A stretch of DNA of 64,000 bases from an uncultured Caulobacterales bacterium. GTDB lineage: Bacteria > Pseudomonadota > Alphaproteobacteria > Caulobacterales > Maricaulaceae. The notes beneath the pieces are model-generated. The model saw only the letters and a program-made list of their open reading frames with translations, searched no databases and was not told where the DNA came from. Position 1 is the stretch's first letter; every line of letters begins with the position of its first letter. The translations under genes were made by a program, and so were the position numbers. Below, in pieces: positions 1 to 64,000 of the stretch. The stretch lies in assembly GCA_937929915.1 (NCBI GenBank), contig CALFUN010000017.1, forward strand, positions 1-64,000. Reading direction: 5' to 3'.

Positions 1-130
1 TTCAGTGGGCTTTGTTGGTTGCTGTGGTTAGTTATTTTTTAGGGAAAGTATTTTCATATTTTTATTTAACATCTAGAAGGTAATAACTAACCTCATTTTG
101 GATTTTTCTACACTCTATCAAAGTAAATAA

Positions 131-559
131 TAGGGCGCGGCTAGCGAGCTATATCACTACCACGCCGGCAATTACGACCCGTCCACAGGCAGGTTCATCC
201 AAGACGACCCGATAGGGTTCGCGGCGGGGGATTTGAATCTACAGTGATATGTGGGGAATAATCCGCTTGACTATACGGACCCGAATGGGTTGTTTCAAGG
301 TAATTCAAACAATTTTAAACCGAAAGTGCGAGGTGGTACCGAACATGCTGCCTTGGCAGGTACCAGCTTAACGGCCAGTGGAGGAATAGCCGCTGTAGGC
401 TGCTCAGTTTCCGCACAATTTACAGGCCTTGCCAGTCTCATTGCCGGCACTGGTGCCGGTCGTGAGTTTAAAGGATTTGAACGTACAGGGAGAACTTGTT
501 CGAAAGTAAGAGCAGTTAGCACAAATGCACCATATTCGCACTTTGGCTATGTTATATAA
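131..559 (+). pseudogene. RHS repeat-associated core fragment, disrupted
   Basis: The frame ending at 557-559 encodes the classic end of an RHS/YD-repeat core: YHYHAGNYDPSTGRF, then IQDDPIGFAAGDLNL, then NNPLDYTDPNGLF. The core is broken by a TGA at 245-247, where family members usually read NLYRYVGNNP, and a TAG at 131-133 closes the frame upstream. The roughly 85 residues after the core (551 side of the frame) are the variable tip, which in RHS proteins is often a toxin; this tip is short, rich in Gly and Ala, and I do not recognise it. No start codon or RHS body is present, so this is a relic of a polymorphic toxin gene, not a working gene. A GTG at 251 would open a 102-residue frame but has no clear ribosome site. 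Confidence 0.75.
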
Positions 560-602
560 AATAGAGTAAATGCGTTGGAAGATGGTGGTTAAGGTACTAA
601 GA

Positions 603-619
603 GGTTAATATTATTAACC
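603..619. repeat. Short inverted repeat 3' of tRNA-Phe
   Basis: GGTTAATA (603-610) and TATTAACC (612-619) form a dyad with one central base. It lies 27 bases beyond the 3' end of the tRNA-Phe. No T-run follows on either strand, so it is not a standard terminator; its role is unknown. Confidence 0.35.
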
Positions 620-646
620 AAAGCAAGTGAAGTAGTAGAAAAGAAA

Positions 647-722
647 TGGTGCCCGAACCTGGATTTGAACCAGGGACACACGGATTTTCAATCCGTTGCT
701 CTACCAACTGAGCTATTCGGGC
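647..722 (-). tRNA. tRNA-Phe (GAA)
   Basis: The complement reads 5'-GCCCGAATAGCTCAG, with a D-arm AGCTCAGTTGGTAGAGC, an anticodon stem around the loop TTGAAAA (anticodon GAA), the T-arm GGTTCAAATCC and the acceptor strand TTCGGGC followed by discriminator A and an encoded CCA (647-649). The acceptor strands pair fully. It is a normal 76-nt tRNA. It sits directly beside the RHS relic, and tRNA genes are common landing sites for mobile DNA. Confidence 0.97.
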
Positions 723-860
723 ATGCTGTTAAGCGTGGCGGCTTATAGGCAAGCATCGGGCGTCTGTCCACTAGCTTTCTGCTTGAAACCTTGAAAAAAA
801 TTACGCTTTATCGGCAGGGCATAAAAATAATACAGATTGGCGTTATGTTTTCTTTGCTTT

Positions 861-875
861 TGCGACTAATTCGCA
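861..875 (+). promoter_or_regulatory. Fur-like operator upstream of feoA
   Basis: TGCGACTAATTCGCA is a 7-1-7 inverted repeat (six of seven arm positions match) with the general shape of a Fur box. It ends 14 bases before the proposed feoA ATG, where a bound repressor would block transcription. Its presence inside the longer reading frame that opens at 791 argues for the ATG at 890. Fur control of feoAB is well known in other bacteria; binding here is inferred. Confidence 0.5.
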
Positions 876-889
876 TTACGAGAGCGCTC

Positions 890-1159
890 ATGACCCAAAC
901 CTATATATCCAATGTAATCAATTTAAGCACATTACCTAAGGATAAAATGGCTGTAATTACAGGGTTTTCTATACAAAACCAAAGCCTTGAAACCCGTCTT
1001 CGTGAAATTGGGTTTGCTGAAGGCGACCATGTAACCGTGAAGCATAAAGGATTATTTGGCGGCAATCCTATATCCGTTAGCCTCAATGGGGCTTTAATCG
1101 CGCTGCGCAAACAAGATGCTCTTGCGATATTGGTACGCGAAATGGAGTCAAAAACGTGA
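890..1159 (+). CDS. feoA: Ferrous iron transport protein A
   Basis: An 89-residue protein of the FeoA SH3-like family, a small cytoplasmic partner of the iron transporter FeoB. The fold is recognised from the pattern INLSTLPKDKMAVITGF followed by LETRLREIGFAEGD and the end LIALRKQDALAILV, which match the typical FeoA start and the final beta strand. Length fits the family (75-90 residues). I chose the ATG at 890, preceded by GAGAG at 880-884, instead of the TTG at 791, because the longer form would add an atypical N-terminus and would swallow the Fur-like box. The stop overlaps the feoB start (GTGA), so the two are translationally coupled. Confidence 0.85.
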   Translation: MTQTYISNVINLSTLPKDKMAVITGFSIQNQSLETRLREIGFAEGDHVTVKHKGLFGGNPISVSLNGALIALRKQDALAILVREMESKT

Positions 1160-3030
1160 GTGATACAGATATAGACACCGCCTCGCATAGCGAATCAATA
1201 TCGGCATTACGCTTGGCTTTATTAGGCGCGCCAAATTGCGGTAAAACATCTATGTTTAACGCATTGACAGGCGGGCGGGCAAAAGTGGCTAATTATCCGG
1301 GCGTGACGGTAGAATATCGTAAGGGAAAATTTGATTTACCAAATGGGCAGGAGGTTGAACTGCTTGACTTACCTGGTGTCTACGGAGATTGCGGGCATAG
1401 TATGGATGAGCGTGTGGCGATTGATGCTGTACGCGGGAACCTTGATGGTGAGCGCCGTCCAGATGCCATTTTGTTCATGATGGACGCCTCTCATATCGAA
1501 ACCCATTTGCATAATGTGCTACAAGCCAAGAATTATGGTCTACCCATCATCCTTGTCTTGAATATGATGGATATGGCCGCTCGTGATGGCCTGGAAATTG
1601 ACACGGTTAAATTATCTAGCGCGCTTGGCATACATGTTATCACTAGTGTTGCCGTACGCGCATCTGGGCGCGCCCATTTGCTTGAATATCTACAAAAATG
1701 GAGCAAGCAGGTTCTATCAGGCACAGCCAAACCGCCAATGGGAGAAGCCGAGACATTAAAAGACATCCAAGCCAAGGCACGCTTGATAACAGGGCAGTCA
1801 GTAAGCCGTATTGCCCAAGCCGAAACCCTGACGAACCGTATTGATAAAATCGTGCTACATCCTGTCATAGGTTTGTTGCTTTTATTTACGATTTTATTCG
1901 TGATGTTCCAAGCTGTCTATGCGTGGTCAGCCCCAGCCATTGACGCGATTGAAGGCGGCTTTGCTGTTATCGCAAATGGTGTTGGGACTCTTTTACCAGA
2001 TGGTTGGATAAAATCACTTGTAACGGATGGTGTTATTACGGGCGTTGGAGCCGTCTTAGTGTTCTTGCCGCAAATCATTATCCTATTTGCCTTTATCTTG
2101 CTGCTCGAAGCTTCGGGCTATATGGCCCGCGCAGCTTTTCTTGTGGATACGCTTATGGCGAAAATAGGCTTAAATGGCCGCGCCTTTATTCCGCTGCTCT
2201 CTAGTTTTGCTTGCGCCATTCCGGGCGTAATGGCGGCGCGTACGATTGAAAATGAGCGCGATAGGCTCACGACAATCCTCATTTCGCCGCTCATGACATG
2301 TTCGGCGCGATGGCCTGTTTATTTTCTGATTATCGGAGCCTTTATTCCAGACGGCCGAGTTGGCATTTTTAACCAAAAAGGTTTGGTGGCTTTTGGGCTT
2401 GTTATGGCAGGGGTTCTTGTTGCGATGATAATGGCGACAATATTCAAACGTACTTTGACACGCGGCGAAGCGACGGGCCTCTTGATAGAATTGCCGAGTT
2501 ATAAAATGCCCGTATTGAAAGACTATCTACGCGGATTATGGGATCGCGGCATGATTTTCATTAATAGAGCCGGGCGGATTATCCTGCCTGCTTCGGTTAT
2601 CATATGGTTTCTGGCGAGCTACCCCGCGCGGGCCACGACCATTGCAGCAACATATGCAGGCAAGGTCGGCAGCCTTATTGAACCCGTTTTAAAACCTATC
2701 GGGTTTAATCTAGAAATCGCAATTTCCTTAATTCCTGCTATGGCAGCGCGCGAAGTTGCGGTCAGTTCATTGGCGACAATTTACGCGGTCAAAGAGGCCA
2801 ATATTGATCAACAATTAGGGAGTCTGATTTCAAGTCAATGGTCACTGCCAACAGCTCTGGCATTTTTGGCATGGTTTGTCTTTGCCCCGCAATGCTTATC
2901 GACATTTGCGATTATTCGGAAAGAAACGAATAGTTGGAAATGGCCATTTTTTGCATTTGGCTATTTATTTGTTTTAGCATATGCCGCCGCGGGGTTAACT
3001 TACCATATCGCGCGCGCATTTGGGCTTTAA
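1156..3030 (+). CDS. feoB: Ferrous iron transporter B (GTPase-permease)
   Basis: A 624-residue inner-membrane Fe(II) transporter. The N-terminal G domain shows G1 GAPNCGKTS (about residues 25-33), G3 DLPGVYG, and G4 NMMD, followed by a helical linker, then a hydrophobic half of about eight membrane segments beginning near residue 235. The transport core motifs are visible as FIPLLSSFACAIPGVMAAR and the related IPAMAAREVAVSS, the two Gate-type repeats of FeoB. The GTG start overlaps the feoA stop. Length is that of compact FeoB proteins lacking the long C-terminal FeoC-like tail, and no feoC follows. Expression is probably iron-repressed through the box at 861-875. Confidence 0.97.
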   Translation: MSDTDIDTASHSESISALRLALLGAPNCGKTSMFNALTGGRAKVANYPGVTVEYRKGKFDLPNGQEVELLDLPGVYGDCGHSMDERVAIDAVRGNLDGERRPDAILFMMDASHIETHLHNVLQAKNYGLPIILVLNMMDMAARDGLEIDTVKLSSALGIHVITSVAVRASGRAHLLEYLQKWSKQVLSGTAKPPMGEAETLKDIQAKARLITGQSVSRIAQAETLTNRIDKIVLHPVIGLLLLFTILFVMFQAVYAWSAPAIDAIEGGFAVIANGVGTLLPDGWIKSLVTDGVITGVGAVLVFLPQIIILFAFILLLEASGYMARAAFLVDTLMAKIGLNGRAFIPLLSSFACAIPGVMAARTIENERDRLTTILISPLMTCSARWPVYFLIIGAFIPDGRVGIFNQKGLVAFGLVMAGVLVAMIMATIFKRTLTRGEATGLLIELPSYKMPVLKDYLRGLWDRGMIFINRAGRIILPASVIIWFLASYPARATTIAATYAGKVGSLIEPVLKPIGFNLEIAISLIPAMAAREVAVSSLATIYAVKEANIDQQLGSLISSQWSLPTALAFLAWFVFAPQCLSTFAIIRKETNSWKWPFFAFGYLFVLAYAAAGLTYHIARAFGL

Positions 3031-3163
3031 TTGATAAAGACGGCTCATCCACATTTAGCACAAGCTTGCCCCTAGATTTGACTGCGCTGCCATGCCATTT
3101 ACTTGGCAAAATGATTCAGGCGGAAAAGATCATATAAGCCCCGCTTTTTCACAGGTGAATAAC

Positions 3164-5158
3164 ATGACGGAACTTTCTAAATCAGAACGCGAACATCGCG
3201 ATATGTCAAATGCGATTGTCGCGTTATCTATGGACGCGGTACAAAAGGCCAATTCAGGGCACCCCGGCATGCCGATGGGTATGGCCGATGCAGCGACAGT
3301 TCTCTTTAGCAAATTTCTAAAATTTAACCCCAAAGACCCTAACTGGGCTGACCGTGACCGTTTTATTTTATCGGCAGGTCATGGGTCTATGCTGATTTAT
3401 TCGCTTCTGCATTTGACAGGCTATAAAGCGGTTACAATGGAGCAGATTAAAAACTTTCGCCAACTTGGCTCTATCACGGCGGGTCATCCAGAATATGGCC
3501 ATGTACCAGGCGTTGAGACAACAACAGGCCCGCTTGGGCAAGGCATTGCCAATGCTGTTGGGTTTGCACTGGCAGAGCGCCATATGAATGCGCGTTACGG
3601 AGATGACCTTGTCGACCACAAAACCTACGTTATCGCGGGTGATGGCTGTCTGATGGAGGGTATTTCTCAAGAAGCGATTTCCATGGCGGGGCATTTGAAG
3701 CTCAATAAGTTGATTGTGCTTTGGGATGATAACAGCATCACCATTGATGGCTCCGTTGATATTTCCGATAGCACCGATCAACATGCCCGCTTCAAAGCCG
3801 TAGGCTGGAACACAATTCAAGTTGATGGGCATGACCCGCGCAAAGTCGCAAATGCCCTGCGTAAGGCCCATAAATCTGACAAGCCAACCTTGATTGCGTG
3901 TAAAACAATTATCGGTAAAGGCGCCCCGACAAAGTCGGGAACATCAAAAGTTCACGGCGCGCCATTGGGTGATGAAGAAATTGCTGGCGTGCGCAAAGCT
4001 TTAGGGTGGAATCACGGCCCATTTGAAGTGCCTGATGATGTGTATAAATTATGGGCGCGCTGCGGGCGTAAAGGCCGTTCGGTGCAAAAGGCTTGGAAGG
4101 CGCGCTTGTCCAATAACCCGTTGGGCGCAGATTTCACCCGGGCTATGAACGGTGAATTAAACGCAGGCTGGCAAGACGCCATGCAGGCCTATAAAGATGA
4201 ATTAGCGGCTAGCCAGCCAACATTGGCAACTCGGGCTTCATCCGGGAAGGCACTCAAAGTTCTGACAGAAAATCTTTCTGATATGATGTCTGGCTCTGCT
4301 GATCTAGAAGGGTCAAATAAAACCCGAACACCTGCGACAGCCTCTGAAATTCAAGCGGGTAATTATGGCGGACGTTATATCAATTATGGTATTCGCGAGC
4401 ATGGCATGGCCGCCGCGATGAACGGAATGGCTTTGCATGGCGGAATTATTCCTTATTCAGGTACATTCCTTGTTTTTGCAGATTATTGCCGTCCGTCCAT
4501 TCGCCTGGCTGCACTTATGAAAACACGTTCTATTTTTGTCATGACCCATGATTCTATTGGTGTGGGCGAAGACGGGCCAACTCATCAACCCGTTGAACAT
4601 ATCGCCAGTTTGCGGGTTATTCCTGATTTGCACACTTACCGCCCTGCTGATGCGCTTGAAACGGCGGAGTGCTGGGAACTGGCTGTGCAGCGTAAAGACG
4701 GCCCGTCCGTTATGGCTCTAACACGCCAAAGCGTACCGGCTGTGCGTGATAATGCGGCGAAGAATATGTCAAAACGCGGGGCTTATGTGCTGCGCGCAGG
4801 TAAGGGCGCTGACCAAATTGTTCTTATGGCATCTGGCTCCGAAGTGCATTTGGCTGTAGAGGCGCATGAACAGCTCGCGGCAATCGGCATTTCTGCACGG
4901 GTTGTCTCTGTGCCATGTCTTGATATTTTCTTAGAGCAAGATGACAAATATATTCGGTCGGTGACAGGGCAGGACTTACCTAAAATCGTTATTGAAGCCG
5001 GGGTTCGCCAAGGTTGGGGGACGCTCATAAACCGTGAGGATGATTTTATTGGCATGAGCAGTTTTGGAGCCTCTGCACCGGGTCAGGATTTATTCAAACA
5101 TTTTGGTATTACAAGCGAAGCGATTGTGGCCGCTGCGAAAACGCGTTTGGGGCAATAA
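3164..5158 (+). CDS. tkt: Transketolase
   Basis: A 664-residue thiamine-diphosphate enzyme that transfers two-carbon ketol units in the non-oxidative pentose phosphate pathway. Visible hallmarks are ANSGHPGMPMG near the N-terminus, TTGPLGQG, the TPP motif starting GDGCLMEGISQEAIS and ending DDN about 30 residues later, the pyrimidine-domain GIREHGMAAAMNG, and GVGEDGPTHQPVEH. I chose the ATG at 3164 because AGGTGA at 3152-3157 is well placed and the protein then starts just before the conserved domain; the frame is open to 3092 but that extension looks non-coding. The next gene starts two bases after the stop. Confidence 0.97.
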   Translation: MTELSKSEREHRDMSNAIVALSMDAVQKANSGHPGMPMGMADAATVLFSKFLKFNPKDPNWADRDRFILSAGHGSMLIYSLLHLTGYKAVTMEQIKNFRQLGSITAGHPEYGHVPGVETTTGPLGQGIANAVGFALAERHMNARYGDDLVDHKTYVIAGDGCLMEGISQEAISMAGHLKLNKLIVLWDDNSITIDGSVDISDSTDQHARFKAVGWNTIQVDGHDPRKVANALRKAHKSDKPTLIACKTIIGKGAPTKSGTSKVHGAPLGDEEIAGVRKALGWNHGPFEVPDDVYKLWARCGRKGRSVQKAWKARLSNNPLGADFTRAMNGELNAGWQDAMQAYKDELAASQPTLATRASSGKALKVLTENLSDMMSGSADLEGSNKTRTPATASEIQAGNYGGRYINYGIREHGMAAAMNGMALHGGIIPYSGTFLVFADYCRPSIRLAALMKTRSIFVMTHDSIGVGEDGPTHQPVEHIASLRVIPDLHTYRPADALETAECWELAVQRKDGPSVMALTRQSVPAVRDNAAKNMSKRGAYVLRAGKGADQIVLMASGSEVHLAVEAHEQLAAIGISARVVSVPCLDIFLEQDDKYIRSVTGQDLPKIVIEAGVRQGWGTLINREDDFIGMSSFGASAPGQDLFKHFGITSEAIVAAAKTRLGQ

Positions 5159-5160
5159 TT

Positions 5161-5595
5161 ATGAAAGCGCTTCCTGGAGACGTATTTGTTGCGGCACAGG
5201 TCTTGCCGGCGCAATTACAAGCTCTAGCAGAGCAGGGCGTTATGAGCTTCATTAATAACCGCCCAGATATGGAAGCCCCTTTACAACCACTTTCAGAGGA
5301 GATGGAAAAAGCCGCGCAAAATATTGGCGTTGATTACCATCATATCCCAATGGCAGGCGGATTAAGTGAAGGTCTTATTAAGGCCACACGCATAGCTTAC
5401 ACAAATTTACCACGGCCTATTGTAGCCTTTTGCGCGAGCGGGACACGTTCAGTTGCGCTCTGGTGTTTTGCTCATGTCGATAGCTTAGGCGTAGATGAGG
5501 TTTTAGACGCCGCCGCGCAGGCTGGTTATAGCCTAGAACAGCTCCGCGGGCCATTAACGGCGTTTTTAGAAACCCAAGGCACGGGCCAAGCATGA
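5161..5595 (+). CDS. TIGR01244/DUF442-type sulfur transferase (Blh phosphatase-like domain)
   Basis: A 144-residue cytoplasmic protein. The order VFVAAQVLPAQLQALAEQG, then FINNRPDMEAP, then YHHIPMAGG, then FCASGTRS fits the small stand-alone DUF442 (Blh) family annotated as sulfur transferase TIGR01244. The loop CASGTR is a cysteine followed by a G-x-R turn, as in rhodanese and phosphatase active loops, and is probably catalytic. The substrate is unknown; relatives occur near sulfide-metabolism genes, but here it is packed between tkt (2-base gap) and a membrane methyltransferase (ATGA overlap), which points only to shared transcription. Family confidence is good, reaction unproven. Confidence 0.75.
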   Translation: MKALPGDVFVAAQVLPAQLQALAEQGVMSFINNRPDMEAPLQPLSEEMEKAAQNIGVDYHHIPMAGGLSEGLIKATRIAYTNLPRPIVAFCASGTRSVALWCFAHVDSLGVDEVLDAAAQAGYSLEQLRGPLTAFLETQGTGQA

Positions 5596-6044
5596 GACCG
5601 CGCATTGCGCCGCCATTGCTCTTGCTTCTCGCGCTATTTGCGATTTATGGTATATCGCGGGTCAATCCCGTTCAGAGCTTAAAATTTACTACAAATAATC
5701 TCACGGCCTATATTTTTGTAGGGGCCGCTTTTATCATCATGCTTTGGGCTATTCTTGCGTTTAAAATGGCCCGCACAACTGTTGATCCAATACATCCAGA
5801 TCGCGCCAGCACACTTGTCACGACAGGGCCATTTCGGTTGTCTAGGAACCCAATGTATTTGGCCATGGTGTTTCTTCTATTTGCAGGCTTGAATAAATTT
5901 GGTGATTTTTTGGGCGTGCCTATATTTTTGATTTTCTTGATCTATATGGACCGAGTGCAAATCGGAGCCGAAGAGGCGGCAATGCGCCGCAAATTTGGTG
6001 AGCTATATTCGCAATATTGTAAATCTGTGCGCCGCTGGATTTAA
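5592..6044 (+). CDS. Isoprenylcysteine carboxyl methyltransferase (ICMT) family membrane protein
   Basis: A 150-residue integral membrane protein with about four hydrophobic segments. The conserved catalytic C-terminal half of the ICMT/PEMT superfamily is visible: GPFRLSRNPMYLAM (SAM and substrate region), then a hydrophobic stretch, then EEAAMRRKFGELYSQYCKSVRRW, whose E-E and Y-x-x-Y pattern is typical. Bacterial members methylate unknown lipids or small molecules, since bacteria lack prenylated CaaX proteins. The start overlaps the previous stop as ATGA. It is the last gene before a 57-base gap ahead of the SulP transporter. Confidence 0.8.
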   Translation: MRPRIAPPLLLLLALFAIYGISRVNPVQSLKFTTNNLTAYIFVGAAFIIMLWAILAFKMARTTVDPIHPDRASTLVTTGPFRLSRNPMYLAMVFLLFAGLNKFGDFLGVPIFLIFLIYMDRVQIGAEEAAMRRKFGELYSQYCKSVRRWI

Positions 6045-6101
6045 TATCAAATTTCCCTCTTAATCTTGTAAAAATTCTATATTCCTGACATGTACGGGTA
6101 A

Positions 6102-7874
6102 ATGAGCGAGTCCAGTCCAAATATGCCTGCGCGTCTTGCAGCCCGATTGTCGAGTCAATGGGATTGGATGCGCGGCTATTCAAGCCAAGTCTTTTCCGAT
6201 GACTTACTGGCTGCCATTGTTGTGACAATCCTATTAGTTCCGCAATCTTTGGCCTATGCACTGCTAGCAGGATTACCCCCTCAGGTCGGAATATATGTCT
6301 CCATTTTTCCGCTGGTCGCTTATGCTTTGCTTGGCTCATCACGGTTTGTAAATGTTGGCCCAACAGCGGTGATTTCGCTCATGACGGCAGCAAGTATCGC
6401 GGCGCTACCAGAAGATATGCGCCTGATTAGCGCAGCAGCCCTAGCCTTTATGGTTGGCCTTATGCTGATAATTGCGGGACTGCTCAAAGCAGGGTCTATT
6501 ATGAATTTCATATCCCGTCCTGTTGTGTCGGCTTATATCACAGGGGCCGCCTTATTGATTATCATCAGCCAGCTTAAACATATTTTGGGCGTCAATGCGG
6601 ATGGCACAACAGCGATAGAGCTTGTTCGTTCATTAGTGGCAAATTTAAAGACCGTAAAACCGCTTGCGCTCATTACGGGGAGTGTTGCAATTATTTTATT
6701 CTGGTTTGTCCGTAAAATCTTACCTTTTTTACTTGTGAAGGCTGGGATGAAAAGCCGCCGCGCGAAGCTTTTAAGCCGTATGGCACCGATTATCATTATT
6801 GCTGGATTTGTCCTCATTAGTGCCGTTTTAGCATGGGGGAGCCAGTATGACCTGCGCGTCGTTGGTCTTATACCCGCAGGCTTACCGCCTTTATCCTTTC
6901 CAATGATGCAGCAAGGTGATTTTGAAATTTTATTTATTCCAGCTATTGTGATTGCCATTGTGGCTTTCGTGGATAGCACATCCACAGCGCAAGAGCTGGC
7001 ATCACGCACGCGCGGACGCATTGATGCGAATAAAGAGCTTCTCGGGCTTGGCGCATCTAATTTGGTCGCAGGCTTTACGGGCGGTTATCCGATTAACGGG
7101 TCTATGTCGCGCTCTGCTGTCAATTTTTCGGCAGGGGGTAAAACGCCCGTTGTGAGTTTGATTGTAGCGGGCTTTATGGCTTTATCGGCTGTATTTCTTA
7201 CGCCAATCCTGCAAAGCTTGCCTTTATCCGTTTTAGCCGCGCTTATTATCGTGGCTTGTTTTAGCTTGTTGGACTTTAAAGCGCTTTGGAAAACATGGGT
7301 TTATAGCCGCGCAGATGGTAGCACAGCATTGGCTACATTTTTCGCTGTGCTTTTATTAGGCGTGCAATGGGGCGTGTTAATAGGGGTTGTCTTGGCCATG
7401 GGGTTGCACATCAAATCAACACTAAAACCACATATGGCGCTTGTTGGACGTTTCCCAGGTACAGAGCATTATCGCGATGCTGAAAAATTTGTTGTCGAAA
7501 CAAATGATGAAGTCAAAACATTGCGAATTGATGAGAGCCTTTATTATGCCAATGCACGCTATTTGGAAGATAAAGTTGCCCGCATTGTTGCTGAAAGTCC
7601 TAAAATGCACGATTTGATATTAATGTGCACAGCGGTCAATCATATTGATGCGAGTGCCTTATCCAGTTTAGCGGCTATCAATAAGCGTCTTAATACCGCT
7701 GGAATAAAACTACATTTTTCAGATATGCAAAGCCGCGTGCGTGAGCGTTTATTCCGCTCAGATTTCCTAGACAAATTGACGGGAGAGATATTTATGTCTC
7801 AGCATGAGGCTGTTTTGACTTTGCAACCAGAACCTAATTGGGCGGAATATTCTGATCATATAGATATTCATTGA
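6102..7874 (+). CDS. SulP-family anion transporter with STAS domain
   Basis: A 590-residue inner-membrane transporter. The SLC26/SulP start is clear: DDLLAAIVVTILLVPQSLAYALLAGLPPQ, followed by VGPTAVISLMTA, the internal repeat motif and ASRTRGRIDANKELLGLGASN before GGYPINGSMSRSAVN. About 10-14 membrane segments cover residues 35-430. The soluble STAS domain takes the last 130 residues, with LMCTAVNHIDASALSSL as its usual nucleotide-binding-like loop. Substrate could be sulfate, bicarbonate or another anion; nothing in the neighbourhood decides. It stands between two unrelated genes with 57- and 98-base gaps, so may have its own promoter. Confidence 0.9.
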   Translation: MSESSPNMPARLAARLSSQWDWMRGYSSQVFSDDLLAAIVVTILLVPQSLAYALLAGLPPQVGIYVSIFPLVAYALLGSSRFVNVGPTAVISLMTAASIAALPEDMRLISAAALAFMVGLMLIIAGLLKAGSIMNFISRPVVSAYITGAALLIIISQLKHILGVNADGTTAIELVRSLVANLKTVKPLALITGSVAIILFWFVRKILPFLLVKAGMKSRRAKLLSRMAPIIIIAGFVLISAVLAWGSQYDLRVVGLIPAGLPPLSFPMMQQGDFEILFIPAIVIAIVAFVDSTSTAQELASRTRGRIDANKELLGLGASNLVAGFTGGYPINGSMSRSAVNFSAGGKTPVVSLIVAGFMALSAVFLTPILQSLPLSVLAALIIVACFSLLDFKALWKTWVYSRADGSTALATFFAVLLLGVQWGVLIGVVLAMGLHIKSTLKPHMALVGRFPGTEHYRDAEKFVVETNDEVKTLRIDESLYYANARYLEDKVARIVAESPKMHDLILMCTAVNHIDASALSSLAAINKRLNTAGIKLHFSDMQSRVRERLFRSDFLDKLTGEIFMSQHEAVLTLQPEPNWAEYSDHIDIH

Positions 7875-7972
7875 TTTTACTTTACTCACGCCCTGTTTTT
7901 CCGTTAACGTCATCAGGAAACAATGGTGAGCGGCGCAGAGTTTGCGACCTACCATAAAAAGTGAGACATACC

Positions 7973-9175
7973 ATGCCGGACGAAACGGAGTCCGGCTCTA
8001 TTGCCTCTGATGCACGTTCATCAGGTCAACGGAGACGGTCAAGACAGCGTAGGGGCAAAAAACGCTCGCGCTCTGATAATGTATATGCAGCCCTTGATTT
8101 GGGGACGAATAATTGCCGCCTGCTAATTGCACGAGGTAATGCCAATAATTTCAAGGTGATAGATAGTTATTCTCGTGTTGTTAAGCTTGGCAAAGGCTTG
8201 GAGTCTACGGGCCGTTTATCACAAGAGAGCATGGATGCCGCGGTTGATGCAATCACAATATGCGCGCGAAAAATCAAATCTAAAAAAGTCAAACGCTGGC
8301 GCTGCGTTGCCACAGAAGCCTGCCGTAAGGCTGGTAATGGGACCGAGTTTCTTGGCCGTGTGAAAGCGGAAAGCGGGTTAAGTCTAGAGATGATTTCTCC
8401 GCGTGTTGAATCCCGTCTGGCTGTAATGGGCTGTATTAATCTTGTAGACCCAACAAAGGATGTCGCCCTCGTTGTGGATATAGGCGGCGGGTCAACAGAA
8501 CTTAGCTGGGTCGATATTCGTAAAATACAAGATCCCAACGCGCAGTTTCGCGTACACCGTCCGCCCATTAGCGCATGGGCTTCGCTGCCGATTGGTGTCG
8601 TGACATTATCAGAAAGAATACCCGAACATGATGACCGCGAAACATGGTATGCAGACATGTGTAATCATGTGCGCGACATGATAGATCAGGCAGGATGTGC
8701 AACAAGATTCACAAAAGCCTTTGAGAATGGGCGCGGACATTTAATAGGAACGTCAGGTACAATCACATCGCTTGCAGGTATTCATTTGAAACTGCCATAT
8801 TATCAACGTGATAAGGTGGATGGCTTATGGCTGCGGTCTAAGGATGCTGTGGCTGTAGCCAAGCATATGGCAAGCCTGAGCCCAGAAAATCGGGCCAAAG
8901 AGCCTTGTATTGGCGAAGATCGCGCAAAATTACTTGTTGCAGGCTGCGCTATTACAGATGTTTTATGTGAAATGTGGCCATCCAAAATGATTAGGGTCGC
9001 CGATAGAGGTCTGCGCGAAGGTATCCTCATCGGATTAATGCAGGACCATAAAACAGCACCAAAACATCAGATGCCGACAGGTAAACCCAATCCGCCTACG
9101 CAGATTGAAACAACGGGCGCGCTAGATATATCTGCGCCTCAAGAGACTCTCAGCCCAACTGGAAATGATTTGTAA
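7973..9175 (+). CDS. Ppx/GppA exopolyphosphatase family protein
   Basis: A 400-residue cytoplasmic enzyme of the actin-like ATPase fold that removes phosphate from polyphosphate and/or converts pppGpp to ppGpp. The two phosphate loops are visible: ALDLGTNNCRLLIA near residue 40 and VVDIGGGSTELSW near residue 160, along with ATEACRKAGNG and GTSGTITSLAGI. It lacks the extra C-terminal HD-like domains of long Ppx forms. The first 35 residues carry a very basic stretch (RRRSRQRRGKKRSRS). ATG 7973 is preferred over GTG 7961, with GTGAG eight bases upstream. The stop is followed after two bases by rlmE, an arrangement common in Alphaproteobacteria. Confidence 0.88.
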   Translation: MPDETESGSIASDARSSGQRRRSRQRRGKKRSRSDNVYAALDLGTNNCRLLIARGNANNFKVIDSYSRVVKLGKGLESTGRLSQESMDAAVDAITICARKIKSKKVKRWRCVATEACRKAGNGTEFLGRVKAESGLSLEMISPRVESRLAVMGCINLVDPTKDVALVVDIGGGSTELSWVDIRKIQDPNAQFRVHRPPISAWASLPIGVVTLSERIPEHDDRETWYADMCNHVRDMIDQAGCATRFTKAFENGRGHLIGTSGTITSLAGIHLKLPYYQRDKVDGLWLRSKDAVAVAKHMASLSPENRAKEPCIGEDRAKLLVAGCAITDVLCEMWPSKMIRVADRGLREGILIGLMQDHKTAPKHQMPTGKPNPPTQIETTGALDISAPQETLSPTGNDL

Positions 9176-9177
9176 TC

Positions 9178-9966
9178 ATGGCAGGTGGCAAGAAAACATA
9201 TAGGCCGCGCAGGCCAAATCAAGGCTCTGGCAAACAAATGAGCGGCAGCAAACCTGACGGGGCCAAACGTGGCCGCCAGAGTCAACCTGATGACGGTAAG
9301 AATGCGACGCGTATGATGACCAAGAAGGTTAAAACCGCACGCGGGCGTAAACTTTCTTCAAAGCTTTGGATCGAACGGCAAATTAATGATCCTTATGTGC
9401 GCGAGGCCCAGATTAAAGGCTATCGCTCCCGCGCGGCGTTTAAGCTCGAAGAATTGGATGATAAGTTCGGTTTGCTAAAAAAAGGCGCTCTGGTTGTGGA
9501 TCTTGGCTGCGCGCCAGGCGGGTGGGTGCAGATCGCGCTCAAGCGCGGTGCAAGCCGTGTTGTTGGGATTGATTTACTGCCAGTTGAAACCATGGCTGGC
9601 GCTGAAATGATTGAAATGGATTTCATGGATGAAAAAGCGCCGCAACGCCTCAAAGATATGCTCGGCGGCTCGGCGGATGTTGTCCTGTCGGATTTGGCGG
9701 CTAATACGATTGGGCATCGCCGCACGGATCATTTGAAAACGGTATCTCTTGTCGAAGCTGCCGCTGATTTTGCGATGGATGTATTGAAGCCTGGCGGAAG
9801 TTTTGCGACAAAGGTTTTCCAAGGCGGCGCGGAAAAAACATTACTTACGAAACTGAAACAAAATTTCAAAACCGTCAAACACGCCAAACCTAAAAGCTCG
9901 CGCGCTGGCAGCCCTGAAATTTATTTGGTGGCGACAGGGTTTAAAAATCAGCGATCTGAATTTTAA
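9178..9966 (+). CDS. rlmE: 23S rRNA 2'-O-ribose U2552 methyltransferase
   Basis: A 262-residue RlmE/FtsJ (RrmJ) enzyme that methylates U2552 of 23S rRNA late in 50S assembly. The SAM site is VDLGCAPGGWVQ (about residue 107), and the catalytic K-D-K-E set can be placed at SRAAFKLEELDDKF, VLSDLAAN, FATKVFQGG and SPEIYLVATGF. The first 50 or so residues form a basic, low-complexity extension (Lys, Arg, Gly, Ser), longer than in the E. coli protein (209 residues) and typical of alphaproteobacterial forms, perhaps for RNA contact. It is co-transcribed with the upstream ppx-like gene. Confidence 0.95.
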   Translation: MAGGKKTYRPRRPNQGSGKQMSGSKPDGAKRGRQSQPDDGKNATRMMTKKVKTARGRKLSSKLWIERQINDPYVREAQIKGYRSRAAFKLEELDDKFGLLKKGALVVDLGCAPGGWVQIALKRGASRVVGIDLLPVETMAGAEMIEMDFMDEKAPQRLKDMLGGSADVVLSDLAANTIGHRRTDHLKTVSLVEAAADFAMDVLKPGGSFATKVFQGGAEKTLLTKLKQNFKTVKHAKPKSSRAGSPEIYLVATGFKNQRSEF

Positions 9967-10059
9967 AAATTGCTTTAATGCGCTAAATTTAGCCGGCTTT
10001 GTTATATTCGATGTCTTTACCTTCACTTTCCCTTTGCCAAGACAGATTTTCCCTGATAA

Positions 10060-11547
<1,488 letters not shown>

Positions 11548-11554
11548 GTTCAGT

Positions 11555-11962
11555 ATGTCACATCCACTCATATTACCGATGCTTATTCAAATGGCGCTAA
11601 GTATCATCATACTTTTCTGGCTCGCTTATTCGCGTGTGAGCCGTATATCTAAATTAGGTCTTGCGGAAATTCGCAAAACGGGTTTCCCAAATCATGTAAA
11701 TAACGCCAGTGATAACTTCAAAAATCAATTTGAAGTTCCTGTAATGTTTTATGTCCTATGCTTACTTATTATTGTAGCAGGCACCACAACAACAGTTATT
11801 ATTGTGGCCGCTTGGGTTTTTGTGATTGGTCGCGTTATTCATGCGCTTATACAATTAACTAAAAACATTATATTCCCTTGGCGGTTTTTGATGTTTCTCA
11901 TAACAGTGCTTGCCTTGATTGTAATGCTGGTTGCTTTTACGCTGCAGCAGGTTGCCCTATAA
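11555..11962 (+). CDS. MAPEG family membrane protein
   Basis: A 135-residue integral membrane protein with four hydrophobic segments (near residues 5-25, 62-80, 82-105 and 112-133). The pattern of the first loop, the segment NQFEVPVMFYVLCL and the following helix fit the MAPEG superfamily (membrane-associated proteins in eicosanoid and glutathione metabolism), where E-x-P-x-x-F/Y is a conserved feature of helix 2. Bacterial members are mostly of unknown substrate; a glutathione-dependent role is possible. It lies 7 bases after guaB, and its TAA overlaps the ATG of the rsmB-like gene by one base. This MAPEG gene between guaB and guaA is a linkage also met in related marine Alphaproteobacteria, to my recollection. 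Confidence 0.75.
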   Translation: MSHPLILPMLIQMALSIIILFWLAYSRVSRISKLGLAEIRKTGFPNHVNNASDNFKNQFEVPVMFYVLCLLIIVAGTTTTVIIVAAWVFVIGRVIHALIQLTKNIIFPWRFLMFLITVLALIVMLVAFTLQQVAL

Positions 11963-13251
11963 TGCGACTTGGCGGACGAATACAGGCAGCCGCCGAAGTT
12001 CTCGAAGATATTTTGGAACAGCGCACACCTGCAAATATGGCTTTGCGTGATTGGGGCAAAGCGCATCGTTTTGCAGGCTCTGGTGACCGGGCAGCGATCG
12101 GTAATTATGTTCATGATGCTTTGCGGCAGAAATCGTCTATTGCGTACCGTATGGATAGCGAAACCGCGCGCGCTCTGGCATTAGGCGCGGCTGTCTTTGT
12201 GGGCGGGCATAGCCCTGATGAGCTTAAAACTGCCTTAGATGAAGATAAGTTTTTCACGCCCAACCTTAGCACAGATGAATTGGCTAAGCTTGGTGGTATG
12301 ATTAGCCTCGACGGCGCGCCCGATTGGATTAAAGCTGATGTTCCCGAATGGATTTGGCCTGCATTTGAAAATAATTTCTCAGATGAGGCCGTGACTGAGG
12401 GCATAGCTTTAACAGCGCGCCCGCCCCTAGATATTCGCGTCAACACACTTAAAACTACGCGGGACGCAGCAATGGAAAAACTTGGCTATTCGCCAACAAC
12501 GCTGTCGCCCATAGGTTTGCGTATTCCTGCACTGACAGGTCAAGAGCGTCATCCCAATCTGCAAAGTGATCCTGCCTTTATGACGGGCGAGATTGAAATT
12601 CAGGATGAGGGCAGTCAGCTTGTTAGCCTGCTTATCAATGCACAACCTGGTGAGAAAATTTTAGATTTCTGCGCTGGCGGAGGAGGTAAGACAATCGCTT
12701 TGGCTGCGGATATGAAGAATATGGGCGTTGTCCATGCCTTTGATATTGATAAACGCCGCCTTGCGCCAACTTATCAACGCGCACAGCGGGCAGGGGCGAG
12801 CTGTGTGAATGTGCATCAACCGCCTTCATCATCATTAGGAGCGCTGAAAAGTAAAAAGATGGACCGCGTTTTAGTTGACGCGCCTTGCACAGGCGTTGGC
12901 ACATGGCGCCGTAAACCTGATGCAAAATGGCGTCTTTCCGAAGATGCGCTTGAGCGCCGTGTGAAAGAACAAGCCGCTGTCTTGGATGAGGCGCAGGAAT
13001 ATGTGAAAGATGGTGGGTTTTTGATTTATGTAACCTGCTCTATGCTTGCGGAAGAAAACGAACAGCAGGTTTACGCTTTCCTCGAACGATTTGAAAACTT
13101 TACACTTTTATCGGCTGGAGAAGTTTGGGAAGACCGCTTTGGCGTTAACGGGCCAAAACCGTGGTCAGAAGATGGCTGTACGCTTACACTCACTCCCGCA
13201 TCCACCAATACGGATGGTTTCTTCTTTGCTGTTATGGAGAAAAGCAAATGA
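11962..13251 (+). CDS. RsmB-family 16S rRNA (cytosine-C5) methyltransferase
   Basis: A 429-residue SAM-dependent RNA m5C methyltransferase. The catalytic half shows motif [15 protein letters not shown] (SAM binding), motif [17 protein letters not shown] with one active-site Cys, and motif VI VTCSM with the second. An N-terminal helical region of about 160 residues precedes it, resembling the RsmB N-terminus but without a clear NusB sequence. The sequence [14 protein letters not shown] just before motif I is standard. RsmB (C967) is the most likely family, but other RsmF/NOL1-type targets cannot be excluded. The start is chosen at the TAATG junction with the MAPEG gene; the stop overlaps guaA (ATGA). 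Confidence 0.87.
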
Positions 13252-14810
13252 GTCATGATCGCATCGATACGCATGAGAAGCTTTTAATCGTTGATTTTGG
13301 CTCCCAAGTCACAAAATTGATTGCGCGGCGCGTCCGCGAGAGCGGTGTTTACTCCGAAGTGCATCCTTTTAACCGTATAGATGAAGCTTTATTGGCGCGC
13401 TTTAATCCAAAAGCGATTATTCTCTCTGGCGGCCCGAGTAGCGTTATCGGCACAGGAACGCCGCGCGCGCATGAAGCTATCTGGGAATATGGCGTGCCTG
13501 TACTTGGAATTTGCTACGGACAGCAAACAATGTGCGCGCAACTTGGCGGCGCTGTTGAAGCCTCAGATGAACAGGAATTTGGCCGAGCTGTCTTAGACGT
13601 TTCGGGCGATAGTCCGTTATTTGCAGGGCTAGAGGGTAAAGAGCAAGTATGGATGTCTCACGGTGATCGCGTGAGTAAATTACCGCAAGGATTTGAAATA
13701 ATTGGAATTTCTCCGAATGCGCCATATGCCGCGATAGCCGATGAAACCCGCAAATTTTACGGCGTTCAATTCCACCCTGAAGTCGTACATACCACAAATG
13801 GCGCACATATTTTACGGAATTTCACCCATAATATCGCTGGCTTTAAAGGCGACTGGACGATGGCGGCCTTTAAAGGCGAAATGATAAGCAATATCAAGGC
13901 ACAAGTCGGGAGTAGTAAAGTGATTTGCGGTCTGTCTGGGGGCGTTGATAGTTCAGTTGCCGCTGTGCTTATCCATGAAGCCATTGGCGACCAACTGACG
14001 TGTGTTTACGTCGATACGGGGATGATGCGCAAAGGGGAAAGCGAGCAAGTTACAAAGCTATTTCGTGAACATTACAACATAAATCTGATCCATGTTGATG
14101 CTGGCGATGAGTTTTTAAGGCTTTTAGACGGCGTATCTGACCCTGAACGTAAGCGTAAGATCATTGGCGGGACATTTATCGATATTTTCGAACGAGAAGC
14201 TAAGAAAGTTGGGGGTGCCAAATTCCTCGCGCAAGGCACGCTTTATCCTGATGTGATTGAGAGTGTTTCCTTTGATGGCGGACCGTCCGTGACGATCAAA
14301 TCCCATCATAATGTAGGCGGCTTGCCTGAACGTATGGACTTAGAATTGGTTGAGCCTTTGCGAGAATTGTTCAAAGATGAAGTGCGCGCACTGGGCCGCG
14401 AACTTGGTTTACATGAAGATTTTGTCGCGCGTCATCCATTTCCAGGACCAGGCCTTGCCATTCGCTGTCCGGGCGAAATCACTAAAGCGCGGCTTGATAT
14501 ATTACGTGATGCGGATTGGATATATCTAGACCAAATTAAAAAACATAATCTTTACAATGATATATGGCAGGCTTTTGCAGTGCTTTTACCTGTAAAAACA
14601 GTAGGTGTTATGGGGGATGGGCGTACATATGATTATGTATTGGCGCTGCGAGCTGTGACATCCACAGATGGCATGACCGCTGATTATTATCCTTACTCAC
14701 ATGAGTTTCTAGGCGAAACAGCCACACGGATTATCAATGAAGTCCGCGGGGTCAACCGTGTTGTTTACGATGTCACCTCCAAACCACCCGGAACGATTGA
14801 ATGGGAATAG
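13248..14810 (+). CDS. guaA: GMP synthase (glutamine-hydrolysing)
   Basis: A 520-residue enzyme converting XMP to GMP. The N-terminal class I amidotransferase domain shows the nucleophile Cys in [10 protein letters not shown] and the His-Glu pair in QFHPEVVHT. The ATP pyrophosphatase domain begins with the PP-loop [12 protein letters not shown], and the C-terminal dimerisation domain ends with [13 protein letters not shown], the usual GuaA ending. ATG 13248 has GGAG at 13236-13239 and overlaps the previous stop, so it is preferred over the upstream open frame to 13161. With guaB this brings both IMP-to-GMP steps into one operon. Confidence 0.98.
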
Positions 14811-15005
14811 AGTTAAAGCTAGATTGGATTTCTTAAGAAAATTGACAGTATTTTCTAAACCTCATTAACTTTTAGCTGCGGTTTTATGGGGGTTTTTATC
14901 AATTTCTCTAATGCCGTCTTAGCGCTCCATAAACACTATTTTGCTATGTTTTCATCATAAGCGGCAAAGACCGCGATTATGGTGTGAATGGTATATGTGA
15001 CTTAG

Positions 15006-15449
15006 ATGAGAGTTTTTTTACTCATATCTTTGCTGATGGGAACTTTGGTAGGTTCCTTTGCAGCGGCTACGACGAAATCTTCGTCGCCTGTTGTCATGTT
15101 TGAGGTTATAGAAGGCGATACAGCCTTCATGATCAATCAAAAAGCTCAAAAAGCTTGGTGGATTGTCGAGGAATGCCGTCGACCAATCCCAATAGAGAAA
15201 CCCTCTAAAGAAAACCAAAAAAACTCAAATAATTCAATGATGTCTAAAAAGATTGTCAATGATGTCCGTTTGGGATCACGCCAAATCCGACTGCAACAGC
15301 AGTTCCGCTTTGATCTGGCGAATGATTCCACATCCGTTTCCGTCTTCAACTCCGTACGGGGTGGATGGTCGCCAGTCGATGTAAAGCGTAATGACGCTTG
15401 CTTACTGGATACGACCTGCCGCTCTCGTATGGAGTTGCCGGAGTGTTAG
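15006..15449 (+). CDS. Small secreted protein of unknown function, coupled to the outer-membrane gene
   Basis: A 147-residue protein I do not recognise. Residues 1-21 form a plausible Sec signal peptide (charged start MR, hydrophobic core FLLISLLMGTLVGSF, cleavage after AAA). The mature part contains four Cys residues (EECRRP, DACLL, TTCRS, and the terminal PEC), a Lys/Asn-rich linker near residue 70, and no known motif. No strong ribosome site precedes the ATG; the 195-base gap after guaA is likely to hold the promoter. The next gene starts at a GTG that overlaps this stop region, so the two proteins are probably made together, and this could be a periplasmic partner of the large outer-membrane protein. 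That partnership is inference. Confidence 0.6.
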   Translation: MRVFLLISLLMGTLVGSFAAATTKSSSPVVMFEVIEGDTAFMINQKAQKAWWIVEECRRPIPIEKPSKENQKNSNNSMMSKKIVNDVRLGSRQIRLQQQFRFDLANDSTSVSVFNSVRGGWSPVDVKRNDACLLDTTCRSRMELPEC

Positions 15450-18400
15450 AACAGCTACCTTCCAGTAAATTTAAAAAAATTCATGTAAAACAGATATTTA
15501 AATCTAGTTTTTTCATGTTTATAACGCTCATGTTCAATCTTATGATTGGGCACTCTTATGCATGGGCGAATGAAACGGTTGCGCCAAAGACCGAGGCCGT
15601 CAAGGTCGCGGATGTATCAAAACCCGCCACACCGATTAATGAAACACCTGAAACGACAGTTAAACCCAAAACGCCTATCGTCAATGTTAAGCTCATAGCC
15701 GAAGTCGATAGCAGCATCATTGTCAAACTTGATGGGGAAACCTTGGAAAGCACAGAGGTTCACCGTGCAGATAATGGCGGATTATATGTAAATGCTATGC
15801 CGATTTTCCAATCTTTAAATGATGATGTGGAATTTGACGCAGATACCAAAGCGCTAATCGTGCGCCGTAGCCAAGACGGTGTCGTTATGGAGCTATACAC
15901 CGAAACAGGGATAGTGAAACAAAATGGCCGCGCGCTTGGACGCTTAAAGCATTTTGGCGAAGTCTCTGAAGACCGTTTTTTATTAACGCCTAATGCTATT
16001 GCCGTTTTATCGGGTGCTGCGGGCAAATTTGATGAAACAAAAAATGAGTTTAACTTTAAACTAGATCCGCGCTTAAAAGTCGCCACAGGCTTTGAAATTT
16101 ATGTCAATGAGTTGCCATTAGGCACGTTGAACCCTGCGCCGCGCTCTGTCGGGCCTGTGCTGCTATTGCCTTTATTACCAATAGCCGAAGAACTTGGACA
16201 TAGCGTTCAAGTGGTTGAGAGCGGCAGTGTTATCATCGTACGCCGCGCACAAGATAGCGCTGAATTTAGCCTTAACCTAGATACGGGCCTGATTATGCTA
16301 AGAGGCAATCCGATTGGCCTGTCTAAGGATGTGACTTATATCGATCCAGCTAATTTACTTCTGCCTGTGAGCGCGATTGAAACTCTCACAGGTACGCATG
16401 TCGATTCAACGGGCGGGTCAAACCGTATTGATATTACGCTAGATGAGCGTCTTGCAGGCGCGATTAAGCCGACAGGCTCCGTAAAAGAGACAACGAAAAA
16501 CACACCATTCACACCTGAATCACTCGGTTTTTCTCTCGGGCCTGATAGTTTAAACACGGTGGAATTTAACGCACATGGCGGGTCTTTTAACGGTCAACTG
16601 CGTTACGAAACGCAAGATTTAGTTACCAATGCAGCAGAGCTTGAGCCGAGTTGGCTATCTTTAAATTTCGTTCATACAGGCGGCGCGACAGGGACGGTTG
16701 GGGATTATGCTGCTGACTTTCGCGAGCTTGACGGGGTTGGTTTGCGCCGTATTCGCGGTGTGGCGGTGCAGAAGGTAACAGAGAAAGGCCGCTGGGCTGC
16801 TGTTGTTGGTGTGCCTGAAAATGGCGTACGCCAAATCTCAGATGATCAAACACGTTCGACCTTTGGCGGCCTTGCTGCAGGTGTACGCTACGCTGATAGA
16901 GATGGCTGGGAAGCGGGCTTATCTGCGCGTCATGACAATTTAACGGAGGATCAAGCCGCCGTTTTAGAGGTTATATCTGGTCGTCTTGGGCGTATAAAAG
17001 ACAAAAAACTCCAATGGAGTAGTGAGGCGTCTTTAGGTGTATTTAATGGGCCAGCACGTGAAGATTCTGTTGATCTGCGTCTTGGCGCAAATGTGCGTTA
17101 TGATGCAACACGCGAGGTTAGCTTAGACCTTGATGCGCAATATGACGGGGCGGAGTTTTTACGCTCCCGGCTTGACCGCGAGGCAACCGAAAACGAAATC
17201 ACAGCGATCACAAACCCAGATGCTGTGATTGAAGACGATGATCAATTTGTACCAGACACGCGCCGCCGTGGTTTGGATCAACTCGCATTTTCTGCTAATG
17301 CGCGTTATGCGCCTGCTAATGATACGGGAATTCTAAACAATCCCGCCATAGCGCTGCGCGGCAATTATGCCAAGACAGGCGCGCTGAAAACATCCGATGA
17401 AGGTTTAGCCGTGACTAATATCGGTATTAGCGGGGCTACGAATATCGGCCAATCTGGTGTTAGTCTTTCAGCAGATGCAAATTATTTCACCGTAAATTTT
17501 GATGATGAGCGCGAAACAGAAACAGGACGCCAATTTTCAGTTAGCACATTTAAGCAATTTGAAAATTACACTGTCAGAGCGCAATATCGAAATGACAAGT
17601 CTACGGAGCAGAACACGCAGCAAGCTTTATCTGTAACAGCCTCGCGCCGCCCCGTTAATTTACCATTGCCGAAAGATGCTAGCTTGAGCGTATCGCCATC
17701 AGTCAGCGCCTTATGGAATGGAAGTAATGTAACAGCACGCGGCGGTGTATTTGCAAATTTAAATTCAGGCACGGTTTTCGGTGCAAAAAACCAGATCAAT
17801 GCCTCCTTTGGCGTTCTGCAATCTGTATCGGGCTTTAATGGGACACAAACGGATAAGTTTTTGACTGTCTCTGCCTCTCGCCGGCTAAAAATTGGTAACA
17901 ATATGGCTCTAGGACTTGCTTACCGCAATGACTTAAACGGCAATCAACGTGTTGGGCTGCAACTAACAGGGCAGTATGAGTTCAATGAAAAACGCCGCTA
18001 TCGTAAGACCGAAGATGGCCGAGGCGTCCTTAAAGGCCGTGCCTTTCTGGATAAAAACAGAGATGGCATAAAACAAGATGATGAACCGCCAATGCCGCGC
18101 GTTTTGATCAAAGTCAAAGGGACGGGGCTTGCTCTGCACACGGATAATGCAGGCTTTTATACGATTCAAAATATTCGCGAAGGCATATATGAATTACAAG
18201 TCGACGCGCGCACATTGCCACTTGGCTTTGATTTATCCGAAGATGTCACGACAAAAGCAACGATTGCAAATGGCCAGATCACAGATGTGCCTATGCCAAT
18301 CGTACAACGAGGCCAGATTAGAGGATTTGGATTTGTTGATGAAAACGGTAATGGTAAATATGATACAGGCGAGGAACGCATTGAAGGCGCAAAGTTAAAA

Positions 18401-18835
18401 CTCACACCTGTTATAGCTAAAAATATTGATGGGGTGAAAGCTCAGGAAAATCCGCCCAAGGACAATGAAACCACGGATAATGCCTCTGAGCCAAAGCCTG
18501 ATAAAACCGATGATAAGGGGGTAAAATATACTCTTACAACGAGCTTTGGCCAATATGCTTTTGATGATCTACCCGTTGGTGAATATCACGTTGAAGTGCT
18601 GCCCAGTAAGGCCGCTAAAATCACAGGCGGCGTGAGTTTCACCTTGGATATTACCAATAAGCCAAACTTAATGGGCCGCCAAAATATTATCATTATGCGT
18701 AATCGTGAAACGCAATTTGTCAATAAAAAGCCAAGAGGGACCGTTACAATAGAAGATATTGTAGCCGAGACGGAAATCTCCAAAGTGCCTGCGGACAAAA
18801 TTAGAAATACCGTGGTTGTGTCTCCTGATATTTAA
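15443..18835 (+). CDS. Large outer-membrane protein: stalk-like repeats, beta-barrel and SdrD-B-like domains
   Basis: An 1130-residue exported protein. I chose GTG 15443: GGAG at 15431-15434 is eight bases upstream, the codon overlaps the previous stop region, and the product then has a good signal peptide (Lys-rich start, core SSFFMFITLMFNLMIG, cleavage near AWA-NE). After a Thr/Pro/Lys linker come repeated modules like copper-amine-oxidase N-terminal or stalk domains (GGLYVNAMPIFQSL, LLTPNAIAVLSG, LLLPLLPIAEELG, LLLPVSAIETLTG). About residues 360-820 alternate polar and aromatic strands like an outer-membrane barrel. Two SdrD-B/Cna-B-like domains follow, each opening with a calcium-type loop (FLDKNRDGIKQDDE and FVDENGNGKYDTGEE). 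Resembles an usher or adhesin in layout, but I know no named family with this order. Confidence 0.72.
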   Translation: MLEQLPSSKFKKIHVKQIFKSSFFMFITLMFNLMIGHSYAWANETVAPKTEAVKVADVSKPATPINETPETTVKPKTPIVNVKLIAEVDSSIIVKLDGETLESTEVHRADNGGLYVNAMPIFQSLNDDVEFDADTKALIVRRSQDGVVMELYTETGIVKQNGRALGRLKHFGEVSEDRFLLTPNAIAVLSGAAGKFDETKNEFNFKLDPRLKVATGFEIYVNELPLGTLNPAPRSVGPVLLLPLLPIAEELGHSVQVVESGSVIIVRRAQDSAEFSLNLDTGLIMLRGNPIGLSKDVTYIDPANLLLPVSAIETLTGTHVDSTGGSNRIDITLDERLAGAIKPTGSVKETTKNTPFTPESLGFSLGPDSLNTVEFNAHGGSFNGQLRYETQDLVTNAAELEPSWLSLNFVHTGGATGTVGDYAADFRELDGVGLRRIRGVAVQKVTEKGRWAAVVGVPENGVRQISDDQTRSTFGGLAAGVRYADRDGWEAGLSARHDNLTEDQAAVLEVISGRLGRIKDKKLQWSSEASLGVFNGPAREDSVDLRLGANVRYDATREVSLDLDAQYDGAEFLRSRLDREATENEITAITNPDAVIEDDDQFVPDTRRRGLDQLAFSANARYAPANDTGILNNPAIALRGNYAKTGALKTSDEGLAVTNIGISGATNIGQSGVSLSADANYFTVNFDDERETETGRQFSVSTFKQFENYTVRAQYRNDKSTEQNTQQALSVTASRRPVNLPLPKDASLSVSPSVSALWNGSNVTARGGVFANLNSGTVFGAKNQINASFGVLQSVSGFNGTQTDKFLTVSASRRLKIGNNMALGLAYRNDLNGNQRVGLQLTGQYEFNEKRRYRKTEDGRGVLKGRAFLDKNRDGIKQDDEPPMPRVLIKVKGTGLALHTDNAGFYTIQNIREGIYELQVDARTLPLGFDLSEDVTTKATIANGQITDVPMPIVQRGQIRGFGFVDENGNGKYDTGEERIEGAKLKLTPVIAKNIDGVKAQENPPKDNETTDNASEPKPDKTDDKGVKYTLTTSFGQYAFDDLPVGEYHVEVLPSKAAKITGGVSFTLDITNKPNLMGRQNIIIMRNRETQFVNKKPRGTVTIEDIVAETEISKVPADKIRNTVVVSPDI

Positions 18836-18856
18836 GGAGCAACCGCATCACAACTC

Positions 18857-18913
18857 GGCGGGTGTTGGAGGGTTTTAACATGGTTAAAATTTTCCAATCC
18901 CCGCCTTTTTTTT
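18857..18913 (+). terminator. Rho-independent terminator after the outer-membrane gene
   Basis: GGCGGGTGTTGGA (from 18857) pairs with TCCAATCCCCGCC (ending 18905), with two mismatched positions, and is followed by an eight-T run (18906-18913). It closes the 15006-18835 unit. The GST gene starts 29 bases further on. Confidence 0.8.
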
Positions 18914-18941
18914 ATGTAAAAATAGGCCTATACCACCGCTT

Positions 18942-19556
18942 ATGAAACTCTATTGCCATCCGATTTCTCCCTATGCGCGTAAGGCTATGATTTTAGCCAG
19001 ACTTAAAGCCATAGAGCTTAAGGAAATTACCGCAATCGCCGATGGTGCCAGCGGATATACACAGGGGCATAATCCACTTGGGAAAATCCCAGCACTCGAA
19101 TGGCAACCTCAGCAATTTTTGTTCGATAGTCCTGTAGTTTGCGAATATTTAGACACAATTTCAGGGCTGCCAATTCTGCCCTCTAGCGGACATTCACGCT
19201 TTATACAGCTCTGGCAACATGCACTGGGCGACGGTTTGAGCGATGCGGTCTATAATTATCGTTACGAGACAGTTCGGCCTATCGAACTGCATTGGGATCA
19301 GATGATAGAGCGCCATAATACGGCCATGATAGCGGCTATTGAAACATTAGACACTATATCCGACTGGCTCGGTACGCCTTGGACATTTGGAAACCTAGCC
19401 ATTATCTGCGCACTGGATTATATGAGTTATCGCGCCCCGCATATTGATTGGCAAAGCCGCGCGCCCAAACTCAAATCTTGGTATGATGGTTTTACGACCG
19501 ATCCACATTACCAAGATACATATGCTTATCCAAACGAAGATGACAGTAAGGCATAA
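18942..19556 (+). CDS. Glutathione S-transferase family protein
   Basis: A 204-residue cytoplasmic protein with the thioredoxin-like GST N-terminal domain: KLYCHPISPYARKAMI carries the region of the catalytic Ser/Cys, NPLGKIPALEW includes the cis-Pro, and SPVVCEYLD is the glutathione-contacting turn. The helical C-terminal domain covers residues 85-200. The substrate is unknown. It starts directly after the terminator, and is followed four bases later by an alpha/beta hydrolase, so these two likely form a small transcript ending in the hairpin at 20653. Possibly detoxification, but that is inferred from family only. Confidence 0.85.
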   Translation: MKLYCHPISPYARKAMILARLKAIELKEITAIADGASGYTQGHNPLGKIPALEWQPQQFLFDSPVVCEYLDTISGLPILPSSGHSRFIQLWQHALGDGLSDAVYNYRYETVRPIELHWDQMIERHNTAMIAAIETLDTISDWLGTPWTFGNLAIICALDYMSYRAPHIDWQSRAPKLKSWYDGFTTDPHYQDTYAYPNEDDSKA

Positions 19557-19560
19557 GCTC

Positions 19561-20634
19561 ATGAAAAAGAAGATATTTTTAGGCCTGTTTGGGTTTATAC
19601 TTATAGCCATATTGGCTTTTTTTATATGGCCCGAAAAACCACATAAATATTACGAAGTCGACGCCGCGTATCAAGCCCAAGTTGACGCATATTATGTACC
19701 GCCTATGCCAGCAGATTGGGCGTGGAAGACCTTTGAGACAAAAGACGGTACGAAATTACGCTGGGGTGAAACGGGCAATCGCGGCGCGGCCAAAGCCTCT
19801 GTCATCATCGTGCCCGGCTATACAGCTACTTTGAGCATGTATGGTGAACATGCCGATTATTTGGCCGAGCAAGGTTATCATGTCATGGGGTTGGATTTAC
19901 GCGGGCAGGGCGGCTCGCAAAGGCATCGGCCCGAACAACCCGAGAAGTTATGGATAGATGATTTTTCTATATATAGCGATGACCTGGCCGCCTTTATTAC
20001 AGCGCAAAACTTACCTGAAACGCGTAAAATTATGCCCATTGCCATATCCTTTGGCGGACATGTTGCCACGCGCATGGCGGCCGAACATGAAGGGTTAGTT
20101 GATGGATTGTTTTTACTTGCTCCCGCCTTTGTTCCTAAGGCTGGCGATCTTGAATTTGATAAAGCTCTGCGTCTTATGAATATGGGGCGCAAATTAGGTA
20201 AGGCTAAACATTATTTGCTAGGCGGGGCAAACTGGACACCCAAAGGTTTAGATTTTTCTTTTGCAGATATTAGCATGTGCAGTTCTGAACCTAAACGGCT
20301 TTACTTGCGAGATGTGATATTTACACGAGAACCTCATCAACGTGTTGGCGATGTTACCAATCAATGGGGCGCAGAATTTTTTGAAAGTAGTCAAAAATTG
20401 ATGCAAGATGATTATCTCTCAAAACTTCAAATCCCTGTATCAATTATATCGGCACAACAGGATGATTTTGTTGAAACAAGCGCCAATCAACAAGTCTGCT
20501 CGACTGTAATAGCCGACTGCAAAGATACACAAATTGAAGGCACAGGGCATTGCTTGATGCAAGAACATGATGAAGATCTTGCCATAATATTCAAAGAAAT
20601 CGACGTTCTAATGGATAAAATAATCGGTAATTAA
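19561..20634 (+). CDS. Membrane-anchored alpha/beta hydrolase (lysophospholipase-like)
   Basis: A 357-residue protein with an N-terminal membrane anchor or signal (MKKKIFLGLFGFILIAILAFFIW) and a serine-hydrolase domain. The oxyanion-side motif is VIIVPGYTATLSMYGEHADYLAEQGY, followed by GLDLRGQGGSQR as in monoglyceride lipases and lysophospholipases. The nucleophile is in AISFGGH (first Gly of the usual G-x-S-x-G replaced by Ala), the acid is probably in QQDDFV, and the His in GTGHCLMQE. Start ATG 19561 gives the clean anchor; the open frame continues to 19444 inside the GST gene and is discarded. Substrate unknown, with a lipid ester plausible. Confidence 0.82.
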   Translation: MKKKIFLGLFGFILIAILAFFIWPEKPHKYYEVDAAYQAQVDAYYVPPMPADWAWKTFETKDGTKLRWGETGNRGAAKASVIIVPGYTATLSMYGEHADYLAEQGYHVMGLDLRGQGGSQRHRPEQPEKLWIDDFSIYSDDLAAFITAQNLPETRKIMPIAISFGGHVATRMAAEHEGLVDGLFLLAPAFVPKAGDLEFDKALRLMNMGRKLGKAKHYLLGGANWTPKGLDFSFADISMCSSEPKRLYLRDVIFTREPHQRVGDVTNQWGAEFFESSQKLMQDDYLSKLQIPVSIISAQQDDFVETSANQQVCSTVIADCKDTQIEGTGHCLMQEHDEDLAIIFKEIDVLMDKIIGN

Positions 20635-20652
20635 GATGAATTAATCACTGCA

Positions 20653-20680
20653 AAACATTAAAATGCAATGTTTATTTTTT
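20653..20680 (+). terminator. Hairpin terminator between convergent genes
   Basis: AAACATT (20653-20659) pairs with AATGTTT (20667-20673) and is followed by A and six T. It lies 18 bases after the hydrolase stop and overlaps the last codon of the convergent helicase gene. The stem is AT-rich and so only moderately stable. Confidence 0.55.
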
Positions 20681-22426
20681 AAGCGGTGTTTTAAAAAATG
20701 CGGGTGTGTCATCCCCAAAACCCGCATGGTCAGCCTTGCCTATACTGTCGCGATAACGCGGTTTCGGCTTTGCGCTATCTTTCCCGCGAGGATTACGCTC
20801 TCTGGGTTTTTTATCTGATTTTGAAGAATCGCGCTGTGATTTATGTCTTGAAGATTTTGGCTTATCCGAGGTTTTAGAATGATGGATCTTTTTACTCTCA
20901 TCATTAGTCACATTATCTAAAGACGAGGTTTTTTTGCTGCGTTTAGATGAGCTGTTGTCAAGAACATCGCCGTCCTCGACATTTTTACGCTTAGGCGCTA
21001 CGCGTCTGGATTGCGCTTTTTTAGAGCCGTCTTTGGCTGTGCTGATTTTAGCTTTGCTCTCGGATTGCGCCGTTGTTTTTGCATCACCACGGGTAGAGTT
21101 TTTTGATTCACCTTCAGAGCGGCGACCTTTATTCTCATATTGACTGCGTTTATCACCGCGATGTCTCCCGCGAGGCTTACGGCCATCACGATCCTTATCA
21201 CGTCCGCCGCGGCGATATTTACCGCCATCTTTAGGGAAGTCTTCTATGCCGGGAATGTCATATTCCTCGATACTCTCAACTTTGATAAGATTGAGAATAT
21301 CATCATAATTAAGCTTATCAAGTCGCGCGACAAGCATGATCGCATCCCCGTCGCGTCCTGCACGGCCCGTGCGGCCAATCCTATGCACATAATCTTCTGA
21401 ATGATTTGGAACATCATAGTTAAAGACGTGGCTAACGCTAGGAACATCTAAGCCACGCGCGGCAACATCCGATGCGACAAGATATTTAATCTCTCCATTG
21501 CGAAATTTATCAAGCGTTTGCGTTCGCAAAGATTGCGCAAGGTCGCCGTGAATCGGCGCAGCGTCATGTCCATGGACGTTCAAGGATTTCGCAACTATAT
21601 CGACATCTCTTTTACGATTACAAAAGACAATACCGTTTTCGACAGGTTCATGCTCAATCAAATAGCGAAGGGCCGTACGTTTTTGTTTCGGATCAGATGA
21701 CGGCATACGAACAATGCGCTGCCGCACTGTTTCGGCTGTTGTGGATTGCCGTGCGATTTGAATCGAAACAGGTTGATGCAAAAATTGATCGACAAGGCGC
21801 TTAATCTCATTTGGCATTGTCGCAGAGAAAAACAAGACCTGCCGTGTGAAAGGTGTCAGTTTGAAAATCTTTTCAATATCTGGGATAAATCCCATGTCCA
21901 GCATACGGTCAGCTTCGTCAACGACAAGCGTTTGAACACCTGTCATGAGAATTTTCCCGCGCTCAAATTGATCGAGCAAGCGCCCCGGCGTAGCGATAAG
22001 AATATCAACGCCCTTCATCAGTTTTCTATCTTGCTCGGCAAAACTGACACCACCAATTAAGAGCGCCATTTCTAACTTAAGATATTTGCCATATTGTTCG
22101 ACATTTTCGGCCACTTGCGCCGCCAGTTCGCGAGTCGGGCAGATGATTAAGCAACGCGGCATACGCGCCCGTGCGCGGCCCTTGGCGAGCTTATGCATGG
22201 TTGGCAGTGTAAAGGCACCCGTTTTGCCCGTACCTGTCTGCGCAATGCCGAGAACATCGCGTTGCTGCATAGCCGCAGGGATAGCTCGTGCTTGAATAGG
22301 GGTGGGTTTTTCGTATCCCATATCCGCAAGCGCTTTAAGAATCTTGGTATCAAGTCCAAGCTCTGTGAACGTTACATCCACAACCTCATCAGCAGAGATT
22401 TCTTCGATTGTATTTTCAGCGCTCAA
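20672..22426 (-). CDS. DEAD-box ATP-dependent RNA helicase (RhlE/CsdA-like)
   Basis: A 584-residue helicase that unwinds RNA duplexes. All core motifs are seen: Q motif GYEKPTPIQ, motif I AQTGTGKT, PTREL, TPGRLLD, DEAD in VDEADRM, SAT, and motif VI HRIGRTGRAGR. After residue 375 comes a 200-residue very basic, Lys/Arg/Ser-rich disordered tail with no RRM-like DbpA domain, typical of RhlE-like cold-adapted helicases. The only start that keeps the N-terminal conserved Phe of the Q motif is the TTG at 22424-22426 (or a GTG about 14 codons later), and it lacks a good ribosome site. A strong hairpin lies 20 bases upstream, so the leader is unusual. Confidence 0.92.
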   Translation of the reverse strand: MSAENTIEEISADEVVDVTFTELGLDTKILKALADMGYEKPTPIQARAIPAAMQQRDVLGIAQTGTGKTGAFTLPTMHKLAKGRARARMPRCLIICPTRELAAQVAENVEQYGKYLKLEMALLIGGVSFAEQDRKLMKGVDILIATPGRLLDQFERGKILMTGVQTLVVDEADRMLDMGFIPDIEKIFKLTPFTRQVLFFSATMPNEIKRLVDQFLHQPVSIQIARQSTTAETVRQRIVRMPSSDPKQKRTALRYLIEHEPVENGIVFCNRKRDVDIVAKSLNVHGHDAAPIHGDLAQSLRTQTLDKFRNGEIKYLVASDVAARGLDVPSVSHVFNYDVPNHSEDYVHRIGRTGRAGRDGDAIMLVARLDKLNYDDILNLIKVESIEEYDIPGIEDFPKDGGKYRRGGRDKDRDGRKPRGRHRGDKRSQYENKGRRSEGESKNSTRGDAKTTAQSESKAKISTAKDGSKKAQSRRVAPKRKNVEDGDVLDNSSSKRSKKTSSLDNVTNDESKKIHHSKTSDKPKSSRHKSQRDSSKSDKKPRERNPRGKDSAKPKPRYRDSIGKADHAGFGDDTPAFFKTPLKK

Positions 22427-22446
22427 AAGGAGTTATCTTTCCGTGT

Positions 22447-22471
22447 AAAAGGCTGGATAATCCAGCCTTTT
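22447..22471 (-). terminator. Perfect hairpin between amidohydrolase and helicase genes
   Basis: AAAAGGCTGGA (22447-22457) and TCCAGCCTTTT (22461-22471) form an 11-bp perfect stem with a 3-base loop. On the minus strand it lies 60 bases after the amidohydrolase stop and ends in four T, so it can terminate that operon. It also sits only 20 bases before the helicase start, so it may be part of the helicase leader. Confidence 0.6.
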
Positions 22472-22531
22472 AATTTTGATGGCAACATAAGCCGCTGACC
22501 GTAAAGGTCAAGCATACATAACCACTTGAAA

Positions 22532-23794
22532 TCACCTGTATTTATGCGGACGTGTATTGTCTGATAATGGAAAATACCGATCTCGTAGCGCTGTTTGGCG
22601 TGATTCTAGAGATTGCGCCTCTCCGTCAAGTATCATGTGAGTCGGCGCAGAGGTCACTAATAATGGATCCCCGTCCCAAACGACAAGGTTTGCCGTTGAA
22701 CCAACTCTTAGAGTGCTATTATCAAGTCCAAACCAGTTAGCAGGTGTTTCGCTAATGGCTTTAAAAGCTTTATCCCACGACAAACCATTCCCGACAGCAT
22801 TACCAGCATGCTGTGTGATGGCAGCGGCTTTTTGCACGCCAAGTGTTGAGATATTCGCGATTGCATAATCAACGCCTGCCGCGTCAAGTAAGACAACATT
22901 ATCAAGGCGCGATTCAACAGCTTCAAAACTTACGGGCAAGTTATCATGTGGGTCGATAATGACTTTCATATTTGCAGCGGCAAGCTGATCTGCGACTTGC
23001 CAACCTTCCGCCGCGCCAAGAATGATAATGTCCAAGTCATATTGCTTTTTAAGTTTAATCACATTGAGAATATCAATCGCGCGGTTCGCTGTGACCATGA
23101 GCGGCATATAGCCATTCACCACTGGCACGAGCGCTAATGCATCGCGGCGCGGCAAGGCATCACCATCGGTCGGAGCATTATAACGTGTTCGGTAAGCTTT
23201 GGCGTCAGAAATAGCAGAACGTAATTGTGTCATCGCCGCAGCCCGAGAGCCGCCTGCGCGGCGCGCGCCTGTTTCGCCAAGGACCACATGAACAAAGGCC
23301 GCTTCGGTTTTTATTGAATCGAAATCGCCTGATAAATCAATGATGCTGCCTGTACCTGAAAAAATACTATCCCCAGAAGCATCTGGTGAAATCAAAGCAT
23401 GTGTCACACCGCGGCGGCGCGTATTGGCAATAGCCACTGCGCGCGGATTGAAACTATCAGCGGCGCGTTCACTCACCGATGTCGGCGCGCTGCCCGCTGT
23501 GATGTCATTGGTCGCATCTTCACCGCCAATATCGACAAGTCCAAGGCGAGAGAACGGAGCGATAACCCCGGGCGTGACCCATTGGCCATCTGCATTGATC
23601 ACTTCAACACCATTTGGCGCTGTGATATTTGTTGCAATATCATTTATACGGCCATCAATAATAAGGACATCTGTGTCAGATTGCACACCAGAGGGCATGG
23701 CGACATTTGCGTCTTTAATTAACATGGTTTGGGCATAGGCAGGCGCAGTTAAAGCGGCTGTCAGGAGCAGGGCGGTCGTCAATCGTTTCAACAT
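22532..23794 (-). CDS. Amidohydrolase-fold protein lacking the metal-binding HxH (probably non-catalytic)
   Basis: A 420-residue exported protein (signal MLKRLTTALLLTAALTAPAYA). It has the amidohydrolase frame: an N-terminal beta sandwich DANVAMPSG... and TPGVIAPFSRLG where active relatives read TPGIIDIHSHLG, and a C-terminal GSTANLVVWDGDPL. The two metal-binding His are replaced by Phe81 and Arg83, and I find no later His-His or Asp set, so hydrolysis is unlikely. Its ATG overlaps the stop of the intact homologue upstream (TAATG), so the two are made together and may form a heteromer, as with other paired periplasmic amidohydrolases. Function unknown. It is the last gene of the crtE-led run. 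Confidence 0.82.
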   Translation of the reverse strand: MLKRLTTALLLTAALTAPAYAQTMLIKDANVAMPSGVQSDTDVLIIDGRINDIATNITAPNGVEVINADGQWVTPGVIAPFSRLGLVDIGGEDATNDITAGSAPTSVSERAADSFNPRAVAIANTRRRGVTHALISPDASGDSIFSGTGSIIDLSGDFDSIKTEAAFVHVVLGETGARRAGGSRAAAMTQLRSAISDAKAYRTRYNAPTDGDALPRRDALALVPVVNGYMPLMVTANRAIDILNVIKLKKQYDLDIIILGAAEGWQVADQLAAANMKVIIDPHDNLPVSFEAVESRLDNVVLLDAAGVDYAIANISTLGVQKAAAITQHAGNAVGNGLSWDKAFKAISETPANWFGLDNSTLRVGSTANLVVWDGDPLLVTSAPTHMILDGEAQSLESRQTALRDRYFPLSDNTRPHKYR

Positions 23795-25155
23795 TATTGT
23801 GTACCTCCATAACCCAGTTTAAAATCACTTTTCGGCTTAATGCCTGCCGCTTTGTCAAACATGACAGCTCCGTCAATATAGACCTGTTCTGGACGCGCAT
23901 AAGTCGAGAACGGGTCATCTGACCAGATAACTAAATCAGCGCGTTTGCCCGTTTCTAGCGTCCCTGTTTCGTCCAAGATACCGAGAGCTTTGGCAGGATT
24001 GGTTGAAAGCCATTTCCACGCTTCGGCTTTGGAAATATTTAATCCTGCACGATTGCCATCCGCCCAAGCTTTCGCAACTTCTTGATTCAAACGCTGAATA
24101 CCTTTTTCATCATCTGAATGGATCATCGCGCAAGCACCAGCGGCATGAACAAAAGGGATGTTTTCACGAATCGTATCATAGGCTTCCATCTTGAAACCAT
24201 ACCAATCGGCCCACATCGCCGAACATGTATCATTTTCGGCAAGGATGTCGCCAATTTTATAAGATTCGATAGCGTGATGAAATGTTGTGATTTTATAATC
24301 AAATTCTTTCGCAATATCCAAAATCTGCACCATTTCATCCGCGCGGTAACAATGCATTTGGATAAGAATTTTACCGTCTAGCACATCAGCGAGCGTTTCA
24401 AGTTGTAGGTCACGTTTAAAATCATCACCGCCTTTATCACGTTTCTTTTTATACTCTGTGGCTTTAATCCAATTTTTACGGTAGCCCGCAACATTTCCCA
24501 TGCGAGAACCTGGGCCGCCGCGATTGGCATAAACACGTTTTGGGTTCTCGCCGCAGGCCATTTTTAATGTGTAAGGTGCATCAGGCAGCTTCATACCTTG
24601 CACGGTACGGGAGGCAACATTGCGCAATGTCACACCGCGTCCGCCAAAAAGATTCGCTGATCCTGGCAAGATATGTAAGGTCGTAACGCCGCCTTCAAGC
24701 GCTTCGTCAAATCCTGGGTCTTGTGGCCAAACGCCATGTTCGGCCCAAACCTCGGATGTAATCGGGCTTGTGACTTCATTACCATCGCCATGTGCGTTAA
24801 CACTTGGTGTTGGATAATTGCCTAAATGCGAGTGAATATCGATAATGCCAGGCGTAACAAATTTTCCGCCTGCATCAATCGTAGTTGCCCCATCAGGTGC
24901 AGATATATCGCTTCCAATCGCTGAAATCTTCCCGTCTACCAATAATAAATGGCCTGTGGAAACATCCGAGGAAACGCCGTTAATGATACGCGCATTTTGT
25001 ATAAAAGTCGTTTTGGAAGGTTGCGGCACATACGTACTTAAAAAAGCGGGCTTGGTTTCCGCCGCATTGTTATCGTCAGCCGTCTTGCTGTCTGTGTCGC
25101 CGCACGCCGTTAACACAAGCGCAGTTGACAGGGTCAATAAATGTAGAAGTTTCAT
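23794..25155 (-). CDS. Amidohydrolase-family lipoprotein (intact active site)
   Basis: A 453-residue predicted lipoprotein: MKLLHLLTLSTALVLTAC gives a lipobox Cys18, followed by a low-complexity linker. The imidazolonepropionase-like amidohydrolase core is intact, with H108 and H110 in DIHSHLG, further His in QMHCYRADEM and TFHHAIESYK, and Asp in IHSDDEKG. The end GKRADLVIWSDDPF is standard. Likely hydrolyses a cyclic amide, dipeptide or similar bond outside the inner membrane; substrate unknown. It is 51 bases after aat and overlaps the degenerate homologue by one base. Confidence 0.85.
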   Translation of the reverse strand: MKLLHLLTLSTALVLTACGDTDSKTADDNNAAETKPAFLSTYVPQPSKTTFIQNARIINGVSSDVSTGHLLLVDGKISAIGSDISAPDGATTIDAGGKFVTPGIIDIHSHLGNYPTPSVNAHGDGNEVTSPITSEVWAEHGVWPQDPGFDEALEGGVTTLHILPGSANLFGGRGVTLRNVASRTVQGMKLPDAPYTLKMACGENPKRVYANRGGPGSRMGNVAGYRKNWIKATEYKKKRDKGGDDFKRDLQLETLADVLDGKILIQMHCYRADEMVQILDIAKEFDYKITTFHHAIESYKIGDILAENDTCSAMWADWYGFKMEAYDTIRENIPFVHAAGACAMIHSDDEKGIQRLNQEVAKAWADGNRAGLNISKAEAWKWLSTNPAKALGILDETGTLETGKRADLVIWSDDPFSTYARPEQVYIDGAVMFDKAAGIKPKSDFKLGYGGTQ

Positions 25156-25206
25156 AATCTCTATAAACAGTTTAATTGAAACAGTTACAAGATGGATTTT
25201 TCGTCA

Positions 25207-25797
25207 TTATGGATAAAACTTGACGTCTATATCTAAGGCTCGGGCAAGGCGGGTTTTATATTCGGCTTGCGCTATCTCAACTGCGCCGAGTGTTTTCAAA
25301 TGATCTGTAAGAAATTGCGTGTCTAACAATTTAAACCCGCGCGCGTTTAAACGCTCGACAAGTTTCACCAAAGCCAATTTACTGGCATTGCTTTTAAAGG
25401 AAAACATACTCTCACCAAAGAAAGCACCGCCTTGCGTGACGCCGTAAAGTCCGCCAATTAGCTCGCCCGCGTCCCAAATTTCAACGGAATGCGCATCGCC
25501 TTGCAAAAAAAGCTCTGTGTAAAGATATTCGATAGCCTCGCTTATCCATGTTTCATCCCGGGTAATGGCGCAAGCTTCGATAACTTGCGGAAAGGCTGTG
25601 TTGAAACTCACAGTATAAGATGTCTTGCGTATAAATTTAGCCAATGACTTGGAAATATGCAGACCATCCAACGGGATAATGCCGCGCTTGGCAGGGTCTA
25701 GCAAAAATAGCGAATTATCAAACCTGCCATCGGACATAGGGAAAATACCGCGCCGATAACACTCTACAAGCTCTTTTGTTCCGAAATTACTCGTCAA
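25207..25797 (-). CDS. aat: Leucyl/phenylalanyl-tRNA--protein transferase
   Basis: A 196-residue N-end-rule enzyme that adds Leu or Phe to proteins starting with Arg or Lys, marking them for ClpS/ClpAP. Conserved blocks are seen: YRRGIFPMS, DGLHISKSL, ETWIS, AHSVEIWDAGELIGGLYGV, GAFFGESMFS, and LLDTQFLTDHLKTLGA. It is shorter than the E. coli protein (234 residues) at the N-terminus, as usual in this class. The start is a TTG that overlaps the crtZ stop (TTGA), so it is translationally linked to carotenoid genes; no functional reason for that is evident. Confidence 0.95.
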   Translation of the reverse strand: MTSNFGTKELVECYRRGIFPMSDGRFDNSLFLLDPAKRGIIPLDGLHISKSLAKFIRKTSYTVSFNTAFPQVIEACAITRDETWISEAIEYLYTELFLQGDAHSVEIWDAGELIGGLYGVTQGGAFFGESMFSFKSNASKLALVKLVERLNARGFKLLDTQFLTDHLKTLGAVEIAQAEYKTRLARALDIDVKFYP

Positions 25798-26267
25798 ATA
25801 TCTTCTGCAATTTTACAGGTCTTAAGACGCGCTTTAAGCCTATCGGGCTTTTCAGCATATAAAAATCCAAAGGAGACAGCGCCGTCTTTGGTTGTTGTGT
25901 GATGATGCAGCCTATGGGCGTGGACAAGCCGCAGCAAGTACCCCCGCTTGGCTTGAATATGAAAAGGCCAGCGTTGGTGGACAAGGCCGTCATGAACAAA
26001 GCCATAAAGTATGCCGTAAATCGTAAAGCCAAGCGCGACATACCAAAGGGCCGGCAGCCATAAAGACCCTGCAATAAAAAGTCCTGCTGCGATAACGCTA
26101 AAGCCCACAGCATAAAGGTCATTTTTTTCAAAGGGGCCATGTGTCTGAACATGATGACTTTCATGCCAAGTCCAGCCCGGGCCGTGCATGTAATATTTAT
26201 GGAATACCCACGCAAAGATTTCCATGCCAATGATAGAGGCAAGCGTTATAAGACTATTTATCAGCAT
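25794..26267 (-). CDS. crtZ: Beta-carotene hydroxylase
   Basis: A 157-residue integral-membrane di-iron enzyme that puts hydroxyl groups at C3/C3' of beta-ionone rings (beta-carotene to zeaxanthin, canthaxanthin to astaxanthin). The His boxes are complete: HKYYMH (23-28), HESHH (35-39), HDGLVH and HRLHHH, in the CrtZ spacing. It overlaps crtW upstream by 7 bases and aat downstream by 4, so it is inside a tight operon. Paired with CrtW it implies astaxanthin-type pigments, provided that lycopene and beta-carotene steps (crtB, crtI, crtY) are encoded elsewhere. Confidence 0.94.
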   Translation of the reverse strand: MLINSLITLASIIGMEIFAWVFHKYYMHGPGWTWHESHHVQTHGPFEKNDLYAVGFSVIAAGLFIAGSLWLPALWYVALGFTIYGILYGFVHDGLVHQRWPFHIQAKRGYLLRLVHAHRLHHHTTTKDGAVSFGFLYAEKPDRLKARLKTCKIAEDI

Positions 26268-26983
26268 TGGGCCGTGCCGCCTTTACGGGCAGGTAAGCGC
26301 CACCACGGCTCATGCGGATAAAGGTGATGTTCATGATGATAGCCAAAATGAAAACATGTCAGCAATGAGAGCCAGAGCGGAAAATTATTTGTCCGTGCAT
26401 TATGATGATCTGGAAAGGCAGTTTTATGGCGGTGGGTTAAATAAGTCCCAAAATAAAATAACTGAACGGATGACAATATAGCGGGAATAGCCCACATAAT
26501 GATCGTATTGAGATAAGGCGCGCCAAGCCAAATATAAGCTACGGTGAAACACATTAAAATGGCCATTTGCCGCCAGCCAAAATATTGCCAAAAGAATTTC
26601 ATATACCAAGGCCAGAAAGCATGAGGATTGCTTGCATTAAAATCTGGATCATCTTGCGTGCCTGAATTGTCATGATGAGCGTGATGAGCTTGGCGCATAG
26701 AACGCCAATTAAACCCTGCATAAATAAACATGATGGCTGTACCCGTTATAGCGTTTAAACGCGCATTTTTAAATAAACTGCCATGCATAGTATCATGGGC
26801 GACAATAAACATCCCTGTGTAAAGCCAGCATTGAAGAGCAATAAGGCCAAGGGTTTGCCAGAATGGCGCGCTAAGGCTATGCCAAAATAAGCTGTAAAGA
26901 TGCACAGCCAGCCAGCCGCTTATAATGAGCGCGGCTAAGAAGGGCCCTCTATTGCTAGGTTTATTACGCACGTCTTGGCTCAA
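26261..26983 (-). CDS. crtW: Beta-carotene ketolase
   Basis: A 240-residue fatty-acid-desaturase-fold membrane enzyme that adds 4-keto groups to beta-ionone rings. The three His motifs are AHDTMHG (62-68), HHAHHDNSGTQDDPDF (about 100-115) and HFGYHHEHHLYP near the C-terminus, the CrtW-type arrangement. The start is a TTG directly after the TAA of the ABC permease (TAATTG); no ATG lies near the N-terminus, the next Met being about 50 residues in, and GAGAG is about eight bases upstream. Its 3' end overlaps crtZ. The operon context with crtE supports a role in ketocarotenoid synthesis. Confidence 0.94.
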   Translation of the reverse strand: MSQDVRNKPSNRGPFLAALIISGWLAVHLYSLFWHSLSAPFWQTLGLIALQCWLYTGMFIVAHDTMHGSLFKNARLNAITGTAIMFIYAGFNWRSMRQAHHAHHDNSGTQDDPDFNASNPHAFWPWYMKFFWQYFGWRQMAILMCFTVAYIWLGAPYLNTIIMWAIPAILSSVQLFYFGTYLTHRHKTAFPDHHNARTNNFPLWLSLLTCFHFGYHHEHHLYPHEPWWRLPARKGGTAQC

Positions 26984-28078
26984 TTATACTCTCATCATCT
27001 TATGCGATATGCCCGCAGCTAATATCAAACATAATGCCGCGCCGCCATATAATATACACCAGACGGGCCAAAGCTCTATGACAGATTGTCCTCGGGCCAA
27101 TATGCCATAAAAAGCTTCAATGGCCCAAAAATTTGGCGTAACGTGTCCTATATCTTGAAGCCAGGCAGGCATCATAAAGCGCGGCACCATCGACCCGCCT
27201 ATCGCCGACGATAAAAGCACGATAAATGTAGAGACTGTATGCATTTGCGGCTGGCTTTGGCACAAGGTACTCACCAGTAAGGCCAATCCAGATGCAAGCA
27301 TGGCAGAGCCAAGACAGGCTAGGCCTAAAGCTATCCATAAGCCATTCACTGGGACGCTGAAAAATATATGCGCGACCGCAATGATAATAGCGGCTTGAAC
27401 GAAACCAATTACGGTAAGAAATGTAAATTTTCCTGTCAGTAAACCAAGCGCGCCTATTGGCCCAACCATAAGGCGATCTGCAATGCCGTTTCGGCGCTCT
27501 TCTATGGTCAGGTTTGCCCCTTGCATCGCCGAAAATAGCAAAAACAAAATTGCTGTTGCCCCCACATAATAGGTGACTGATTGATCCTTGATAATAGAAG
27601 GGTTGTCTGGCGTTAAAGCCGAGACATCTTGGAATAATTGCGGAGCGTCAACACCGATTTGCGCAGCAAAGGCCTCGCGGATTTGCCCCTTTAAAACAGT
27701 CGCCGCCACCTCTCGGCTAGGGTCTTTTAAGATCAAAATTGCGGGAGAGTTTGAATTGGCAATATCACCTATAATAGCAAAGCCTACATCATCTTGACCA
27801 AGACGCACCCGTTCAGCTACGTCTTGTTGTGTCCAATTTACTTCGTGTGTCAGTGTAAAATCGGCATTTTTCGCAAAGCTTTCGGCAAAACTTGCGGATA
27901 AAGGCGCATCATTCTCCAAAGCCATGGCAACCCGTAAATCCAACGAGCCGCCAGACGCATTGGCAAAAATGGCCGCAAATACGGCGAAAATAAACCCCGG
28001 GAGGATAAAGGCCAAGATAAGCGCACCTTTATCGCGCCATAGCCGCAACCACATAATTTGAAACATAGCGCCAATCAC
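26984..28078 (-). CDS. ABC-2 type transporter permease
   Basis: A 364-residue inner-membrane permease of the YhhJ/ABC-2 (DUF3533-like) kind: one N-terminal membrane segment (ALILAFILPGFIFAVFAAIF), a large extracytoplasmic domain of about 140 residues, then five hydrophobic segments starting near residue 170, with a conserved TIEERRNGIADRLMVGPIG cytoplasmic turn. The GTG start overlaps the ATPase stop (GTGA). With the ATPase it should form an exporter. Its cargo is unknown; its place between crtE and crtW suggests a lipid or pigment, but many such pairs export drugs or unknown lipids. Confidence 0.88.
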   Translation of the reverse strand: MIGAMFQIMWLRLWRDKGALILAFILPGFIFAVFAAIFANASGGSLDLRVAMALENDAPLSASFAESFAKNADFTLTHEVNWTQQDVAERVRLGQDDVGFAIIGDIANSNSPAILILKDPSREVAATVLKGQIREAFAAQIGVDAPQLFQDVSALTPDNPSIIKDQSVTYYVGATAILFLLFSAMQGANLTIEERRNGIADRLMVGPIGALGLLTGKFTFLTVIGFVQAAIIIAVAHIFFSVPVNGLWIALGLACLGSAMLASGLALLVSTLCQSQPQMHTVSTFIVLLSSAIGGSMVPRFMMPAWLQDIGHVTPNFWAIEAFYGILARGQSVIELWPVWCILYGGAALCLILAAGISHKMMRV

Positions 28079-29025
28079 AGCAAATTTCCTGTGTTTTCAA
28101 TACGGTGCATCAATGCGTTTAACCCTGGGCGGCGCACAGTAATTTCTTGAATGACATCATTATTGCGGCCAGAATGATGACCACGTATCGCGGTCATAAA
28201 TGCAGACACAAATGAAACCTCACTGGCCTGTGTCATAGTTTTCCAAATTGTCGGTAACTCGCCTTGTGTAAATTCAAATCCTTTCATAGCTGCCAAATTT
28301 TGAGCGCTTGGCGGGGCGGCATAGCGCACAACAACCTCCCGCGCGCCTTTAAAGCTTCGGTTTAAAATCGCAGCAGGTGTGTCAAAAGCGAGTGTCTCGC
28401 CCTGATTTAGTACTAAAATCTTATCACAAAGAGCCTCAGCTTGTTCTAATTCATGGGTGATAAGCAAAACAGCCATGCCGTTCTGCGTGAGTTTGCGGGC
28501 CAAGCGGTGAACCGTATCGCGTGCAGGCGCATCGACGCCTGCTGTCGGTTCGTCAAAAATAATAAGATCGGGACTGTGCATAATCGCAGCCGCGACATTA
28601 ATACGCCGTTTCATACCGCCTGAAAGATGCGCCACACGCTTATTGGCATGAGAGCCCATATCAACAGCCTCTAGCGCATTGCGGGCTGCGGGCATTTTTT
28701 GAGCTTTTGGGACTTTTAACAAGCGCGCTATGAGCGATAAATTCTCTAATGCCGTTAGGTGAGGGTAAAGTCCTATATCTTGCGGCACAAGACCAATATG
28801 CGCGCGCCGATCTGTGCCTTGTTTTACGTCATTTCCAGAAATCAAGACACGACCATTATATTCAAGACGTCCACATAAAGCTTTAATAAAACTTGTTTTT
28901 CCAGCGCCGTTTGGGCCGATAATGCCGATTAAATCGCCCGTATTGGCTGTTAAGGATAAATCTTTCAACGCATGATGTGACCCATAGACAACATTCAAGG
29001 CTTCAATCTGCAATAAGGCTGTCAT
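28075..29025 (-). CDS. ABC transporter ATP-binding protein (CcmA-like, YbhF type)
   Basis: A 316-residue ATPase. Walker A is GPNGAGKTS (about 37-45), the signature is LSGGMKRR, Walker B LIIFDEPTAGVD, and the switch His is in LLITHELEQAE. The C-terminal 80 residues form the extra domain common to daunorubicin/YbhF-type exporters. It starts 11 bases after crtE and overlaps the permease, so the three are co-expressed. It powers the neighbouring permease; no periplasmic HlyD-like adaptor is encoded beside it, unlike the full YbhFSR system. Confidence 0.93.
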   Translation of the reverse strand: MTALLQIEALNVVYGSHHALKDLSLTANTGDLIGIIGPNGAGKTSFIKALCGRLEYNGRVLISGNDVKQGTDRRAHIGLVPQDIGLYPHLTALENLSLIARLLKVPKAQKMPAARNALEAVDMGSHANKRVAHLSGGMKRRINVAAAIMHSPDLIIFDEPTAGVDAPARDTVHRLARKLTQNGMAVLLITHELEQAEALCDKILVLNQGETLAFDTPAAILNRSFKGAREVVVRYAAPPSAQNLAAMKGFEFTQGELPTIWKTMTQASEVSFVSAFMTAIRGHHSGRNNDVIQEITVRRPGLNALMHRIENTGNLL

Positions 29026-29036
29026 GCCATCTGGCT

Positions 29037-29993
29037 CTAGGTTTTTAGAAAGGCAAATTGCTTATCTAATATAGCGTTAAAGGTTTCAACATTTGTTAAA
29101 CGAGCGGCAGCCAAAGCCTCTTTTGCGCGAAGGATATAGGTATTGAGACGTTTTTTACTCGCCTCAGAGCCTGTAAGAGCCAAAATCGTCGCCTTACCAA
29201 TATCTCGGCCAACAGATTTTTCGGCTTGCGCTTCGCTCATAATGGTGTCTTTGACATCATCCATAAGCTGAAATGCCAAACCTAAATAATAGGAAAACTC
29301 CTTCAATGTTGCGCGTTGTGAGGCTGACATTTCAGCGAGTATCGCCGCCGATTGAATACTAAAATCAAATAAAGCGCCTGTTTTTAGCATATTAAGTCGT
29401 TCAATTTCCTCAATACTTGCATCGTGATTTGTATTGTCTAAATCCGCCATTTGCCCTGCAATTAAACCTTTTGACCCAACAGCATAAGAGAGCAAATCAA
29501 TCATTTCGACGCGTTGTTGCGCGCTTATATGTTGGAGTTGGGAAAGAACCCCGAAGCTACCATTAAGCAGCGCTGTCGCAGATAAGATGGCTGTGCTTTC
29601 ATCAAAGGCAATGTGTGCTGTAGGCTGATTACGCCGTAAATCCGCATTATCCATACATGGTAGATCATCGAGTATGAGCGAGGCCGCATGTACCATTTCC
29701 GCCACGCAAGCTGTGTCAATCGCAGCATCCAAAACCGCGCTGTTTTGAATGCCGCCGCCTTTGGCGATAAAAACACATAGCAGGGGCCGAAACCGTTTTC
29801 CGGGCGAGAGCAGGGTATGGCGCTGCGCTTGATGCAACCTGACAGGCCATGTTTGCGCGCTCGGAATAATATCGGAAAGACGCATGTCTATCGCCGCCTT
29901 TACGGATTTAATGTCCGTAGAGATGTCTTTATGAAACAACTCTGCTCTTTGTGCAGTTTCATAGACTGCAACATTTAATGCTTGAGACCCCAA
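29037..29993 (-). CDS. crtE: Polyprenyl diphosphate synthase, likely geranylgeranyl diphosphate synthase
   Basis: A 318-residue trans-isoprenyl diphosphate synthase building C20 GGPP from IPP and allylic diphosphates. The first Asp-rich motif is DDLPCMDNADLRR with the two-residue insert of bacterial FPP/GGPP synthases, the second is LMDDVKD, and GKRFRP and KTGALFDFS are also present. The start is a TTG: GGAGG at 30001-30005 lies seven bases upstream, a strong site that settles it. Position at the head of a crtW/crtZ operon makes GGPP synthase (CrtE) more likely than FPP synthase (IspA), but the motif alone does not separate them. Confidence 0.86.
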   Translation of the reverse strand: MGSQALNVAVYETAQRAELFHKDISTDIKSVKAAIDMRLSDIIPSAQTWPVRLHQAQRHTLLSPGKRFRPLLCVFIAKGGGIQNSAVLDAAIDTACVAEMVHAASLILDDLPCMDNADLRRNQPTAHIAFDESTAILSATALLNGSFGVLSQLQHISAQQRVEMIDLLSYAVGSKGLIAGQMADLDNTNHDASIEEIERLNMLKTGALFDFSIQSAAILAEMSASQRATLKEFSYYLGLAFQLMDDVKDTIMSEAQAEKSVGRDIGKATILALTGSEASKKRLNTYILRAKEALAAARLTNVETFNAILDKQFAFLKT

Positions 29994-30000
29994 AATATAC

Positions 30001-30005
30001 CCTCC
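30001..30005 (-). promoter_or_regulatory. Ribosome binding site fixing the TTG start of crtE
   Basis: On the minus strand GGAGG precedes TTG (29993-29991) by seven bases. No ATG or GTG in the frame has comparable support, so crtE starts at TTG. Confidence 0.75.
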
Positions 30006-30062
30006 AAGTTAATGTAAAGCTGCCATAAACAAGATGAGTATAAAAGTTATAAAACGGAAAGT

Positions 30063-30081
30063 TATGTGTAAAACACACATA
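30063..30081. promoter_or_regulatory. Inverted repeat in the crtE promoter region
   Basis: TATGTGT (30063-30069) and ACACATA (30075-30081) form a 7-bp dyad with a 5-base spacer, 70-90 bases before the crtE start. The core TGT-N9-ACA resembles a regulator site, but the spacing does not fit the PpsR/CrtJ consensus (N12). Candidate operator only. Confidence 0.35.
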
Positions 30082-30119
30082 GATAGCAGTTGAGACCCTG
30101 ATTAAGATCGTCCTTAACT

Positions 30120-31403
30120 TTAAAAGAAGTCTTCTTTGTCAGGAATACGACCAAAGGCAATTTTTGCACCCGCATATCCACCGGGTATCTTTGGGCGCGG
30201 GCCTAAATGAATGAAAGCCCCGCCATGCTTTCGATTAAATGCGTCCATAGTATCGGATAAAATATCCCAATTTCGTTGATCTTGACCTTCAAATAAATCG
30301 CGGCCGCGTTCATGCGGGGTTGCTATGTCATGCAACATCACAGACACATGCCGCAGACGCCAAGGCTGGGTTTGCTGCAATCCTTGATTATACAGATTGT
30401 GCATATGAGACAGCAAACTATGGTCATCTCGGCAGGGTGAAAACTGAGCATTGCCTGACCATCTAAAACTTTTGGGTTTGCTATATGTCGGCAAGCCATA
30501 TGAAGATTGAGCGCGCTCTTGCACCTTAAACGATACAGTTAATGCAGCGGCGGTGAAACCCTCACGCCGTAATCGATGCGCAGCTTTGACTGTCAGAAGT
30601 CGCAAACACGCAATGGCTTTGTCAGGATGTTTAAATGCGCCTGATAGAACACGGCTATGACCGAACATACGGCGTTTTATTGGTGGTTTTTCGACACGAT
30701 AGCCGCGCAGTTGCGCCCATATACGCTCACCTTCAACATTCCCCCAAATGGCCCGAGCATGTTTTGGCGAGATATTCCAAAAATCTTGAACGCTCATCAC
30801 GCCTGCCTTATTTAAGCGTGCTTGCATATTGTCCGAAATGCCCGGAAGATCCGTAAGCTTAAGCCGAAAAAGCGGGGTAGGGAGGTCTGCGGCTCTCAAC
30901 ACCACAAATCCATTAGGCTTTTCCATCTCGGCGGCAATTTTGGCCAAAAACTGATTAGGGGCAAGGCCGATAGACGGGGTAACATAAGGCCCGATATAGC
31001 GGTATAAATCATCTCGGATCGCCATAGCAATATCTTCGGCGCGACCACGTTCACGGCCAATAAGCTCGCATTCCATCTCATCTATTGACCAAATTTTTTT
31101 AACAGGGATGTGCTTGTTAATTTGCTCGGCAATGCGCTGATTAAACTCAACATAAATATCAGGACGCGCCATGCGGATAGTAATGTTCGGGCAAATTTCT
31201 CGCGCATCATGCACGCGCATACCGCGCTTAACACCCGCGCGCTTGGCCATATAGCAGCATGTTATTAGCGCGGAATATTCCGAATTAAGCGCCGTAATAC
31301 CGACAGGGCACATACGGATGGACGGCTCAACCTGCTTTTCCACATTTGCGAAAAATGCATCAAAATCAATATAAAGACTACCAAGAGAGGGGATGGGTTG
31401 CAT
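30120..31403 (-). CDS. Y-family DNA polymerase, SOS-regulated
   Basis: A 427-residue translesion polymerase of the DinB-like class. Catalytic acids are intact: D13 and D15 in YIDFDAFFANVE and D108-E109 in WSIDEMECEL. The helix-hairpin-helix region is LTDLPGISDNMQARL, and the little-finger domain follows. The C-terminus ends IAFGRIPDKEDFF, a tail seen in an alphaproteobacterial group distinct from classical DinB and from the catalytically dead ImuB. The ATG at 31403 has AAGGTGA just upstream, and a perfect LexA box lies at 31427-31441, so induction by DNA damage is well supported. Not crtE-linked functionally; a 126-base gap separates them. Confidence 0.9.
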   Translation of the reverse strand: MQPIPSLGSLYIDFDAFFANVEKQVEPSIRMCPVGITALNSEYSALITCCYMAKRAGVKRGMRVHDAREICPNITIRMARPDIYVEFNQRIAEQINKHIPVKKIWSIDEMECELIGRERGRAEDIAMAIRDDLYRYIGPYVTPSIGLAPNQFLAKIAAEMEKPNGFVVLRAADLPTPLFRLKLTDLPGISDNMQARLNKAGVMSVQDFWNISPKHARAIWGNVEGERIWAQLRGYRVEKPPIKRRMFGHSRVLSGAFKHPDKAIACLRLLTVKAAHRLRREGFTAAALTVSFKVQERAQSSYGLPTYSKPKSFRWSGNAQFSPCRDDHSLLSHMHNLYNQGLQQTQPWRLRHVSVMLHDIATPHERGRDLFEGQDQRNWDILSDTMDAFNRKHGGAFIHLGPRPKIPGGYAGAKIAFGRIPDKEDFF

Positions 31404-31426
31404 GTTTCACCTTAAATATAAGGCAA

Positions 31427-31441
31427 GAACATAAAATGAAC
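31427..31441 (-). promoter_or_regulatory. LexA (SOS) box of the Y-family polymerase
   Basis: The minus strand reads GTTC-ATTTTAT-GTTC, an exact match to the alphaproteobacterial LexA consensus GTTC-N7-GTTC. It ends 24 bases before the polymerase ATG, the expected promoter position. Confidence 0.75.
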
Positions 31442-31592
31442 AAATTACATTGTCGAGACAAACTTAAATATTACCCCCAGAGTTTTTTTAAGGAGGATTT
31501 AAGCCTGTGTGGTAAAACCAAACCATATAATCAGCGTACCATCAGACTATATCAACCATAAAGGGAAGGGCACGGTTAAAATGAGCCATCAT

Positions 31593-31626
31593 AAAAAAAA
31601 GCGCCGAAGTTTTATCTTCGGCGCTT
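31593..31626 (-). terminator. Rho-independent terminator after the barrel remnant
   Basis: AAGCGCCGAAG (31599-31609) pairs perfectly with CTTCGGCGCTT (31616-31626) around a 6-base loop. On the minus strand it is followed by an eight-T run (complement of 31593-31600, partly in the stem). It lies 26 bases after the stop of the barrel remnant. Confidence 0.8.
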
Positions 31627-31651
31627 AAATATATTATTTAAGGCTTAAAGT

Positions 31652-31933
31652 CTAAAACCGGACAATCGCTGTCATTGAAGCGCCATAAGCTTCGACATCA
31701 CTGCCCAATCGACCATTTACACCAAGTCTTAATGTACCGCGGCCATTAGCCGTTGTGTTTTCATAGCCAATATCTGCGCGTCCCAATGTATAAGATGGGG
31801 AACTGTTGACCGGAATGTCAAAAGCGACCAGTTCAGAATCGATCTCCGAATGATCAACACCTATCTGCGGTCTACTAATCTTACATAAACCATAACTGAA
31901 CGGAGGAGGGTAAATGGTTAACGCATGAATAAA
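31652..31933 (-). pseudogene. C-terminal fragment of an outer-membrane beta-barrel (autotransporter-like)
   Basis: The minus-strand frame closed by TAG at 31652-31654 encodes alternating strands typical of a barrel end: IGVDHSEIDSELVAFDIP, SYTLGRADIGYENTTANG, RGTLRLGVNGRLG, and the last strand AYGASMTAIVRF ending in Phe, the sorting signature of outer-membrane proteins. The frame opens after a TGA at 31934-31936 without a start codon, and the first 20 or so residues no longer look barrel-like, so the gene was cut near 31870. A good terminator follows, as for a once-working gene. It is a relic in the integrase island; the passenger type cannot be told. Confidence 0.6.
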
Positions 31934-32100
31934 TCAACTATTATAGTGACTTACATGTTTTGCTTAAGTTGCCAGAATGACACCTCAGAGTTTTGCCAGA
32001 ACAGAACATCATACAAAAGAATAGCAGCGCAACAGGCCTGAGCCGTCAACATTTAAGGGGATTGGTCATTTGGACATTCTAAACGTCTGGCGCTGTAACG

Positions 32101-33072
32101 TTAATAATCGACTTGTTTTAGAACCTCAACAAGACGTTGATTCGAGCGCCTATCATAGCGACGCGTCGTAGAACTGTCGGCGTGATTAGCAATATCTTGG
32201 GCATCGTCAATTCTACCGCCGCTTTCCAAAAAATGCGTGATTCCCGTGGCGCGGAAGGTATGGTTCTTTGTATCGCCAGCAATTCCGAGCGCTTTAGCGC
32301 GCGCCGCAATCATGCGCCTCGAATTCCCTCGATCATACCTTTTCCCCGTCAACTGCGCATTTCGATTGGCCGATTGGAAGAGGGGGGCATTTTTATCTGT
32401 CAGGCCACAAGCTGATATATAGTCTTCTAAAAACGCCCGAGGCGCGCCAGATATTGGAAGGCTATGTTCTTTTGAACCTTTTTCGACCATATCGAGCCAC
32501 ATCGTGCCATTATCATATCGAAAATCTCCAACATTTGCGGAGAGGGCACCTCCAATCCGCACAAAGGTATAGGCCATTAGTCCAATAAGCGCGCGGTCGC
32601 GCAGGTCAGTATGTTTGGCTGGACGCTCATCGTCATGAGGGTCATCCGGGATAGACAATAATAGCCGCCGAACGTCTTGAGCAGAAATAATAGGCGTTTT
32701 GCCTTTACGAGCATCGACAAATGCGTAAGCAACGGACGCGGCAGGATTGCTTGCAATAAAGTCTTTTTCTACGAGATATTGGAAAAAACTTTTTATTGCA
32801 GAATAATGCGTTCGCGCACTGGCGATGCGTCCCAAATCTTTAGTGCGGTGGTCCAGATAAGCCCGCACATGAATAGGCTCAATATCAATAATTTCAGCAA
32901 TGTCGCTAGCATCACAAAACCGGAAAAACAAGCTAATAGCCGACCGATATGTTTGGCGACTGTCATCCGAACGTATGGACAAATGCAGATAATCATTGTA
33001 GTGTTTTATAGCTAGCTGTCCGCTATTCATAAGCACCATTGGCGGTTTAAGACCCGTTGTATCAGGTTGCAT
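32101..33072 (-). CDS. Tyrosine recombinase / phage-type integrase
   Basis: A site-specific recombinase of about 323 residues. A SAM-like core-binding domain (HYNDYLHLSIRSDDSRQTYRSA to LVEKDFIASNPA) precedes the catalytic domain, in which the active-site set is visible: Arg in YTFVRIGGAL, Lys in VEKGSKEHSLP, His-x-x-Arg in NHTFRATGITHFL, His in IANHADSSTTRRY, and the nucleophile Tyr in RRYDRR. I chose ATG 33072 with GAAAG upstream; the frame is open to a TTG at 33150. It lacks the extra helix of integron integrases as far as I can see. An SOS-box repeat lies 137 bases upstream. Probably moved or moves the small island around it. Confidence 0.85.
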   Translation of the reverse strand: MQPDTTGLKPPMVLMNSGQLAIKHYNDYLHLSIRSDDSRQTYRSAISLFFRFCDASDIAEIIDIEPIHVRAYLDHRTKDLGRIASARTHYSAIKSFFQYLVEKDFIASNPAASVAYAFVDARKGKTPIISAQDVRRLLLSIPDDPHDDERPAKHTDLRDRALIGLMAYTFVRIGGALSANVGDFRYDNGTMWLDMVEKGSKEHSLPISGAPRAFLEDYISACGLTDKNAPLFQSANRNAQLTGKRYDRGNSRRMIAARAKALGIAGDTKNHTFRATGITHFLESGGRIDDAQDIANHADSSTTRRYDRRSNQRLVEVLKQVDY

Positions 33073-33208
33073 AGATTGACTTTCATAAACATTAGAATCA
33101 CACTTTATGCATAGAAATCTACATTTCTGTGCATAATAAATCGTTACCAAAATCGAGATAATTTGCAGTTATCAGAGCGTGGTCGCGAAAAATCATGAAG
33201 AACCGATT

Positions 33209-33223
33209 GTTCTACACTTGTTC
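33209..33223 (+). promoter_or_regulatory. LexA (SOS) box upstream of the integrase
   Basis: GTTC-TACACTT-GTTC matches the alphaproteobacterial SOS box exactly. It is 137 bases upstream of the integrase ATG (minus strand), so it could place the recombinase under DNA-damage control. Confidence 0.6.
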
Positions 33224-33266
33224 TAAAAGTTGGCCGTTTTTGGGCAGAGTTGTTCACACTAGGCCT
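33209..33266 (+). repeat. Direct repeat copy 1 (58 bp, carries a LexA box)
   Basis: This segment and 33775-33832 align without gaps and differ at about ten positions. Shared blocks are GTTCTA, CTTGTTC, TTGGCCG, TTTTGGGC, AGTTGTT and CACTAGGCC. The copies start 566 bases apart. Copy 1 lies between the 56-aa membrane protein gene and the integrase. Confidence 0.75.
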
Positions 33267-33277
33267 TATAGATTGTC

Positions 33278-33448
33278 CTATCGCCTGCTACCGCGAATGA
33301 AAACATAAAACATTATAATACTCAAAACTAACCCTATGAGGAAGTTGTATAGAGGGTGGAATGGCAACAGAGGAAGACACACTAATGGTATGATCGAAGC
33401 TAGCGGCATAGCGCTTATTTCCCAAATGCCTTTAATAAAGTTTTTCAC
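33278..33448 (-). CDS. Small hydrophobic membrane protein (56 aa)
   Basis: An open frame of 56 codons from GTG 33448 to TAG 33278-33280. The ribosome site is excellent: GGGAGGAG ends nine bases before the GTG. The product starts MKNFIKGIWEISAMP and then has two hydrophobic stretches (LASIIPLVCLPLLPF and NFLIGLVLSIIMFYVF) separated by HPLY, ending IRGSRR, as expected of a small inner-membrane protein with a positive tail. I do not recognise a family. It lies exactly between the two SOS-box repeats, with copy 1 beginning 11 bases past its stop. A toxin-like or phage-type small protein is possible but unproven. Confidence 0.5.
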   Translation of the reverse strand: MKNFIKGIWEISAMPLASIIPLVCLPLLPFHPLYNFLIGLVLSIIMFYVFIRGSRR

Positions 33449-33774
33449 TTTGCTTCACTCCTCCCAATCTTAAACAGTGACTTCTCACTTTCTCAATCTA
33501 GGTCCTTAGATTTATCTTTTGAACCCGTAAACGAACATGGAGAAAACTTAACGGCGGTTGCGGCGCGGATCATGAGGCTCGTCAAAAAAAGGATCATTAG
33601 GATTTGAAGGTGTAGACGGAGTTGGTGTCTGCGGTTGAGTACAGTTCTCAACTGCAACCCCTCATTTATGATTAATGTTTGATTTCAAATTTAAAAAATA
33701 CTGCCAACTAGAGATTTAAATATAAAAAGAAATAACTGTAATCATTACATTCTGAAATTATTATTTAATAAATC
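33449..33774. other. Non-coding stretch between the two repeats
   Basis: AT-rich 326-base segment. It holds the leader and ribosome site of the 56-aa gene and, on the minus strand, a start-less open frame (33548-33661) coding a Pro/Thr-rich peptide that ends NDPFFDEPHDPRRNRR. That may be a relic of a small lipoprotein. Nothing else is supported. Confidence 0.5.
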
Positions 33775-33789
33775 GTTCTAGGCTTGTTC
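33775..33789 (+). promoter_or_regulatory. LexA (SOS) box in repeat copy 2
   Basis: GTTC-TAGGCTT-GTTC matches the consensus exactly and is conserved between the two copies although the spacer differs at two bases. It lies about 330 bases upstream of the 56-aa gene on the minus strand. Confidence 0.5.
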
Positions 33790-33832
33790 CAAAATTTGGC
33801 CGATTTTGGGCGTAGTTGTTGCCACTAGGCCA
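33775..33832 (+). repeat. Direct repeat copy 2 (58 bp, carries a LexA box)
   Basis: Second copy of the repeat described at 33209-33266. It contains an imperfect palindrome (CCAAAATTTGGCCGATTTTGG) better preserved than in copy 1. It lies 20 bases past the stop of the two-domain gene at 33853, so both copies follow the 3' end of a minus-strand gene. Confidence 0.75.
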
Positions 33833-33852
33833 AATTGGTATTAAAAGTTACC

Positions 33853-34470
33853 CTATGCCTTATCAACGGAATGCCTGATTTTTCTGAGTTCGACGGCGTG
33901 TTCATAGGCTTTGGTCACTTTGCCTTTGGTGAGTTGGATTTTACCAAATGGGTTCCCTTGGCCAATTTCTTTTAATAAAGATTGCCGAATTTGGGTGAAG
34001 CGTAATGTCACTTCATTGACATTGCCTGACATTAAAGAGGCCCATAATTCAACAAGATCAGCGCAATATGGATCTTCGCCTTGCAGTGTGAATGTCAGCT
34101 CACCTGATTTGGCTGAGTCATGCGCATCATAGACAGCTTCAACATTGGCATTACCTGCTACGTAATCACGTAAATCAATCGCATATTGATAGGCTTTCGT
34201 GACTTTGCCCTTTTCACTTTGCGTTTTGCCAAATGAATTACCAACAGAGATTTCATCATTAAGAGTTTTTGTAAGACCCTCAAGGCTCGCCTCAACATCA
34301 GCCACGCTCCCGCTCATAAGAGCGGCCCATAGCTCTGTAATATCCGCGCAATAGGGATCGCCCGCTTGAAATGTAAATGTCGGCTCACCTGATTTAGCTG
34401 AATTATGCGCATCATAGCGAGGTTCAATGCCTAATGCTGCGTCAAGTTCAGGATATTCATCATTACCCAT
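33853..34470 (-). CDS. Protein of two tandem copies of an unrecognised ~90-residue domain
   Basis: A 205-residue soluble, acidic protein without signal peptide or membrane segment. It consists of two copies of one domain with a 95-residue period: YDAHNSAKSGEPTFTF starting at residue 19 and YDAHDSAKSGELTFTL at residue 114. Each copy continues with DPYCAD, ELWA-LMSG, N-FGK, and KGKVTKAY. The copies also match well at DNA level, pointing to a fairly recent internal duplication. AGGAG precedes the ATG by about eight bases, so translation looks real. The family and function are not known to me; conserved His, Cys and Lys positions could be a site. It sits at the edge of the integrase island. Confidence 0.68.
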   Translation of the reverse strand: MGNDEYPELDAALGIEPRYDAHNSAKSGEPTFTFQAGDPYCADITELWAALMSGSVADVEASLEGLTKTLNDEISVGNSFGKTQSEKGKVTKAYQYAIDLRDYVAGNANVEAVYDAHDSAKSGELTFTLQGEDPYCADLVELWASLMSGNVNEVTLRFTQIRQSLLKEIGQGNPFGKIQLTKGKVTKAYEHAVELRKIRHSVDKA

Positions 34471-34571
34471 ATCAGCGTCTCCTCATGATTAAAAACGTCA
34501 CGGCCTTGTGGGGCGCGCGACCTTAAAAGTCAATTCACGCCCGCCCCTTCAGATTGAAAATTTTAACGATA

Positions 34572-36245
34572 TTAATCCGTCATAGGGCCGTTAAATTGCT
34601 TCGCAAAGAAATCACCCTTTTTCCATAAAGGCCGCTCATCTTGATTGGCCACGGTAAAGGCAATACGGGTTTTAAGCTCTGCAAACCGCGCGCCTGCATT
34701 AAAATCGAGATTATTTTTCATATCATCTGACGGACGGTGATAATGTTCAGCAAAATGCACTTCCCAGCCCGATTCACCACCATTTGCGAAACCTGTCGAC
34801 ACCATTACAGACGGAATCCCTTCTTCGACAAAACGAAAATGGTCAGAGCGCGTAAAGATGCCCTGCTCTGGGAATGGATCAGGTCCAATGGTAATATCCA
34901 TCTCAGCCGCAGCCTTTTTAATCGCGGGCTCTAGCGTTGAGCGCGTACCGCCAAAGACAATAATATCGGTAAAATCATACGTCAGAACAGGCATATCTAA
35001 ATTGATATTGGCCACGATATTCTCTTTTGGCACGGTTGGGTTTTTGGCAAAATATTGCGAGCCTAGCAGTCCTTTTTCCTCAGCTGTGACAGCCAAGAAC
35101 ATAACAGAGCGCCGAGGCGGTGTATTGGCCTGCATCATCCGCGCAGCCTCTAACAAAGTCGCAATTCCCGCTGCATTATCAAGCGCGCCATTATTGATAA
35201 CATCGTCCTCATCGGTCGTTGCGATACCGATATGATCTAAATGCGCGGACAATACGATAACTTCATCTTTGAGCGCCGGATCTGTTCCTTCAATCATGCC
35301 TGCCACATTGACGGATTGCACCTCATCAATTTTAGATTTTTGGGTAATTGTCATCTTAACGGGGAGTTCAAAAGTCGGTGTTACGCCGCCCTCTTTTTCA
35401 GCCATCTCTAAAATTTCATCCCAAGAGGTTGGCGCGTCTTTAAAGAGTTTTGCGGCCCCTGCCCGCGAAATCGTGGCTCCGCCTTTCAGGCCTGGCGCAC
35501 GGCTAAAGGCACCGCCATCTGGCCGCACCCAGCTCATACGCGCAGCATCTAAGCGCCCTTCTTTGATAAGACGATCAAAAGAAAAAACCTTCTCGGATGT
35601 TTTTGTTTCAAGTGAAATGACAGCAAGCGCGCCTCTATCAGAGGCTTCTTTGCCTTTGCGAGAGCCATAAAATGCGCGTTCTTCGGTTTGGATACCGCTT
35701 GGCGTTCGCGCCAATGTCGCAACAATCTTACCTTTCACATCAAGCCCTGCATAATCATCACGGCCTTCTTTGGGAGCAACTACGCCGTAGCCAGCAAATA
35801 CAACAGGCGCGCTGACTGTGCTTTGTCCATTAGAAATAGATGCGCCAATGGCAAAATCTTTTCCATTTTCCATATCGATCACAACGCCATTTGTCTTTTG
35901 TGCAAAGAGAGCGCCCGCGCCAGCATCGCGGTAAGCGCGTTTAAGTCTTACGTTCTGAAAATATGTCCCATCTTGCCCCGCAGGCTTTAAGCCCAGTTTT
36001 TCAAATTCTGCTGCCACATAATCCGCGGCTTTATCATACCCTTGAGAGCCTGCTTCGCGCCCCTGAAGTGCATCATCGGCTAAAAACGCCATATGCTTTT
36101 CAATCGCAGCCGCACTTGGATCAAGATTAAAAGATGAAGCTGCCGCACTTACTTTAGACGCGGCGCTGTTAGATACATTTGATGAATTACAGCCAGCTAA
36201 AATGGCAATGGCTACGCCGCTCATGAGAATAGAAGTTAGCTTCAT
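34572..36245 (-). CDS. M28-family metallopeptidase lipoprotein
   Basis: A 557-residue predicted lipoprotein (MKLTSILMSGVAIAILAGC, lipobox Cys19) with a PA insert domain (about residues 140-220) and a zinc aminopeptidase domain. The two-zinc ligand set of clan MH is visible: His in SAHLDHIG, Asp in GALDNAAGIATLLE, the Glu pair in TAEEKGLLGS, Asp in NLDMPV, and a final His in HYHRPSDD. Likely an extracytoplasmic aminopeptidase that digests peptides for uptake. AAGGAGA lies four bases before the ATG. It is transcribed alone or with the upstream acyltransferase (68-base gap). Confidence 0.9.
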   Translation of the reverse strand: MKLTSILMSGVAIAILAGCNSSNVSNSAASKVSAAASSFNLDPSAAAIEKHMAFLADDALQGREAGSQGYDKAADYVAAEFEKLGLKPAGQDGTYFQNVRLKRAYRDAGAGALFAQKTNGVVIDMENGKDFAIGASISNGQSTVSAPVVFAGYGVVAPKEGRDDYAGLDVKGKIVATLARTPSGIQTEERAFYGSRKGKEASDRGALAVISLETKTSEKVFSFDRLIKEGRLDAARMSWVRPDGGAFSRAPGLKGGATISRAGAAKLFKDAPTSWDEILEMAEKEGGVTPTFELPVKMTITQKSKIDEVQSVNVAGMIEGTDPALKDEVIVLSAHLDHIGIATTDEDDVINNGALDNAAGIATLLEAARMMQANTPPRRSVMFLAVTAEEKGLLGSQYFAKNPTVPKENIVANINLDMPVLTYDFTDIIVFGGTRSTLEPAIKKAAAEMDITIGPDPFPEQGIFTRSDHFRFVEEGIPSVMVSTGFANGGESGWEVHFAEHYHRPSDDMKNNLDFNAGARFAELKTRIAFTVANQDERPLWKKGDFFAKQFNGPMTD

Positions 36246-36313
36246 GATCTCTCCTTATGGGGTTTATGTGTTATTTTTATTTATATGCCCATGTCCTAAC
36301 GATAGGCACGCCT

Positions 36314-37345
36314 CTAATCAATCACCAATGAGCGCTGTGTATCTATACCCATTGAAAGCATATAAGGGGCCTGCGACTGCTGCGCGGTAAAATCTGCCTT
36401 TATAGTCTGCCCTAACCACTGAATAGCCAGCATAGATTGGGCCGTTGCTCCGCCAAGGGTGGTGCCAGGGCCAAGAACGATGATTATATCCGGCGCAAAT
36501 TCTTTTAAACCCGTTTGCACAGCACGGGTAAAATCATATGTCTGCGTCACTTGATGACCAAATGTATAATCCCATAAAGCCTCTATATTGGCGGCATTCG
36601 GCATCCAAACATGACCGCGCCCGTCAATCATGGGGATAGAGGGCTGTGTGAATAAATCTTTCCCAAGAGCCGATTTACCACGTTCTGAATTGCTTTGCAT
36701 AAGCTTCGTATGAAAAGCAGCGTGATTACCAAGGCGCATTGGGAAACGCTCTTGTCGGGGTTCAAGTTCCGCTTCGGCGCGTTTTAAGGCATCATCCGTA
36801 CCTGCCAAAACCATCAAACCGCCAAGCCAGATAGATAGATATAATCCATCAATACGCTCTATCATGGCGAGGACTTCATCTTTTGCACCCGCAATCTCTT
36901 GCCACGTCTCGTCGACGATAGGGTAGATTAACTGACCGCCAATCAGATGCTCTTGCATGATTGTGCCCATTCTATTGACAACCTCAAAGCCCGCTTGGCC
37001 TGTCAAAGCCCCGCCGCAAGCCAGCGCACTATACCAGCCCATAGAATTGCCCGTCACAGCGACAATGTCATATTTTGCGCGGTTAATGGCGAGAAAATCA
37101 GCATAAGAACACGCATAAATGAGGCCAGATGCATTATCCCCGCGCGTGAATTTAGACATGGAAAACCGATCCGCCCCGTCAAGATCTGCAATTTTAATCT
37201 GCCCTTGCGCCTCTCTCGTTCTGTCAAAATCGGATAATAAATCAACCTTATCTGCATGATAACGTTTAAAATATCCAAGTTCAGAGGCATTATACACTCC
37301 CCGGCCAGGGCATATGACAAGAGCTGTTTGTTTTTGCACGCTCAT
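36314..37345 (-). CDS. FabD-like acyltransferase (ACP S-malonyltransferase fold)
   Basis: A 343-residue enzyme with the malonyl/acyl-transferase fold: the nucleophile is Ser101 in TGNSMGWYSA (G-x-S-x-G) and the catalytic His is in GNHAAFHTKLM. It opens with VICPGRGVYN, close to the FabD start LxPGQG. No FabD-type Arg in the usual GHSLGE context helps to identify the acyl group, and the divergent surroundings make a housekeeping FabD unlikely. It overlaps the fused E1 gene by ATGA, so the two proteins are made together; transfer of the acyl product of an oxoacid dehydrogenase is a possible role (inference). Confidence 0.78.
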   Translation of the reverse strand: MSVQKQTALVICPGRGVYNASELGYFKRYHADKVDLLSDFDRTREAQGQIKIADLDGADRFSMSKFTRGDNASGLIYACSYADFLAINRAKYDIVAVTGNSMGWYSALACGGALTGQAGFEVVNRMGTIMQEHLIGGQLIYPIVDETWQEIAGAKDEVLAMIERIDGLYLSIWLGGLMVLAGTDDALKRAEAELEPRQERFPMRLGNHAAFHTKLMQSNSERGKSALGKDLFTQPSIPMIDGRGHVWMPNAANIEALWDYTFGHQVTQTYDFTRAVQTGLKEFAPDIIIVLGPGTTLGGATAQSMLAIQWLGQTIKADFTAQQSQAPYMLSMGIDTQRSLVID

Positions 37346-39576
37346 GTCTTCATCTCTGATTGAACGCAGTTAAGCGCCGCTGCGACAATGCTATCTCGGC
37401 TTGGCATGGTTACGCCAAATGACGGCCCTGTCGCAATGAAGCTATCTTCAGCCACAATACGGCAGGCCGTTAAGTCATTTTCTGCAAATAATGCCATTAA
37501 AGCCTCACTGTGAGAGCCTTGCGCTCTGCACTCATCCACGATTAAGATGTTTTTCTTACCTTTCAGTGCTTTAAGTAAAGTTTGTTTAGGTATTGGTGAC
37601 AACCATCTTAAATCAATCACAGTCGATTTCATCTTATGCTTGTCTTGCAAAACTTTCTGCGCTTGCCGCGATAGGTAAGCCCCATTGCCAAATGTCACGA
37701 TGGCGAGGTCATTGCCCTGACCATGCACGCCGATTTGCCCAAATTCTATGGTTTGGGAGCTGCTAGGCGATGGATATTCATAAAGATAGCCATTATCTCC
37801 AGCCTCATGCAAATCGCGCTGCATGTAAAGCGCGATAGGTTCCAAAAACACCACAAGCCGTTGGTCTTCGCGCGCAAGCCTGACACATTCTCGTAGCATC
37901 AACACTGCATCCTGCCCGTTTGAGGGACACGCTAAAATCAATCCTGGAATATCCCGCAGGGCCGCGAGTGAATTTTCATTATGAAAATGCCCACCAAAAC
38001 CGCGTTGATAGCCAAGCCCTGCAATGCGAATAACCATTGGATTGGTATATTGACCTTTGGAAAAAAATGGTAAGGTTGCCGCCTCACCGCGCAACTGATC
38101 TATGGCATTATGTAGATAGGCCAAAAACTGAACTTCAGGCATAGCGATAAAGCCGTTATGCGCCAATCCAATCGATAGACCCAAAATAGATTGCTCATCC
38201 AGTAGGCTATCAATCACACGGTGAGGCCCAAAGCGTGATTGCAGCCGCTGCGTTACTCCGTAAACGCCGCCTTTTTTGCCTATATCCTCACCTGCCATAA
38301 TAATTTCATCATGGGTAAGCATCAAATCCGTCAAAGCAAAATTGATGAGTTTACCCATATGTTGTGCCTGCGTCATGGCCCGCATATCGCTTGCTCCAAA
38401 ACATGTTTTACGAGCGGCTTTACTGGAAGGGGCAACCGCTTTCGTCTCTCGTTTTGGCGGAATAATGCTGTCCATCACAGCTCGCGCGGTTTGAAGACGC
38501 GGGCGTGTTATTGCCTGTTCAGCCACGCGCTCTACACGCCGCGCCGTGCTTTCATACATCTCCAAAACTTCGGCCGAAGATGCAATATTGCGGGCAATTA
38601 TATGCGCGGCCGTCTGCAATAATGGGTCATACGCTTCTGTGTTGGAAATCTCCTCTTTGGATAAATAAGCCGTTTGCACATCTGGCCCTGCATGGCCAAA
38701 AAGCCTAACACATTTCATGTGTAAAATAGCAGGACGGCGATGCGTGCGGATATAATGTGCGGCCTGCTGGGCTGTATAAAACGTGTCGAGAACATCGAGG
38801 CCGTTACAGGAAAAATACTGTATGGCAGGCCGATATTTAACGGATTGCTCAACCCAGCCATTTGGCGTTTTAGTTGAAATTCCGATGCCATTATCTTCGC
38901 AGATAAACAATAGCGGTAAAGGCGAGCCTTGAAAGGCCGCCCAGCTTGCTGTGTTGAGCGCACCTTGCGTTGTTGAGTGGTTGAGCGAAGCATCCCCAAA
39001 GCTACAGGCGATAATGGCGCCATTTGGCAGGGTTTGATGTTCAGGCTTAACGCGTTTGGCCACAGCGATGCTAAAGGCGGTGCCCACAGCTTTTGGTAGG
39101 TGCGAAGCAATCGTAGATGTTTGCGGGGGTATAAATAGCGATTTTGACCCTAGAACCTTATGCCGTCCGCCTGAAATCGGGTCTTCGGAGGATGTTGAAA
39201 AACTCAGCAACATATCCCAAAGCGGCGTTTGCTGACCCATAGCTTGCGAGACTTGACGCGCACGGCCTAGCTGAAAGGCGGCATCGCGATAATGCAGAAA
39301 TGCCATATCCGTTGGCCGCAACGCCCAAGCTATTGCGGCATTATTCTCATGGCCAGATGAGCCTATCGTATAAAACCCCTCACCGCGTTTTTGCAAAGCT
39401 CGCGCCGTGCGGTCAAGATGACGCGTCAAAAGCTGCACGCCAAACACATCTATAAGCTCATGAGCAGCCAGTCCGGCATCTTCAAGCGTTAAGGCCGTTG
39501 CGGCTTTAGGCAGTTGCCCATTTTTGACACGCCTTAAAAAACTCTCATGAACGGCTTGCACCCTATCATTTTGCAT
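37342..39576 (-). CDS. Fused E1 alpha-beta subunit of a 2-oxoacid dehydrogenase
   Basis: A 744-residue thiamine-diphosphate enzyme in which alpha and beta chains are joined. The alpha half (to about residue 360) has GSSGHENNAAI, HYRDAAFQLGR and the TPP motif GDASLNHSTTQGAL with the closing EDNGIG. The beta half (from about 400) has GEDIGKKGGVYGVTQRL, DSLLDEQSILGLSIGLA, GGHFHNENSLAALRDIPGL and LRWLSPIPKQTLLKAL. This layout matches branched-chain 2-oxoacid (2-oxoisovalerate) or related E1 proteins; the acyl substrate is unknown and no E2 or E3 is nearby. ATG 39576 is used; a TTG at 39582 has AGG closer and is the alternative. It lies 17 bases after the glutaryl-CoA dehydrogenase stop. Confidence 0.87.
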   Translation of the reverse strand: MQNDRVQAVHESFLRRVKNGQLPKAATALTLEDAGLAAHELIDVFGVQLLTRHLDRTARALQKRGEGFYTIGSSGHENNAAIAWALRPTDMAFLHYRDAAFQLGRARQVSQAMGQQTPLWDMLLSFSTSSEDPISGGRHKVLGSKSLFIPPQTSTIASHLPKAVGTAFSIAVAKRVKPEHQTLPNGAIIACSFGDASLNHSTTQGALNTASWAAFQGSPLPLLFICEDNGIGISTKTPNGWVEQSVKYRPAIQYFSCNGLDVLDTFYTAQQAAHYIRTHRRPAILHMKCVRLFGHAGPDVQTAYLSKEEISNTEAYDPLLQTAAHIIARNIASSAEVLEMYESTARRVERVAEQAITRPRLQTARAVMDSIIPPKRETKAVAPSSKAARKTCFGASDMRAMTQAQHMGKLINFALTDLMLTHDEIIMAGEDIGKKGGVYGVTQRLQSRFGPHRVIDSLLDEQSILGLSIGLAHNGFIAMPEVQFLAYLHNAIDQLRGEAATLPFFSKGQYTNPMVIRIAGLGYQRGFGGHFHNENSLAALRDIPGLILACPSNGQDAVLMLRECVRLAREDQRLVVFLEPIALYMQRDLHEAGDNGYLYEYPSPSSSQTIEFGQIGVHGQGNDLAIVTFGNGAYLSRQAQKVLQDKHKMKSTVIDLRWLSPIPKQTLLKALKGKKNILIVDECRAQGSHSEALMALFAENDLTACRIVAEDSFIATGPSFGVTMPSRDSIVAAALNCVQSEMKT

Positions 39577-39593
39577 TGTCAAATAGCCTGCAT

Positions 39594-40826
39594 TTAAAAG
39601 AACGCCTGCAGGCCCGTTTGCGCGCGCCCTAAGATTAAAGCATGAACATCATGGGTGCCTTCATACGTATTGACCGTTTCAAGGTTCATCATATGACGAA
39701 TAACTTGGTAGTCTTCTGATATACCATTACCGCCGTGCATGTCCCGCGCTTGCCGCGCTATATCAAGAGCTTTGCCGCAATTATTACGCTTTATCATAGA
39801 GATCATCTCTGGCGCAGCTTTCGCTTCATCCATAAGACGTCCGACCCGCAATGCGCCTTGCAAGCCAAAAGCAATATCACTTTGCATATCTGCAAGTTTC
39901 TTTTGAAAGAGTTGTGTTTGCGCCAAAGGTCGACCAAATTGATGACGATCTAGGCCATATTGACGGGCCGCGTGCCAGCAAAACTCTGCCGCTCCCATAG
40001 AGCCCCAACCAATGCCGTAACGCGCACGGTTCAGACATCCAAATGGCCCCTTAAGCCCTTGTACATTGGGAAGAAGCGCATCTTCACTCACCTCGACACC
40101 ATCCATGACGATCTCGCCTGTCACTGACGCGCGTAAACTAAATTTCCCGCCGATTTTCGGCGCGGAAAGACCTGCCATGTCTTTATCCAAGATGAAGCCG
40201 CGAATTTTTCCGTCATGGGCGTCTGACTTAGCCCAAACAACGAAGACATCCGCTATAGGCGCATTTGAAATCCACATCTTAGATCCTGTCAACCTATAGC
40301 CCGTCTCTGTTTTAACGGCGCGAGTTTTCATACCCGCAGGATCAGAGCCTGCATCAGGTTCCGTTAAGCCAAAACACCCGATCAAATCGCCCGAGGATAA
40401 ACCAGGCAGGTATTTTTGGCGCTGCTGCTCGGAGCCATAAGCATAGATCGGATACATCACCAATGAAGACTGCACAGACATCATAGACCGATAGCCTGAA
40501 TCAATGCGCTCTATTTCGCGCGCCACAAGACCATAAGCCACATAGCCCGCGCCTGTCCCGCCATAAGTTTCAGGGGTTGTGACACCGAGCAAACCATAAT
40601 CACCCATTTTCTTAAAAATAGACGCATCTACAACCTCATCCGCAAAAGCTTTGATAATGTTCGGCGCAAGATGCTCATTAGCAAAAGCGCGCGCGCTCTC
40701 TTTGATAAGCCGCTCATCTTCGGTCAGTTGTTCATTGAGGAAAAACGGGTCATCCCATTGAAAACGACTCAGTTCGGGCCTGTCTTTTTCAGCCAGTTTG
40801 GGCGCTTGAGAGGGATTTTCTGACAT
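39594..40826 (-). CDS. gcdH: Acyl-CoA dehydrogenase, glutaryl-CoA dehydrogenase type
   Basis: A 410-residue FAD enzyme that oxidises and decarboxylates glutaryl-CoA to crotonyl-CoA in lysine and tryptophan breakdown. Features are the long N-terminus [31 protein letters not shown] (flavin binding), [43 protein letters not shown], and the catalytic Glu in [10 protein letters not shown]. These segments, including the C-terminal [11 protein letters not shown], are characteristic of GcdH against other acyl-CoA dehydrogenases. It is the first gene of a minus-strand unit followed by the fused E1 and the acyltransferase. Confidence 0.9.
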
Positions 40827-40885
40827 AGGGTAAGTACCTTATAATTTTCTGAAATTTAAATGATCTATACAAATTTGAAATTGGT

Positions 40886-42268
40886 TTATTCTTGCGTTCG
40901 AACGGCAATTTCACGCAGTTTTTGGTCGATTTCACCTTTCGAAATCCATTGTCCGCGCACCATAACGCCCGCAGGCGATTTTAACGCATCCAGATTTTCC
41001 AATGGATTTTCATTGAGTAAAATCAAATCTGCCCGGCCATTGGGGCTGACTGTCCCAAAAGCATCAAAAGTCTCAAAATATGCTCCAACCGCAGACGTGC
41101 CGCTCACTAAGATTTGCTCAGGCGTAAGACCTGCCGCCTGCATAGCCTCAATTTCGTGATGAATAGAAAAACCTGGAACACTCCAAAGCTGCGGAGCATC
41201 GGTTCCAAATAGAATTTCGACGCCTTCTTCAGCTAAAATTGTCAAAAGCCGTTGGCGGTTCGATTCGTGAATCTCGGGGTTACCTTGCTTTAAGAAACCA
41301 ATACGGCTTTGCCAGTTTTCAACAGTACGTTTGGGCATATATTTAAGCTCATCAAAGCTGTTAAGCTGGTTAATATCTGCTGCGCCTATTAGGGTTTTCC
41401 ACAGCGCAGATGTTGGCACAACGCCAACCCCTGCTGCTTTGGTTTTGCGCGCTATATCGCGCATATCTGCATCAGGAATGACTTTATCAAACCCTCCTAA
41501 GTAACTGATATATCCGTCAAGATGGTCAAGTGTACGTTGACCCGAATCCAAGGCCGTTATCAACCCAACCTCTTCAGGCACATGACCACCAAATGTGATA
41601 CCCAGCACATAAGCACGGCTCGCCATAGCCTCATATTCTGGCCCTGTTAGCCCGGGGTGAACTTTCAGCAAATCCCAACCTTCTTTGACTTGTGAATTGA
41701 CAAGCTCTGTGGCTTGCTGCGGTGAGGATACGCTATTGCCGTTAAAACTTGGTCCTGCCAGATAAAGATTTGGCGAGAGACGCACGCCAGATTTCGCCTC
41801 TTCGCGAAGCTGTAACTGCCCGGGTGTCCCAAGCATACCGCGCACGGTTGTTACGCCATTCGACAAATATAAAAACAATGTATCATTAACGGCTTGATCG
41901 CCTTGGGAGAGCGGCGGGATATGGCCATGCATTTCGCCAAACCCTGGCATAAGGTACTTGCCCTGCCCTTCAATGATTTCGGCACCCTCAGGCAGATTTG
42001 TTTTTTCTGCCGAAGCGATAGATATAATTCTATCGCCTGATACCGTGACGGTTTGATCGCTTAACAGGCCTTGTTCATTCATGGTCAAAACATCAACATT
42101 TATGAAAGCTGTAACGCTCGATATATTAGACGGTGCAGGAGCCTTGCTCACGGTTTTTTCAGCTTGCGAGGTGCTAACGTCTTGGCAGCTTGCAAGTAAA
42201 ACCCCCAAAAGGGTGCAAGTCGATGCCCAAATAGCTGATTTTATCGACATAATATGCTTTCGAAACAT
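40886..42268 (-). CDS. Amidohydrolase-family lipoprotein
   Basis: A 460-residue exported protein with a lipoprotein signal (core WASTCTLLGVLLASC, lipobox Cys28). The amidohydrolase metal site is intact: H114 and H116 in GEMHGHIP, a Lys in LLKVHPG, His in FGGHVPEE and TLDHLDGY, and Asp in LFGTDAPQL. The end GRADLILLNENPLENL is typical. Likely a periplasmic hydrolase of cyclic amides or peptide-like compounds. The alternative ATG at 42250 gives a shorter n-region and may be the true start. It is divergent from the hopanoid operon (hpnC), with 146 bases between, so that gap likely holds both promoters. Confidence 0.85.
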   Translation of the reverse strand: MFRKHIMSIKSAIWASTCTLLGVLLASCQDVSTSQAEKTVSKAPAPSNISSVTAFINVDVLTMNEQGLLSDQTVTVSGDRIISIASAEKTNLPEGAEIIEGQGKYLMPGFGEMHGHIPPLSQGDQAVNDTLFLYLSNGVTTVRGMLGTPGQLQLREEAKSGVRLSPNLYLAGPSFNGNSVSSPQQATELVNSQVKEGWDLLKVHPGLTGPEYEAMASRAYVLGITFGGHVPEEVGLITALDSGQRTLDHLDGYISYLGGFDKVIPDADMRDIARKTKAAGVGVVPTSALWKTLIGAADINQLNSFDELKYMPKRTVENWQSRIGFLKQGNPEIHESNRQRLLTILAEEGVEILFGTDAPQLWSVPGFSIHHEIEAMQAAGLTPEQILVSGTSAVGAYFETFDAFGTVSPNGRADLILLNENPLENLDALKSPAGVMVRGQWISKGEIDQKLREIAVRTQE

Positions 42269-42414
42269 TGTGATTATCGGCTCTTAACATTTTGCTATAG
42301 GGCTTCACAAGCCTATCTGCTTCAATATACATAGCTTATGATAGAGATTGACGAAGTCAGCGCCGTTTTTTAGGGCCACTGCAATATGCGTAGTTTCACA
42401 GGAAAGACATAAAC

Positions 42415-43236
42415 ATGGTCGAAACGCCATCTGGCAAACATGCAGGCACAGAGAACTTTCCTGTTGGATCATTTCTATTGCCTAAGGCCCTTCGTCCGCA
42501 TGTTATGCGATTTTATAACTTTGCCCGCGCGATTGACGATATTGCTGATAATCCAGAATTGCCATCTAGTGTTAAGATTACGCGCTTAGAGGCCTGCGGA
42601 CAGGCTGTAACCTATGGCAGTGATGATCCTGACTTGGCGACGGCTGATCTGCTACATAGCTCTCTGCAAGACACAAATGTTACCCCGCAACACTGCCTAG
42701 ATTTGATCTCAGCATTTCAGCAAGACGCCGTGCAATCGCGTTATAAAACATGGGATGATCTGATAGATTATTGTCAACGCTCTGCCGCGCCTGTCGGGCG
42801 TTATTTACTAGATTTACACGGCGAGGACAAAGCACTGTACCCTGCTTCTGATGCCTTATGTCATGCCCTGCAAGTCATAAATCACCTGCAAGACGTTGCC
42901 GATGATTATCACGAAATGGACCGCGTCTATGTACCAACAGACTGGTTATCAGACGCCAATATAGATGTAAGCGCGATTGATGCGGCCTCAACACAGCCAG
43001 CTTTGCGGAGTGTTTTTAATAAAATGCTAGGCGGTACAGATGAATTGCTTGCGCTTTCAAAAACTCTGGCCCCTGCCATGAAAAGCCGTCATTTGGCGGC
43101 TGAAACGCGCATTATCCAAAAAATAGCTGAAACGCTCACACAACGCCTTTATCAACAAGACCCTATCGCAAAGCGTGTCAAACTTTCCAAACCTGCTATG
43201 GCTATAACAGCTTTGAAAGGATTTTTGCATTTATGA
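42415..43236 (+). CDS. hpnC: Hydroxysqualene synthase HpnC
   Basis: A 273-residue squalene/phytoene-synthase-fold enzyme. It starts SGKHAGTENFPVGSFLLP, the HpnC signature, and has the first Asp-rich motif DDIAD (41-45) and the second in DVADDYHEMDRVYVP. In the HpnCDE route HpnD makes presqualene diphosphate, HpnC converts it to hydroxysqualene, and HpnE reduces that to squalene. GGAAAG lies upstream of the ATG. It opens the hopanoid operon, and its stop overlaps the hpnB start (ATGA). Confidence 0.94.
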   Translation: MVETPSGKHAGTENFPVGSFLLPKALRPHVMRFYNFARAIDDIADNPELPSSVKITRLEACGQAVTYGSDDPDLATADLLHSSLQDTNVTPQHCLDLISAFQQDAVQSRYKTWDDLIDYCQRSAAPVGRYLLDLHGEDKALYPASDALCHALQVINHLQDVADDYHEMDRVYVPTDWLSDANIDVSAIDAASTQPALRSVFNKMLGGTDELLALSKTLAPAMKSRHLAAETRIIQKIAETLTQRLYQQDPIAKRVKLSKPAMAITALKGFLHL

Positions 43237-44423
43237 GCGGGATAAATCCAATGTTAGGGTTTGCTGGGTTGAGTTTACTCATATGGCTTTACCTGACCTT
43301 GTTTCATCATGGTTTCTGGCGCCGCAGAGAGTTTTTACCGCAAAAAGCCAATCAACTAGATTGGCCAAGCATTATATCCATCACCCCTGCCCGTAATGAG
43401 CAATCCGTTATAAAGCGCTCAATCTCATCACTTTTATCGCAAGATTACGCAGGTCAATACCAAATAATCCTCGTCAATGATAATAGCGAAGATGACACAT
43501 TAAAGCACGCTCAAAGCGTTATAAACGCAGCTCGTAATTCTCATCGAGTAAAAATCTTGCAAGCCCCGCCATTAGAACCGGGGTGGAGTGGTAAATTATG
43601 GGCTTTGCATAATGGATTTAAATCTATCCCCGAATCAAAGCGCCCTGATTACTATTGGCTGTCTGACGCGGACATTATCCACGCACCTGATACATTGGCA
43701 CGTTTGGTCACATTAGCTCGGCAAAACGACCTCGCTATGACCTCACTTATGGTTACATTAAATTGCAAAACATTTTGGGAAGGCCTGATTATCCCAGCTT
43801 TTATCTATTACTTTCAAATGCTGTATCCTTTTGCTGCAACAGCAAATCCCAAGAGCCATTTTGCTGGCGGCGCGGGAGGTTGCATCTTAATCCGCCGCGA
43901 TGCGCTTGAGGCGATTGGAGGTATATCTGCCATTAAAGAGACATTGATTGATGATTGTGCATTAGCCGCCGCAATTAAACAAAGGGGCTATAATATATGG
44001 CTGGGTCACGGCACAGACAGCCACTCCATTCGAGAATCTGCTAAATTAGTAGATTTATGGAAAATGGTCACGCGCACAGCTTTTACACAGTTAAACTTCT
44101 CTTATTTAAGGCTATTCGGCGCTATTTTCGGTATGGTTATCATGTATGCAGGGCCAGTCTTGGCTGTTTTCAGCGGGCTCGCGTCAGGATATTGGCCGCT
44201 GAGTGTGATTGGCGCTGTAACATGGAGTCTTATGGCCGTGACTTATGCGCCAACAATTCGAGCTTATGGCCGTAGCCCGCTCGCAAGCTTACTGATGCCT
44301 TTGACCGCACATTTATTCATGGCTATGACCCTGCATTCCGCTTGGCTGCACCTAAAAGGCTCACATTCAGGCTGGCGGGGCCGTATTTATAGCCATCAAA
44401 ACTCACAAAATACAAAAAAATAG
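43233..44423 (+). CDS. hpnB: Hopanoid-associated family 2 glycosyltransferase HpnB
   Basis: A 396-residue membrane glycosyltransferase. An N-terminal membrane segment (FAGLSLLIWLYLTLFHHGF) precedes the GT-A domain, with SITPARNEQSVIKRSISSLLSQDY, the nucleotide-sugar site LVNDNSEDDT, the metal motif LSDADI, and the acceptor-side GGAGGCILIRRDAL followed by DDCALAAAIKQRG. Two or three membrane segments close the protein. HpnB is a constant companion of hopanoid genes, but its sugar donor and product have not, to my knowledge, been settled. Overlaps hpnC; 107 bases separate it from dxs. Confidence 0.92.
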   Translation: MSGINPMLGFAGLSLLIWLYLTLFHHGFWRRREFLPQKANQLDWPSIISITPARNEQSVIKRSISSLLSQDYAGQYQIILVNDNSEDDTLKHAQSVINAARNSHRVKILQAPPLEPGWSGKLWALHNGFKSIPESKRPDYYWLSDADIIHAPDTLARLVTLARQNDLAMTSLMVTLNCKTFWEGLIIPAFIYYFQMLYPFAATANPKSHFAGGAGGCILIRRDALEAIGGISAIKETLIDDCALAAAIKQRGYNIWLGHGTDSHSIRESAKLVDLWKMVTRTAFTQLNFSYLRLFGAIFGMVIMYAGPVLAVFSGLASGYWPLSVIGAVTWSLMAVTYAPTIRAYGRSPLASLLMPLTAHLFMAMTLHSAWLHLKGSHSGWRGRIYSHQNSQNTKK

Positions 44424-44530
44424 CTCATCAACTTATCGACAGGCGGGAAAGTTTAAGTTGCTGTAGCTGTAGAAAATCATTAACTTGCAACAAAATTTTA
44501 CAGTGAAATATAACGAAGATATTATAAAAT

Positions 44531-46426
44531 ATGACTTTGAAAACACCTTTACTTGATAGTGTTAACACACCGCAAGATTTGAAGAAAATCTCAAAAGTCG
44601 ACCTGCCTGCTTTGGCAGATGAACTTCGTGCCGAGATGATACATGCTGTGTCTGGTATTGGCGGGCATTTTGGCGCAGGTTTGGGTGTCATCGAATTAAC
44701 CACAGCCCTTCATTATGTTTTCAACACGCCCGATGATAAAATCATTTGGGATGTAAGTCATCAAACCTATCCGCATAAAATACTCACAGGCCGCCGTAAC
44801 CGTATCCGCTCTATTCGCCAGAAAGGCGGTTTATATGGATTCACGAAACGCAGCGAATCTGACTATGATCCCTTTGGCGCAGCCCATAGCTCTACCTCTG
44901 TTTCAGCTGGTTTTGGCATGGCCATAGCGCGTGATTTTAACGGTGATACGAATAAAATTATCAGTGTTGTGGGTGACGGGGCCGCAACAGGCGGAATGAT
45001 CTATGAAGCGCTACTCAATGCGGGCGCATCAGATAGTCAGCTTTTAGTCATCTTAAACGATAATGGCATGTCGATTGCCCCAGCACAGGGCGCTTTAACG
45101 AACTATCTTTCATCGATTGTCAAATGCCGCGGGATTATGACGGATGCGCAAATTGCGCAGCATATCGAAAACATCATTGAAACAAACGGCACAAGTCATG
45201 ACGAGCTTGCAGCCTGCCAAACCTTCTTCGCCCAGCTTGGGTTTAACTATATCGGCCCTGTTGACGGTCATAATCTTGAGCACCTTGTCCCAATTTTAGA
45301 AACAATCCGCGATACGACAAGCGGGCCAGTTTTTCTGCATGTGATTACCGAAAAGGGCAAAGGCCACCCATTTGAAGCATCGCATAAAGAAAACTACCAT
45401 GCGGTTGGAAAATTCTGCCCTGATACAGGCACCATGGCGCCAAAATCGGCAGGCGGTGCGCCAAGTTACACCAAGGTCTATGCACAAAGCCTTATTCAAG
45501 AAGCCAAAGCAGATGATAAAATCATTGCCATCACAGCCGCCATGCCATCAGGCACAGGTCTTGATATTTTCGGCGCAGCGTTCCCTGAACGCACATTCGA
45601 CGTAGGCATTGCCGAACAGCATGCCGTGACATTTGCGGCAGGTCTGGCTGCAGAAGGCATGAAGCCATTTTGCACGATTTACTCAACATTTTTACAGCGA
45701 GGTTATGACCAAATTGTGCATGATGTTGCTTTGCAGAACTTACCTGTCCGTTTTGCTATGGACCGCGCAGGACTTGTTGGAAATGACGGAGCAACCCATG
45801 CAGGCAGCTTTGATCTTGCTTATTTAACCTGCTTGCCCAATATGGTGATTATGGCCGCAGGCGATGAGGCTGAACTTGTGCATATGGTCGCAACTGCCGC
45901 CGCCTATGATGACGGCCCTATTGCTCTACGTTATCCGCGCGGCGCTGGTTTTGGCGTAGATATGCCCGAAACTGGTCAAGTCCTTGAAATTGGTAAGGGC
46001 CGCATCATGCGCGAAGGCTCTAACATTGCCATCTTATCTTTGGGCGGCAGATTATATGAAGCCCTAGAGGCCGCGGACATCTTGGCTACGCGCGGATTAT
46101 CCGCAACTGTCGCTGATGCGCGGTTTGCCAAGCCGCTTGATATTCATCTTATCGAACAACTCGCAAATGAGCATGATGTTCTTATTACCATCGAAGAAGG
46201 TGCCTCTGGCGGTTTTGGTGCGCATGTCTTGACTCATCTGGCCCGCAACGGGCAGCTGGATAAAGGCCTAAAATTACGCCCTATGACGATTCCTGATACA
46301 TTTATCTCGCACGGCTCGCCTACGGATCAATATGTCGAAGCGGGATTAATGGCCCGCGATATTGTCAACACAGCTTTGGATGCCCTCGGGCAATCTGATT
46401 CTGGTGCCAAATATGCCGCGCAATAA
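44531..46426 (+). CDS. dxs: 1-deoxy-D-xylulose-5-phosphate synthase
   Basis: A 631-residue thiamine-diphosphate enzyme joining pyruvate and glyceraldehyde 3-phosphate, the first and flux-setting step of the MEP isoprenoid pathway. Landmarks are the His in [36 protein letters not shown] motif [18 protein letters not shown] with [19 protein letters not shown], and [18 protein letters not shown]. It lies inside the hpn operon, so precursor supply is tied to hopanoid output. Another dxs copy elsewhere in the genome cannot be excluded from this window. Confidence 0.96.
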
Positions 46427-46478
46427 ATTTTCATATATGCTGCGTAAATTTAAAGACACCAACATATAAGGTTCAGAT

Positions 46479-47378
46479 GTGTCAAAGGGGCTATCAACCA
46501 ATATGGACAGGGCGCATGATGCTGTGCGGCAAATCGTGGAGCGCTCTGGTACGTCTTTTTTCTGGGCAATGCGCCTACTGCCTGAAGCCCGCAGGCAAGC
46601 GATTTTCGCAGTGTATGCTTTTTGCCGTGAAGTCGATGACATCGCTGATGGCAATATGCCGCGCAAAGACAAACATGCCGCGCTTGATATATGGCGAAAG
46701 CAAATTACTGACATTTTTACAGTAAATATAGCCATTGATGACTCTACGCCAAATGGCGCGATTTTGATAATTTTGCAAAATGCTATAGTCACATATGACC
46801 TCGTTAAAGATGATTTCATTGCTATTATTGACGGCATGCAGATGGATGTTGACGGGCCGATTATCGCGCCGTCCATGCAAGAGCTGGAGCTTTATTGTGA
46901 CCGTGTAGCCTCCGCGGTTGGGCGCTTATGCGTTCCTATATTCGGACAAGCCGACGCCAAAGGTCGAGCCGTAGCCGATCATCTTGGACTGGCCTTGCAG
47001 CTCACTAATATCATACGCGATGTTCCTGAAGATGCACAGATTAACCGTCTCTATCTGCCTCGTGAATTATTAGAGCAGCATGGCATTGATACAGGCGAGC
47101 CGAACGCCGCTGCTAGCCATATCAACATAGCCCATGTTTGCGAAGCCTTAGGACAGCGCGCCGAGCAAGCCTATAATGACGCCAAAGCCGCGATTGCATT
47201 ATGTGATCCCAAAGCCATGAAAGCGCCAATCATCATGATGCAGGTTTATTATTTAAACTTAAAACGTTTGCGTCACGCCGCTTGGCAACCTCAGAACTTA
47301 CGTAATATAGGCAAGTTAAAACGCGGCACGCAAAAACTTGAAAAATTATTCGTGGCGCTGCGATATGGGGCGTTTTAA
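46479..47378 (+). CDS. hpnD: Presqualene diphosphate synthase HpnD
   Basis: A 299-residue head-to-head prenyl synthase condensing two farnesyl diphosphates into presqualene diphosphate. Visible motifs are SGTSFFWAMRLLPEARRQAIFAVYAFCREVDDIAD (first Asp-rich motif in the last residues; shown here as landmarks SFFWAMRLLP and CREVDDIAD), YCDRVASAVGRL and the second motif LTNIIRDVPEDA with RLYLPRELL. The GTG at 46479 has AAGG six bases before it; ATG 46503 is the alternative and would also keep the domain. Its TAA overlaps the hpnE ATG by one base. Confidence 0.95.
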   Translation: MSKGLSTNMDRAHDAVRQIVERSGTSFFWAMRLLPEARRQAIFAVYAFCREVDDIADGNMPRKDKHAALDIWRKQITDIFTVNIAIDDSTPNGAILIILQNAIVTYDLVKDDFIAIIDGMQMDVDGPIIAPSMQELELYCDRVASAVGRLCVPIFGQADAKGRAVADHLGLALQLTNIIRDVPEDAQINRLYLPRELLEQHGIDTGEPNAAASHINIAHVCEALGQRAEQAYNDAKAAIALCDPKAMKAPIIMMQVYYLNLKRLRHAAWQPQNLRNIGKLKRGTQKLEKLFVALRYGAF

Positions 47379-48658
47379 TGACAAGCCAAGCTTCGCATGT
47401 TCATATTATTGGCGCAGGCATGGCAGGCCTATCAGCTGCCGTTGAGTTAACCCAAAAAAACTATAATATCAGCTTATATGAAGCCGCGCCGCAAGCTGGC
47501 GGGCGATGTCGGTCTTTCTATGACTCAAAGCTGGATTGCGAGATTGATAACGGCAATCACCTTTTACTCTCTGGCAATCAATCTGCCGCCAATTACCTGA
47601 AAATTATTGGTGCAGAAGACGGATTAATTGGCCCTGATGCAGCTATATTTCCTTTTATTGATATTCGGACATCCAAGCGCTGGGATATAAAATTTAACCC
47701 CTCGCCTATCCCGTTTTGGCTCTTGGATAAATCGGCTCGCGTCCCAGGGGCCAGCCTTAGGCAACATCTGGCCCTTGCTAAAATGATGCGCGCCCAAGAT
47801 CATCATGTCATTGCGGATTTCATAGATACAAGTAATCCGCTCTATGAACGCCTCATGGATCCGTTAAGTGTCGCCGTCATTAACATGCCGCCAGATAAAG
47901 CGAGCGCAAAACTTATGGCCAATGTGCTAAAAGAAACGATTTTAAAAGGCGGCATAGCTTGTCAGCCCAGACTGGCGGCTCATAGTCTGGCCAAGACATT
48001 TGTGGATCCGGCTTTGCGTTATTTTGATTCGCAAAGCGCCGATATAAAATTTGGAACACGGCTAAAATCTATCACACAAAAAGATGCGCGAATAAGCGCG
48101 CTGAATTTTGCTAAAAACACTATAGAGCTTGGCGATAATGATTATGTCATCATGGCTCTACCGCCAGAACCGACGGGTGATATTCTTGACTTTATCACAC
48201 CGCCTCAAGATTATTCATCCATTATCAACGCACATTTTAAATTGGATAAGCCGATTAGAGTAGATTGGCCCGCCCCGCTTATTGGCCTTATCGGGGCGGC
48301 GGCGCAATGGCTCTTTATTCGAGATAATATCGCATCCATTACAATTTCAGCCGGCGATATATGGCTTGGTGAGCGCTCTGATAGTCTTATTAAAAAATTA
48401 TGGACGGAAATCGCACCGATTTTAGGCGAAGACCCCATCCAAGTCCCGCCTGCTCGTATTATTAAAGAAAAACGCGCCACGCTCGCACAAACCCCTGCTT
48501 TAGAAGCCCTACGCCCTGCGTCTCAAACCCCGTTTAAAAACTTATATCTTGCAGGGGATTGGACAGATACAGCCCTGCCCGCTACAATCGAAGGCGCTAT
48601 TCGGTCAGGCGTTATAGCCGCCAATCACGTTTCGATGAGCCTAAAAGCTCATGCTTGA
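47378..48658 (+). CDS. hpnE: Squalene-forming FAD-dependent oxidoreductase HpnE
   Basis: A 426-residue flavoprotein of the amine oxidase/phytoene desaturase family that reduces hydroxysqualene to squalene. The dinucleotide fold is IIGAGMAGLSAAVEL at the N-terminus, followed by YEAAPQAGGRCRSF, the second conserved FAD contact, and the C-terminal LYLAGDWTDTALPATIEGAIRSG. Order after hpnC and hpnD completes the three-protein squalene route used by most hopanoid-making bacteria. TAATG coupling with hpnD; 48 bases to the cyclase gene. Confidence 0.95.
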   Translation: MTSQASHVHIIGAGMAGLSAAVELTQKNYNISLYEAAPQAGGRCRSFYDSKLDCEIDNGNHLLLSGNQSAANYLKIIGAEDGLIGPDAAIFPFIDIRTSKRWDIKFNPSPIPFWLLDKSARVPGASLRQHLALAKMMRAQDHHVIADFIDTSNPLYERLMDPLSVAVINMPPDKASAKLMANVLKETILKGGIACQPRLAAHSLAKTFVDPALRYFDSQSADIKFGTRLKSITQKDARISALNFAKNTIELGDNDYVIMALPPEPTGDILDFITPPQDYSSIINAHFKLDKPIRVDWPAPLIGLIGAAAQWLFIRDNIASITISAGDIWLGERSDSLIKKLWTEIAPILGEDPIQVPPARIIKEKRATLAQTPALEALRPASQTPFKNLYLAGDWTDTALPATIEGAIRSGVIAANHVSMSLKAHA

Positions 48659-48706
48659 AGCCCTAGACATTAAGCTTTAATAAGCCACCAAATCAAAGGA
48701 TTATGA

Positions 48707-50653
48707 GTGAACACACAAGCGATTGATACAGCCAATGCCACCCCCGCCCTTGAAGGTCTGGAAGACTTTATCAAGTCAAGCGCAGATGGCCTCAAGGCGC
48801 GCCAAAATGGTGATGGCCATTGGTTGTTTGAGCTTGAAGCAGATGCGACAATACCTGCTGAATATATCCTATATATGCATTTCATGGACGAAATTGACAC
48901 AGAGCTTCAGGGTAAATTATGTGTCTATTTGCGTCGTATCCAAAATGAAGATGGTAGCTGGCCGCTTTTCTATAAAGGCGATATGGATATATCGGCCACG
49001 ATTAAAGCCTATTACGCCTTAAAACTCGCAGGCGAAGATATTAACACCCCGCATATGAGCAAAGCGCGCGAGAAAGTTCTCGCGGCTGGCGGGGCCGAAC
49101 GCAGCAATGTCTTTACACGCTACGCGCTTGCGCTTTTTGGACAAGTGCCATGGAAAGCTGTCCCTGTCATGCCTGTCGAGCTTATGTCTATGCCCGATTG
49201 GTTTCCTGTGACCATTTGGAAAATTTCTTATTGGTCGCGGACAGTCATTACGCCCTTACTCGTCCTTGCCGCTTTAAAGCCCAAAGCTCGCAATCCAAAA
49301 AATGTCGATATACAAGAATTATTTAAACAAGATCCTGAAACCATCACCGATTATCATAAAAATGTTACAGGCAAACGCCTCGGTGATTTCTTCATAATTT
49401 TAGACAAAGTATTGCGCGTTGTTGAACCCTATTTTCCAAAGAAATTTCGCAAAAAATCTATGGATAGAGCCGTCGCCTTTTTCACCGAACGCATGAATGG
49501 CGAGGACGGACTTGGCGCAATTTTTCCAGCTATGGCCAATGCAGTTATGGCGCTCGATACGCTAGGTTACGCCAAAGATGATCCGATTGTTGTAACAGGC
49601 AAGGCTGCACTGAAAAAACTTCTCACCGATGATAATGGCGAGATTTACTGCCAGCCATGTTTATCACCCGTTTGGGATACCGCCCTTGCCTCTCATGCAA
49701 TGCTTGAAGCGAGCCATGAGAGCAGTGTGAACGCTGCTGAGCAAGGATGTGACTGGTTGATGGATCGCCAAATCTTAGAGGTCAAAGGCGATTATATCAA
49801 AAAAGCGCCCGACTTACGCCCTGGCGGCTGGGCGTTTCAATATTGGAATGATTACTATCCCGACGTAGATGACACAGCCGTTGTTGGCATGGCGATGCAC
49901 CGCACAGGCGATCCTAAATATAAAGAGGCAATCGCCCGCGCCGAAGAATGGGTACTCGGTATGCAATCGAGTAATGGCGGGTGGGGAGCCTTTGATATTG
50001 ATAATGATAAAGATTATCTCAATTACGTTCCTTTTGCAGATCATGGCGCTTTACTGGATCCCCCAACCGAGGATGTTAGCGCACGTTGCTTGAGCTTTCT
50101 GGCACAAATCGGGCATGACACCTCCCACCCCGTTGTAGCCAAAGGGTTGAAATATCTAAAGGATGAGCAGCAAGAGGACGGCTCTTGGTATGGCCGCTGG
50201 GGTACGAATTACGTTTATGGTACATGGTCAGTGTTATGCGCGCTCAATGTTCTGGGCCAGCCGCATGATGCACCTTATATTCGCAGAGCCGTTGATTGGT
50301 TATTGTCGCGGCAAAATGATGATGGCGGCTGGGGCGAGGACGGCGCGACATATTACGATGACCGCAAGGCAGAAAACAAAGCCAGTACGGCCTCGCAAAC
50401 GGCTTGGGCTGTTATGGGATTAATGGCGGTTGGCGAAGTTGATAACCCGGCAGTGCAGCGCGGAATTGCCTTTATTATGAAGGCGAAAAACACAGCTGGT
50501 AAATGGGAAGAACCTTGGTTTACCGCCGTTGGTTTTCCGCGCATTTTCTATCTGCGCTATCATGGTTATAGCTCTTATTTTCCGATTTGGGCAATGGCAC
50601 GTTACCAAAACCTTAAGAATAGTAACTCTAAAACCCCCGCATTTGGCATGTGA
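48707..50653 (+). CDS. shc: Squalene-hopene cyclase
   Basis: A 648-residue peripheral membrane enzyme that cyclises squalene to hopene/hopanol. The catalytic acid motif D-x-D-D-T-A is in YPDVDDTAVVG (about residues 384-389). Several QW repeats can be read, for example QNEDGSWPLFY, QSSNGGWGAFD, QQEDGSWYGRWG and QNDDGGWGED. Length is normal. The start is a GTG with AAGGA about eight bases upstream. The stop overlaps the GTG of hpnG. The product is the core C30 hopanoid that HpnH and HpnG extend. Confidence 0.97.
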   Translation: MNTQAIDTANATPALEGLEDFIKSSADGLKARQNGDGHWLFELEADATIPAEYILYMHFMDEIDTELQGKLCVYLRRIQNEDGSWPLFYKGDMDISATIKAYYALKLAGEDINTPHMSKAREKVLAAGGAERSNVFTRYALALFGQVPWKAVPVMPVELMSMPDWFPVTIWKISYWSRTVITPLLVLAALKPKARNPKNVDIQELFKQDPETITDYHKNVTGKRLGDFFIILDKVLRVVEPYFPKKFRKKSMDRAVAFFTERMNGEDGLGAIFPAMANAVMALDTLGYAKDDPIVVTGKAALKKLLTDDNGEIYCQPCLSPVWDTALASHAMLEASHESSVNAAEQGCDWLMDRQILEVKGDYIKKAPDLRPGGWAFQYWNDYYPDVDDTAVVGMAMHRTGDPKYKEAIARAEEWVLGMQSSNGGWGAFDIDNDKDYLNYVPFADHGALLDPPTEDVSARCLSFLAQIGHDTSHPVVAKGLKYLKDEQQEDGSWYGRWGTNYVYGTWSVLCALNVLGQPHDAPYIRRAVDWLLSRQNDDGGWGEDGATYYDDRKAENKASTASQTAWAVMGLMAVGEVDNPAVQRGIAFIMKAKNTAGKWEEPWFTAVGFPRIFYLRYHGYSSYFPIWAMARYQNLKNSNSKTPAFGM

Positions 50654-51342
50654 TCATGGCCAATAAAATTGGCATTGTTACGGGTATTTTGCTTGAGGAT
50701 AAGTTACTGCGTAAAGGGTTTAAACATGCGGGGTATCGTGATGTTTTAACCGCCTGCGCGGCGGGAACCATTAACGGCGCAAAGGATGCCGCGCACCAAC
50801 TTATCGGCCAAGGCGCAACGCATTTAATTAGTTTTGGCGTATGCGGCGGTCTGGCTCCAGATTTAAAAGCTGGAGATTTAATCCTCGCACATTCAGTACG
50901 CATGAATGAGGATATTTTAACCCTGCAAAGTCCGTGGCTGCAATCTATGTACGCGCAAAACCCGCATGCAAAATCTGAATTAATGCTCTCTGTTGAAACA
51001 CCTATTGCTAGCGCAGCGGCAAAGCAAACCGCTTTTAAGACCACATCTGCGGTCGCTGTGGATGTTGAAAGTTATGCCGTCGTCAAAATCGCAAAAACCC
51101 ATAATTTACCTAGCATGATTATACGAGCCGTTTTGGATGCAAGCACGCAAAGCTTACCTAAAGCTGCCTTAAGCGGAGTTGATGAAGCCGGGCAAACACA
51201 GATATGGCCTGTGATAACGAGCCTTGCCAAACATCCGCAAGACTTACCAGCCTTGATAAATCTAGGCCGCGATTCCGCTCGGGCCCAAAAGACTTTAAAA
51301 CAGCTCATAAAAAAAGGCGCTCCAAATTTCTGGGCGCCTTAA
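50650..51342 (+). CDS. hpnG: Adenosylhopane nucleosidase/phosphorylase HpnG
   Basis: A 230-residue member of the nucleoside phosphorylase fold that releases adenine from adenosylhopane to give ribosyl- or phosphoribosylhopane. Landmarks are IGIVTGILLEDKLL, HLISFGVCGGLAPDLKAGDLIL, and the ribose/purine-site region AVDVESYAVVKIAK with PSMIIRAVLDAST. The reading frame starts GTG-ATC-ATG, so either GTG 50650 (overlapping the cyclase stop) or ATG 50656 is used. Its last codons form the 5' arm and 3' arm of the terminator at 51314. Acts directly after HpnH, which is encoded convergently next door. Confidence 0.92.
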   Translation: MIMANKIGIVTGILLEDKLLRKGFKHAGYRDVLTACAAGTINGAKDAAHQLIGQGATHLISFGVCGGLAPDLKAGDLILAHSVRMNEDILTLQSPWLQSMYAQNPHAKSELMLSVETPIASAAAKQTAFKTTSAVAVDVESYAVVKIAKTHNLPSMIIRAVLDASTQSLPKAALSGVDEAGQTQIWPVITSLAKHPQDLPALINLGRDSARAQKTLKQLIKKGAPNFWAP

Positions 51343-51347
51343 TTTTT
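51309..51347. terminator. Bidirectional terminator between hpnG and hpnH
   Basis: AAGGCGC (51314-51320) pairs with GCGCCTT (51334-51340), extended by CCA/TGG after a one-base bulge. An A-run lies before and a T-run after, so it can act in both directions. The stem overlaps the end of hpnG. Confidence 0.75.
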
Positions 51348-51362
51348 AAATTTGCAGACCGT

Positions 51363-52475
51363 TTACTCAGCGGCCTCTTGTTGCATCATCTTATCAACAT
51401 GCTCTTCATGTACATCATAATTACCCGGACGTTGATTGGATAAATCAATTTCGGGTGCCATTGGGCCTTCAGTTTTAATCCCGCGAAGCGCAACTCCAAG
51501 AGCTTTGATCGGATGGTGTAGCATATCCATAACAGTTGTTGGTTCATATCCGCAATGCGCCATGCAATCCGAACATTTCTCGTAATTACCAGTCCCGTAA
51601 CTATCCCAATCTGTGTCTTCCATGAGCTCTTGGAAACTATCGACGAAGCCTTCGCCGATAAGGTAGCAAGGCTTTTGCCAACCAAATATATTACGCGTTG
51701 GCATACCCCATGGCGTACATGTGTAGCTTTGATTCCCTGCTAAGAAATCAAGGTAAAGATGGGAGTGATTAAACTCCCATTTCTTGCCCTTACCTTTGCG
51801 GAAAACATCACGGAACAGATTTTTTGTCTTTTCGCGATTTAAAAAACCATCTTGGTCTGGCGCGCGTTCATAAGAGAAACCTGGGGACATTGTCACGCCC
51901 ACGCCTAATTCTTTGCAGAAATCCATATATTCTGCGATTTGATCCGCCGTTGTACCCTCAAAGATCGTAGCATTCACATTCACATGAAAACCAGCTTCTT
52001 TGGTGGCCTTGATCGCTTTAATCGCGCGGTCAAACACACCATCTTGGCAAACAGCCTTATCATGTTCTTCTTTCAGGCCGTCCAAATGCACAGAGAAAAA
52101 GAGATAATCTGATGGCTCAAATAGGTGCAGCTTTTTCTCTAGTAGCAGTGCATTTGTGCAAAGTGATACGAATTTTTTACGGTCTGTAATACCTTTGACA
52201 ATTTCGCCAATTTCTTTGTGAATGAGCGGTTCTCCGCCCGGAATAGCCACCATAGGCGCGCCGCATTCATCAACGGCTTGCAAACATTCCTCAGCCGATA
52301 AGCGCTTACGTAAAATCGGATCTGGATAATCAATCTTGCCGCAACCAGCGCAAGCAAGGTTACACTGAAAAAGTGGCTCGAGCATGAGGACAAGCGGATA
52401 ACGCTTATTCCCTTTAAGGCGTTGTTTCATAACATAAGCCCCAACGCGAGCTTGTTGAATTAAAGGGACACCCAT
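51363..52475 (-). CDS. hpnH: Adenosylhopane synthase, radical SAM protein HpnH
   Basis: A 370-residue radical SAM enzyme joining the 5'-deoxyadenosyl radical to hopene, the first step of C35 side-chain building. The cluster motif is C-x3-C-x2-C in CNLACAGCGK (about residues 38-47), followed by GGEPLIH and a C-terminal Cys-rich SPASM-like region (CTPWGMPT, CYLIGEG, CSDCMAHCGYEPT). The start MGVPLIQQARVGAYVMKQRL is standard for HpnH. It follows ispH by 52 bases on the same strand and faces hpnG. Confidence 0.96.
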   Translation of the reverse strand: MGVPLIQQARVGAYVMKQRLKGNKRYPLVLMLEPLFQCNLACAGCGKIDYPDPILRKRLSAEECLQAVDECGAPMVAIPGGEPLIHKEIGEIVKGITDRKKFVSLCTNALLLEKKLHLFEPSDYLFFSVHLDGLKEEHDKAVCQDGVFDRAIKAIKATKEAGFHVNVNATIFEGTTADQIAEYMDFCKELGVGVTMSPGFSYERAPDQDGFLNREKTKNLFRDVFRKGKGKKWEFNHSHLYLDFLAGNQSYTCTPWGMPTRNIFGWQKPCYLIGEGFVDSFQELMEDTDWDSYGTGNYEKCSDCMAHCGYEPTTVMDMLHHPIKALGVALRGIKTEGPMAPEIDLSNQRPGNYDVHEEHVDKMMQQEAAE

Positions 52476-52527
52476 GAGTTTTCCTGTGTATTTCCTGATT
52501 AAAATTGAAAGTTTCTATTTGCCAAAC

Positions 52528-53493
52528 TTAGGCAGATTCTTTCTCTCTTGTTTCTATTTTACGCAATTCCATTGGAATGTTGAACTGCACATTTTCGCTG
52601 ATACCGTCAAGTAATTCTATTGTGTTGTAACCTGCATCGCCAAGGGCATTTAGTAATGCATCCACCAACACTTCTGGAGCCGAGGCGCCTGCTGTAACGC
52701 CGACACGGTCTACATCTTTTAACCAATCCAGATTAAGCGCGGAGGCATCGTCTATCAAATAGCTGGCCAGGCCCATTTCCGTCCCAATTTCGCGTAATCG
52801 ATTCGAATTTGAAGAATTTTTAGCGCCAATAACAAGCAATAAATCAACCTGCGGGGCCATATCTCGCACAGCCTGTTGACGGTTTTGCGTCGCGTAGCAA
52901 ATATCTCGAATATCTGGGCCTTCAATGGCAGGAAAACGCATCTTAAGAGCTTCAATAACCTCGCGCGTATCATCGACAGATAAGGTTGTTTGCGTCACGT
53001 AAGACAGTTTATCTGGGCTTTTCACCTTTAACTGAGCAACGTCTTCTTTGGATTCGATCAAATGCACCGTGCCGTCAATTTGGCCAAGCGTGCCTTCAAC
53101 TTCGGCATGACCAGAATGCCCTATCATAATGATTTCATAGTCTTTTTTTGCGTAGCGCTGCCCTTGCTTATGCACCTTAGTGACAAGCGGGCATGTGGCG
53201 TCAAATGTATAAAGATTGCGTAATTTTGCATCGCTTTCTACCTTGCGGGACACACCATGTGCTGAAAATACAGTGATTGCGCCTTCTGGAATCTCATCGA
53301 CTTCCTCGACGAAAATAGCCCCTTTTTGGCGCAAATCATTGACGACATATTTATTATGTACGATTTCATGGCGTACATAGACGGGCGGGCCATATTTCTT
53401 CAAAGCCAGTTCAACAATATCGATGGCCCGTACAACACCCGCGCAAAACCCACGCGGTTGTGCGAGTAAAATTTTCTTTTCAGTATGTTTCAC
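52528..53493 (-). CDS. ispH: 4-hydroxy-3-methylbut-2-enyl diphosphate reductase
   Basis: A 321-residue iron-sulfur enzyme, the last step of the MEP pathway, giving IPP and DMAPP. The three cluster Cys lie in [22 protein letters not shown] and [10 protein letters not shown]; the substrate motif SNSNRL and TAGASAPE are present. With dxs in the same locus, both ends of the MEP pathway are linked to hopanoid genes. An AT-rich 250-base region (53494-53743) separates it from a divergent sulfotransferase gene and likely holds both promoters. Confidence 0.97.
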
Positions 53494-53743
53494 ACTGTCA
53501 CCTTATCAGTGAAGCTCTATTTCACAGATTGGCAATTAAAAAGGTTTAATTACAAATCTATGAGATAGATGCCCCTTCTCTCTCAATGTTGTTTTATTAC
53601 AAAAGTTTGAATAAATAACAAATAACATTTTATGTCACATATAAGTGATTATTAGATTTTTTTGTGATGTCATCATAATAATTATACCTTCCCCCTTCAT
53701 CTTGCACGGGTTATGAGGTCTGAGAAAAACAAAGGTCAAGGCT

Positions 53744-54847
53744 GTGGCATCCCCCAATTTCTCTCATCCGCTTTTCGGAGCTGATTTAAAAACGCTTTTG
53801 CGGTTAATTTTCAGCTCAGGCGGGGTGAAGCTTTCCAAAACCCTATTGCTGTGTTTGCTTATCTTATCGGCGATTGGCCGCCTGCCATTTACAGTCCTTG
53901 AATATATTTATGTCGCAGTGAAACGGCCCAAAATAGAACCTCTCGCGCCGCCTATATTCATTCTTGGCCATTGGCGTAGCGGCACAACACATCTTTACAA
54001 TATATTGAGTAAATCGGATAAATTTGGCTTCGTCTCACCTTTTTCAACAGCTTTGCCTTGGGATATATTATTCATAGGCCGTCTATTTGCGCCTATCTTA
54101 CGCCGTAGCCTGCCAGAGGGCCGCTATATTGATAATGTTAGTGTGGATCCAGACAGTCCGCAAGAAGACGAAATTGCCTTAGCCAATATGACGTCTTTAT
54201 CCTATTATCAGGCAATATATTTTCCCAAGAAATTTGACCATTATTTTGAAACGGGAACATATTTTGAAGGTTTGTCCGATACGCAAATTTCAAAATGGGA
54301 GCGCACTTTACGTTACCTATATCTTAAGCTCACACTTGACCAAAATGGACGTAGATTATTGATTAAAAACCCCGTCTACACGGCTCGTGTTGCGCATTTA
54401 CGCAAGATATACCCCGACGCTAAATTCATTCATATTCACCGAAATCCCTATAAGGTTTTTGTGTCTATGCGAAATTTCTACGAAAAGCTTTTTCCCCAAT
54501 TTGCGCTGCAAGATTACAGCCATATTGATATTGATAATGTTGTTTTCAAAACTTATTCTCGCATGATGCGCGCACTCAAAAATGACATAGCAGATATACC
54601 CGACAGCCAATATGCCGAGTTAAGTTTTGATGAGCTGCAATCCGATACGATCGGGCAATTAAAACGTATATATGCCCAGCTTGATCTCGGTAATTTTGAT
54701 GAAGACGAAACCGTGTTTAAAACTTATCTTGAGTCTATAACGGGTTATAAAAAGAACATATTTGAAATATCACCAGAGTTAAAAACGAAAATAGACCATG
54801 AATGGGGTGATGTTATGGCTTTGTGGGGCTATAAGACTGACACGTAA
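53744..54847 (+). CDS. Sulfotransferase family protein, membrane-associated
   Basis: A 367-residue PAPS-dependent sulfotransferase. The 5'-phosphosulfate loop is GHWRSGTTHLYN (about residues 75-86), and the 3'-phosphate site is HIHRNPYKVFVSMRNFYEK. A hydrophobic segment (LLLCLLILSAIGRLPFTVLEYI, residues 34-56) precedes the domain, suggesting work at the inner membrane on a lipid acceptor. The start is a GTG with AAGG upstream. Placed among hopanoid genes and followed at once by a paraoxonase-like and an HpnA-like gene, it may sulfate a hopanoid or, given crtW/crtZ in this window, a carotenoid. Acceptor is unknown. Confidence 0.85.
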   Translation: MASPNFSHPLFGADLKTLLRLIFSSGGVKLSKTLLLCLLILSAIGRLPFTVLEYIYVAVKRPKIEPLAPPIFILGHWRSGTTHLYNILSKSDKFGFVSPFSTALPWDILFIGRLFAPILRRSLPEGRYIDNVSVDPDSPQEDEIALANMTSLSYYQAIYFPKKFDHYFETGTYFEGLSDTQISKWERTLRYLYLKLTLDQNGRRLLIKNPVYTARVAHLRKIYPDAKFIHIHRNPYKVFVSMRNFYEKLFPQFALQDYSHIDIDNVVFKTYSRMMRALKNDIADIPDSQYAELSFDELQSDTIGQLKRIYAQLDLGNFDEDETVFKTYLESITGYKKNIFEISPELKTKIDHEWGDVMALWGYKTDT

Positions 54848-55886
54848 GCTTCTGATAAATTTTGCCATTTTAGTAATCGGGTTAAGTGCATGCCGCGCAC
54901 AAACCTTCTCAATGGCGCAATGTGAGCGAGTTACGATTACACATAAGGGTAAGCCCGTAATTGGCGTTGAAGATATGGCCTATGATGATACGGCGCAAAC
55001 CCTTTACCTCTCAGCCTATGATCGGCGCAGCCATAGTAAAGGCGGGATTTATCGCCTATCTGTTGACGCGGCTGCCAAAGGCCGGGAGTTTAACGTGAGC
55101 GCCCTGATCAATGATATTCGCCCGCACGGTATTGATTTATGGAGATACGGCGAGCAAGTTACGCTAAGTTTCATTGATCGCCAAGGTGATGAAAACCGCC
55201 ATAAACCCGCCATTCGAACCCTATCATGGCATGATAATACGCCGACCCAATTAACGGAAGGCCCGTCTTTTCTTGATATAAGGGCTTGCGCGGCCAATAA
55301 CCTAACCCGCATGACGGGTACCGATACGGATAAGAGCATCATCTTTACCCAAACCCATCAAAGTTGCACGCATAAGGCTCAAATTCGAGAAAATATATTG
55401 ACTCCGAATAGAGCCACCGTCAGCATTGCAGAGGCTCAAACTGGCACGATAAAGCCTTATCTTGACACATTATCTTATGCCAATGGCATTGCCATTCACC
55501 CAAATGCACAACGCTTATATGTAGCAGAAACGCGTGGTAAGCGGCTCACAGTGTTTCACGCGAAAAATTCTGAAAAAATATCCGTCATAGACCTGCCCGG
55601 CGGCCCAGATAACCTCACCCGTAATGGCGAGGATATATACGCAGCTCTTATCCCAAATCTGATACGATTTTCGCGATTTCAAAAGCGCGAAACACACCGT
55701 ATCAACAGCCGTTTTGCGATTGTCACACCTATTGACGCAACTCACCATTCCGTCAGTTCTTATGATGTCCCCGCCGCAATTATATCTGGCGCGACAGTTG
55801 TGATAAAAGCAGGGCAGCATATATGGCTTGGCAGCGCTTATGACACTGCCATTGCTCGCTGTACGCTTCCGAGTGATCTGTCATGA
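54810..55886 (+). CDS. Paraoxonase/SMP-30-like beta-propeller lipoprotein
   Basis: A 358-residue predicted lipoprotein: signal MLWLCGAIRLTRKLLINFAI ending in LSAC. The rest resembles the six-bladed paraoxonase/arylesterase and gluconolactonase family: VEDMAYDDTAQTLYLSAYDRR, PHGIDLW, ANGIAIHPNAQRLYVAETRGKRL, and the calcium-type pair in GGPDNLTR. The family hydrolyses lactones or esters; substrate here unknown. It overlaps the sulfotransferase end by 38 bases and the next gene by 4 (ATGA), so the trio is one unit. ATG 54798 is an alternative start. Confidence 0.72.
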   Translation: MLWLCGAIRLTRKLLINFAILVIGLSACRAQTFSMAQCERVTITHKGKPVIGVEDMAYDDTAQTLYLSAYDRRSHSKGGIYRLSVDAAAKGREFNVSALINDIRPHGIDLWRYGEQVTLSFIDRQGDENRHKPAIRTLSWHDNTPTQLTEGPSFLDIRACAANNLTRMTGTDTDKSIIFTQTHQSCTHKAQIRENILTPNRATVSIAEAQTGTIKPYLDTLSYANGIAIHPNAQRLYVAETRGKRLTVFHAKNSEKISVIDLPGGPDNLTRNGEDIYAALIPNLIRFSRFQKRETHRINSRFAIVTPIDATHHSVSSYDVPAAIISGATVVIKAGQHIWLGSAYDTAIARCTLPSDLS

Positions 55887-56863
55887 ATAAGACCGTTCTC
55901 GTCACAGGTGCGGGCGGCTTTATTGGCCGCCATCTTATTAGACAGCTGGCAGATGATGACTGGGATATACGCGGTTTTGATATTAGTCCTGCGCCAGATG
56001 ATTTACACCAGAACATCACATGGATCCAAGGGTCTATTCTGGATATGACAGCCTTAAAAACCGCAATGCGCGGCGCGTGTCATGTCTATCATATGGCGGC
56101 GATAACGCATTTAGGGGTTCCGCAAACACAGCGCTATGAGCAGGTCAACCATATCGGCACACGCAATGTTATTAATGCAGCCAAGACGTTAAATATAGAA
56201 CATCTTCTAATGACCTCGACCGAAGTTATTTTACGCGGCTGGAATGATGCCCGCCCAACCCCGCTCACCGAAACCGAAAGCTTACCAGATATGAGCGCAA
56301 TGGCTGGGCCATATTGCCGCTCTAAACTGGCAGCAGACATTATAGCGCGCGCAGCTATAGCTGACGGACAGCCAATATCAATTCTATATCCCACAGTGCC
56401 AATAGGCGCAGGTGATGTGAATATGACAGCGCCTAGCGCAATGATACAAGCCTTTATAAATAACCCACCGCCTGCTTATCTGGACTGTCTTTTCAATCTT
56501 GTTGCCGTCCAAGATGTCGCCCGCGCCCACATTCTCGCTGCGCAAAAACCTGCGGGCGGACGGTATATTTTAGGCGGCGAAACGATAGAGATGTCAAAAC
56601 TGATAAATATGTTCGGGCAATATACTGACAAAACCATGCCCAAACGTGCTGTGCCTTATGCCTTGGCGGCTCTAACCGCTTATGTCTCGCTTATCGGGGC
56701 AAAGATAACGGGCAAAGCCCCGCTTGCGAGCCTAGAAGGCGTACGTCTTGCCAAGCACAAGACTGTTATTGATAATCATTATGCACGGCAAGAGCTAGGC
56801 TGGACACTCACGCCTATAGAAACAGCATTAGAGCAATCCATTAAATTCTTGAAAAATAAATAA
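55883..56863 (+). CDS. HpnA-like NAD-dependent epimerase/reductase
   Basis: A 326-residue short-chain dehydrogenase of the extended type. The cofactor loop is VTGAGGFIGRHL at the N-terminus, the active site is Y-x-x-x-K in YCRSKLAAD, with an upstream Ser/Thr in MTSTEVI. Overall order, and VPIGAGDVNMTAPSAMIQAF plus VAVQDVARAHILAA, match the hopanoid-associated epimerase group HpnA. HpnA's true substrate is not established; a sugar head group or lipid ketone is possible. It ends 2 bases from the convergent hpnM stop. Confidence 0.83.
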   Translation: MNKTVLVTGAGGFIGRHLIRQLADDDWDIRGFDISPAPDDLHQNITWIQGSILDMTALKTAMRGACHVYHMAAITHLGVPQTQRYEQVNHIGTRNVINAAKTLNIEHLLMTSTEVILRGWNDARPTPLTETESLPDMSAMAGPYCRSKLAADIIARAAIADGQPISILYPTVPIGAGDVNMTAPSAMIQAFINNPPPAYLDCLFNLVAVQDVARAHILAAQKPAGGRYILGGETIEMSKLINMFGQYTDKTMPKRAVPYALAALTAYVSLIGAKITGKAPLASLEGVRLAKHKTVIDNHYARQELGWTLTPIETALEQSIKFLKNK

Positions 56864-56865
56864 AT

Positions 56866-57495
56866 TTACTCAGACACAGATTTCATATGCGCCAATAGCG
56901 CATCGACACCTTCGCGTTCGGCCAGAGATGAAAATTCTTTCCGCTTAGATACAAGCGGAGAAATACGTTCTACTAAAACATCAAGCAAATAAGGCTCATC
57001 ATCAATCCAGCGTAACCGCCAATCAATCGAAGCTTTTTTAATACCATTTTTGTCGACGAGTTCACTACTGACAAGCGCTTCTGTATCACCGCGTAGGCGG
57101 CTGGTTTTTACATTGATTTGACGCTCGGCTAGCTCACCGATTTGGCTAGCAAAGGTTGCCGCAATATAAGATGGAAATAAATCTTCATATTCAGTCCGTT
57201 GCCTAGCGTTAGCTAACTTATTTGGCGTGCCTTTAAACAGAAACTTCCCAATGGATTCTGTTGCTAACTTCGCCTGAAGCACCTCGCGATAGGCCGTATC
57301 GCGCGCCGCATCCGACAATCCAGGCCGCGCGGCAACCTCGGCCAATTCACCGACAAGCACTTGAGTAAACCCTTCAGCTTGCGCTTTATCAATCGCAAAA
57401 GCTGGCATGGCTGTCACCGTCGACAGTAAAACCGAAACGCAGAAAGCCCGCAAAGTTTGCCTGTGAAAACGGCGTCTTGAAATAATCTTAGGCAT
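56866..57495 (-). CDS. hpnM: Periplasmic lipid-binding protein HpnM (MlaC/Ttg2D family)
   Basis: A 209-residue exported protein of the MlaC/toluene-tolerance Ttg2D fold, the soluble carrier type that moves lipids across the periplasm. The signal is 34 residues and begins ISRRRFHRQTLRAF, close to a twin-arginine motif (S-R-R-x-F). The mature part shows RTEYEDLFPSYIAATFASQI and WRLRWIDDEPYLLDVLVE, both typical of the family. It is 94 bases after hpnN on the same strand. HpnM is known as a hopanoid-locus protein; direct hopanoid carriage is likely but not shown by sequence. Confidence 0.88.
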   Translation of the reverse strand: MPKIISRRRFHRQTLRAFCVSVLLSTVTAMPAFAIDKAQAEGFTQVLVGELAEVAARPGLSDAARDTAYREVLQAKLATESIGKFLFKGTPNKLANARQRTEYEDLFPSYIAATFASQIGELAERQINVKTSRLRGDTEALVSSELVDKNGIKKASIDWRLRWIDDEPYLLDVLVERISPLVSKRKEFSSLAEREGVDALLAHMKSVSE

Positions 57496-57589
57496 TCTGG
57501 ATCTCCATTTACGCTCTATTTAAAGCATAAGGAGCCTATATATTGTCTGAACAAATGAGTTAAAAACATGACATTTCAGTCATATAAAC

Positions 57590-60214
57590 TCACGATTTTG
57601 CGATTACCTCTTTGGAAGTTTTAACTCTGTTAAACCAATTCATTAGGCTAGGCGTTACAAAAACTGTACAAATAATCACCCAGATAATCGCAATACTCAA
57701 CAAGGCGCCCATGCTTGATGTACCGCGATGCTCAGAGAACGTTAAGCTGCCAAAGGACGCGATTGTTGTGAAACCGCTAAACAAAACCGCGCGCGGTGTC
57801 ACTGTGTCAAACACAGAGAGCTTATGCCCCGTTTTGCGTGATTGCAGCGCCAAATGCAAACTACTATCCACACCAATACCGATAAGTAATGGCAAGACAA
57901 TAACATTGGCAAAATTATAAGGTAGGCCAAAAATAACGCCTGATGCCGTTGTTAAAATGCCCGCCAAAATAAGCGGTACAAGCATGATAATGACAAGCTT
58001 CACGTCCCTAACGACCCAATAAAGCAGCAAGGATACCATGAAAAGCGCGGCAAAAATGGCTTGAAGCATAGCTCGCTGTACGATGTCACCGGCTGCCTGT
58101 ACGCTTCGCGCAGATCCCGATATGCCAGTCCCTTCAGATTGCGGCGCTATGCGAGCAATATCTGATATAAATTGACGCCGTAAGCCTTTATCGCGCAAAT
58201 CCTTTTTTGGAATAATTTCCACACGCGCTAAACCTCCATCAGCAGAATATCGTGATGTAATCGTTGCAGGAAGACTTTTACGGCTCACCTCACGCGCTTG
58301 GATTTGCTTGCGCAGGCGTTCAAGCTCATATGGCCAGTAAAAAAATAAATCGTGTTCGGTTCGCTTTTGCAAATCTGAATCCGCCGCTATCGCAGATTGC
58401 CACGCTATCAGCGCTGTTTTTAACCGCCTAGAAGATAAATCCGAGCGGGCTTCTAACGCCTCTATCAACCGCCCTACCGGGTGCGGCGCAATGGGATAAG
58501 CCTCCCCTTCACCTGATACGGCAATTTCCAATCCAATGGCAGCATATTCAATAAGCTCAAGCTTGTCCGCTTGGCCTTTGGGAATAAAATCCTGCAGGGT
58601 TCGGGCTGATTTAACACTATCAAGCTGTTCAAATATCGCCGCCGCGTCATGCGCAGCCATCTCATCTGGCGCAAGGTAATTAAGGCGGTAAGGCGTTGTT
58701 TCAGGACGATCAAATAGCTTATTAAAGGCCACCACAGATGGCGCTGTGCGATTTCGAAGCGCCATAGGGTCAGCATCAAATTTCGCCCTTGGTAGTAAAA
58801 CCGTAGCCAAAAGACCAAGCACAATGACACCCACCGCGATTGTGGGCCTAATTTTTTCTATAAGGCTTAGGCGTTTAGCCTCTATATTCCGACCTTGTTT
58901 CTTCGCTCTAAATTTGGGCCTGTTTAAGAAAGAATACACCGCTGGCAGAAAACTCGTTGCAACAAGAAATGCGACAATCACGCCAATGGCTGCAACAACA
59001 CCGAGCTGCGACATGCCTACAAATTTTGTCGGCGCGAAAGCTAAAAATGCCAGCGCAGTTGACGGCGCGGTTAAAACCAATGCTGTGCCAATACCACGCG
59101 ATGTGCGGTAAAAGGCTGCGGATGTCGATTTACCTTTCCCGCGCTCATGAACAATATGCAGCAATAAATGAATTGCAAAATCCACGCCCAAGCCAACCAT
59201 TAGAACCGTAAAAGCAATAGAGACAAGGTTAAGCTCTTGGTAAATTAACGCCGCAATACCCGCCGTAATCAATATGGAAATCACCAGAGAAATTAGTGTA
59301 AATATAGCCAAAATGAGCGAGCGCAATGCCCATAAAAGCAATAACCCAACCAAGATAAATGATATGAAAAACGCCAAGCCAATACCGCGACTTACGCTTA
59401 GTAATTCGTCTGAACGTAAAACGGGATTACCTGTAACATAGACTTGCGCATTAATATTGGTATCTAAGCGTATCGCCTTAACATGCTCATCTATGGCTTC
59501 CTGTATAACCGCAGATGGGCGCAGGCGCGAATTATCAAGCATAGGATCAATCGTCAGAACTCTTTGAAATGGCGGTTCTAAATCCTCTACAAAAGCAGAG
59601 CGCCATGACAAAGCGCGGCGCTTTGCGTTCAAGTTATGGGTCAACGTATCCGCCACAGCGTTAAAAATACCCGCTGCACTGTCATCATCTTGCTCTGCAG
59701 CTTGCGCAAGCGCGTCAAATAAGGATGGCAAGCTTGGGTCAAGCGTTAAGCGCTCAATCAAAGGCGCAGCTTCTGTAAGTTGTGTTAAGGTCGTCTCAAG
59801 CTCTTCTGTGTCTAAAAATAGCAGCCCATTTCTTTGAAAAAATGGGTCAAGTTCTGGATTAAAAATTGAATTGACGTCTTGCGTATCACTCAGGCTGCGT
59901 GAAAGATTTTCTGTAAATAAATCTACAGCGTCGGGACTATCAGCACGGATAAGAACTAATATTTCATTATCCGCTTGCGGAAATACAGTCTCATAGGCGA
60001 TTTGGTCTTGGCGATAAGGCGCATTCGCATCAATCATATCGCTTGTATCGGTATTTATACCAAGCAAAGACACAGCCAAGCCGCAGCCAATAAGTGCCAA
60101 AACACTCCATATTGCAATAACAGCAATACGATATTGCCGTGAGAAGCGAAGCCATTTTGACAAAGCCGCTTCTAAAACGTGGTTACTGGATTGATTCTGT
60201 GAGGCTTTAGACAT
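57590..60214 (-). CDS. hpnN: RND-family hopanoid transporter HpnN
   Basis: An 874-residue inner-membrane MMPL/RND protein: one membrane segment near residue 30, a periplasmic domain, a cluster of five segments (about 270-420), another segment near 460, a second periplasmic domain, and five segments at 715-860. The two repeats share the sterol-sensing-like turns VGLGVDFAIHLLLH and IGIGVDSSLHLALQ. HpnN has been shown in Rhodopseudomonas to be needed for hopanoid delivery to the outer membrane; length and order match. It is 29 bases after mlaA and followed by hpnM. Confidence 0.94.
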   Translation of the reverse strand: MSKASQNQSSNHVLEAALSKWLRFSRQYRIAVIAIWSVLALIGCGLAVSLLGINTDTSDMIDANAPYRQDQIAYETVFPQADNEILVLIRADSPDAVDLFTENLSRSLSDTQDVNSIFNPELDPFFQRNGLLFLDTEELETTLTQLTEAAPLIERLTLDPSLPSLFDALAQAAEQDDDSAAGIFNAVADTLTHNLNAKRRALSWRSAFVEDLEPPFQRVLTIDPMLDNSRLRPSAVIQEAIDEHVKAIRLDTNINAQVYVTGNPVLRSDELLSVSRGIGLAFFISFILVGLLLLWALRSLILAIFTLISLVISILITAGIAALIYQELNLVSIAFTVLMVGLGVDFAIHLLLHIVHERGKGKSTSAAFYRTSRGIGTALVLTAPSTALAFLAFAPTKFVGMSQLGVVAAIGVIVAFLVATSFLPAVYSFLNRPKFRAKKQGRNIEAKRLSLIEKIRPTIAVGVIVLGLLATVLLPRAKFDADPMALRNRTAPSVVAFNKLFDRPETTPYRLNYLAPDEMAAHDAAAIFEQLDSVKSARTLQDFIPKGQADKLELIEYAAIGLEIAVSGEGEAYPIAPHPVGRLIEALEARSDLSSRRLKTALIAWQSAIAADSDLQKRTEHDLFFYWPYELERLRKQIQAREVSRKSLPATITSRYSADGGLARVEIIPKKDLRDKGLRRQFISDIARIAPQSEGTGISGSARSVQAAGDIVQRAMLQAIFAALFMVSLLLYWVVRDVKLVIIMLVPLILAGILTTASGVIFGLPYNFANVIVLPLLIGIGVDSSLHLALQSRKTGHKLSVFDTVTPRAVLFSGFTTIASFGSLTFSEHRGTSSMGALLSIAIIWVIICTVFVTPSLMNWFNRVKTSKEVIAKS

Positions 60215-60243
60215 AAATATTTATAGCATAGCTATAATAAACA

Positions 60244-61032
60244 TCATTCAAAATCAGCCAAATCATCAAATGAATCTGAATCTTCGTGAATATTTGACTC
60301 ACGTCTTTGGTGATAAAGTGTGCGTAAATTTATATAAGGATCGGCCGATTCACGTATCATCTTTATCCGCGCGTCTTGACGTGCGCGTAAATCTAAAATA
60401 CTCGCGCCATTTGTTCCTGCAATCACTGTCGCTTCGCCGTCAAAATTCACGCGCCGAACTGGGTTTGCAACTATATCCCCCGCCCGCCCTGCTACATCGC
60501 GCAGATTTGAAGGGCCTAGCAAAGGCAGCATAATATAGGGGCCAGCAGGTATGTTATATGTGCCTAATGTTTGTCCAAAATCTTCCGTTTGAGATTGCAG
60601 CTCTGGGTCTTTGGATGCCACATCAAATATACCGCCTAACCCGACTGTAGAATTTATAAAAAAGCGCGAAAATGCGACGCCTGCATCATCTAAGTCGAAT
60701 TGCAAAAGCTCATTCACAAAAGAAATCGGCTCTCCCAGATTACTCGAAAAGTTCCGAACACCTTTCCTGACAGGCCGCGGGACAACGGTTTGATAACCGC
60801 GCGCTACAGGGCCAATAAGGACTTTATCCAAACCTTCATTAAAGGCATATACTCCGCGGTTAAGGCCTTCAAAAGGGTCGGACACCTCTTGATTGAGGTC
60901 AGGCGCAGATCTGCGCGTAGCTGTTGGAGGCAGCCCCGTTATAGACGCACATGCCGTCTGAAACAAAAGCCCCAGCAGGATTAAAATACGATATATACCG
61001 CGATTGACTGTGTTTTTCTGTATTTGTTTCAT
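60244..61032 (-). CDS. mlaA: Outer-membrane lipoprotein MlaA/VacJ
   Basis: A 262-residue lipoprotein (lipobox QTAC near residue 28). The MlaA core is clear: SDPFEGLNRGVYAFNEGLD, YQTVVPRPVRKGVRNF, NSTVGLGGIFDVA, FGQTLGTYNIPAGPYIMLPLLGPS and RDVAGRAGD. MlaA forms a ring in the outer membrane that passes lipids to or from MlaC-type carriers. Here it is encoded directly before hpnN and hpnM, in place of the usual MlaFEDB ABC complex. The long acidic tail after residue 240 (SNIHEDSDSFDDLADFE) is unusual in composition. Confidence 0.94.
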   Translation of the reverse strand: MKQIQKNTVNRGIYRILILLGLLFQTACASITGLPPTATRRSAPDLNQEVSDPFEGLNRGVYAFNEGLDKVLIGPVARGYQTVVPRPVRKGVRNFSSNLGEPISFVNELLQFDLDDAGVAFSRFFINSTVGLGGIFDVASKDPELQSQTEDFGQTLGTYNIPAGPYIMLPLLGPSNLRDVAGRAGDIVANPVRRVNFDGEATVIAGTNGASILDLRARQDARIKMIRESADPYINLRTLYHQRRESNIHEDSDSFDDLADFE

Positions 61033-61229
61033 TATAAACTCTGGATATAGTTTGGGCGTTTCAATCTAACGCTTTGCTTAAGCTATGACATAGAAACTGT
61101 AAAACTCTAAGCTTGTCACGGCTTGCCCCACATCACAATTATATGAAGCTGTCTTGTGGTTGCAAATATCACGCCAAATAAACTATAAGCACATTTATCC
61201 AATTAACTGCATAATTCTGATCTTTTCAC

Positions 61230-61266
61230 TTGCTTTGCACTTGCCGTACTGTATTAGCACGTTAAC
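61230..61266 (+). promoter_or_regulatory. Putative promoter of the yerC-his operon
   Basis: TTGCTT (61230-61235) and TATTAG (61252-61257) are spaced 16 bases, a plausible sigma-70 pair. A GTTAAC palindrome at 61261-61266 lies at the expected start of transcription and recalls the centre of TrpR operators. Weak evidence. Confidence 0.35.
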
Positions 61267-61287
61267 ACAAAACAATGAGATTGAAGA

Positions 61288-61575
61288 ATGAATAAAAAAA
61301 TTCAAACAGACCTCGCCATAACACTCACATCTATAAACACGGCTAAGGATATGGAGCAATTTTTGATCGATCTATGCACCCCTGCAGAGCTACGCGCCCT
61401 GTCCGAGCGTTGGCATGTCGCACAGCTTTTGGATAAAGGCACATTTTCATATCGCGACATCAATGCGCAAACAGGCGTGTCCACGACAACTATAGGCCGC
61501 GTAGCGCGGTTTTTAAAAGATGAACCTCACGGCGGCTACAGAACCGTATTAGATAATATGAAAGCTTTATCATGA
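61288..61575 (+). CDS. YerC/YecD-type TrpR-related regulator
   Basis: A 95-residue DNA-binding protein of the TrpR superfamily. The order DLCTPAELRALSERWHVAQLLDKG, YRDINAQTGVSTTTIGRVARFL corresponds to the TrpR helix-turn-helix (segments quoted as LCTPAELRALSERW and GVSTTTIGRVARFL). Length is normal for YerC. The ligand and operator are unknown. Its stop overlaps the hisG start (ATGA), so regulator and pathway genes are translated together, which suggests control of histidine synthesis (inference from position). Confidence 0.88.
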   Translation: MNKKIQTDLAITLTSINTAKDMEQFLIDLCTPAELRALSERWHVAQLLDKGTFSYRDINAQTGVSTTTIGRVARFLKDEPHGGYRTVLDNMKALS

Positions 61576-62456
61576 CAGACCGCTTAAGAATTGCCTTGCA
61601 AAAAAAAGGCCGTCTTGCCGATGACAGCTTTGCGCTTTTAAAAAAATGCGGCCTGCGCTTTGCCATACGCGGCGGCGGATTGCTTGCGCGTGTCAAGAAT
61701 ATGCCAATAGACCTCTTACTGGTTCGCGATGATGACATTCCTTCATTTGTTAGCAATGATGCCGCAGATATAGGTATTGTTGGCGAAAATGTTTTAGTCG
61801 AGGAACAATTAGCTGGGAAAGACAAATTAGACGCAGAGATTTCTATGCGGCTTGGATTTTCGCGCTGTAAACTCTGCCTTGCAGCTCCAGAAGGCGGCAT
61901 TGTGAAAAGCCCGCAAGATTTAAACGGCACACGCATTGCAACGACCTATCCAGGTGTGACATCCCAATACCTTTCTGAAAAAAATATTTCAGCCAAAATG
62001 GTGGAAATGAAAGGCGCTGTCGAGCTTGGGCCTTCAATCGGTATCGCAGAGAGCATTTGCGACCTCGTATCATCGGGAGCAACACTAGAAGCGAACGGCC
62101 TTGTCGCATTTGAAACGATTTTGGAAAGCGAAGCTGTCCTCATCCAATCAGGCCGGGCTTTATCGCCTACTAAAATGGATCTGCTCAATAAATTGATGAA
62201 CCGTATTGACGGCGTGATTAAATCTGCAGAGACAAAATACATCATGCTCAACGCGCCAAAAACTCAAGTTGCGGCCATCACAGAATTGCTACCCGGCTCG
62301 GATGCGCCCACGATCATTCCGCTCGCAGGCAGTGATGAGCTTGTGGCTCTCCAAGCTGTCTGTACAGAAAATATTTTCTGGGAAACATTGGAAGACCTCA
62401 AAGCTCTTGGTGCGCGCGCCATTCTTGTTCTCCCTATTGAAAAAATGATGAGTTAG
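61572..62456 (+). CDS. hisG: ATP phosphoribosyltransferase, long form
   Basis: A 294-residue enzyme for the first step of histidine synthesis, joining ATP and PRPP. It begins RLRIALQKKGRLADDSFALL, has DIGIVGENVL, RIATTYPGVTSQYL, and the PRPP loop DLVSSGATLEANGL. The C-terminal 75 residues form the regulatory ACT-like domain of long HisG, so no HisZ partner is needed and histidine feedback binding is expected. Coupled to the TrpR-like gene by ATGA and to hisD by a 2-base gap. Confidence 0.95.
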   Translation: MTDRLRIALQKKGRLADDSFALLKKCGLRFAIRGGGLLARVKNMPIDLLLVRDDDIPSFVSNDAADIGIVGENVLVEEQLAGKDKLDAEISMRLGFSRCKLCLAAPEGGIVKSPQDLNGTRIATTYPGVTSQYLSEKNISAKMVEMKGAVELGPSIGIAESICDLVSSGATLEANGLVAFETILESEAVLIQSGRALSPTKMDLLNKLMNRIDGVIKSAETKYIMLNAPKTQVAAITELLPGSDAPTIIPLAGSDELVALQAVCTENIFWETLEDLKALGARAILVLPIEKMMS

Positions 62457-62458
62457 TC

Positions 62459-63769
62459 ATGCGTAGTTTTCAATGGTCAGATTTAGACAAAAGCGCCCGG
62501 CAAGATGCGCTGGCTCGTCCTGCGGCGATTTCCGATGACAGCCTCATTACTCAGGTTCGCGAAATTATGGCGACTGTGCGCGAAGCTGGCGATATAGCGT
62601 TACTAGATTACACCGAGCGTTTTGACGGCGTGCGGCCTGCGGCATTACGCGTAAAACCAGATGCCATGAAAGCTGCATGGGATGCCCTGCCCGCCGCCGA
62701 TAAAGCTGCGATTGACCGCGCCAAATTCAATATTGAAGCCTTTCACAGCGCACAGCGCCCAGAGGTAATCAGCGTGGAAACCGAAACAGGTGTATTTTGC
62801 CGCCGCGAAGCCCGCGCCATAGAAACCGCAGGTCTTTATGTACCTGGCGGCACAGCCCCGCTTGTTTCAACATTATTGATGCTCGCCGTGCCCGCCAAAG
62901 TCGCAGGCGTGACGCGCCGCATTGTCACAACTCCGCCCGCAAAAAACGGCCAAGTCAATGCCACCATCCTTGCAGCCGCTTACCGCTGTGATGTTAGCGA
63001 GGTATTTGTTTGCGGCGGTGCACAAGCTATTGCGGCTCTGGCTTACGGAACTGAGACCATTCCAAAATGTGACAAAATATTTGGCCCAGGTAATGCATGG
63101 GTCGCAGCCGCAAAATCCCTTGCTGCGCAAGAAGCAGGCGGCCCCGCCATCGATATGCCCGCAGGCCCGTCAGAAGCCATGGTTTTATGCGACGATAAGG
63201 CTAATCCCGACTTCGTTGCCTCTGACCTCCTAAGCCAAGCTGAACATGATACAGTAGCCCAAGTCATCTGTGTCGCAACATCCGAAACTATCGCGGCGAA
63301 AGTCAAGCACGCGATAGCGCAGCAACTTGCCACATTGCCGCGCAAAGATATTGCAACAGCCTCACTTGAATTTGGCCGCATGTTCATCGCGACGCGCGAA
63401 GACATGATAGACATCATCAACCAATATGCGCCAGAGCACTTAATTGTACAAATGGACGATGCCGAAGCGCTTGTTCCCAATATCCGCAATGCAGGCTCTA
63501 TCTTTCTGGGACAATGGACACCCGAATCTGTTGGGGATTATGCGAGCGGTACAAATCATACATTACCAACTTACGGCGCAGCGCGCGCTTATTCGGGTGT
63601 GACATTAGACAGCTTTATCAAATATATCAGTGTGCAGCGCTTAACAGAAAATGGCTTGCGTAATTTAGGGCCTACCGTAGAACGTCTCGCGCAGATGGAA
63701 GGTTTGGCGGCGCATGAACGCGCTGTAAGCCTACGTCTTAAGAGTTTAGAATTGAAAGATGCGTCATGA
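62459..63769 (+). CDS. hisD: Histidinol dehydrogenase
   Basis: A 436-residue NAD- and zinc-dependent enzyme carrying out the last two oxidations from histidinol to histidine. Landmarks are YVPGGTAPLVSTLLM, GPGNAWVAAAK, IDMPAGPSEAMVL, the zinc ligands Gln/His in LLSQAEHDT, the catalytic Glu-His pair in QYAPEHLIVQ, and GSIFLGQWTPESVGDYASGTNH (landmark read as FLGQWTPESVGDYASG). Length is normal. It follows hisG by two bases and overlaps hisC by ATGA. Confidence 0.97.
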   Translation: MRSFQWSDLDKSARQDALARPAAISDDSLITQVREIMATVREAGDIALLDYTERFDGVRPAALRVKPDAMKAAWDALPAADKAAIDRAKFNIEAFHSAQRPEVISVETETGVFCRREARAIETAGLYVPGGTAPLVSTLLMLAVPAKVAGVTRRIVTTPPAKNGQVNATILAAAYRCDVSEVFVCGGAQAIAALAYGTETIPKCDKIFGPGNAWVAAAKSLAAQEAGGPAIDMPAGPSEAMVLCDDKANPDFVASDLLSQAEHDTVAQVICVATSETIAAKVKHAIAQQLATLPRKDIATASLEFGRMFIATREDMIDIINQYAPEHLIVQMDDAEALVPNIRNAGSIFLGQWTPESVGDYASGTNHTLPTYGAARAYSGVTLDSFIKYISVQRLTENGLRNLGPTVERLAQMEGLAAHERAVSLRLKSLELKDAS

Positions 63770-64000
63770 AAAATTGGCCAGAAAATATCACGCGCCAAGC
63801 GATTTCAGACATGAGCGCCTATTCAGCTCGCGGCGGCTCTACCGATGCGTTGCATTTGGATGCTAATGAAAACCCTTATGCTCCGCCGCCTGTAAGCAAC
63901 ACCAAAGATTTTAATCGCTATCCAGAGCAACAACCCGCTGCCTTGCGCGCGCGCCTTGCCGCCTTATATGGCGCGCGGCCAGAGCAAGTTATGCTAGGCC
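63766..64000 (+). CDS. hisC: Histidinol-phosphate aminotransferase, 5' part
   Basis: The first 78 residues of a PLP aminotransferase run off the window edge. LHLDANENPYAPP is the characteristic N-terminal block of HisC, followed by NRYPEQQPAALRARLAALYG as expected. The ATG overlaps the hisD stop. Only the start is visible, so the active-site Lys cannot be checked. The order hisG-hisD-hisC fits a histidine operon continuing to the right. Confidence 0.92.
   Translation, partial: MKNWPENITRQAISDMSAYSARGGSTDALHLDANENPYAPPPVSNTKDFNRYPEQQPAALRARLAALYGARPEQVMLG

Follow-up and report, generated by a model that had tools for sequence, protein, structure and literature searches.

Hopanoids, the most familiar stand-ins for sterols in bacteria, persist in rocks as hopanes. 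In Alphaproteobacteria, their synthesis is encoded in hpn clusters that contain hpnB, hpnD to hpnH, shc, dxs, ispH and hpnN, and their side chain can be decorated by further genes, such as those of the HpnI-HpnK-HpnJ branch leading to BHT glucosamine and BHT cyclitol ether. According to the available part of one account, HpnN has a role in hopanoid transport in other systems, the function of HpnA is said to be not established, and the hpn genes it names include neither a sulfotransferase nor a paraoxonase-like protein (PMC12583986). A sulfate ester on an isoprenoid is described for marine Erythrobacter, another alphaproteobacterium, where sulfated carotenoids exist and activity in extracts suggested a sulfotransferase (PMC6627997, as far as available). 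For hopanoids, no sulfated form was found in a full-text literature search.

At the locus described here, the same set of hopanoid genes surrounds a trio of overlapping open reading frames (53744-56863, + strand of the window, by which we denote the entire analysed stretch of 64,000 nucleotides) encoding a sulfotransferase (SULT), a paraoxonase-like propeller lipoprotein (PROP) and an HpnA-type SDR. SULT and PROP overlap by 50 nt and PROP and HpnA by 4 nt (ATGA). Profile searches identify HpnB, Dxs, HpnD, HpnE, Shc, HpnG, HpnH and IspH on one flank of the trio and an HpnM-like protein, HpnN and MlaA on the other:

42415..43236, +, HpnC/HpnD-type gene, 273 aa; groups with HpnD-like rows (c10), the name HpnC inferred from position
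43233..44423, +, hpnB glycosyltransferase; TIGR03469, 479 bits, over cut-off
44531..46426, +, dxs; TIGR00204, over cut-off
46479..47378, +, hpnD; TIGR03465, over cut-off
47378..48658, +, hpnE; TIGR03467, over cut-off
48707..50653, +, shc (hpnF), squalene-hopene cyclase; TIGR01507, 778.8 bits, over cut-off
50650..51342, +, hpnG-like phosphorylase; TIGR03468, 168.4 bits, slightly under the cut-off of 187.1
51363..52475, -, hpnH, adenosyl-hopene transferase; TIGR03470, 546.5 bits, over cut-off
52528..53493, -, ispH; NF002188, over cut-off
53744..54847, +, SULT, PAPS-dependent-type sulfotransferase (Sulfotransfer_3), 367 aa, GTG start; Pfam 4.7e-33
54798..55886, +, PROP, paraoxonase-1-like propeller lipoprotein, 362 aa; PON1 E 4.8e-30, lipobox LSAC (C32)
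55883..56863, +, HpnA-like extended SDR of a variant (Asp33) clade, 326 aa; TIGR03466, 246 bits
56866..57495, -, hpnM/mlaC-like; Pfam MlaC 1.9e-19, HpnM 50.7 bits, under cut-off
57590..60214, -, hpnN-like hopanoid RND-type transporter; TIGR03480, 727 bits, slightly under the cut-off of 751.85
60244..61032, -, mlaA-like lipoprotein; Pfam MlaA 6e-70

The trio is conserved as a unit and is nearly confined to bacteria that make hopanoids. Cultured strains with trio loci include Amphiplicatus metriothermophilus, Marinicaulis flavus and Iodidimonas muriae. Its description in a first-pass annotation as three overlapping genes forming a unit amid hopanoid genes agrees with the reading frames, their neighbours and their linkage in other genomes. 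In the clade of the window SULT, PROP (within 600 bases) and HpnA (within 2500 bases) are both located beside SULT in 29 of 36 rows, with all on one strand in 27; PROP is not beside SULT in seven rows and HpnA in four, and at least two hpn genes are contained in the examined stretch of 23 rows. The 4-nt overlap between PROP and HpnA recurs in 17 of 20 same-strand rows, two of which (L020 and L085) represent one genome, while overlaps between SULT and PROP in this survey lean on the choice of start codons, because those nearest to the start of the window protein were picked. In genome G082, C10 carries SULT, and PROP and HpnA overlap as a pair on C19. The association with hopanoid genes is also seen in a Bipolaricaulota locus (L068), where SULT adjoins HpnH-HpnG-HpnA, and in a Myxococcales locus (L027) containing Shc, two SULTs, HpnH and an HpnG-like gene. 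Among 17 gene groups common to at least four loci, all encode hpn, isp, Shc or trio proteins except for TamB, Omp85, Usp and PhyH (one member each identified by Pfam) and group c16. Promoter and terminator predictions in 53300-57000 were uninformative, with 10 and 4 sites compared to 9.0 and 3.5 in shuffled sequences.

The first-pass annotation had also named, as an outcome that would speak against its reading, a trio equally common in genomes without hopanoids, which is not what is observed for SULT. Among 100 relatives, a close SULT is present in all 10 genomes with Shc and in none of the 90 others (Fisher 5.8e-14), and in a class sample of 387 Alphaproteobacteria that are at least 90% complete, Shc exceeds its cut-off in 11 of 11 SULT genomes and in 86 of 376 others (Fisher 1.6e-7), with Fisher values here and below overstating the association because genomes are related and some incomplete. 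The pattern does not originate from linkage alone, because Shc is located at least 133 kb from SULT on the same contig in G224, G095, G441 and G517 and on a separate contig in G063, G067, G075, G082, G087, G091, G253, G317 and G338, latter being draft genomes where a contig break may mask nearness. In a tree of 79 SULT rows, from which the duplicates L020, L040 and L105 and two rows shorter than 250 aa (L068, L072) were dropped, 35 of the 36 rows of the window clade come from Shc genomes, including L022, whose Shc is split over two contigs and under the cut-off; the sole row without Shc belongs to a genome of 1.8 Mb. Beyond this clade, a survey of 50 of 64 loci (the 14 omitted being L028, which is from the genome of L024, and 13 distant relatives) found Shc over its cut-off in 8 of the 34 genomes whose SULT is less than 40% identical, and because these genomes are mostly devoid of Shc, the wider family would have other substrates. 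We consider the tie of SULT to hopanoids as strong.

Further comparisons involve 20 SULT genomes and 60 SULT-lacking genomes, the first in listing order of the 86 with an over-cut-off Shc, with five genomes containing solely sub-cut-off Shc matches being excluded from the SULT-lacking set. APS kinase, which supplies PAPS, is found in all 20 SULT genomes and was dropped as discriminating test since it is also common in the SULT-lacking set (49 of 60). HpnI, of the branch that decorates the side chain by glycosylation and not sulfation, exceeds its cut-off in 0 of 20 SULT genomes and in 20 of the 60 others (p 0.002; by family p 0.09), as would be expected if SULT genomes decorated this end of the hopanoid another way.

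SULT itself exceeds the gathering cut-off of Sulfotransfer_3 (PF13469; 115.7 bits compared to 27), and its residues G75, R78, G80, T81 and T82 of the 5' phosphosulfate loop, as well as R233 and S241 of the 3' phosphate motif, are invariant in 33 aligned rows. By sequence, it is a PAPS-type sulfotransferase of predicted activity. Its AlphaFold model (pLDDT 93.8) finds its top fold matches in the mycobacterial proteins STF9 (2z6v) and STF1 (2zq5), a likeness of fold and sequence profile at 15-16% identity in the fold match. Its assignment as a NoeE-type nodulation sulfotransferase was rejected (21.8 bits compared to a cut-off of 500). Of the membrane segment noted in the first-pass annotation, what remains is a hydrophobic stretch of 19 residues in the window protein (34-52, mean hydropathy 2.25), which is weaker in the other clade rows examined (0.45 to 1.89); a membrane-spanning segment is thus not conserved, and SULT likelier carries a membrane-touching helix.

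The initial view of the second gene as encoding a secreted lactonase- or esterase-type propeller lipoprotein is supported by its lipobox and its PON1-like fold, with hydrolase activity being predicted. Serum paraoxonase PON1 is the match of PROP in profile searches of the PDB (E 4.8e-30), and PON1 entries occupy ranks 1-10 in Foldseek (E 1e-16, TM 0.70/0.77). At 16-18% identity, both proteins share the propeller fold and the positions of PON1 H115, N168, N224, D269 and N270, corresponding to H110, N167, N229, D271 and N272 of PROP, which are invariant in 14 rows. H115 of PON1 is catalytic and the remaining four residues are calcium ligands; by motif, E58/D59 of PROP, beyond the aligned part, would correspond to PON1 E53/D54. 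PROP differs from PON1 in being a bacterial lipoprotein and in lacking the second histidine of the dyad (PON1 H134), which is replaced by R128, an arginine that is invariant in the same number of rows. PROP does not reach the cut-off of the SMP-30/gluconolactonase family (SGL, PF08450; 20.7 bits compared to 26.3), and a YncE propeller as its identity was rejected in favour of PON1 (23.9 bits compared to a cut-off of 400).

The third protein, previously regarded as HpnA-type, is indeed a full-length relative of this family. Its match to TIGR03466 spans residues 4-325, it keeps the SDR motifs TGxxGFxG and YxxxK, its nearest solved relative is 3wj7, and the other SDRs of its genome are far behind, the next match scoring 70.4 bits. 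Yet, with 246.2 bits, it stays under the equivalog cut-off of 367.65, and it is a member of a variant clade for which another coenzyme is predicted. Asp33 is found in all 33 trio-type rows (including the G082 pair), whereas 31 of 31 ordinary rows contain a non-acidic residue followed by Arg/Lys. Because the aspartate occupies the site that chooses the coenzyme, the variant is predicted to use NAD and not NADP. In 19 of 20 SULT genomes, it replaces the ordinary HpnA, which the earlier reading had not foreseen: over-cut-off ordinary HpnA is present in one of the 20, compared to 49 of the 60 SULT-lacking Shc genomes (Fisher 7.8e-10). In a tree whose ordinary rows were the 30 best-scoring only, SULT-linked HpnA proteins formed one clade. 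After widening by 15 lower-scoring ordinary rows and the G082 pair, each of the 20 SULT genomes has an HpnA inside the variant clade, which also takes in seven proteins from genomes that have Shc but lack SULT; the stretches examined around their genes contain no relative of SULT or PROP. Conversely, the SULT-linked HpnA of Bipolaricaulota, whose genome (G148) has no Shc match, carries V33 and R34 like ordinary HpnA and falls outside. The claim that the variant is found only with SULT was dropped on both counts, and because of the seven SULT-lacking members, the variant is not specific to sulfation. Dividing HpnA into two types by predicted coenzyme makes its role testable.

In light of these properties, we find it probable, by a modest measure, that the trio is a module that tailors bacteriohopanepolyols at their polar side chain. 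A hydroxyl on the C35 side chain originating from HpnH and HpnG would be sulfated by SULT with PAPS in the cytosol, probably in touch with the membrane. The variant HpnA would act on the same side chain with NAD, most plausibly converting the lactol of ribosylhopane to a lactone or catalysing a related oxidation or epimerisation. After outward carriage of the lipid by HpnN, PROP, anchored by its lipid outside the cytosol, would hydrolyse an ester or lactone of the head group. The fully specified version, an undescribed head-group branch next to those of cyclitol ether and aminotriol, spread over eight or more alphaproteobacterial family groups, where lactone formation by an NAD-dependent variant HpnA, sulfation by SULT and lactone opening by PROP lead to an anionic sulfated, perhaps carboxylated, hopanoid, is speculative and rather unlikely to be correct in all parts.

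Different readings of the trio have to be weighed against this proposal. Sulfation of a hydroxylated carotenoid, as in Erythrobacter, was offered in the first-pass annotation and would be consistent with the CrtI found in the window genome, but SULT tracks Shc and not CrtI: an over-cut-off CrtI is present in 5 of the 10 SULT genomes and in 38 of the 90 without SULT (p 0.74). In the remaining five SULT genomes, scoring 13 first-look candidates per genome gave no CrtI match at 1e-50. The carotenoid was rejected as general explanation and is very improbable as the substrate. It is also unlikely that SULT sulfates another molecule of the outer envelope, such as a glycolipid, lipopolysaccharide or polysaccharide relying on hopanoid-ordered membranes. 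General envelope genes are indeed neighbours, with MlaA and the MlaC-like protein in the window and, in 11 loci, a TamB gene and an Omp85/TamA-like one transcribed divergently from SULT (Pfam for one pair), and wider SULT relatives are found in many genomes without Shc; the window clade, on the other hand, is tied to Shc even where both are unlinked, and no glycan gene was identified among the 17 recurrent gene groups. Sulfation might alternatively be a passing activation, with the ester being eliminated or displaced to leave a sulfate-free hopanoid of the unsaturated, anhydro, ether or amine kind, in the manner of sulfotransferases of the CurM and retinol dehydratase type. The fold matches of SULT include structures of CurM, olefin synthase and retinol dehydratase, ranked below STF9 and STF1, and in the Myxococcales hopanoid locus SULT adjoins an aminotransferase of class III (Pfam E 1.1e-89), but no lyase recurs with SULT among the neighbours put to family search, the recurrent partners being an SDR and a propeller hydrolase, and we consider this route quite unlikely.

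It is similarly doubtful, and slightly more so, that the trio is not one pathway, with SULT tailoring hopanoids, PROP being a general detoxifying lactonase and HpnA fulfilling its ordinary job. PROP is the weakest part of the case, as it is not beside SULT in seven of 36 rows and its score overlaps with general paraoxonase-like proteins, which are widespread (matches at E <=1e-10 in 39 of 100 relatives). Among relatives, the trio PROPs of 9 of the 10 SULT genomes reach at least 217 bits and no other match exceeds 187.5, on a model built on trio rows that favours trio PROPs; in the class sample, the score fails as trio marker, with 185 bits for the trio PROPs of G517 and G229 compared to 212 for a general paraoxonase-like protein of G409 and 198 for those of G251 and G253. 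Against separate roles, a PROP match at 1e-20 is found in 20 of 20 SULT genomes and 3 of 54 SULT-lacking Shc genomes (the search covering 54 of the 60 and six genomes reached via loci), and PROP and HpnA mostly share the 4-nt overlap and, in G082, stay paired where SULT lies elsewhere. PROP is not essential everywhere, because G105 and G115 contain SULT and Shc without a PROP match at 1e-20.

If side-chain sulfation by the trio is correct, the anionic product would parallel sterol sulfates on the bacterial side and alter membrane charge, and it could escape methods optimised for hopanoids that are neutral or basic. A lead in this direction is offered by Skermanella aerolata, where hopanoid genes are present and BHPDs are detected by MS, yet no Rohmer degradation products were obtained, a result whose cause the authors, in the available text, describe as unclear, with detection limits as a suggestion, and Microvirga massiliensis behaves alike (PMC12583986). 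The congener Skermanella stibiiresistens carries SULT, PROP and HpnA, and the missing products would fit if S. aerolata did so as well.

The genes for the sulfotransferase (SULT), the paraoxonase-like lipoprotein (PROP) and the HpnA-like protein, a short-chain dehydrogenase/reductase (SDR), overlap in the window by 50 nucleotides (SULT/PROP) and 4 nucleotides (PROP/HpnA-like). They are flanked on one side by hpnB, dxs, hpnD, hpnE, shc, hpnG, hpnH and ispH and on the other by hpnM-like, hpnN-like and mlaA genes.

Features of the hopanoid neighbourhood
53744-54847, + strand: SULT, Sulfotransfer_3, 115.7 bits (cut-off 27)
54798-55886, + strand: PROP, PON1-like by profile and fold
55883-56863, + strand: HpnA-like protein, 246 bits (cut-off 367.65)
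42415-43236: HpnC/D-type gene of the same neighbourhood

In a tree of 79 SULT sequences calculated with a quick method, the window protein falls into a clade of 36 (100% SH-aLRT support). Within limits of ≤600 bases from SULT for PROP and ≤2500 bases for HpnA, HpnA is found near SULT in 32/36 rows of this clade and both partners in 29/36, which bears out the first-pass annotation of sulfotransferase, propeller and HpnA-type genes as one unit. The whole trio resides on the same strand in 27/36 rows, and at least two hpn genes are contained in 23/36 of the available stretches, some of which are short. Since PROP of the window is just 24 to 37% identical to its counterparts at other loci, gene order has outlasted much sequence change, and the 4-nucleotide PROP/HpnA overlap recurs in 17 of 20 same-strand rows (two of them from one genome). 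Genome G082 carries SULT on one contig and an overlapping PROP-HpnA pair on another; this PROP (457 residues) reaches 85 bits to a trio PROP and matched no family in a Pfam search. The stretches examined around second SULT copies in Skermanella stibiiresistens and in G441 lack PROP as well as HpnA and other hpn genes. As judged from sequence, what is new is a conserved module of sulfotransferase, paraoxonase-like protein and variant HpnA in hopanoid producers, with a sulfated lipid as predicted product.

The first-pass annotation had left the choice between hopanoids and carotenoids as substrates, and the trio might have been equally common in genomes without hopanoids. Run on SULT among 100 relatives, this comparison finds close homologues (E below 1e-100) in 10/10 genomes containing squalene-hopene cyclase (Shc) and in 0/90 others; an eleventh match (34% identity) lies outside the 36-row clade. 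The two genes occur together in one genome of the window's genus and are both missing in 17, with equivalent numbers of one and two in genus g18 and one and three in g27, some of these genomes being incomplete. Among 387 Alphaproteobacteria of at least 90% completeness, SULT is present in 11, and Shc exceeds its cut-off in 11/11 of these compared to 86/376 others; SULT therefore comes with Shc and not vice versa, most Shc genomes being without SULT. Fisher values for this co-occurrence are too small because the genomes are related. G095, G224, G441 and G517 have Shc on the SULT contig but far away, and nine further genomes have it on a different contig. Of 16 genomes with close SULT loci in the named collection, 15 show an Shc match (14 over cut-off), as do 9 (8 over cut-off) of 34 genomes whose SULT is below 40% identity. 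Although carotenoid sulfation has been demonstrated by mass spectrometry and extract activity (PMC6627997), a CrtI-family desaturase over cut-off is found in 5/10 SULT genomes and 38/90 others among the relatives. The carotenoid branch thus falls, and the hopanoid side stands firmer than sequence alone could tell. The genome of Amphiplicatus metriothermophilus contains an Shc match over cut-off (687 bits), contrary to the placement of this genus among those without shc in PMC12583986.

In SULT, 33/33 aligned rows, distant ones included, keep five residues of the GHWRSGTT loop (G75, R78, G80, T81 and T82) and two of a second stretch (R233 and S241), both of them sulfotransferase motifs. The AlphaFold model (pLDDT 93.8) most closely resembles mycobacterial STF9 and STF1, followed by CurM, olefin synthase and tyrosylprotein sulfotransferases. 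The membrane segment noted at first pass is, in the window protein, a strongly hydrophobic N-terminal stretch with a mean hydropathy of 2.25. Other clade rows examined reach only 0.45 to 1.89, so that it is not conserved as a membrane-spanning segment.

PROP scores 20.7 bits against Pfam SGL, below the cut-off of 26.3. A profile of 14 orthologues matches serum paraoxonase PON1 at E 4.8e-30, and the ten best fold matches of its AlphaFold model (pLDDT 85.7) are all PON1 entries. PON1 residues H115, N168, N224, D269 and N270 correspond to H110, N167, N229, D271 and N272, none of which varies among 14 rows, whereas H134 is replaced by an equally invariant Arg128. A lipobox, by a permissive pattern, is found in 18/22 rows including the window's. 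Paraoxonase-like matches at 1e-20 occur in 20/20 SULT genomes compared to 3/54 SULT-lacking Shc genomes; as general paraoxonase-like proteins of SULT genomes (212 bits in G409, 198 in G251 and G253) outscore the trio PROPs of G517 and G229 (185 bits), the score alone is insufficient to define the trio type.

T8, G9, G12, G15 and the Y144/K148 pair are present in 79/79 HpnA-like rows, ordinary ones included. Ordinary HpnA, scoring over the TIGR03466 cut-off, is found in 1/20 SULT genomes, namely G082, where the variant occurs as well, compared to 49/60 SULT-lacking Shc genomes. Asp33 characterizes 33/33 trio-type rows and 7/7 variant-clade rows from SULT-lacking genomes, the latter showing that the variant extends wider than sulfation, whereas in 31/31 ordinary rows this residue is non-acidic and the next one is Arg or Lys. 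Because in such folds Asp at this site usually specifies NAD and the latter pattern NADP, the variant is predicted to be of the NAD type and ordinary HpnA of the NADP type. According to PMC12583986, hpnA has no established function. In family f34 (L166, L169, L172), which lacks SULT, variant HpnA resides alongside HpnN-like and Dxs genes in a hopanoid cluster, with CopC and CopD genes between its members at L166.

In ribosylhopane formation, HpnH attaches adenosine and HpnG then releases the sugar. NAD-dependent extended SDRs can oxidise lactols to lactones, a usual substrate type of paraoxonases; sulfotransferases and SDRs of such kind work in the cytosol and a lipoprotein outside. Adenosylhopane is named as first intermediate in PMC12583986. 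Variant HpnA would turn the ribosylhopane lactol into a lactone, SULT would supply charge to the hopanoid head group, and PROP as lactonase would pair with the lactone-forming SDR, outside the cytosol. That the module works on hopanoids or their precursors appears very probable and that it produces a sulfated hopanoid somewhat likely, while the full sequence of SDR oxidation, sulfation and lactonase opening is improbable. Since fatty-acyl esters of BHT are reported in Hypericibacter terrae (PMC12583986), PROP may equally well be an esterase or a lactonase. In a search largely limited to open-access full texts, we found no sulfated hopanoid, BHP sulfate ester or hopanoid sulfotransferase, and sulfate esters are absent from the five BHPD groups named in PMC12583986.

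APS kinase, needed for PAPS supply, is present in 20/20 SULT genomes and also in 49/60 SULT-lacking Shc genomes. HpnI, which starts the route to BHT glucosamine and cyclitol ether, is found in 0/20 of the former and exceeds its cut-off in 20/60 of the latter (by family 0/9 and 11/37, p 0.09). In Parvularcula-type loci (L022:13255-14139, L083, L086), PhyH-family (phytanoyl-CoA dioxygenase) and Usp genes, identified by Pfam for the L022 pair, lie between trio HpnA and hpnB, the former a possible side-chain hydroxylase. At 11 loci from 10 genomes (L018, L020-L023, L025, L083-L087; L020 and L085 share one), SULT is divergent from an Omp85/TamA-like and a TamB gene (Pfam for the L018 pair).

Outside Alphaproteobacteria, a Myxococcales MAG (L027:3414-12863) contains Shc, HpnD-like, class III aminotransferase, two SULT, HpnH and HpnG-like genes in series, and a Bipolaricaulota contig (L068:2-3430) consecutive SULT, HpnH, HpnG and HpnA genes, the HpnA adjoining SULT in this phylum being of the ordinary type. 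The partial L068 SULT, from a genome where a search for Shc gave no match, is 64-67% identical to those of two other Bipolaricaulota genomes, both with Shc. The latter two group, with support, with two cyanobacterial SULTs, also from Shc genomes, and perhaps form a second hopanoid-linked group. In Flavobacteriaceae (L036, L066, L069), SULT relatives have an HpnN-like transporter and an SDR of weak similarity to HpnA (23% identity) in their vicinity; Shc is absent in the two of these three genomes tested, and the loci hint at an older transporter-SDR-sulfotransferase grouping.
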